Positions 1-27,600 of a stretch of DNA of 27,600 nt are shown here, one piece after another. Origin of the DNA: a virus; IMG/VR virus record IMGVR_UViG_3300037237_000493, positions 1 through 27,600 of that record; one strand, given 5' to 3'. The translations under genes were made by a program, and so were the position numbers. The notes under the pieces were generated by a model. The model saw only the letters and a program-made list of their open reading frames with translations. It had not been told where the DNA came from and ran no database searches. The first letter of the stretch is position 1; the number at the start of each line of letters is the position of its first letter.

Positions 1-537
1 TTAATCGTCCCCTAGTTCCGGGAAAATATCGTCAAACATTTTCTTTGCCTTTTCTTTAACATCTTCAACATCCTTATTTTTATTACTTATCATTAAATAA
101 GTGCTGTGTTCAAAATCCCTATGATGGGTAAATGTTTCTAAGCCGAATAAACGTACGATTGCATCCCGATAAACCCTAAATCGTTTAGTGACGTTTTTTG
201 CCTCAATATAATTAATATCTGTTTTAACAATATGCGCCCCTAAAAAACCAAAACTTGCACTTGGGTTTTCGTTATATATTGAAAGCATAATTCTAATACA
301 GGTAGAAATAACTTTGGCACATTTTTGCTCATTAGTAAGTAGATTATACCTTAATGGGTTGCTTTTGTTCTTTTTTAGATAATATTTAATTATATAAATC
401 TCATAAGAATACACCTCTACTTCGACAAGGTAATAATTACCTGATCTAAAGCTGTAAGTTATAATTTCCTTTAAATACTTTTTGTTGTGTGCCTTATCTA
501 CACCTACCTTGCAAAATCTGTAATAGGTTTCAAACAC
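1..537 (-). CDS. Conserved Bacteroidota hypothetical protein, possibly the 3' part of a broken gene
   Basis: The frame encodes 178 residues and ends with TAA at the window edge. I do not recognise a named domain. The middle (LLTNEQKCAKVISTCIRI, then NPSASFGFLGA and TKRFRVYRDAIVRLFG) has the look of a conserved Bacteroidota family, distantly reminiscent of DUF6934-type proteins, but this is only an impression. No signal peptide or membrane segment is visible. The first available start is GTG at 537, directly after a TAA that closes the upstream 60-codon frame in the same phase. That arrangement fits one gene interrupted by a nonsense codon better than two genes, although an internal start cannot be excluded. 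It would be transcribed from the promoter at 796-826, separately from the lysis genes. Confidence 0.55.
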   Translation of the reverse strand: MFETYYRFCKVGVDKAHNKKYLKEIITYSFRSGNYYLVEVEVYSYEIYIIKYYLKKNKSNPLRYNLLTNEQKCAKVISTCIRIMLSIYNENPSASFGFLGAHIVKTDINYIEAKNVTKRFRVYRDAIVRLFGLETFTHHRDFEHSTYLMISNKNKDVEDVKEKAKKMFDDIFPELGDD

Positions 538-720
538 TTACGGAAGTAAATATTTGTATACAGACGGGCGAATAGAATTAACCTCTTCGATAGTTACCTT
601 TACTAAATTTGATTTGGCAATCAGTGTTAACTTACCTCTTCTAACCGAGGTTTGATTTGACATAGCATATTTATCCCGGTATGGAGCTGTTGACCTGTTA
701 AAATATCCCATTTGTCGCAT
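538..720 (-). CDS. 60-residue ORF, in frame with the downstream 178-residue ORF
   Basis: A basic 60-residue frame starting at ATG 720, the first good start downstream of the promoter at 796-826, with a leader of roughly 70 nt. It ends at TAA 540-538 and the same frame then stays open for 178 more codons. No domain is recognised. It is either a true small protein (it has basic residues but no clear DNA-binding motif) or the N-terminal part of a 239-codon gene interrupted by a stop. The shared frame, zero spacing and lack of a separate start signal for the downstream part favour the second reading. Confidence 0.4.
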   Translation of the reverse strand: MRQMGYFNRSTAPYRDKYAMSNQTSVRRGKLTLIAKSNLVKVTIEEVNSIRPSVYKYLLP

Positions 721-795
721 TTTTTATATTTACTGTTTTTATCTATGACAATAAAAAGCAAGCAAAGTTTCGTCAAGTATCTCAATTTTTCCTCA

Positions 796-826
796 CAAAT
801 GTAAATTTAATTTACACTCTGTCAAA
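796..826 (-). promoter_or_regulatory. Bacteroidota-type promoter for the leftward gene(s) at 1-720
   Basis: On the minus strand, TTTG (826-823) is followed after exactly 19 nt by TACATTTG (803-796), a full match to the Bacteroidota consensus TTTG / TAnnTTTG. Transcription would start near 787-790 and read into the ATG at 720. Confidence 0.7.
800..816. promoter_or_regulatory. 17-bp palindrome overlapping the -7 box
   Basis: TGTAAATTTAATTTACA is a perfect inverted repeat (7-bp arms, 3-bp centre) lying over the -7 element and spacer of the promoter at 796-826. This is where a repressor would block polymerase. Which protein binds it is unknown, and its AT-richness means chance cannot be ruled out. 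Confidence 0.45.
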
Positions 827-936
827 ATATTATACATTTATACGGATAAAGTTACAAAAGGATTGATCGTTATCAGGAAGATTATTTTCTGCGTTTACCG
901 ATTTTTCGAATGACTGAAATTTTACCGTTTAATCAC

Positions 937-1578
937 TTAATGAAAAACACTGCTAACAATCCCTCCTCCACTAAAAAATCCATAAATCTTAGCTCCAAGA
1001 TAGATAGCTATTAGCAAACACAAGGCAATTATCCAGTAAAGACGGTGTATTGATTTTGTATTTTCATCCTGAAGGGCTTTCTGCAATTTTTCCTTATCCT
1101 GGCCATCATCCGCAATTTGAGTTGTCAATGCTATTACTTTGGCGGTGTTTGTTCTGATTTTTGTAAAAGTAGTTTTAATCGTATCTACTCCGCAGGGGTT
1201 ATAAATTGCTTTAATACCACTTAATTGTACGGAAAGACTGTTTATAAAGTTATTTGCCTTGTTTAACTGTCCTTTTGTAAAGTTAAGCTGCCCTACCAGG
1301 TCAGTTATTTTGTATTGTTTTTGATCAACTATTTCCTTAGCCGAATCCAAAAGCATTTCAAGGTTAGTTAGCGCCGGCTTATAATTTACTTCTTTACCCC
1401 TGGCTGTATCACTCTTTACACTAATCGTGCTATCTGCTACAGGGAATTTATCACCACAATATTTGGCGGCCTCGTTGGGATACTTATCGAAAATTTGCCT
1501 GGCTTTAAAAACCTGCCTATCGACCGATGAACACCCTGTAATTATACAAACCACTAATAACAATAAATATTTCTTCAT
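937..1578 (-). CDS. Candidate unimolecular spanin (lipoprotein with C-terminal membrane anchor)
   Basis: The 213-residue protein has a lipoprotein signal peptide at residues 1-16 with lipobox ITGC (Cys16). This is followed by Ser-Ser, so export to the outer membrane is expected. A periplasmic stretch follows with helical, coiled-coil-like character around residues 70-175 and two cysteines (41 and 129). A hydrophobic segment at about 181-203 forms a C-terminal transmembrane helix. An N-terminal lipid anchor plus a C-terminal membrane anchor is the architecture of u-spanins such as T1 gp11, which bridge both membranes and fuse them at the end of lysis. It is the last gene of the lysis cassette, after endolysin and holin, which supports the role. 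It is longer than T1 gp11. No sequence homology to a known spanin is claimed. Confidence 0.6.
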   Translation of the reverse strand: MKKYLLLLVVCIITGCSSVDRQVFKARQIFDKYPNEAAKYCGDKFPVADSTISVKSDTARGKEVNYKPALTNLEMLLDSAKEIVDQKQYKITDLVGQLNFTKGQLNKANNFINSLSVQLSGIKAIYNPCGVDTIKTTFTKIRTNTAKVIALTTQIADDGQDKEKLQKALQDENTKSIHRLYWIIALCLLIAIYLGAKIYGFFSGGGIVSSVFH

Positions 1579-1620
1579 TTCATAAGTTTTAAATCTGTGT
1601 AATAAAATAAACCTGTCAAA

Positions 1621-1827
1621 TCAGCGATCAATTTTTTGCTTCCTGATCTCCATAACCCTTAACCAAACAGTAAGCATAGCTACAATTAATCCCATCCAGA
1701 TTCCCAGGCCGGCTACCCATTTTAACACCAAGTCGTCTGTAAACAATTTCTTTAATAAATATAAAACGCCGCTTGTTAAGCCTCCGGCAATACCTATCTC
1801 TGGTTTTTGATTTAAAATATTTATCAT
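1621..1827 (-). CDS. Holin-like small membrane protein
   Basis: This 68-residue protein has two hydrophobic segments (about 11-26 and 36-57) joined by a short charged turn (KKLFTDD), and a basic C-terminus (RKQKIDR). That fits a class II holin, which forms holes in the inner membrane and releases the endolysin. It lies 22 bp after the endolysin, whose lack of a signal peptide means a holin is needed. The function is inferred from topology and position only. Confidence 0.65.
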   Translation of the reverse strand: MINILNQKPEIGIAGGLTSGVLYLLKKLFTDDLVLKWVAGLGIWMGLIVAMLTVWLRVMEIRKQKIDR

Positions 1828-1849
1828 TTTTTTTGTTATTTTTTAGCTT

Positions 1850-2311
1850 TTACGACAGGAATAACCGGCTTTCTTCTTTTCGGCGCTGTACCAGTGTATC
1901 GCAAATTATTTTTTTGCCGGTTTGGGGGTCGGTGATTTTGTCCCAGGCCAAAAAATGACTGGCAGCTTCGGCGTAATTCTTTTCGTTTAGCTTTACTAAT
2001 AATGTTGATCCTTTAAGCGCCCCAGCGCCTTCATTATAGCAAAATGACACCAATGCATCAAATTGATTCTGTGTAATTGGCGCTTTGACGTGTTCATTAA
2101 CAGCTGATTCATATTGACCAAGCGTATTGCGGAACAGTGCATCAGCCTGTGTTTCGCTCGCGAGCTTATCACCAGGCTTTACAAATTTTCCGTCATGATA
2201 GCGGGTTGAGCCATAGCCTATGGTCCAAACCCCGGCAACATCCCGATAGGCTTCAAGCCGCAGGCCTTCGAAGTTTTTAATTATTTTAAATCCGTTTTCA
2301 CTTAGTTCCAT
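1850..2311 (-). CDS. Phage endolysin, GH24 lysozyme (T4/P22 type)
   Basis: The 153-residue protein cleaves the glycan strands of peptidoglycan. The N-terminal GH24 signature is clear: Glu15 in NFEG, Asp24 in YRD and Thr30 in VWTIGYGST, with the family spacing E-x8-D-x5-T. The later QFDALVSFCYNEGAGAL segment is the typical second conserved block. The length is normal for T4-type lysozymes. There is no signal peptide or N-terminal anchor, so release depends on the holin at 1621-1827. It sits in the lysis cassette at the end of the late operon. Confidence 0.93.
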   Translation of the reverse strand: MELSENGFKIIKNFEGLRLEAYRDVAGVWTIGYGSTRYHDGKFVKPGDKLASETQADALFRNTLGQYESAVNEHVKAPITQNQFDALVSFCYNEGAGALKGSTLLVKLNEKNYAEAASHFLAWDKITDPQTGKKIICDTLVQRRKEESRLFLS

Positions 2312-2405
2312 ATTTTTGTTTTTAGAAGTTTTGATTTGTTAGTAAAAGTTTACTGGTTTGTTAGCTTCACTCCGCCCTCGCCCCCGATAGCTATCAGCGG
2401 GAGGG

Positions 2406-2626
2406 TTAAGAGTTTCGAGTGTTCGAAACTCTTAAAAAGCAGTGGGTGAGTGCGATTTCTTCCTTGGGGAAGGTGGAGGTAGGGGTTTAGCGAACTTTTT
2501 TGGCTGGTTGATCCGATGTTAATTCCTGCTGGAAAAACGGCGAAACCCCTCCCTGCCATTGCACTCATCCCGGCAGCAACCCTCCCCGAGGAGGGAATTT
2601 AACTGCAATTTCATGTTTCGAACACT
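2406..2626. repeat. MITE-like dispersed-repeat insertion between lysis genes
   Basis: This spacer has nested inverted repeats. A perfect 13-bp hairpin (TTAAGAGTTTCGA at 2406-2418, 4-nt loop, complement at 2423-2435) stands at its left end. A 12-bp inverted pair AGTGTTCGAAAC (2418-2429) and GTTTCGAACACT (2615-2626) bounds about 210 bp. Inside are two diverged, oppositely oriented modules, each with a GTGAGTGC(A/G)AT block and an AGGGGTTT block (about 2441-2492 and 2538-2575), plus a CCCTCC/GGAGGG hairpin (2580-2595). It has the look of non-coding intergenic repeats seen in Sphingobacteriaceae genomes. The open frames across it are not genes. Confidence 0.55.
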
Positions 2627-2673
2627 TAAGGTTAAAGGTTAAGAACTTTAGGCTTTTTGTTTTCACCTTTGGC

Positions 2674-2895
2674 CTATAATACAGGTGTAACAGTTTGGGC
2701 AGGTGTAAAGAAATTTTTGCCCAGGTAGGATAATCCGGATGCGAAGGCGACACCGGAAATTGTTTTCCAGTTAAAAGTTAATGAGCCGGCCTGGACACTT
2801 GTTTCGACGGCTGCGATAACAGCTCCGCCAACGGCAACTAAAAGTCCTTTTCCTAAATCCTTAAAGTCTAAAGTGAATAATGGTGAAGTTTTCAT
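2674..2895 (-). CDS. Small membrane protein of the lysis region (second holin candidate)
   Basis: The 73-residue protein has a short hydrophilic start, a hydrophobic small-residue-rich helix at about 18-37 (GLLVAVGGAVIAAVETSVQAG) and a second, weaker one at about 46-60. It resembles small proteins that commonly precede endolysins in Bacteroidota phages. Function unknown; holin or holin partner is a positional guess. It is the first gene of the lysis group and is separated from the endolysin by the repeat at 2406-2626. Confidence 0.65.
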   Translation of the reverse strand: MKTSPLFTLDFKDLGKGLLVAVGGAVIAAVETSVQAGSLTFNWKTISGVAFASGLSYLGKNFFTPAQTVTPVL

Positions 2896-2976
2896 GAATT
2901 TGTTTTTATATGGTTATTGTCAATGTTAAACTGTTATTTGTTTCATGGAGTAGTTAATTTTTTGTTTATTTGACCC

Positions 2977-3063
2977 ATGTCAAAAGATAAAATTGTTAGT
3001 ATTCAATATCTTAGAGGATTAGCCGCTTTAGGTGTTGTTTGTTGTCATTATGGCTTATTTTAA
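2977..3063 (+). pseudogene. Truncated acyltransferase-3 (OafA-type) gene, N-terminal stub
   Basis: On the plus strand, opposite to all neighbours, a 28-codon frame starts at ATG 2977 and stops at TAA 3061-3063. It contains SIQYLRGLAALGVVCCHYG, the first transmembrane helix of the acyltransferase-3 family, including the conserved Arg13 and His24 with ten residues between them (the R-X10-H motif of OafA). The family is normally over 330 residues with about ten membrane helices, so this is only the first few percent. The stub stops 4 bp before the end of the convergent fibre gene, suggesting recombination replaced the rest. Intact relatives acetylate O-antigen or exopolysaccharide and occur in phages as conversion genes. 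Confidence 0.6.
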
Positions 3064-3067
3064 AAAA

Positions 3068-4864
3068 CTATGGGTTAGTTAATGAAAATCCATTTGAATT
3101 TAAAGTAGCTGGCGATGTAAGTGTATAAGTCCCTTTTACAGATACATTACCCAATAATCGCTTAGCACCCGAACCATTCAGTATAAGATTTTGATATCCT
3201 GGGGTTGCATCTGATGGCATAGTTATATCCTGATTTCCCGATGCGCCATATATAAAAGTATTTGCTACTTGATTACAATAAAGCTTACCTGTTTGCATAG
3301 GTTGTTGAGCATTTAGATAAGTCATTGCTCCTTTATTTATAAAAATGGAATTTGCATTATCTCCGTTTAAAGTACCTGACATGCCCTGATTACTTCCAAC
3401 TCCGACTGTACCTTCTAAAAAGGCAACTGAAATAGCACCGCTTATCAACATGTTAGCAGCCCATAAACCGCCATTATTTATACCGAAATCAATATTTTGA
3501 TTATTAGTTGTAAACGTAAACGTCCCAGCACCTGTATATGTAAAATTACAGTGGGTCGTTAATCCCCCTCTAAATTCAATGTTAGGATTTCCAATTCTTA
3601 AGTCTACTCCTGTAGTTGAGTCAGCACCATTCGCAAAATAGGCTAATCCTATAAATAGAATATTACAAAACGCGTTTGCTTTAAAACTACCTTGATTTGT
3701 GAATTGACCCATCACTGTTAGATTATATCCGTTACACTCATAGACACATGCAGTGACGCTTCCATTAACTATAAGTGTTTTATTTATAATTGTATTTCCA
3801 CTTTGGCTTTTTATACCGGTTCCATCAATAATTAAATTTGCATATGTTGTAAAAGGCAATGTGCTGTTACCCGTAAACATGTACCCAATTGTTGATGCAG
3901 AAGTATACATGTAATTAAATACGCCAGTTGTCATAGGCAACATGTTGATATTTAAATACAATGTGCCGCTATTATTAAAGGTAGAGCCAGCAACCGTGCC
4001 GTTAAGTGTATTGTTTAACTGAAAAGAAGAGCCTCCTGTTAATGTTACAGTAATTCCGCCTTGTATGGTAGTGGGGCCAGCCCAATTTCCGCTCAAATAA
4101 GCAGAAGAAGTGATTGTCTGATTGTTGGTTGTAAAGGATATATTACCCGTGCCTGTTTTTAATAAAAACGTAGAAATATTTACGCCGCCTCTAAATTCTA
4201 TATTGGGGTTTCCGCCGCTTAAATCAATATTGCCCTCAAAGTCTACTGACCCAACAAATAATAAATTTCCAGCGCCTGATTTATAGAATGTGCAAAGGGC
4301 ATGAAACCCTAAAGTTGAAGCACCGTTTACTGTTAAATTATATACTCCACAATCATAATTACTCTGTTGGTTAAACGTCCCAGCTATAATTAAATTAGAC
4401 GTTTGCAATTTTAAGCCGGTACCTTGCGTTGTTAAGCTCCCATAAGCCAGAGACATTACGCTTTGTGTGTAAGCAGTACTATTATAAATCATATAGCTGC
4501 TTGTGGATGCACTATAATTAACTATTGTATTATTGTACCCATTTAAAATTAAGTTAGTATTTGAGGCTGTTTGATCAACTGTCCCTGTAATTTGAATGTC
4601 GCCATTTACTGTTAAAGAAATTGATGCAGCTATCGATAAATAACCGTTCCCATAAAGATTGTTAATAGTCGCATTAATATCTAATGAGACATTATTATTT
4701 ATCCATATATTATCTCCAGCCTGGGGCCAAAGCGTATTCTTTTTATCCAAAGCATTACTTACCCATGTATTAGGATCACTCCACGCGCCATCCTTAACGG
4801 AAAACCAGGTGTTAACCTTTCTGAATAAAAATATATTAGTTTGACCTACAGTTACTGCTATCAT
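3068..4864 (-). CDS. Phage tail fibre / receptor-binding-type protein with long beta repeats
   Basis: The 598-residue protein is rich in Asn, Gly, Thr and Ser and predicted all-beta. The N-terminus has GAWSDPNTW (about 26-34), as in G8-like surface domains. The rest is a tandem repeat of about 207 residues: GNPNIEFRGG occurs at 218-227 and 425-434, FTTNNQ follows each, and NLIIDGTGIK / NLILNGSGAK recur near 343 and 559, with a degenerate earlier copy near 146. This suggests a beta-helix or beta-solenoid spike. No signal peptide is seen. It is the last structural gene before lysis, the usual place for host-recognition proteins. The enzymatic or receptor function is not known. Confidence 0.65.
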   Translation of the reverse strand: MIAVTVGQTNIFLFRKVNTWFSVKDGAWSDPNTWVSNALDKKNTLWPQAGDNIWINNNVSLDINATINNLYGNGYLSIAASISLTVNGDIQITGTVDQTASNTNLILNGYNNTIVNYSASTSSYMIYNSTAYTQSVMSLAYGSLTTQGTGLKLQTSNLIIAGTFNQQSNYDCGVYNLTVNGASTLGFHALCTFYKSGAGNLLFVGSVDFEGNIDLSGGNPNIEFRGGVNISTFLLKTGTGNISFTTNNQTITSSAYLSGNWAGPTTIQGGITVTLTGGSSFQLNNTLNGTVAGSTFNNSGTLYLNINMLPMTTGVFNYMYTSASTIGYMFTGNSTLPFTTYANLIIDGTGIKSQSGNTIINKTLIVNGSVTACVYECNGYNLTVMGQFTNQGSFKANAFCNILFIGLAYFANGADSTTGVDLRIGNPNIEFRGGLTTHCNFTYTGAGTFTFTTNNQNIDFGINNGGLWAANMLISGAISVAFLEGTVGVGSNQGMSGTLNGDNANSIFINKGAMTYLNAQQPMQTGKLYCNQVANTFIYGASGNQDITMPSDATPGYQNLILNGSGAKRLLGNVSVKGTYTLTSPATLNSNGFSLTNP

Positions 4865-4888
4865 TTTTTTAGCTTTTAGTCATTGGGA

Positions 4889-4961
4889 ATTAGCCGTTAG
4901 CTTTTTTTGATTACTTATTTTCAACTCTTATTTAGTTAACAGCCAATAGCTATCAGCTAAT
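4889..4961. repeat. Hairpin-forming intercistronic spacer
   Basis: ATTAGCCGTTAGCT (4889-4902) and AGCTATCAGCTAAT (4948-4961) are complementary at 12 of 14 positions and are surrounded by more TTAGC/GCTAA words. It could form a stem-loop in late mRNA between the two virion genes. Confidence 0.45.
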
Positions 4962-4969
4962 AGCTATCC

Positions 4970-5401
4970 TTAGAAACTTCTTAATTTTGCCGTTACCCAA
5001 ACGTCTGCTGTTAAAGCTGCTTTATTCCTTACATAAACAGAAATACCGCTTTCTAAAGTTATAAGCCTGTTACCGGCTAAATCCAGATCGAATAATAGTG
5101 GCATTAGCGCGGCCAATGATGCAAGTAAAACCGCGCCTGTATTTCCTGCATTTGCCGGAACTGTTATTTGCGCCCTGTTATTTTGAACAGTCGAATTTGA
5201 ACCTGTTGCGCAAATTATAATATCAAAATTTACTGCCGCTGTACCTAAATTTCTAAATAGTAAATCCAACAATACGCTTGCATTTGTTGCTCCTGTACAG
5301 ATTAAGGTATCCGTGTTTATTGCAAGCCCCGATGCGAGCTGAACCGATGGGTAAGTTCCTGTAAGTGTGGCAAATGCCAATTGATTTGATGAAGTATTCA
5401 T
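4970..5401 (-). CDS. Predicted virion protein, unknown function
   Basis: The 143-residue protein is rich in Ala, Leu, Thr and Asn with alternating hydrophobic residues, suggesting an all-beta structural protein. No signal peptide or motif is recognised. Its ATG overlaps the stop of the upstream collagen-like fibre gene by one base (TAATG on the coding strand), so translation is probably coupled and the two proteins may act together at the tail tip or as a surface decoration. The role is inferred only from position. Confidence 0.6.
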   Translation of the reverse strand: MNTSSNQLAFATLTGTYPSVQLASGLAINTDTLICTGATNASVLLDLLFRNLGTAAVNFDIIICATGSNSTVQNNRAQITVPANAGNTGAVLLASLAALMPLLFDLDLAGNRLITLESGISVYVRNKAALTADVWVTAKLRSF

Positions 5402-6480
5402 TACATTACTGATTGATAAAAGTTAAAGGATAATTTTGTAGTACCGCTTATTCCTTGCGGTCCTGCTGGGCCAGTCGGGCCAGTAGCTCCGCTTGCTCCT
5501 GTCAGGCCGGTAGCGCCAGTAGCTCCCGTTGGGCCAACCGCACCGGTTGCTCCCGTGGCACCTGTCGTCCCAGCAACACCGTTTGTTCCCGTGGGGCCTG
5601 TGGCTCCCGTAACGCCCGCTGTACCTGTGGGGCCAGTTGGGCCAACTAATGACGCAAAAAAAACTGCTTGCGAACCTGTGTTTCCGGCGTCAAGCCATAG
5701 CTGGTAAGCTGATTCACCATTAGCTCCGGCAACACCGGCAGCGCCAGTTGCCCCGGTTGAACCTGCCGGACCTGTAGCACCTGCCGAACCTGTTGGACCT
5801 GCTGCTCCTGTGGGGCCTGCCGGGCCAGTTGGGCCAGTAGCCCCGTCATTGCCAACTAATGAAACGCCAGCAGGCCATACTCCTGAAGCTTTAGGACCGA
5901 ACAATACGGAAGTAGAAGTATTTATATAAAAATCGCCGTTTACTCCATTGGCACTATTTGACGGGTTAGCACTTCCGAATAAAACTGTGTTGCCATTTGA
6001 TCCATTTGTACCGTTGACACCTACAGTACCTTGTGGTCCCTGGGGACCTGTAGCCATTGAGAATACCTGTGCCCATGTCCCTGATAATTTACTGTAAAAT
6101 ATTCCTGTCAGGGTATTGATGTAACTGTCAGAATTTTTCCCTGTTGACGATCCTGGTAAGCCGGCACCATAAAGCAAAGTACCATCGGCGGCATTGGCAG
6201 CCGGAAGAGTGTAAGCAATTATCCATGTACCGGATACTTTTTGAGCAAACGATCCCGCTGCAGTGTTTACAAATACATCGCCATTATTGCCAATTGTGTT
6301 TTGAGGTAAAGTGTTACCAAAAGAAATGTTAGCGCCTGTTATAAGATAAGTTTGCAGGAACTGCAACAATAGCGTAAAAGTATATTGATAATCGGTTCCG
6401 CTATCAACAAGTACAGAAATATCCGATCCGTTTATGGAGGATGCTATGGGTAATTCGCTTATTTTTTTATCAGTTGGCAT
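5401..6480 (-). CDS. Collagen-like tail fibre protein
   Basis: The 359-residue protein begins with a short attachment-like domain ([21 protein letters not shown]). Three related modules of the form NGD-(V/F/S)-x-(V/I)-N-T...GxW follow (near 66-87, 115-137 and 181-202). Gly-X-Y collagen tracts occupy about 144-158, 210-256 and 280-347, rich in GPTG, GATG and GPAG. Between the last two lies [24 protein letters not shown]-type sequence, often found inside phage collagen fibres. Such proteins form trimeric fibres on virions. The repetitive DNA is prone to expansion and contraction. The last residues ([11 protein letters not shown]) look like a short C-terminal cap. Confidence 0.8.
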
Positions 6481-6496
6481 TGGATTATTGGATTAT

Positions 6497-6542
6497 TTTG
6501 TCTGAACCAGGATTAAACAGATTTATAAGATTTTCAGGATTT
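6497..6542. repeat. Copy of a Bacteroidota dispersed intergenic repeat
   Basis: The stretch starting TTTTGTCTGAACCAGGATT and ending TTTTCAGGATTTG has the form of a repeat I recall from intergenic regions of Bacteroidota chromosomes. It lies between fibre and connector genes. Recognition is from memory and was not checked by a search. Confidence 0.4.
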
Positions 6543-6578
6543 GAGTCTTGTTAACCTTTATCGAATCGTGTAAAACAA

Positions 6579-7211
6579 TTAATTCATAAATTCATTAAGG
6601 GGTAAAAAATCATCCAATCCAGACTGGCTAAACCCAGAAGGATAATTGAAATCGTTTTTATCAATGCCTCTGATGCGCGGGCCTGCTTGCCGGCTGCTTT
6701 TGTTTTTGCCGTTATAATGCCATAACGGGAAATCATCTTTGTTATCCCAAAGAAATTTCTCTACTTCGTTTGCATGTGCGTTGGCAACGCTGCGTTGTTG
6801 CTGAACTAATTTTACTATGTCTTTTGGGGCCACCGGATCGCCATTATCGTGATGCTTTACTACGGGGCCTGTAGCTGTATAATGCACGGCATCGGCTTCA
6901 ATGAAACGCGCAAAAGTAAAATATACCAGTGTTGGTAACAGTCCTTCGTATAAAACTATATGACCGTAACGGTCCAGATATTCACTACCGTTTAACAAAT
7001 CTATATATGGCTGCGGGGCAGTACTTTTTACGGTGCCGTCATCATTAAAATTCTGTATAAAATCATAATACAACGCATGGCCTAAAAATGGTTTCAAATC
7101 TAAATCCTGCGCTTTTTTTATAAACACGTTTAAACGCCCGGGCTTTACGTTAACAGAAATATCTTCGTAATTCTGAAACGTTGTTTGATTTATTAAATAT
7201 ATCTGAGTCAT
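6579..7211 (-). CDS. DUF6712-like phage protein, probable head-tail connector component
   Basis: This 210-residue protein resembles the DUF6712 family, found next to portal genes in Bacteroidota phages: N-terminal FIKKAQDLDLKPFLGHALYYDF, a central LVYFTFARFIEADAVHYT helix and a later VANAHANEVEKFLWDN helix. The helical, soluble make-up fits an adaptor between portal and tail. Its ATG overlaps the portal stop codon (ATGA), so the two are translationally coupled. The role is inferred from context. Confidence 0.65.
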   Translation of the reverse strand: MTQIYLINQTTFQNYEDISVNVKPGRLNVFIKKAQDLDLKPFLGHALYYDFIQNFNDDGTVKSTAPQPYIDLLNGSEYLDRYGHIVLYEGLLPTLVYFTFARFIEADAVHYTATGPVVKHHDNGDPVAPKDIVKLVQQQRSVANAHANEVEKFLWDNKDDFPLWHYNGKNKSSRQAGPRIRGIDKNDFNYPSGFSQSGLDDFLPLNEFMN

Positions 7212-8548
7212 GCTGAAATCGGTTTTGGCGGCATAATAGATGCCTGTTGTGTAATTTTATCGTCATCCGGAACCATACTTTGAGCTTCATCCGGCTTGAA
7301 GCCATATGCTGAAATAAGGATTTGAATTTTATTTATTTGCGGGATCCCCATTATCAATAACTGGTTAATGTTTGCCCCTGCTGATTTGCCTATTACATCA
7401 TCAGCAACTGCATCAGGTATGTCCATAATGTTCCAGTTGCCCGATGGATTTATCCTGGTATAGAAATTATCAAATATTTCAGCAAAAGCTTCTGAAAGTT
7501 CCAGGCGGTCAGGTGCAGTATTGTTATTAAATTCCCTTATTGCTTCCTTTTTTTCTCCGCCGTTGCTTAATCCCGATGAGCCATCAGAATTGATCAGTTC
7601 TTTAGGAATTGAAAAACCTTTTATGATGCGCGCTTCAACTGATTTTTCAGTTGTTTCAAAAAGTTTATCATTATTTTGAATGGAATAAGGTTGAAATTCA
7701 GGTTTTGAGGTTTCGTCCTCGTATTCAATAACAATAATTTTTTGGGCACTTTTTGCTCCCTGGAATGCGCCTAAATCTTTTTCTAATTGAGATGGAGTGT
7801 TGGCATACGCATTTTTACTATCGTCCGCCGGTGAATTGTCTGCCTCCTCGCGCCTTGATTGCATAAAAAGCATCGTTGAAGGTAAGAAGCCCGTCGTTAC
7901 CTCCCTATTGTTGAATATTTTGATTCCGGCTTCAGTTTCAAAATCCTCCCATACAGAATCGGCTTCAATTAAAGGATAATCATCTACTTCAGGATTGAAA
8001 TAATACAGTTGGCCTTTATAGTTTTCCCATCCGCCTGCTGCAAACACCTGGCTTTCAATTACCTGTTCATCAGGATCATATTTATCCAGGAAAATAATTT
8101 TGCTCCGCGTGATATTTTTCCAGGTTTTACGGCCCCAATCAGCGTAGATAGCATATTTATCCATAGTATCAGGGCAATCTGTGTCACCCATACGGATATC
8201 CTCAAATTTTACATAGTTTACTGATGCTATTTTAAAATTGGCATTGTAATTTATATGGATACCAAAGCCGGTAAATAATGCTTTATCAGTTGCTACGGCT
8301 TTTAACAATTTTGCCAGGGTTAAGCCTTTGGCATTGATAATTTGTTTGCCCAGGGTCGGCTCTTCAAAACCATTGCCCGAAATAAATTTCGCCCTTTTAT
8401 TCCAGCAATCTTTAGCGGTAGGCGAAGCAGCCACCAGTTCGAGCATACGCTGCGGATAAGCATTGTCCAGATCATAATTAAGTATTCCAAATGTTTGATT
8501 CGGCCTTACTAAAATTCTTCGCTCAATTTGCGGCAGGTAGGTCTTCAT
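7208..8548 (-). CDS. Phage portal protein
   Basis: The 446-residue protein has the length and layout of Bacteroidota phage portals. These include a start region FGILNYDLDNAYPQRMLELV, the clip/wing-like segment KDCWNKRAKFISGNGFEE, and a C-terminal GFSIPKELINSDGSSGLSNGGEKKEAIREFNNN segment, in which a 'Gly-Ile-Pro..Leu' helix precedes the putative tunnel loop. Portals form the dodecameric ring through which DNA is packaged by the terminase and to which the tail attaches. It is coupled to the connector gene downstream. In most siphoviruses the portal precedes protease and capsid; here it follows them. Confidence 0.8.
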   Translation of the reverse strand: MKTYLPQIERRILVRPNQTFGILNYDLDNAYPQRMLELVAASPTAKDCWNKRAKFISGNGFEEPTLGKQIINAKGLTLAKLLKAVATDKALFTGFGIHINYNANFKIASVNYVKFEDIRMGDTDCPDTMDKYAIYADWGRKTWKNITRSKIIFLDKYDPDEQVIESQVFAAGGWENYKGQLYYFNPEVDDYPLIEADSVWEDFETEAGIKIFNNREVTTGFLPSTMLFMQSRREEADNSPADDSKNAYANTPSQLEKDLGAFQGAKSAQKIIVIEYEDETSKPEFQPYSIQNNDKLFETTEKSVEARIIKGFSIPKELINSDGSSGLSNGGEKKEAIREFNNNTAPDRLELSEAFAEIFDNFYTRINPSGNWNIMDIPDAVADDVIGKSAGANINQLLIMGIPQINKIQILISAYGFKPDEAQSMVPDDDKITQQASIMPPKPISA

Positions 8549-8567
8549 TTGATTTTTGAATTATTGT

Positions 8568-8581
8568 CCCGCATGTGCGGG
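8568..8581. repeat. Perfect 14-bp palindrome upstream of the end of the 8588-8839 gene
   Basis: CCCGCATGTGCGGG lies between the portal start and the stop of the preceding cistron. It can form a GC-rich stem in mRNA, but no U-tract follows, so a terminator is unlikely. It may limit or process the message, or be a protein-binding site. Confidence 0.4.
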
Positions 8582-8587
8582 ATTGAG

Positions 8588-8839
8588 TTATTGATTTAGC
8601 AGGCTATCATCTTGTGATGATTGATCATCAGATATAGTTTCAACAGTGGTCGGTTCTATTATATTCGAACATTCTAATACCTGAAATTTTTGATAATTTT
8701 CAAACAATGATGTTATATGCGGGTATCTTTCCAGGTACCATTCCGCTTCTTCATCACTTAAATTATCGTTTTCATGAACCGCGTGCGATCCGGGTGCAAA
8801 CTGATGTTTACCTGGTTTTAGGATGTACTTTTTTGTCAT
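8588..8839 (-). CDS. Small conserved phage head-region protein, unknown function
   Basis: This is an 83-residue acidic protein beginning MTKKYILKPGKHQFAPGSHAVHENDNLSDEEAEWYL. The LKPGKHQFAPG and LSDEEAEWYLERYP segments look like a conserved small protein encoded near portal or capsid genes in Bacteroidota phages. I chose the ATG at 8839. An earlier ATG at 8866 would add nine residues, but it abuts a dispersed repeat and looks less natural. The position between tube-like protein and portal suggests a head-completion or capsid-associated role, which is an inference. Confidence 0.55.
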   Translation of the reverse strand: MTKKYILKPGKHQFAPGSHAVHENDNLSDEEAEWYLERYPHITSLFENYQKFQVLECSNIIEPTTVETISDDQSSQDDSLLNQ

Positions 8840-8869
8840 GGTTTTATTTTTTTGACCATAGTTCATAAG

Positions 8870-8948
8870 CCCCTCTAAATCTCCCCCGGTTGGGGAGACT
8901 TTAACTTCGATATGTGGGCATCATTTAAATTCAAAAGTTTCAGAGGGG
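8870..8948. repeat. Dispersed Bacteroidota-type hairpin repeat
   Basis: An outer pair CCCCTCT (8870-8876) and AGAGGGG (8942-8948) encloses an inner hairpin CTCCCC (8881-8886), 5-nt loop, GGGGAG (8892-8897). It resembles intergenic repeats of Sphingobacteriaceae genomes that begin CCCCTCTAAATC. It fills nearly the whole spacer between two cistrons. Confidence 0.5.
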
Positions 8949-8959
8949 AATATTGGGCT

Positions 8960-9547
8960 TTATGGCGCTAACAATGCTTCAATGGCCGCAATTGTACTGG
9001 CATAGGTGGCGGTTCCGCTTGTTGGGGCAATTGATATGGCACGTGGTGGGTACGGTTCCCTCAATTTATCGGGATTGGTGAGTTTTAATTTGTAACCCCC
9101 GTCCAGTGTTTCATCAGCTGCGCTGCGTTCGGCATCAGTGAGGATTAAGCCATTTACTGCACCAAATAACTCTATTGCGGAATCGCTGGAGTTATAGTTA
9201 TTTACCGCAATGGCACAAACACGGCCATATCCCATTGCCATCAGCTGTGTTTTAATATCCACTGACAGGCCTGCTACGTTAAAGTCGATCTCTTCTGTAT
9301 AACGGGGGCCAACAGAAGTTTTAGCCAACTTTGACGAAGTGTTAAAACTATTGTTGGTACCTTCAAACTTATAGATGTTAACGGTACCCACGGCTGTTAA
9401 GCCGGTAACAATGAGCGGGTTGGTAGTGCTGTAGGTAAGTGTAAAGTCATCCTGGTTAAAAATGTAGATCACATCTTCTATGCCGGCTGTGACCGGGGAG
9501 CTGGTTGCCAAACTGAACCCTGCATTTATTTTATTGTAAATTGACAT
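8960..9547 (-). CDS. Predicted virion protein, possibly major tail tube protein
   Basis: This is a 195-residue, mostly beta protein: an N-terminal INAGFSLATSSPVTAGIEDVIYIFNQDDFTLTY region, a central EEIDFNVAGLSVDIKTQLMAMGYGRVCAIAVNN segment, and ELFGAVNGLILTDAERSAADETLDGGY towards the end. A helix between strands followed by a 'GxxNGL' turn and a long loop resembles tail-tube folds. No other protein here is a better tube candidate. It is encoded between capsid and small head genes, so a head-decoration or completion role is also possible. Confidence 0.5.
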   Translation of the reverse strand: MSIYNKINAGFSLATSSPVTAGIEDVIYIFNQDDFTLTYSTTNPLIVTGLTAVGTVNIYKFEGTNNSFNTSSKLAKTSVGPRYTEEIDFNVAGLSVDIKTQLMAMGYGRVCAIAVNNYNSSDSAIELFGAVNGLILTDAERSAADETLDGGYKLKLTNPDKLREPYPPRAISIAPTSGTATYASTIAAIEALLAP

Positions 9548-9560
9548 GTTGTTTTAATTA

Positions 9561-9719
9561 TTGAATTAGTGATTGAGTGAATTATTGAATTAGTGATTTA
9601 CTGAATTAGTGATTTGGGGAATTGACTGGAATCGATGTTTAGTAATTTTGTGAAAAGGCTGGAAATTATTCTTTGGATTTCCTGATTCACTAAATCACTA
9701 ATTCAACAATTCACTAATT
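9561..9719. repeat. Repeat-rich spacer with a long imperfect stem
   Basis: GAATTAGTGATT occurs three times in direct orientation (within 9561-9615). Its complement, AATCACTAATTC, appears at 9693-9704 within a longer inverted copy (9683-9719). RNA could form an imperfect stem of around 30 bp upstream of the tube-like gene. No terminator-like U-tract is present. Confidence 0.5.
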
Positions 9720-9722
9720 AAT

Positions 9723-10931
9723 CTACGCGCTCAAGTAAAATATCTCGTTAGCAAATTTGTAGTTCACTGCGGCTTTCATGCGGGCTTTCATCCTTACCAC
9801 GTTATCATTTGTATAAGGCTTAAGGTAAACAGTCGATAGTTCGGAAGCATCACCTAACAAATCGACACCTAAAAACAGGTTTGAGGAGCGAGCACCTAAA
9901 ACAGTATTAGCTTGCCAGTGATTCATGATTTGTAATGGTATACCCAGGTAATCCATTTTTTTCATGTCGGTAAAGGCGTTAATAACGTTGAGCGCTTTGT
10001 TTGCCTGTGCCTGTGCAAATGCATAGCCTACATGTAAAGGAACCTGCAGGTTAAAATCATCCTGGATACGGTCGGCAGGATCAAGCTGGGCATATACGCT
10101 ACCTAATACTTGTAATACATTGCTTACGTTAATATAGCTTATAGTAGCTGCGGTCGAAGTACTTGTAAAAGTTGCCGCCAGGCGGCTGTTTATTTCATTA
10201 TAGTTGCGCACCAGTTTAAAAGTAGTGGCGCTTGCTATTTGAATAAAGTATGATTGCCCTTGTAAAGAAATACCTGTAGTACTGTTGGTGGTATCCTTGC
10301 TGGTGCCCGTTAGGTTAGTAAGGGTTACCACGTCACCGTCTGATAATGTCGATGTATCGGACACGGTTACTATGCCGGTAGCATCGATTGCTGTTGCAGC
10401 CATGGAAGTAGCCGGTTTTCCCAAACTAACTTTGTAAACTCCTGATGCTGCAGCTATAGTAGGCAGCAAGCCGGGAAACGAAGCTGTAAAAGTAGCTTCT
10501 TTAGTTGATCCCTTTCCTAGCCAATACAAACGCTCATTGGCAATCTGTATTTTGGTAAGATACCGTTGCACCATAAAATCCGACAGGTCAACAACACCTT
10601 CGTAGTCCATAAAGGCCCCTGGTTTAAGACTTTGTGCTTCCCATGACTGGATAAGCTTATCCCATTGTTCCTGTTTCATAAATTCGTACACTACAGGGTC
10701 CAGGTAACTTTCATTTTGTAAAGCTGTTGTACCCTGGTCGTTAAATATGCCTGATGGATCTTGTAACACAACGTTGTCGTCAACATCAAGTATCACCTTG
10801 CGTGCTTTTACGTCGTTAATAACAGTTAACAATCCGCGCTTTACGGAATCAGCTTCCAAAAGCGTACTTGCCATAAACCCTGCCAGCGCCTCGCCGGCAT
10901 AGGTGTTGTTTGTAAATGTAAATTGAGCCAT
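9723..10931 (-). CDS. Major capsid protein with inserted beta domain
   Basis: The 402-residue protein forms the capsid shell. Residues 1-170 (helical FMKQEQWDKLIQSWEAQSLKPGAF, then FMVQRYLTKIQIANERLYWLGKG) and 268-402 (LQVPLHVGYAFAQAQANKALNVINAF; DYLGIPLQIMNHWQ; C-terminal VNYKFANEIFYLS) look like the two halves of an HK97-type fold found in Bacteroidota phages. Between them, about residues 170-268, lies a Ser/Thr-rich segment (VTVSDTSTLSDGDVVTLTNLTG ... GQSYFIQIASATTFKL) that reads as a separate beta domain similar in style to E1-FCCH-like phage domains. The gene follows the protease/scaffold gene, as expected for assembly. Confidence 0.82.
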   Translation of the reverse strand: MAQFTFTNNTYAGEALAGFMASTLLEADSVKRGLLTVINDVKARKVILDVDDNVVLQDPSGIFNDQGTTALQNESYLDPVVYEFMKQEQWDKLIQSWEAQSLKPGAFMDYEGVVDLSDFMVQRYLTKIQIANERLYWLGKGSTKEATFTASFPGLLPTIAAASGVYKVSLGKPATSMAATAIDATGIVTVSDTSTLSDGDVVTLTNLTGTSKDTTNSTTGISLQGQSYFIQIASATTFKLVRNYNEINSRLAATFTSTSTAATISYINVSNVLQVLGSVYAQLDPADRIQDDFNLQVPLHVGYAFAQAQANKALNVINAFTDMKKMDYLGIPLQIMNHWQANTVLGARSSNLFLGVDLLGDASELSTVYLKPYTNDNVVRMKARMKAAVNYKFANEIFYLSA

Positions 10932-11036
10932 GTTTAATTTTAAGTTGATTGGTTTATTAAGTTAGATTATGTTGATTGAGTTAAATTGACAGGATGGATT
11001 ATAACTACTCACCTAATCAACCGATCTCTTAATCAA

Positions 11037-12242
11037 CTATTTAGCTACCGCTTTTCTTACCGCATTTTGAGCGAGAGTGGTTTGCGGAGCGAAGAAAGGA
11101 ACAGGTTCGGATTTTGCTTTATTGCTGCGTTTGGAGCCCTCAGGAGTAAAGTCTGACCGGATTTCGTTTTTTACTTCTTCGCGTGTTTTTTTAAGGCGGG
11201 TATTTGCGGCTTCAAGAGCATCTTTTGCCTCATTTAACAGAGCGTTCTGAGCGTGAAGCTTTGCTTTAATCTGGCTTATTCTGTTTTGAACGTTCAAAGG
11301 TTTTTTAGTGCTTTTAAACTTGTCTGTAGTGTCACTGTCATCATCATCTTCCGTCTCGGGGTCGGCATCAGGGTCAGTTTCCAATGGCACAATCTTTTGT
11401 ACCTGGCCGCCTTTTACTGCAACCTTACTTCCATCAGGTGTGGTATACGTGTCTGCCGGTGCCGGGCTGCTCATGTCTTCGTCCTGGTAAACTTCGGTGC
11501 CTTCATCCAGTTCGCCGGCGTGATGCAAAGTACCTTTGTCTGTAATGGTTTGTTTGTTTACTACCTTCTTAAAGAAGTTCATAATCTTATCTAAAACAGA
11601 TGTTGTTTTTTCGATAAGTTCTTTGTTTTCAATGTTCATGTTGCTGTTTTTGGTTAAGATTTTGTTTATATACCGTTGATAAAACACCGGCGCTATACTT
11701 ACATATTTTTTAATGATAGTACTGTTTGATATTTCGGTGTTATAATCTTCTACCTGGTCAATAAAGCCAAGTTCAAGCGCCTGGTCGGCAGATAACCAGG
11801 TGACGGAGTCGATCAAACTATTAACTGTAACTCCGTCCAACCCGGTTTTGTCAATGTATATCTGCGCCAGGCGCGATTGAACTATGTTTAACAGTTGCAC
11901 ATCTTTTAAAAGCTCATCAGCATTACCGCCAGAGCCTACCATCGGCTTATGGATCATTATCAGCGCGTATTTGCTCATCACCACCGTTTTACCACCCATG
12001 GCTACTATAGATGCTGCGGACGCTGCCAGGGCATCAATGTAAGTTGTTACAGTTCCTGAATATTTTTTCAGAAGATCATAAATGGCAATGGCATCAAATG
12101 CACTGCCGCCTACCGAACTGATATGAACATCTACATCCTGTCCTGCTGCGGCTTCCAATTCCAATTGAACGTATGATGATGACAAACTGCCCGAGCCTAT
12201 GCAATCGGTATCGGTATCATAGAGATATATTTTGTAATTCAT
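11037..12242 (-). CDS. ClpP-type prohead protease fused to a scaffold-like domain
   Basis: The 401-residue protein has an N-terminal S14 (ClpP-like) domain at residues 1-168: VHISSVGGSAFDAIAIYDLL, the nucleophile Ser75 in ALAASAAS, His98 in MIHKP and a probable Asp145 before WLSADQALELGFID. A linker (about 200-310) rich in Asp, Glu, Pro and Thr follows, then a helical coiled-coil-like segment (RISQIKAKLHAQNALLNEAKDALEAANTRL, 319-350) and a basic end. In many phages the maturation protease carries or overlaps the scaffold, which organises the prohead and is then digested. The next gene is the capsid protein, consistent with that job. Confidence 0.85.
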   Translation of the reverse strand: MNYKIYLYDTDTDCIGSGSLSSSYVQLELEAAAGQDVDVHISSVGGSAFDAIAIYDLLKKYSGTVTTYIDALAASAASIVAMGGKTVVMSKYALIMIHKPMVGSGGNADELLKDVQLLNIVQSRLAQIYIDKTGLDGVTVNSLIDSVTWLSADQALELGFIDQVEDYNTEISNSTIIKKYVSIAPVFYQRYINKILTKNSNMNIENKELIEKTTSVLDKIMNFFKKVVNKQTITDKGTLHHAGELDEGTEVYQDEDMSSPAPADTYTTPDGSKVAVKGGQVQKIVPLETDPDADPETEDDDDSDTTDKFKSTKKPLNVQNRISQIKAKLHAQNALLNEAKDALEAANTRLKKTREEVKNEIRSDFTPEGSKRSNKAKSEPVPFFAPQTTLAQNAVRKAVAK

Positions 12243-12338
12243 TTGCTTTGGATATGAGATGTTAGATTTGAGTATTGAGATTGTTTAGGTCTGAAGATTG
12301 GTTTAATCAAATATCGGGACAATCTTTTGATCAGATGG

Positions 12339-12354
12339 TGACAGCGTTTTGTCA
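12339..12354. promoter_or_regulatory. Inverted repeat TGACA-N6-TGTCA, copy 1
   Basis: TGACA (12339-12343), 6 nt, TGTCA (12350-12354), within a 23-bp block repeated 77 bp away with few changes. It lies upstream of the protease gene start. A dimeric regulator or duplicated sequence are both possible. Confidence 0.4.
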
Positions 12355-12363
12355 GTAATGATT

Positions 12364-12383
12364 ATTATGCTGATTGGCATAAT
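12364..12383. promoter_or_regulatory. Palindrome ATTATGC-N6-GCATAAT upstream of the protease/capsid genes
   Basis: ATTATGCTGATTGGCATAAT has perfect 7-bp arms. It belongs to the same family as sites at 15014, 23860 and 25941 (core ATGCC-N4-GGCAT; here one arm reads ATGCT). Read leftwards it is immediately downstream of GACCTTTG (12392-12385), close to a -7 box. It is a likely operator for transcription of the protease-capsid genes. Confidence 0.55.
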
Positions 12384-12403
12384 TCAAAGGTCAGGATTAT
12401 ATT

Positions 12404-12661
12404 TTACTTGGATGGTGACAATATTTTGTCAGTTTCGGAAAAACTATTCAACGCCCGCCATATGGTACGTTCATCTTTCATAAATTTAACCTCAGCTTCT
12501 AATACTGCCTGATTCTTTTTAATGCATCTTGTTTGAATTTGAGCGTTTACCCAAAGATAAATTTCACGGTATAAAAATACTTTGTCGGTAATAAACCCTG
12601 CTTTATACATTGCGGAGAATATACCATCATCAAAAAGGGTATTTGCAAGTTTGATATTCAT
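12404..12661 (-). CDS. Small helix-turn-helix-like phage protein
   Basis: The 85-residue, basic and mostly helical protein includes LYREIYLWVNAQIQTR and DERTIWRALNSFSE. The latter reads as the recognition helix of a winged-helix-like fold in small Bacteroidota phage proteins. It lies between the tape measure and the protease, where a structural role is unlikely, so it may regulate late genes. Its last codons (TDKILSPSK) overlap one of the two TGACA-N6-TGTCA dyads, and a palindrome follows shortly downstream. No direct evidence links it to either site. Confidence 0.5.
   Translation of the reverse strand: MNIKLANTLFDDGIFSAMYKAGFITDKVFLYREIYLWVNAQIQTRCIKKNQAVLEAEVKFMKDERTIWRALNSFSETDKILSPSK
12416..12431. 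promoter_or_regulatory. Inverted repeat TGACA-N6-TGTCA, copy 2
   Basis: TGACA (12416-12420), 6 nt, TGTCA (12427-12431), overlapping the 3' end of the small helix-turn-helix gene. Its flanks GATGGTGACA and TTTTGTCAG match copy 1 exactly. Confidence 0.4.
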
Positions 12662-12710
12662 TATATTATGATTTCACTGATGATTTTATGATTTCACCGA
12701 TTAAAATAAA

Positions 12711-12730
12711 TTCGAAATTGGACTTTCGAA
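12711..12730. repeat. Short hairpin after the tape-measure gene
   Basis: TTCGAAA (12711-12717), 6-nt loop, TTTCGAA (12724-12730). Nearby, TATGATTTCAC(T/C)GAT is repeated directly at about 12667 and 12687. There is no U-tract for a strong terminator. Confidence 0.35.
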
Positions 12731-12760
12731 ATCCGATATTATTTAAAAGACGCGGATTAC

Positions 12761-14989
12761 CTAAAGATTCACCCTATTAATAGTTTGCGCCAAAATATTT
12801 TGCTGATTATTCACATCTTTAACATCCACATAAACCGGCGGGAAATTGTTGATCATTTGGTATGCAATAGTATTGGCAAGATTTTTCTGATCGGTTACCG
12901 GTTGATTATAATACCGGTTTGCATCACCACCATCTGTAAATATACCCCCTACTGCGTAACCACGCCCGGGATTGGTTACAGAGAAATCACGACCGCCAAA
13001 GCCTACGTTTATAGCGCTTACCAGGTTACGTGCCCAAGGCACCTGCATGGCTTCGGAAACTACAATACCCTCACCGGAACGCAAATAGGCATTGGTATTG
13101 TCAGTCTTGCTATAGCCGGACAATAAGCCGCCGCGGCCGTCTGATGAAAAATGTAATCCGCCCCTTGCATAGGCAGGTGGTTTCTGGGTTGCTATTTTGG
13201 CCACCTGTGCTGCCGTTTCGGCAATTACTACTCCTATTTCTACCGGGGCAAGTACGCCGCTTTGTGCTGTCACCTTTGTTACTGCGATGGCGCCATTTAT
13301 AATTGCCTGGGCTATTGATGCCTCCTGTTCTTCTTTAAATGCCTTTGCTTTTATCTGACCTTCCTGCTGCCTGTATTTTTGTTCAATAGCCAGTTTCTGT
13401 GCCGAAGTTAAGCTGCTGTTACCAAGTTCGGCAGCCTTGTCTTTTTCCAGCGCGGCGATTTTAGCATTGCTTTGCTGTTTAATGCTGCTGGTAAGTACGT
13501 TAAGCGCATCGGTCGCCATTTTACCTGCCGATTGCTTGGTATAATCTTCAACCTGTTGCAATGCTGTTTTTTTTATCTCAACCGTTTTATCGGCGGTACT
13601 TTGTTCACTGACTATTTGAATATTCTTTACTTCTTCTTCTTTTGATTTTACATCGGTATCCGAAATCGTGCTACCACCCGACTGACCTGTTGGAAGTTCT
13701 TCACCTCTTTGCGTCGATTTATTCTCGTCCGCATAGGTTGTTTTTACCTGTTTTGACACTTGTTTATGATAACCAATTAACCTATCAGTAGATTCTTTTA
13801 CTTGCTTTTCATGTTTTTCTACATGTTTCCCCGCTTGTTCATATCCTTTTTTATATGCAGCAACCATTTGATTGACCGTATCTTGCGCACCTTTTTTGAC
13901 AGCGTTGAATGCTGTCCCTGCTTTATCTGTTGCATTCGTTATACCGGTAAAAGCCTGGATAGCTCCATTACTGACTTTTTTAAAATCAAGATGGATAATC
14001 CCATCCAATATAATACTGATAGCTTTAAAGCGATTAATAAGATTTTCTTCTATCGCTTGTCCTAATGCTTTCAGGGTATCAATGGGATGCGAAAAAGCTT
14101 TAATAATTGTTTCTGTAAATAAATTAAAAAACTCCTGTACTTCATTTACAACTACACCAATTGCAGAAATAGCTCCTTTTAATACTTTGCTGCCTTCAGA
14201 TGTTTTAATAAAATAGTTAAACATCATTTGCAGTATTTGGAGTAAAAATTCGAAACCATCAGTCTTTATAGCTTCACCAACCCCATTAAAACCATCCCTA
14301 ACGAGAGACAGGCCAGTTTTCATTACATTAAAGCCTTCAGATGCTTCTTTTAAGCTTGGACCAAATAAACCTGAAACATTCTTTATCTCATCAAAGGAGG
14401 TTTTTAGGTGATCCAGTGTGACCTTGTGCGCATCAAAGACCGTTTTGTTGCCATTTACAATAGCTGTCTGTTCACCAAAGACATTATTTACTGCATTGAT
14501 ATTTCCTTCTAATTGTTTAGAACCAGCTGTTCCTTTTACAATACTCTCCGCATAATCGTCCAATGCACTTTTACCTTCGCCGGTGCTGCCTTTTTGTTGC
14601 TTTACAGACTGACCTAATGAATTTATCTGTCCGCTTAGTTCCTTTATTTTAATGGAACTGTCGCTTGCAGCTTTTGCATTCTTTTGATGCTGCGCAGTTA
14701 ACGATGACAGCGAACCCTCAGCGGTTTTACCTGATGCGCCCAACGAATTGATGGCCGCGGTATTCGCAGTTACCTGGGCATTTACATCCTGCAATCGTTT
14801 TTGGAAGGTCTCCAATTTCGAGGAAACACTTTCAAACGCTGCCGAATTTTGCTGACCAGCAGCGCTCAATTCTTTTTGCTTTGCCAGGAGGCTGTCAATA
14901 TTTTTATTTAGGTCAGTTATATTTTGTGTGAGCTTTTCAGCCTCTAACTCAACTTCAATTGTTATCTTTTTGTTAATATCGTCTGACAT
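12761..14989 (-). CDS. Tail tape-measure protein
   Basis: This is a 742-residue protein and the longest in the window. The N-terminal third is a coiled coil with a heptad-like pattern (EVELEAEKLTQNITDLNKNIDSL; SSKLETFQKRLQDVN). The middle has hydrophobic helices (about 245-310 and 580-620) that could cross a membrane during DNA ejection. The C-terminus has the Gly-rich ARGGLHFSSDGRGGLLSGYS segment typical of Bacteroidota tape measures. It sets tail length and chaperones tube polymerisation. By the usual length rule (about 1.5 angstrom per residue) the tail would be near 110 nm, which is only an estimate. A palindrome of the phage-wide family lies just upstream (15014-15027), suggesting its own transcription start. 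Confidence 0.83.
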   Translation of the reverse strand: MSDDINKKITIEVELEAEKLTQNITDLNKNIDSLLAKQKELSAAGQQNSAAFESVSSKLETFQKRLQDVNAQVTANTAAINSLGASGKTAEGSLSSLTAQHQKNAKAASDSSIKIKELSGQINSLGQSVKQQKGSTGEGKSALDDYAESIVKGTAGSKQLEGNINAVNNVFGEQTAIVNGNKTVFDAHKVTLDHLKTSFDEIKNVSGLFGPSLKEASEGFNVMKTGLSLVRDGFNGVGEAIKTDGFEFLLQILQMMFNYFIKTSEGSKVLKGAISAIGVVVNEVQEFFNLFTETIIKAFSHPIDTLKALGQAIEENLINRFKAISIILDGIIHLDFKKVSNGAIQAFTGITNATDKAGTAFNAVKKGAQDTVNQMVAAYKKGYEQAGKHVEKHEKQVKESTDRLIGYHKQVSKQVKTTYADENKSTQRGEELPTGQSGGSTISDTDVKSKEEEVKNIQIVSEQSTADKTVEIKKTALQQVEDYTKQSAGKMATDALNVLTSSIKQQSNAKIAALEKDKAAELGNSSLTSAQKLAIEQKYRQQEGQIKAKAFKEEQEASIAQAIINGAIAVTKVTAQSGVLAPVEIGVVIAETAAQVAKIATQKPPAYARGGLHFSSDGRGGLLSGYSKTDNTNAYLRSGEGIVVSEAMQVPWARNLVSAINVGFGGRDFSVTNPGRGYAVGGIFTDGGDANRYYNQPVTDQKNLANTIAYQMINNFPPVYVDVKDVNNQQNILAQTINRVNL

Positions 14990-15013
14990 GGTTTAGTTTA
15001 ATTTATGAATAAT

Positions 15014-15027
15014 ATTCCAATTGGCAT
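15014..15027. promoter_or_regulatory. Palindrome-family site upstream of the tape measure
   Basis: ATTCCAATTGGCAT (core ATGCC-N4-GGCAT with one mismatch in the left arm), followed by AAT as in the other copies. It is 25 bp upstream of the tape-measure start and directly after the terminator of the moron gene, where a new promoter is expected. Confidence 0.5.
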
Positions 15028-15037
15028 AATAAATGTT

Positions 15038-15063
15038 AAAAAAAAGCCCATTATGGACTTTTT
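15038..15063 (-). terminator. Rho-independent terminator of the moron gene
   Basis: On the minus strand, AAAAAGUCCA, a UAA loop and UGGGCUUUUU can pair completely with one G-U wobble, followed by a run of eight U. It begins 6 nt after the stop codon of the 15070-15645 gene. Confidence 0.75.
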
Positions 15064-15069
15064 TCGCCG

Positions 15070-15645
15070 CTAAAAATCAGATTTTTCTTTTGCCTTCTCA
15101 GCAGCCTGAGCTTCCGCATAAAGTGTATCATTCTGATATAAAACTATAATATCTAATTTACTGGTAATCGATGCCTGAATCGAGTTGGTGCCGGATTGCC
15201 AATCGGTAAACAAATCGGCGTAACCTTGTTCTATTGCAAGCGTTTCATGACCATCGCCATTCTTGAATGGTGATTTAAATTCACTCGTCGGTGTCCCTGA
15301 TCCATAAATTCCATTGATATCACTAACCAGGCCGTCGTAATATTCAATTGTTTTTGGATCCTCTTCAGCTTTGAAAGCAAATACTGCAGAATAGGCTTTA
15401 TCCTTTATAAATTTAACAACAAAATCAACAGCCAGCCGGTGGCCCAATTTTACATTGTCAAAGTCTAAATGATCAACCCCAGAATTATCTTTATTTAGCA
15501 TAGCTCCTTTCGCCTTCATAGCGGCGATTACAACCGCCTTAGTGCTTCCAAATTTAATACCCAAAAAACCTTCAATAGGCTTTAATGTTTGTGAAATTCC
15601 TAAAAAAGGAATTAATAATAGTGTGATAAGTAAGGTCTTTTTCAT
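15070..15645 (-). CDS. Secreted protein of unknown function, prophage moron
   Basis: The 191-residue protein begins with a clear Sec signal peptide (MKKTLLITLLLIPFLGISQ, cleavage near residue 19). The mature part, starting LKPIEGFLGIKFGSTKAVVIAAMKAKG and containing LDFDNVKLGHRLAVDFVVKFIKDKAYSAVFAF, resembles periplasmic host proteins of Bacteroidota. I do not know a function. It has its own promoter (15665-15696) and terminator (15038-15063) between two large tail genes, which is the definition of a moron. Expression in the lysogen, for example to alter the envelope or exclude other phages, is a reasonable inference. It is not expected to be part of the virion. Confidence 0.7.
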   Translation of the reverse strand: MKKTLLITLLLIPFLGISQTLKPIEGFLGIKFGSTKAVVIAAMKAKGAMLNKDNSGVDHLDFDNVKLGHRLAVDFVVKFIKDKAYSAVFAFKAEEDPKTIEYYDGLVSDINGIYGSGTPTSEFKSPFKNGDGHETLAIEQGYADLFTDWQSGTNSIQASITSKLDIIVLYQNDTLYAEAQAAEKAKEKSDF

Positions 15646-15664
15646 GATTTGCTAATTTTTTTGG

Positions 15665-15696
15665 TAAATTTAATAAAGGCTAATATATAAAACAAA
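15665..15696 (-). promoter_or_regulatory. Promoter of the moron gene
   Basis: On the minus strand, TTTG (15696-15693), 20 nt, TAAATTTA (15672-15665), a seven-of-eight match to the Bacteroidota -7 box. The start codon follows about 20 nt downstream. Confidence 0.55.
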
Positions 15697-15762
15697 TTTA
15701 ATTACGGGTATTTTAATTAAATGTAATTTCCTAACCAAAAGGAGAATATTAAAATGCTTTCA

Positions 15763-17823
15763 TTATCCCAGCTTCACCAATTCTACTTTTGTAGGCTGCC
15801 CTTTGCGCCATGCATCTATTTTATTGATGTAATAATATGCACTGTCCTGTTGTATATAAACAGGCATGAGCAGGTCAAGCTCAAGTATATCCCTGGGTGT
15901 AAGTAAAATGTACCGCACCACCTTTTTTGTTTGAGTCAGTATTTTCTCCAGTTCAGGATAGTACTTTTTCCGCAAATCATCAAACAACAAACTTGCTTCG
16001 CCATAACCTGGTTCAGGTTCTGGTGCATATGGCTTATAGAAGTAAGGTATACTTATTATGTCATTAACATAACGGTTATTACCGAAACCGTCAGTAAATG
16101 TAATAGTTTTACTTAAAGCTTCTATATTCAGTTTTTGATCTATCAGTATGCGCGGCGCAACACTTATGCTAAAATTACTGTTGCTACTGGTGCTGTCAAT
16201 CATAGCAATCTGGGCTACCGTACCACCATAATATGGGCGATTTAAACTAGGCCCAAAAGGGCTTTCGAATAATGTGGCATTTGCGGGCAAAGTTTGATCA
16301 GGTATTCTTATCTGCGACCATCCGAATTTTAAGGGTAATATATTTTCATCGGTCTGGTATTGCATATAATTTACCTGGGCATAATTGCCTAACTGGAAGG
16401 CGACCTGCTTGCCCTGGTTAAGGCATTTAGATGTCCAGTCATTTGCTACAGGAATATTATTTACGATAGCACGAAATGAATTAAAGGATATGGTTTTAGT
16501 TGTATTGTCCGTTTGACAAATAATGCCAAAGCGCTGCATGGTATCTTTTAGTAAGTCCTTTTCACTTAAATCAGGAAAAATACGCTCGCATTGAACTGTT
16601 TGTCCAAATAACACCAGCTGATTTTCTGATTTTATAGTTAATTCTGAGCCCTGTGCCATTGCGAAATTTGACTGGGAATAACCATTAAATCTATATGCTA
16701 TCCTTATTTTTCCGTTAGCTGGTAACTCCGTTTTAAATGAGAGAACTGTTTTTGGTGTTATGGTATAACCATGCCTGTAGGGCCCCATCCGTATTAAGGT
16801 AGGATTATCCGACAAATAAAAATTAGATTTAGTTAACTGAACGTCTCCGTTTACCGGATCAGTGTATATTATTATGATATCAACATTTGCTGCAAAGCTC
16901 CCATTATAATTACCATAAAAATAAAAGGACGGGATGGTTAACGTTATTGTAACACTGTTTATTTCGTTTGTTGTATAAATACCAGTTGAAGGATTATAAA
17001 AGCCGCTAACATTTGATATAACATAAGGGAATATTATTGTGCCACCAGGCTCTGAAAGATTGTTGTAAGTGACGTTTAACGATTGTGTCAATGATACATC
17101 GCACCCCTTATTATCAATTTGATTTTGATAATCAGTACCGTGCTCAAAACTCCCGTTCGAAAACTGGGCTATCATTAAAGGATAAAGCGGATCGCCAAGC
17201 AATGATCCTGTAGCTTTGTAGCCTGACGATTGTAACAACAGGTCAATAGCTGTTTTTATAAAAAAACCGGGGCGCAGGTTATGCACGTCAATTGAAGCTG
17301 TAAAATCGTCAGTCATAAAACCATAGTCAATTACAGGATATATCCATCCATCGGTTTTGGTTTGTGAATTCGCAGCATTATCTAAATCCCACACATGATC
17401 ATAAGGCTGCCAAACCAAGTTTTGGCCATAATTGCTCCATTGACTGGTACTATCACCCATATCATACAGTGTGCCATCAATAGCGTCAAAAAAATCTACG
17501 TTACCTGATAGAATGGTAATATTTGCCGTATCCTGATCAATCCCGTTTAATTCGCCGATACCGTAAGGGATTATCTCGAGGCCATCCTGGATAATCTTCG
17601 CCTGGTATTGTTGATAAGGCAGGTTGGTGGTAAAGGCTATATCATCCGGAAAGCCAAGGATTTGCCGGTTGCGCTGTGTTAAAGGCAATTTAAATTGGTT
17701 TGATGTATTTCCCTGCTGGTTTTTCACTTCGGCCAAATCATTGATCTGGAAAGTAAGTGCAATAGGGCTATCATTGCTGAGATCGACTAACTGATCATTT
17801 AAGTATAGTTGGAGTTGGTCCAT
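15763..17823 (-). CDS. Large tail protein (baseplate/tail-hub candidate)
   Basis: From the ATG at 17823 this is 686 residues (a GTG at 17838 would add five). The start MDQLQLYLNDQLVDLSNDSPIALTFQINDLAEVKNQQGNTSNQFKLPLTQRNRQILGF is typical of large Bacteroidota phage tail proteins, where the NQFKLP..RNR segment is conserved. The rest is beta-rich, with a C-terminal LLTPRDILELDLLMPVYIQQDSAYYYINKIDAWRKGQPTKVELVKL block. It lies beside another large tail protein and on the other side of the moron from the tape measure, as expected for distal tail or hub genes. The precise role is not established. Confidence 0.65.
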   Translation of the reverse strand: MDQLQLYLNDQLVDLSNDSPIALTFQINDLAEVKNQQGNTSNQFKLPLTQRNRQILGFPDDIAFTTNLPYQQYQAKIIQDGLEIIPYGIGELNGIDQDTANITILSGNVDFFDAIDGTLYDMGDSTSQWSNYGQNLVWQPYDHVWDLDNAANSQTKTDGWIYPVIDYGFMTDDFTASIDVHNLRPGFFIKTAIDLLLQSSGYKATGSLLGDPLYPLMIAQFSNGSFEHGTDYQNQIDNKGCDVSLTQSLNVTYNNLSEPGGTIIFPYVISNVSGFYNPSTGIYTTNEINSVTITLTIPSFYFYGNYNGSFAANVDIIIIYTDPVNGDVQLTKSNFYLSDNPTLIRMGPYRHGYTITPKTVLSFKTELPANGKIRIAYRFNGYSQSNFAMAQGSELTIKSENQLVLFGQTVQCERIFPDLSEKDLLKDTMQRFGIICQTDNTTKTISFNSFRAIVNNIPVANDWTSKCLNQGKQVAFQLGNYAQVNYMQYQTDENILPLKFGWSQIRIPDQTLPANATLFESPFGPSLNRPYYGGTVAQIAMIDSTSSNSNFSISVAPRILIDQKLNIEALSKTITFTDGFGNNRYVNDIISIPYFYKPYAPEPEPGYGEASLLFDDLRKKYYPELEKILTQTKKVVRYILLTPRDILELDLLMPVYIQQDSAYYYINKIDAWRKGQPTKVELVKLG

Positions 17824-17830
17824 AATTTTA

Positions 17831-17913
17831 AGTATCACGTATTTAGTATCGAGTATTTAGTATTTAAAGTTCATTGCGGCTTTCTTGCGCCCTGATACTT
17901 AGTACTTGATACT
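17831..17913. repeat. Hairpin-forming spacer between two tail genes
   Basis: AGTATCACGTATTTAGTATC (17831-17850) and GATACTTAGTACTTGATACT (17894-17913) are complementary at 17 of 20 positions. GTATTTAGTAT is also repeated directly in the left arm. The structure spans nearly the entire spacer. Confidence 0.5.
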
Positions 17914-17920
17914 ATATTAA

Positions 17921-20038
17921 TTACTGCGTTTGTATATTGATTGAAGGCAGGTTAAATGTTACACTAAAAGGCGCCTGGCTATTTAGCGTTTCATACTCTG
18001 CAAAGGTGGCTGTGTTTAGCACAATGGTTTGCCATTTAACCGGGTTTTTGTTCACCAGCATTTGAACTTTCGGTGAGTATTTTATAGACTGCAATCCTTT
18101 AATATCGTTAACAGAAAGGTCTTCAGCCATAACCTTTATCTTTTGTCCTGCGCTTTTTCCTATTACTTCTTCAATACTATCCTGATTTTCCCAATCAAAT
18201 ACATAATTTTTAATGATCACTGCGTTTTGAACATCTAAAGACACTTCCTGGTTATAAACAAAACGATAGTAATTCCAGCTTCCGCTTAAGCCTATCCAGC
18301 GCAGGTAAACGGATTGTTCATCTATTGCATTATCAAGCCTTACAGTTTGAGTTTGTGTAACATTATACGTAGTCCCCCCGTTGTCATATTTAAGTGATAA
18401 GGTAAAATAATACACATCTGTATCGAAGCTTGTATTTATAAGCAGCCGGTTTAAGCCAAGCTGTGCAGGTATAGATACATTTACCGAAGTTTGACTGGCA
18501 ATAATTAATTTACTACCATCCTGGTTTAGCAGCCACGAGCCATCATCATTTAAAAGGTAGCTGGTTTGGAGCCCACCATCTAACGGATTTCGGTTAATGT
18601 CTAAGAGTGTGAGCACGTAATACAATTGAAGTCCAATCAGGTAATCACTGTAGATAAAACCAATATCAAAAGGATACCCGTTCGAGAATGCTGGTTCAGC
18701 AAAATCTGTTATCCACGCGGCTAACTGACTGTTATTAGCTAACGTGCGGAATGGAACATAAGCAGCCAGGTTCCCGCCATAACGTTCACCTAATTGTTTT
18801 GCTGCGTATAATACATAATATGGGTTTGTAATTGGTATATAAGTTAATGTTTGATTGCCGATTAATTTGCCGTCCCAATATTCCGCATAGGCAACCTGGT
18901 AGCTGGCACTCAGGTTAGTGTCCCTGAAGTTTATCTGTGTATAATTACTAACATCCTTCGCGTACAGCAAACTCTGCAGAAAGTTGGAAATATCTGCCTT
19001 CACTAATCCGGAATTATCCGGTCTGTTTGTTGATGTAATTGTATTTTGACTGCCGCTAACCGGGTCCTGATAGGTTATTTGCGTTCGTACCTGGTAATAA
19101 GGACGCAATAAGTTGATATTAATAAAGCCTGTTGAAGTTGAGATGTAAGGAGTGTTTAAAATCAAAACTCCTGTGGCTGGCACTGAAACTACCTGAAATA
19201 CGCCAATGTATACATCGGCATTAATGTATACATAAACTGCATTATTATTTGTTAATACAATATTTAAAAGGGCAGCATTTGTTATAGCCTGGTTGTTAGC
19301 AATAATTGCATTTGCTATAGATGCTGTGTCACAATTAACTGATACTGCTGCATTCCCGGTCAATGTATCTAAATTAACTGCTGTTACTTCAAAGTCTTTG
19401 CGCTGATAAGTAAAAACAACAGGGTTAAAGGCAGAATTCCACCTGGAGACGTTGCCGCCGGTTAAATTTACTGAAGGATCGGAAATCAGTAAATTACTTA
19501 AAACGGGTATGGTTATACTTGAAGTATTAGTACAACCATTGGCATCGGTTATGTAAACTATTTTTACCCCTCCGGTTAAACCAGTAAATGTTGATGTAGA
19601 TTGAAAAGTCACATTATCAAGGCTGTACATAATTGGCTGGTTGCTTGATACAGCATTTACTGTGATTTGTGCATTTGCAGCGCCTGGCGCCGACTCAGGA
19701 TTATCTACATTAATATAGTTGATAGTCAGATCACATACATTTACCGGCGGGGCAGGATTAGGTACAGTGCCTACGTTGTCTATTTGAAATTTTGTAAAGA
19801 AAGGATGCAACGGATCCTGATCACTAAGCAAACCGCTATATATTGTAGTGGCTTGCCCGGGAATTGTTACTTCGTCATCAGAAACTACACCGTTAATATT
19901 TTGCGTATAACTTATAATAATATTATTTCCATTGATTAGTTGGCCTGTAGCAGCATCAAAAAGTGAAATAACCACAACCCCGTTTATCTGAGTTCCGGTT
20001 ACGCTGGTATTTTCAGGACTTATTTTAGCGATTATCAT
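17921..20038 (-). CDS. Large tail protein with SprB-like repeat domain
   Basis: The 705-residue protein has an N-terminal beta domain (about 1-100). A stretch at 104-180 has the SprB repeat pattern: CDLTI..INVDNPESAPGAANAQITV, YSLDNVTFQSTSTFTGLTGG, then VYITDANGCTNT. Large beta-rich regions follow that contain tyrosine-rich motifs. SprB repeats are known from the gliding adhesins of Flavobacterium; in a phage tail such a domain could contact the host surface. The stop precedes the next tail gene by about 100 bp of hairpin-forming spacer. Together with 15763-17823 it probably forms the tail tip. Confidence 0.65.
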   Translation of the reverse strand: MIIAKISPENTSVTGTQINGVVVISLFDAATGQLINGNNIIISYTQNINGVVSDDEVTIPGQATTIYSGLLSDQDPLHPFFTKFQIDNVGTVPNPAPPVNVCDLTINYINVDNPESAPGAANAQITVNAVSSNQPIMYSLDNVTFQSTSTFTGLTGGVKIVYITDANGCTNTSSITIPVLSNLLISDPSVNLTGGNVSRWNSAFNPVVFTYQRKDFEVTAVNLDTLTGNAAVSVNCDTASIANAIIANNQAITNAALLNIVLTNNNAVYVYINADVYIGVFQVVSVPATGVLILNTPYISTSTGFININLLRPYYQVRTQITYQDPVSGSQNTITSTNRPDNSGLVKADISNFLQSLLYAKDVSNYTQINFRDTNLSASYQVAYAEYWDGKLIGNQTLTYIPITNPYYVLYAAKQLGERYGGNLAAYVPFRTLANNSQLAAWITDFAEPAFSNGYPFDIGFIYSDYLIGLQLYYVLTLLDINRNPLDGGLQTSYLLNDDGSWLLNQDGSKLIIASQTSVNVSIPAQLGLNRLLINTSFDTDVYYFTLSLKYDNGGTTYNVTQTQTVRLDNAIDEQSVYLRWIGLSGSWNYYRFVYNQEVSLDVQNAVIIKNYVFDWENQDSIEEVIGKSAGQKIKVMAEDLSVNDIKGLQSIKYSPKVQMLVNKNPVKWQTIVLNTATFAEYETLNSQAPFSVTFNLPSINIQTQ

Positions 20039-20110
20039 TTTGGTTGATTAAGTTGGATTTGATTAAATCGTTGATTATTTAAATTTTGGACTGATCAGGT
20101 TAGATTTAAG

Positions 20111-20545
20111 TTAACCAATCAACCTGATCATCTCTTCACTTATAGAATCGGCAATGATATCCATGACAGGATTTAGCCTTAGGTTGATGTTGTCTTCTCC
20201 CAACGGCTCAGTGAGAATGCCCGCTGTGCCTTTATAACCCTTTTTATCTATTGACTTTTTAATTGCCCACGCAGCTTTATCAGGAATTCCTTTAGCCTGG
20301 CACCATTGCTGTATTCGCTGAATCATTGGCGGATCTCCAGCTACCGCGTCTTTATTCGTTGGTCCCCTTCCTGTCTCTAAAACCAGCATGTAACCAGGGA
20401 GTTGGAGTTGTAATTTGCCATCATTATTTAAAATAATGATTTGTGTGGCAGTTTGTCCAGTTGCATATTTACCATTGGCCTGCAATGAGTTAATTATATC
20501 TGTTTTTAGTGATTCTAAAAATTGAGTAAGTTGATCATCATACAT
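20111..20545 (-). CDS. Small tail/neck protein, possibly HK97 gp10-like
   Basis: The 144-residue protein has an N-terminal amphipathic helix (LTQFLESLKTDIINSLQ), central strands ending in LVLETGRGPTN, a PPMIQRIQQWCQAKGI helix and a C-terminal LNPVMDIIADSISEEMIRLIG helix. The 'ETGRGP...P..I..W....GI' layout is common in HK97 gp10-like tail-completion proteins. It follows the tail-terminator-like gene and precedes the large tail genes. Confidence 0.55.
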   Translation of the reverse strand: MYDDQLTQFLESLKTDIINSLQANGKYATGQTATQIIILNNDGKLQLQLPGYMLVLETGRGPTNKDAVAGDPPMIQRIQQWCQAKGIPDKAAWAIKKSIDKKGYKGTAGILTEPLGEDNINLRLNPVMDIIADSISEEMIRLIG

Positions 20546-20588
20546 GGTTGATTGCTTATTCGATGGTTATAAATCATAATTCTCATTG

Positions 20589-21035
20589 TTAATAACTTTG
20601 AAAATACATAGTGGCTAAACTGATAGTCAGATTAACACCACAGGTATTAACGTCAAACTTATTGTAGACAGGAAGACATTTCGCCTGCTCACCGGCTTTA
20701 ATCCGGAAATAACGGCCTTCACCTTCACGATATGTGGATGCTTTAACAATAAATTCATTTGCCATGGATAAAGCCTGGTTTACGTAAGTCTCATTTTCAG
20801 CGGTATATTGATCGAATTCCGTTTTTAAAAGAAATTCAAGGTAAATTGAAAAAGTATTGTCTACTGAGCCGTTTACCTGCGGCGATACATTAATTGGTTG
20901 CAATGGGTACATAAATACACATGGAAATGATGCATCGTCAGCCAATAGATTAAGCTCGTTTATAGTGCCATAAACAAAGGTTGGTGCACTATTTAAAGTT
21001 TGAATTATGGCTTCAATTTGATTACGTATAGGCAT
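20589..21035 (-). CDS. Small tail protein, tail-terminator candidate
   Basis: This is a 148-residue alpha/beta protein: helix RNQIEAIIQTLN, strands around FPCVFMYPLQPINV, an acidic helix NETYVNQALSMANEFIVKAS and C-terminal strands VNTCGVNLTISLATMYFQSY. The pattern fits tail terminator / minor tail proteins that cap the tube. It is the first gene after the chaperone pair. Function inferred from size, pattern and place. Confidence 0.5.
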   Translation of the reverse strand: MPIRNQIEAIIQTLNSAPTFVYGTINELNLLADDASFPCVFMYPLQPINVSPQVNGSVDNTFSIYLEFLLKTEFDQYTAENETYVNQALSMANEFIVKASTYREGEGRYFRIKAGEQAKCLPVYNKFDVNTCGVNLTISLATMYFQSY

Positions 21036-21193
21036 TTGATTTATGATTTTAGATTTACGAATTACGATTTAGAATATTTGTTTGATGAGAAAAATAGTTT
21101 GTGTTTTTATAAAGTCTTTTGCCGGGACTTGAATATGAATTGTGCTGATTTTGATTCCGATATTACTTTTTAAAACATTTATAAAATTGTAAA

Positions 21194-21480
21194 TCAATTC
21201 GTTTGCAAAAGTTCGCCATACCGCTTTTGATACTCCGCCTCTGTCTTATTAAGCAAAAGTTTGGTCAATACACGTTCGTACGGCATATTTAATATTTCAC
21301 CCCATTTTGTGATATCCCCACCGGCAAGGGAATTGATGGTATTTATATATTTAAATTTTTCGAACGATTTAATCCCGGCCTTTTTTTCCAGGAGCGATGG
21401 AAACGATACCAAAAGTTTATTTTCTGTCTCGATAAGGCCGGATAACAAGTAAAAAAATGTTTGGCTATGGGCAGCGCCTC
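21194..21480 (-). CDS. Tail assembly chaperone, frameshift extension (T part of G-T)
   Basis: The frame is open from about 21475 to 21194 on the minus strand and overlaps the 3' end of the upstream chaperone gene in the -1 phase. Its only own start would be a TTG at 21448, which is weak. A slip at 21451-21457 gives a fusion of 195 upstream residues plus Tyr and 84 residues beginning LLSGLIETENKLLVSFPSLL and ending LLQTN, 280 in total. This is the arrangement of lambda G and G-T, where the minor fusion product binds the tape measure. Residues ITKWGEILNMPYERVLTKLL resemble small T-domain helices. Confidence 0.65.
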
Positions 21481-22035
21481 CGTTACCCTAAGTTTTTTTA
21501 CTTCGTTATTAAATTCTTCGGCCTCATATTCATTGTACCTTTTATTGGTAATCCTGCAAAAAAAGTAATGTGCCAGCACCTGACAACAAGCCTTTAATGA
21601 TGGATTAAAATTCTGTTTCCAATCATTTTCGCCGTATTGTTTTATGTGTTCATTTATCTCGTCGGCTATAATATCCCTGGCTGCCATGAATGCCCCGGCT
21701 GGTTCCACCGATAAATTACGAATAACGTTTACTGTCGTACGCTGTTTACCTGAATAAAAATTCACCTTTGCGGGGATAGCGTCACTATTATAAAGATTTT
21801 TAATTTGGTACGATAACGATAAGACATATTCTTCAAATACAGCAAAATCACTTATATTACTTACATTTTTCAACTCTCCAAAAGATATACCCGATAGAAT
21901 GCTGATAGCTTCAAGGTCATTGAGGTTAGGTTTTTCCTGCATTTCCATCATCTGACCCAATGTGACCTCATTTAAGGAGTTTGGTATTTTTATCCGTAAC
22001 TTACCTTTAGTGGTTTTTAGTGTTTTTTCTATCAT
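21343..22035 (-). CDS. Tail assembly chaperone (G-like)
   Basis: The 230-residue protein starts with a beta region (KLRIKIPNSLNEVTLGQMMEMQEKPNLNDLEAISILSG) and continues with long helices, with ACCQVLAHYFFCRITNKRYNEYEAEEFNNEVKKLRVTEALPIAKHFF near the end. Its last about 35 residues (CYPALSRQKINFWYRFHRSWKKRPG...) look random and basic, as expected when a normal stop ends a gene whose meaningful frame continues after a -1 shift. It is soluble and probably coats the tape measure during tail assembly. The direct neighbour is the terminase large subunit, while the tape measure is about 6 kb further on, an unusual separation. Confidence 0.7.
   Translation of the reverse strand: MIEKTLKTTKGKLRIKIPNSLNEVTLGQMMEMQEKPNLNDLEAISILSGISFGELKNVSNISDFAVFEEYVLSLSYQIKNLYNSDAIPAKVNFYSGKQRTTVNVIRNLSVEPAGAFMAARDIIADEINEHIKQYGENDWKQNFNPSLKACCQVLAHYFFCRITNKRYNEYEAEEFNNEVKKLRVTEALPIAKHFFTCYPALSRQKINFWYRFHRSWKKRPGLNRSKNLNI
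21451..21457 (-). promoter_or_regulatory. -1 ribosomal frameshift slippery site
   Basis: On the coding strand the bases are T_TTT_TTT in the zero frame (codons CAT TTT TTT ACT). Both tRNAs can re-pair perfectly after a -1 slip, and the next codons in the new frame are TAC TTG TTA. It sits inside the window open in both frames. An A7 run at 21381-21387 is in the wrong phase for a canonical simultaneous slip. Confidence 0.65.
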
Positions 22036-22187
22036 ACTTTAATTTGATTTCAATGATTATCAAAAGATTAACAGGTGTTTATAAATGCATTCTTATAATA
22101 ACAGCATATCCATGGAATTTACGGGTTTAACATTTTTATATGGAAGCCTGCTTACCGGAGCTTTTAGATTATTGATTTTTAATTTAT

Positions 22188-23318
22188 TTATGCAACATAT
22201 CGTAAAGGATCTACCAAATGGTTATTCACATCAATAGGTTCATTTATAACTTTTCCCGACTGGTCGGTTTTCCATTTATAGCGCCCTAATTCGTTACGCA
22301 GGTTAACACTTTGTCGGGTAACATTTATTTTATAGCGTTTAAGTATGTCTATTGAATTTTTTACACTGTCTGCTCCTTTTTTCGCGCCAATAATATTCCA
22401 GCCAAGCCGCCGCAATTCTTCAATCGATTTTGGTTCGGCGCTATCAGCTATAATTTCAGTGCCTTTGTTTATTCCTGCATTTGTTAATTTGACAGCTATA
22501 TCCGGATTAGTTAGTCTTTTTTCATAAAGTACTTCATCAACCCACAATTCACCATTCTGACGGTACACTAATATGACTCCGGTTTCATCGTTAGCAAAGC
22601 CAAAATCCAGTCCTCCGGCTAATAATTTTGCATCCTCGGGAATTTTTTCACAAATATGCCAATTATTAAAAACAAGGCCGGTAATTTTTCCGGTTAGGCC
22701 GCGTGCATAAACACGCCAGAGCTCTGTATCTACCTTTTTTAATGCTTCTATTTTAAACCTGGTTTGTTCTTCTAAAAAAGGGTTGTGTCTATGATCAGAT
22801 ATTATAAGTTGAACATTTGGTTTTCCCATCAATTTTTCATGCACCCAGAAGGCGCAATTAGGGTTAAAATCAATAAAAATTTTTCTCTTTGTCCGTAATT
22901 CCAGTTCAATAAAAATAGGCCATTCAACCCCATTTGCCTCATTTACAAATAAGTAATCTCTCTTCCCGGATTTTGCATCCTGTGCGTTGTCGTAACTTTT
23001 AAACTCGATAATTGAGCCGTTATGGAATTCAAATATCCGGTCTGTCTTGTTAAAGCTCTTAACCGAAGCCTGTATGGCCTCAGAAGAAGAATAAATGCTT
23101 ACTGCATCTCGTAATGCTCCCGCTTTTAGGTTAGGTATATCCTGTCCAACCACTGTAATTATTTGTTTTTCAGTTTCGCATGCAAGGCTAAATAATACCT
23201 GTTCAATAGCATAAGTCTTACCAGAACTGGTACCTCCCTGATTTACGACAATATGCGCGGTGCTGTAATAATTTTGCCTAAAAAGAACGGAACCTTCAAA
23301 TTTCTGCAAATCAATCAT
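22188..23318 (-). CDS. terL: Terminase large subunit (PBSX type)
   Basis: The 376-residue protein is the packaging motor: it translocates DNA into the prohead and cuts concatemers. The ATPase half has Walker A GGTSSGKT (28-35) and Walker B YLFVNEAN (122-129) with catalytic Glu127. The nuclease half has LDFGFAND with Asp238, IIADSAEP with Asp292 and a C-terminal HLVDPLRY with Asp370, the three metal-binding acids of RNase-H-like terminase nucleases. All key residues are present. It is slightly shorter than typical PBSX-type proteins. It is transcribed after the small subunit in the same unit. Confidence 0.93.
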   Translation of the reverse strand: MIDLQKFEGSVLFRQNYYSTAHIVVNQGGTSSGKTYAIEQVLFSLACETEKQIITVVGQDIPNLKAGALRDAVSIYSSSEAIQASVKSFNKTDRIFEFHNGSIIEFKSYDNAQDAKSGKRDYLFVNEANGVEWPIFIELELRTKRKIFIDFNPNCAFWVHEKLMGKPNVQLIISDHRHNPFLEEQTRFKIEALKKVDTELWRVYARGLTGKITGLVFNNWHICEKIPEDAKLLAGGLDFGFANDETGVILVYRQNGELWVDEVLYEKRLTNPDIAVKLTNAGINKGTEIIADSAEPKSIEELRRLGWNIIGAKKGADSVKNSIDILKRYKINVTRQSVNLRNELGRYKWKTDQSGKVINEPIDVNNHLVDPLRYVA

Positions 23319-23379
23319 TTAGTTCTCCTTTTTCCTGCTGTTTATTAAAATCATTTGTTTTAATTAACAGTTACCTAAA

Positions 23380-23841
23380 TTATAAAACTACTTCCTTTTC
23401 ATTGTTTGCAGGTTTTGGACCTGTTTCTATGATTTCAATTTTTAATGTTTTGAAAGCAGTTTTACCTGTTAGTTTGTTTTCGGTTTTATCGTTCCATCCC
23501 ATATTTTTGAGTGCAAAAATTGCTCCTGAAGGTGATGACAGATGCAACTTTTTTTCGTAAACATCCTCTATACGCAAACGGCCCCGTTTAAGAAAGCTTG
23601 CAAACCGCCCATTCTCTTCATATTTTTCAAATGCCTTTTTGCTGTGAAAACCAAGAAAAATTGCAAGCCCGGTCAGAGTTGGGGGTTCAGGTTCACGGAT
23701 CCATATTTTTTGTTTTGAATTAGGAAGTTTAGACTCGGTTAAGGACTTGCCATTTAAATCAAATACACCTTCTATATAATTAAAATAATCATCAATGCGG
23801 CTCATCAATTCATTTGAAGTGGTAAAAGAATATTTCCGCAT
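23380..23841 (-). CDS. terS: Terminase small subunit
   Basis: This 153-residue protein recognises phage DNA for packaging. The central PPTLTGLAIFLGFHSKKAFEKYEENGRFASFLKRGRLRIEDVYEKKL has the helix-turn-helix pattern (LTGLAIFLGF...KAFEKYEE) of small terminases, and the SGAIFALKNMGWNDKTENKLTG segment near the end is common in this family, ahead of a basic tail. It is the first late gene, with a good promoter and a palindromic operator-like site directly upstream. Confidence 0.85.
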   Translation of the reverse strand: MRKYSFTTSNELMSRIDDYFNYIEGVFDLNGKSLTESKLPNSKQKIWIREPEPPTLTGLAIFLGFHSKKAFEKYEENGRFASFLKRGRLRIEDVYEKKLHLSSPSGAIFALKNMGWNDKTENKLTGKTAFKTLKIEIIETGPKPANNEKEVVL

Positions 23842-23859
23842 TTTTTATTTATGATTAAA

Positions 23860-23873
23860 ATGCCGATTGGCAT
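23860..23873. promoter_or_regulatory. Palindromic operator-like site at the late promoter
   Basis: ATGCCGATTGGCAT has perfect 5-bp arms. It lies directly downstream of the -7 box of the terS promoter, about where transcription starts, the position expected for a repressor site. It belongs to the family with members at 12364, 15014 and 25941. Confidence 0.6.
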
Positions 23874-23883
23874 AATACAGATG

Positions 23884-23915
23884 TAAAGGTACGCATCTTT
23901 ATTGTTAAATGCAAA
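23884..23915 (-). promoter_or_regulatory. Late-operon promoter in front of terS
   Basis: On the minus strand, TTTG (23915-23912), 20 nt, TACCTTTA (23891-23884), a seven-of-eight match to TAnnTTTG. Transcription would start about 23877 and run through the late genes. Confidence 0.6.
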
Positions 23916-24203
23916 TATTTTTAGTATTTAACTGTTTTGGTCTGAATGACGAAAGCTATATTATCTAATAAAAATATCTTAAAAAATTCAGGACCTATTT
24001 TATCAGTTTATTTGTCATTAGATATAATTGTTTTTATTAAATTTAAAGTGTTAAAAGCAAAAAAGTATATTATAATCATTGAAATTAGTGGAAAGACATA
24101 ATAAAGTTAAATTATGTTAAAACGTTGATTAAATTTCTATTTAAGGCAACTATTGTTATCGTAAATTCGTTAATTGTTAGTAGATTTAATTAATAATTTA
24201 AAT
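23916..24203. other. Divergent intergenic region between terS and the lipoprotein
   Basis: The whole gap (23842-24203, 362 bp) is strongly AT-rich. Its left end holds the late promoter and operator-like palindrome. For the rest I see no ORF, RNA gene or convincing structure; the lipoprotein promoter must lie here, but no full consensus match was found. Confidence 0.5.
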
Positions 24204-24803
24204 ATGAATAAAACGAGGTTTACTATTCTGTTAATTTCCTTTTTTATGATTCTTTTTGTCATGATTTCATCATGCCAAAAAGATCCTGTGGAAAAGGATA
24301 CTAATCCGGAAAAAACAAACCTTAATGCAGATAGCGCTAATGTAAGTTCTATTGTAAACGCTCCAGGTAACTATCTTGCTGCAACCGGTATCCTCACAAT
24401 TAAAATTAAAGATTCGATCTATATTTTTGATGCAAGTAAAGATTCCATTGCCTTTGTTAATGTACATATTGATGAGAATAATCAATATTTTGGTATTACC
24501 GCCATTAATAAAGAACACACAATGAGCTTTGGCATCAGTTCAGCCGGTTCTGTAAACAATAATATTAGTAGCGGCATAGCCGGAAGTCAGCTTTTGTTAA
24601 ACCAGGATGAAAATAAAGCTGGCTTGCAATATTCTTTAAGCAGGTATGCGGGTCAAAAAGATTTTGGGACTATTAACATTATTCAATACAACCAGCAAAA
24701 TGAACTTGCTAAAGGTACCTTCTTTACTTTCCTTGCGAAAGATGATAAAGCTAATTCCCCCTTCTACAAAGTTGAAGGCAGTTTTGACCTTCAGTTAAAA
24801 TAG
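24204..24803 (+). CDS. Lipoprotein of unknown function (prophage cargo)
   Basis: From the ATG at 24204 this is a 199-residue protein with a lipoprotein signal peptide (MNKTRFTILLISFFMILFVM) and lipobox ISSC (Cys24), followed by Gln-Lys-Asp. A TTG ten codons earlier is an unlikely start. The mature part is beta-rich: NYLAATGILTIKIKDSIYIF, AFVNVHIDENNQYFGITAI and a C-terminal YKVEGSFDLQLK. The layout resembles the small DUF6252-type lipoproteins of Bacteroidota, but this is not certain. It is on the plus strand, opposite to the late genes, so it may be expressed in the lysogen. Surface modification or superinfection exclusion is an inference. Confidence 0.7.
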   Translation: MNKTRFTILLISFFMILFVMISSCQKDPVEKDTNPEKTNLNADSANVSSIVNAPGNYLAATGILTIKIKDSIYIFDASKDSIAFVNVHIDENNQYFGITAINKEHTMSFGISSAGSVNNNISSGIAGSQLLLNQDENKAGLQYSLSRYAGQKDFGTINIIQYNQQNELAKGTFFTFLAKDDKANSPFYKVEGSFDLQLK

Positions 24804-24983
24804 TAGATATTCAATTCGAAAAATAACACTTGTTAAGCTTTTAAATCTCTTAACCATCAGTCAAATATCCGGGTTAATATTAGTAATTGCTGCGTAATAA
24901 TACGTTCACAGAAAATGTTTGTAGAACTAAGAATGGAAAAATGTCCTGTTTTTGCTTACATTTACATAAATTTAAAAACATTG

Positions 24984-25271
24984 ATGAAAGTATTTATTGC
25001 AGGGCTCCCATTAGAAGTGGATGAGGCTGAACTAACGGCTGTTTTTGGTGATTTTGGGCCGGTAAAGTCGCTCAGAATTATTAAAGACCGTGAAACAAAA
25101 GAGAGTAAGGGTTTTGGTTTTGTTGAAATGGTGAATGATAACGAGGCAAAAGAGGCAATCAGGTGCATGAACGGTGCGAGTTACTATGGTCGCAGAATAA
25201 CAGTGAACATAGCAGAAGACAAAGGCCCTGGTTTCAACGCCAGCAGTAAAGGCAGTTTCCGACGAAATTAA
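24984..25271 (+). CDS. Single-RRM RNA-binding protein
   Basis: From the ATG at 24984 this is a 95-residue protein with one RNA-recognition motif: RNP2 VFIAGL (3-8), RNP1 KGFGFVEM (42-49), and the expected LTAVFGDFGPVKSLRIIKD and AIRCMNGASYYGRRITVNIAE segments. The C-terminus is short, Gly/Ser/Arg-rich and basic. It should bind single-stranded RNA in the cytoplasm. Such proteins are common in Bacteroidota chromosomes, where they act as post-transcriptional regulators or RNA chaperones. Its location within a prophage is unusual. An in-frame earlier TTG-type start is not supported. A strong terminator follows. Confidence 0.85.
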   Translation: MKVFIAGLPLEVDEAELTAVFGDFGPVKSLRIIKDRETKESKGFGFVEMVNDNEAKEAIRCMNGASYYGRRITVNIAEDKGPGFNASSKGSFRRN

Positions 25272-25293
25272 TTGCAATAATAATTTTTTTATC

Positions 25294-25330
25294 AAAAGCT
25301 CTCCGATAGGCCAGAGAGCTTTTTATTTTT
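25294..25330 (+). terminator. Rho-independent terminator after the RRM gene
   Basis: AAAAGCTCTC (25294-25303) and GAGAGCTTTT (25314-25323) form a perfect 10-bp stem with a 10-nt loop, followed by TATTTTT. It starts 22 nt after the stop codon. Confidence 0.85.
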
Positions 25331-25419
25331 GCAGTTGTAAATTAAAACATTCCTCATCTAAACAATTTTCATTAAGTTACGTATATCATACCTGTTAAAA
25401 TTATTAATCGATTAAAATT

Positions 25420-25617
25420 ATGGCAAAAAAATTTAAATTAGGAGACGTAGTTGTAATGGCAGCCGATGGCCCTAAAATGGTTGTTGAAAGCTATTTATTA
25501 AACGAAAATATACCAGGACAATTCATCGAAAGCGAAGATTTTGTGAACGTTGTTTATTTTACCAGCGTTGGTTTTAAGCGTGATACTTTTCACCAGAACA
25601 TCTTGTTGTTTGCTTAA
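25420..25617 (+). CDS. YodC/DUF2158-like small protein
   Basis: The 65-residue protein begins MAKKFKLGDVVVMAADGPKMVVES, which has the KxGDVV...GGPKMxV pattern of YodC (DUF2158) proteins, small SH3-like domains widespread in bacteria. The molecular function is unknown. The rest (FVNVVYFTSVGFKRDTFHQNILLF) also fits: an aromatic strand followed by the family-typical F-x-x-x-x-L end. It is monocistronic after a terminator and probably belongs to the prophage cargo block. Confidence 0.65.
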   Translation: MAKKFKLGDVVVMAADGPKMVVESYLLNENIPGQFIESEDFVNVVYFTSVGFKRDTFHQNILLFA

Positions 25618-25639
25618 TAGATTTAAACCTTAAAACCAT

Positions 25640-25792
25640 TTAAATAGTATCCTTTATTTCGGAGTGGTCATATATTTTTTGCTGTAGATCAATACTACTT
25701 GCATTATAGTGTTTTATAATTATTAGCATCAAAGAAATAATTGATGCCATAAAAATTATCACAAGCCAGTTTTTTAAGTGTTTCATTTGCAT
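25640..25792 (-). CDS. Candidate 50-residue single-span membrane peptide
   Basis: Reading leftwards from ATG 25792 (or a second ATG at 25786) to TAA 25640, the frame encodes MKHLKNWLVIIFMASIISLM..., one hydrophobic helix of about 20 residues (positions 8-26) with positively charged flanks, then a polar tail with HYNASSIDLQQKIYDHSEIKDTI. The pattern (positive N-terminus, one helix) fits a true inner-membrane peptide. It is preceded by an 18-bp direct repeat (25801-25839). No homologue is recognised, so a chance ORF in AT-rich DNA remains possible. Confidence 0.4.
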   Translation of the reverse strand: MQMKHLKNWLVIIFMASIISLMLIIIKHYNASSIDLQQKIYDHSEIKDTI

Positions 25793-25800
25793 AAGATTTG

Positions 25801-25839
25801 ATTTAGTTAATATTGATTAGTATTTAGTTAATATTGATT
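25801..25839. repeat. 18-bp direct repeat with 21-bp period
   Basis: ATTTAGTTAATATTGATT occurs at 25801-25818 and again at 25822-25839. The 21-bp period equals two helical turns, so two protein molecules could bind the same face. It is 9 bp upstream of the small membrane peptide start. Confidence 0.5.
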
Positions 25840-25940
25840 TAACAAGTGTGATTCAAAGAGAAGAAACGACTTTAAAAAGAGTTATCTTTTTAACATTCCA
25901 TTTTCTTTGGTTTTTTATTTAAATAACGTTATATGATTGT

Positions 25941-25956
25941 TATGCCATTTGGCATA
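25941..25956. promoter_or_regulatory. Perfect palindrome TATGCCA-N2-TGGCATA
   Basis: TATGCCATTTGGCATA has 7-bp arms and is the best copy of the ATGCC-N4-GGCAT family. It lies 13 bp after the 25970-26386 gene, upstream of the small membrane peptide, and reads next to TAATTTAC on the minus strand. Confidence 0.55.
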
Positions 25957-25969
25957 TGTAAATTATAAT

Positions 25970-26386
25970 TTACCAGGGCTCAATCCCTATTGCTTCAGTT
26001 TCCACTAGCTCGGTAAGCAATAATCTTAATACGGCCTCACGGGCCCATTGTTGTTCTGTAGTTGATGCATCATCCCGGTACCAATTAATAGGGTCATTTA
26101 TTTCAATACGTGTTTTGTAAATAAAGTTCTTTGTGGGATGCATTTTGGCACCCTCGTAACTGTTCAGGTTTTCAGTTTTTATAACTTTTGCAAGTTGTTT
26201 TGCAGGTATATCAATCTTCAGGCATTCATCAAGGGAATTTTTAAAATCCTGTTTATCCTCGAGCCACATTGTTAAAATGTCTTCATCAATTTCATGTTCA
26301 GCAATCGTAATACGGCTATAATCGTAATCTACAGAGATTACGAGCCACCATAATTTGTCTTTTAATTTTTTAGGAATCTTTATCAT
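25970..26386 (-). CDS. Early-region protein of unknown function
   Basis: This is a 138-residue acidic protein (WLVISVDYDYSRITIAEHEIDEDILTMWLEDKQDF..., C-terminal WAREAVLRLLLTELVETEAIGIEPW). There is no signal peptide, membrane helix or recognised motif. It follows the 26487-26678 ORF in the leftward unit that faces the repressor, so it is probably an early or lysis-lysogeny gene. A small hairpin (CCATTG/CAATGG, 26405-26424) lies in front of its start. Confidence 0.5.
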   Translation of the reverse strand: MIKIPKKLKDKLWWLVISVDYDYSRITIAEHEIDEDILTMWLEDKQDFKNSLDECLKIDIPAKQLAKVIKTENLNSYEGAKMHPTKNFIYKTRIEINDPINWYRDDASTTEQQWAREAVLRLLLTELVETEAIGIEPW

Positions 26387-26404
26387 TTTCGTTGGTCGGT
26401 TTGT

Positions 26405-26424
26405 CCATTGCAGAGAGACAATGG
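26405..26424. repeat. Small hairpin in the early leader
   Basis: CCATTG (26405-26410), 8-nt loop, CAATGG (26419-26424), just upstream of the 25970-26386 start. It is too short to be a strong terminator but may affect the leader. Confidence 0.3.
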
Positions 26425-26486
26425 TGGTTGTTTATAATTGAATTTATTAATTTATATGTGCGATAGCAATTGGCCTGGATCAAATA

Positions 26487-26678
26487 TTATCTAAACCCCG
26501 GCATCCAGTCTGGAATATATCTCTGTATAGAGGCAATTTCGTGACTATATTTATCACAGATAGTTTGATAGGCCAGATAGCGAAGCATTATTTCATTGTC
26601 GTTTTGCTCATCCTGATCATCGTTTGACGAATGTAAATTTGCAGCAATTGTATTAATGGCTGAATAGGCAAGGTGCAT
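26487..26678 (-). CDS. Small early protein, unknown (Cro position)
   Basis: The 63-residue, acidic, mostly helical protein (NTIAANLHSSNDDQDEQNDNEIMLRYLAYQTICDKYSHEIASIQRYIPDWMPGFR) is the first leftward gene divergent from the repressor, the usual place of Cro or an antirepressor. It has no clear helix-turn-helix and is acidic, so Cro-like DNA binding is unlikely. Function unknown. Confidence 0.45.
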   Translation of the reverse strand: MHLAYSAINTIAANLHSSNDDQDEQNDNEIMLRYLAYQTICDKYSHEIASIQRYIPDWMPGFR

Positions 26679-26709
26679 AAGTTTATATATTGATTATTTA
26701 AGGTTAATT

Positions 26710-26721
26710 ATATTTCTTTAT
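26710..26721 (-). promoter_or_regulatory. Candidate repressor operator, site 1
   Basis: On the minus strand ATAAAGAAATAT, an exact inverted copy of the sequence at 26844-26855. A degenerate copy (TTCTTTAT, minus ATAAAGAA) lies at 26768-26775 between them. Confidence 0.4.
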
Positions 26722-26792
26722 CAAGGTTTTCTTATTTCAAAAACAGCGACTATTTATTAAATAAATTTTCTTTATATTCTGTAACATTCATA

Positions 26793-26823
26793 TTTGTTTT
26801 TAACAATAATTGCATTACCTTAG
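26793..26823 (+). promoter_or_regulatory. Promoter of the repressor gene
   Basis: TTTG (26793-26796), 19 nt, TACCTTAG (26816-26823), a seven-of-eight match to the Bacteroidota -7 box. Transcription would start near 26830, giving a leader of about 70 nt. Confidence 0.6.
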
Positions 26824-26843
26824 TATAAAAGAACACGACAAAT

Positions 26844-26860
26844 ATAAAGAAATATCTTTA
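26844..26860 (+). promoter_or_regulatory. Candidate repressor operator, site 2 (with palindrome)
   Basis: ATAAAGAAATAT (26844-26855) exactly repeats site 1 in the opposite orientation. Within it TAAAGA-AATA-TCTTTA (26845-26860) is a perfect inverted repeat. It lies in the leader of the repressor mRNA, fitting autoregulation. Confidence 0.4.
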
Positions 26861-26898
26861 ATATAATCAAGAAATTATTTATTTTTTATTTACTTACT

Positions 26899-27600
26899 AT
26901 GGATGGCCTATCAAAACCTCCAAAAATCAAAACTATCCGGCCGGAAACGCTGGAATTTATTATATTATATAACCAGCTTAAGGGTAAAGCATTTAGCGGC
27001 AATGCACAATTGGCCGAGGCTTTGGGTTTTAATTCGCCTAGTTCTATCACCGAAATCATCAAAAGCCGGCAAAATATTGATCCAGAAAAATTAAAGATTT
27101 TTAAAGAAAAATATGACGATTTCTTAATTGGCAAAAAAAATACAGTAAATTCTGAAAATATGACGGTTTCCCGGCTATCGGAAGGCATTCCAATGTATGA
27201 AATTACGGCAACTGCCACTGGGGTTGAGGTTTATAATGACATTAATGATAAAGAACCTGTTGGACGTATGAATTTTCCTGGTATTGAGGATTGTGATTTC
27301 GCGCTGCCAGTTTGGGGACACTCTATGTATCCTTACCTGGAGAACGGCTGCTGGGTGGCATTGAAGATTATTCATGATAAAAAAATACTTCCCGGTGAGG
27401 TTTATTACATTGAATGGGGTGAATACCGAATGTATAAGAGGTTGCTGGCTGGTGATAATGATGATGAAGTAATTGCCCATTCGGATAACTCTACAGAAAT
27501 GATAGGTACACGTCTTAAATATGCACCTTTTGTAGTTAAGATTGCAGATATTAAGAAACTTTGCCTGGTAAAGGATATCCATAAGAAACATAACCATTGA
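26899..27600 (+). CDS. S24 (LexA-like) phage repressor
   Basis: This 233-residue protein keeps the prophage silent. Residues 30-60 (GKAFSGNAQLAEALGFNSPSSITEIIKSR) form a helix-turn-helix. The C-terminal half (about 98-225) is an S24 peptidase fold with Ser142 in GHSMYP and Lys180 in EYRMYKRLL as the catalytic pair. A possible cleavage region is around residues 100-112 (YEITATATGVEVYND, with Thr-Gly rather than Ala-Gly). RecA-stimulated self-cleavage would induce the phage under DNA damage; this is inferred from the family. It is complete, ending in TGA at the window edge. Confidence 0.88.
   Translation: MDGLSKPPKIKTIRPETLEFIILYNQLKGKAFSGNAQLAEALGFNSPSSITEIIKSRQNIDPEKLKIFKEKYDDFLIGKKNTVNSENMTVSRLSEGIPMYEITATATGVEVYNDINDKEPVGRMNFPGIEDCDFALPVWGHSMYPYLENGCWVALKIIHDKKILPGEVYYIEWGEYRMYKRLLAGDNDDEVIAHSDNSTEMIGTRLKYAPFVVKIADIKKLCLVKDIHKKHNH

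Follow-up and report, generated by a model that had tools for sequence, protein, structure and literature searches.

A directional palindromic element at the late units of a vertically inherited, phage-derived locus of Mucilaginibacter

The stretch of DNA analysed here (the window, 27,600 nt) is a whole IMG/VR record. It carries a late module and a regulatory cassette in which a gene for an S24 repressor-like protein faces a small operon. The features that matter for the argument are listed below by coordinates and strand.

11037–12242, minus: head maturation protease, ClpP-like (phrog_94, E 1.3e-57; PF00574)
12358–12381, minus: element copy A, seen in the sequence 115 nt 5' of the maturation protease start
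12387–12394: protease -7 box, GACCTTTG, preceding copy A
12404–12661, minus: p12404, a small, helical late-module protein, HTH-like (AF2 pLDDT 93; weak HTH matches)
12761–14989, minus: tape-measure protein (phrog_1533, E 2.9e-5)
15005–15028, minus: element copy B, seen in the sequence 15 nt 5' of the tape-measure start
22188–23318, minus: terL, large terminase subunit (phrog_5653, E 5.8e-32; PF17288)
23380–23841, minus: terS, small terminase subunit (phrog_606, E 3e-15; PF16677, E 1.3e-10)
23851–23874, minus: element copy C, seen in the sequence 9 nt 5' of terS
25933–25956, minus: element copy D, seen in the sequence 14 nt 3' of the p25970 stop codon
25970–26386, minus: p25970, candidate factor acting at the element (alpha/beta fold, AF2 pLDDT 90; co-occurs with the element)
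26487–26678, minus: p26487, 63 aa, leading gene of the operon opposite S24 (conserved together with S24 and p25970)
26847–26858, plus: AAGA-N4-TCTT site, likely S24 operator, at -52 from the S24 gene start
26899–27600, plus: S24 repressor-like protein (PF00717, E 1.1e-8; phrog_4)

Genes for an RRM protein and a lipoprotein, apparently of host type, lie between copies D and C.

The sequence-only reading had pointed out four intergenic palindromes in this stretch. All four were found where it had placed them, each between open reading frames. The short core ATGCC-N4-GGCAT, with up to two mismatches, is not enriched in the window (14 matches seen, 11.5 expected), so the significance of the repeats rests on the longer form TTATGCC-N4-GGCATAA. 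With the same tolerance, the latter has four matches in the window, exactly the four sites, whereas 400 dinucleotide shuffles gave 0.2 matches on average and never more than 2. Moreover, on the minus strand all four copies run on into a common AATCAT/TTCAT, a tail that had been overlooked. The element is therefore directional, about 25 bp long with its tail, and the minus-strand consensus of the four copies reads T-ATGCC-AAty-RGCAT-wwwAAwCAtaa. The four sites are thus copies of one directional element. C, B and A stand in sense 5' of terS, the tape-measure gene and the maturation protease gene, respectively, and D directly 3' of the early gene p25970.

Relatives of the window were collected through terL, the tape-measure gene and the protease gene, and an IMG/VR scan with the long pattern returned 14 stretches, several of them on contigs that the terL search had also returned. 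These relatives turned out to be chromosomal loci of Mucilaginibacter, with element copies at matching places: before terS, the protease gene and the tape-measure gene, and directly after p25970. A weight matrix built from their sites was run on ten regions of 60–110 kb. In the modules, 304 kb altogether, it picked out 42 strong copies, whereas 505 kb of host DNA on their flanks had none. All 42 are in the sense direction; 36 lie between open reading frames, and the other six at the very start of over-long terS or tape-measure frames. When 20 column-scrambled matrices were run on the same ten regions, they yielded zero strong copies. Because the training sites include copies from the ten scanned loci, what is informative in this result is that the flanks are empty and how the copies are oriented and placed. 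A partly independent check comes from sites anchored on the p25970 stop codon. A matching site shortly 3' of that stop is present in 37 of 47 relatives, and the AAwCAT tail (at least 4 of 5 letters) follows in 29 of the 37 sites chosen by palindrome letters alone within 50 nt of the stop. The element is therefore neither spread through the flanking host DNA nor lost upstream of terS and tape-measure homologues, two points on which the earlier proposal depended. In 16 host genomes, the core palindrome exceeds its reversed control only by a modest margin, part of the excess being the locus itself, and the long pattern is concentrated in the locus; on these grounds we rejected a host-wide regulon. 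An exact-arm palindrome search of outgroup phages gave nothing useful.

We then considered what kind of object is conserved. Among 232 nonredundant sites the arms vary one-sidedly, with zero compensatory changes, and the innermost C4–R9 pair is C–A in 37%. These sites were found with a pattern fixing part of the left arm, so that left-arm conservation is partly built in, but the left arm also varies little in the p25970-anchored set, which was picked without that pattern. The lack of compensatory changes favours base-specific protein recognition over an RNA stem, and an RNA hairpin was discarded as the conserved object. Very probably, then, this is a dedicated protein-binding element of the locus. 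If the element instead acted as RNA, bound or processed in the late mRNA leaders and at the 3' end of the p25970 mRNA, one would understand why every copy is in sense and in or just before transcribed non-coding stretches, and why there is also a copy after p25970, where no downstream promoter is needed. Yet the uncompensated arms and the frequent C–A pair, the absence of any match in an Rfam search of the window, and a distance to the start codon that ranges over all sites from 3 to more than 300 nt make such a role unlikely. As ATGCC opens a short reading frame, which in strong copies reads M-P-x-G/S-I, a leader peptide was also considered. It is next to inconceivable and was rejected because the third positions of its codons rank with the most conserved ones (the third base of codon 7 is C in 223/232 copies) and in-frame stops are frequent (within 8 codons in 54/232).

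The earlier reading had also placed a -7 box beside each of the four sites. To assess this, the 30 nt before the element were searched in nonredundant relatives, with the downstream stretch as a control. At terS the box (TACCTTTA in the window) is present in 56/58 relatives, compared with 2/58 in the control, most commonly starting at -18, and the element is preceded by a canonical Bacteroidota promoter (TTTG, about 20 nt, TAYCTTTR). From this element to the terS start the median distance is 8 nt. At the protease gene the box occurs in 35/52 relatives, most commonly starting at -12, with the element 4 nt after GAYCTTTG; here the start codon is farther away (median 165 nt, span 46–365 nt). The other two boxes did not hold up: tape-measure sites have no conserved -7 box (4/36 relatives, control 4/36), and at D sites the box is not clearly above control (7/35 versus 3/35). 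Copy B itself sits downstream of a terminator-like hairpin and T-run. Among the tape-measure sites of relatives, a T-run was seen in 17/36 and a terminator-like hairpin before the element in 12/37.

Which protein acts at the element? The claim that a single regulator controls these units survives in part, as one regulon-like element does mark the packaging, tape-measure and capsid-maturation units, but neither of the two binders put forward for it is supported. The S24 protein is disfavoured because its gene carries different conserved sites, likely its own operators: AAGA-N4-TCT[TG] occurs near the S24 start in 11/11 loci, one or two per locus, and in the same 11 loci no element was seen near that start. 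The protein encoded at 12404–12661 is disfavoured because syntenic related phages that have neither element nor cassette also carry it, between the tape measure and the protease; its HTH-like structure matches are weak (Mu Mor, Z 5.1; DeoR, Z 4.5). The RRM protein was rejected as a binder since it is missing from some element-bearing loci (G003), apart from being apparently a host-type gene. What the element does travel with is the S24–p26487–p25970 cassette, and in syntenic phages lacking the cassette the element was not found. In four genomes (G009, G010, G044 and G085) the cassette lies at a separate locus, about 45–140 kb from the late genes; cassette and late genes are both kept, and so are the element copies. 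We therefore think it probable, judging from this co-occurrence, that the binder is encoded in the cassette. Preferring p25970 over p26487 is the weakest step, made on size and conservation only. The predicted structure of p25970 gave no informative fold match and no recognisable DNA-binding fold, and beside its distant homologues in other prophages we found neither the element nor a repeated palindrome.

The nature of the locus itself bears on how this control may be understood. The gene p25970 is present in 126/150 Mucilaginibacter species. The terL and host rpoB trees share 15/26 splits (shuffled maximum 2), and their distances correlate (Mantel r 0.69; 0/5000 permutations). Within subclades the order of the flanking host genes is unchanged, and in 9/10 genomes a YCF48-like gene comes after the module. 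Inside the module no match to the integrase family PF00589 was detected in ten genomes. The structural and regulatory genes have low dN/dS, indicating strong purifying selection; for terL, dN is 0.016–0.084 at dS 0.27–1.55, and portal and p9723 are similar. The sequence-only reading had taken the stretch for an ordinary phage, a premise that is wrong because the locus is inherited vertically in the host genus. By all these sequence-based measures it is a domesticated phage locus. Vertical inheritance, presence in most of the clade, purifying selection on virion genes and the lack of an integrase are also expected of a gene transfer agent, whose particles would in addition package host DNA at large, and the locus is a candidate gene-transfer-agent-like one. 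Its particle might transfer DNA, kill in the manner of PBSX or tailocins, or do something else.

What we observe is an element that is specific to the locus, always in sense, located at late-unit starts and just after p25970, and linked to the cassette. Our preferred explanation combines this element of a domesticated locus with an S24-held operon whose product activates the late units; by sequence and analogy we put it a little short of an even chance. In this scheme, S24 would bind its own AAGA-N4-TCTT operators and keep the p26487–p25970 operon off. Upon inactivation of S24, an operon product, preferably p25970, would bind the ATGCC-N4-RGCAT dyad and, as an activator or antiterminator resembling lambda Q or Caulobacter GafZ, work one-way with RNA polymerase. 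This would turn on the units of terS, tape measure and protease together. That this positive control is of the elongation type is a possibility we hold with slightly more reserve. The scheme agrees with the canonical promoter directly before terS copies and with the terminators before some tape-measure copies. Against it speak the fold of p25970 and its element-free distant homologues, and also the fact that the element comes after the terminators, not before them. The copy after p25970 is retained even in G001, G004 and G008, in which it is oriented away from the late genes; a simple activator site does not explain this.

A repressor, too, could act at a site 3' of a canonical promoter. Bound to the element, such a repressor, S24 through an additional mode of binding or else a host protein, might keep the locus silent, blocking initiation at terS and the protease gene and elongation at the other sites. 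The terS and protease copies are at the transcription start, adjoining a canonical promoter that without a block would be active, and stoperators of L5-type mycobacteriophages are similar in their sense orientation and their nearness to start and stop codons (PMC9283540). However, S24 has its own, different likely operators without the element, no further repressor was found in the cassette, and the early promoter lacks the element in ten loci. We regard this account, in both its initiation and its elongation parts, as doubtful on balance, even though the odds of a repressor or roadblock function come close to those of the favoured late activation. The element might also be a promoter in its own right, serving a factor-modified RNA polymerase that starts just after CATAA. 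At the tape measure such a new start would be needed because there is no -7 box and possibly a terminator upstream. At terS, where the gene often begins 3–8 nt after the element, it would leave no leader, and at terS and the protease gene an ordinary -7 box already lies upstream, so we consider this quite improbable.

The element and the three-gene cassette offer direct handles for switching the locus on and testing what gets packaged. That selection has kept a phage-derived particle locus genus-wide indicates a benefit to the host. A one-way element confined to a tamed phage-derived cluster, which nearly all species of the soil bacterium Mucilaginibacter have inherited, suggests that they maintain, under their own control, a particle resembling a phage. 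Contigs of this kind that IMG/VR records as 'virus' belong in many cases to inherited host loci. In the open-access papers searched, gene transfer agents are described for Alphaproteobacteria and a small number of further lineages, and we found none for Bacteroidota; one Mucilaginibacter paper mentions 'proviral sequences' with no further analysis. The locus could conceivably be a gene transfer agent of Bacteroidota, siphovirus-like, domesticated across the genus and packaging host DNA, in which the late units would be turned on jointly through a multi-site one-way palindrome, read by p25970 as a new kind of late regulator under S24; we consider the whole of this rather unlikely.

In phage lambda, Q, an early operon product, acts on the constitutive late promoter pR' through promoter-proximal DNA, and there is one site per phage. 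An early operon product acting on late promoters would be common to both systems, its mechanism here being an inferred one, but the present locus has several sites in a different position. In having multiple one-way intergenic copies near start and stop codons along the direction of transcription (42/42 in sense), the element resembles the stoperators of L5-type mycobacteriophages; those, however, lack symmetry and are targets of the immunity repressor, whereas the present core is a dyad and S24 likely has an operator of its own. The start-associated sequences of cluster K mycobacteriophages are likewise repeated, conserved dyads just 5' of start codons. A position a few bases 5' of the start is true of terS, but protease copies lie 46–365 nt away and D comes after a stop codon. 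The Caulobacter system has RogA as the repressor of gafYZ, and GafZ, which antiterminates, binds a palindrome located within a single promoter, between its -10 and -35 (PMC11150451). The same elements of control recur here, namely a domesticated phage locus, an operon of two genes with a repressor before it, a late promoter with a palindrome and terminators within the cluster (PMC11150451). Unlike the GafZ site, our element has several copies with a tail, and they lie downstream of the -7 box, not between -10 and -35. Since the position of the palindrome differs in this way, Caulobacter provides an analogy and not membership. Finally, FpGTA of Faecalibacterium, for which particles and packaging have been shown, is a phage-derived cluster, near-ubiquitous in its genus and partly split over two loci (PMC12946183). 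Although it differs in phylum and gene order, the Mucilaginibacter locus is in the same way a near-ubiquitous phage-derived cluster that is partly split in two loci.

At L415, L416, L417 and L420 (genomes G009, G044, G085 and G010), the cassette consisting of S24, p26487 and p25970 is separated from the late genes, and copy D of the element is absent beside it. A shortened locus is common to three species (L383 in G296, L386 in G185 and L387 in G054); in it, the last part of terL is fused to p9723, and the tape measure, p12404 and protease genes are absent.

The late order of tape measure, p12404, protease and portal is the same in distant phage relatives (L397-L404; G060, G043, G288 and G254), where the genes are densely packed and the element is absent. 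A single element-like site occurs at position 9588 of L384 (G153), immediately 3′ of a gene with weak similarity to p9723. Apart from these two features the phage is different, and the site may reflect either chance or transfer.

Copy A, which precedes the protease gene, is flanked by two copies of a second repeat:

12333-12355 and 12412-12434: GATGGTGACA-N3-TTTTGTCAGT, with arms TGACA/TGTCA

The end of the p12404 gene makes up one of the two copies, and the second appears to have been duplicated from it. This arrangement also occurs in several relatives.

Upstream of the S24 gene are its probable operators:

26847-26858, and also in loci L299-L318: AAGA-N4-TCTT sites, ~50 and ~30 nt before the gene

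Copies D and C have between them a further gene:

24915-25271: RRM RNA-binding protein (PF00076, E 2.6e-22)

It is apparently a host gene retained beside the locus. Its product is near NCBIfam Rbp_regulator, with a score under that family's cut-off.
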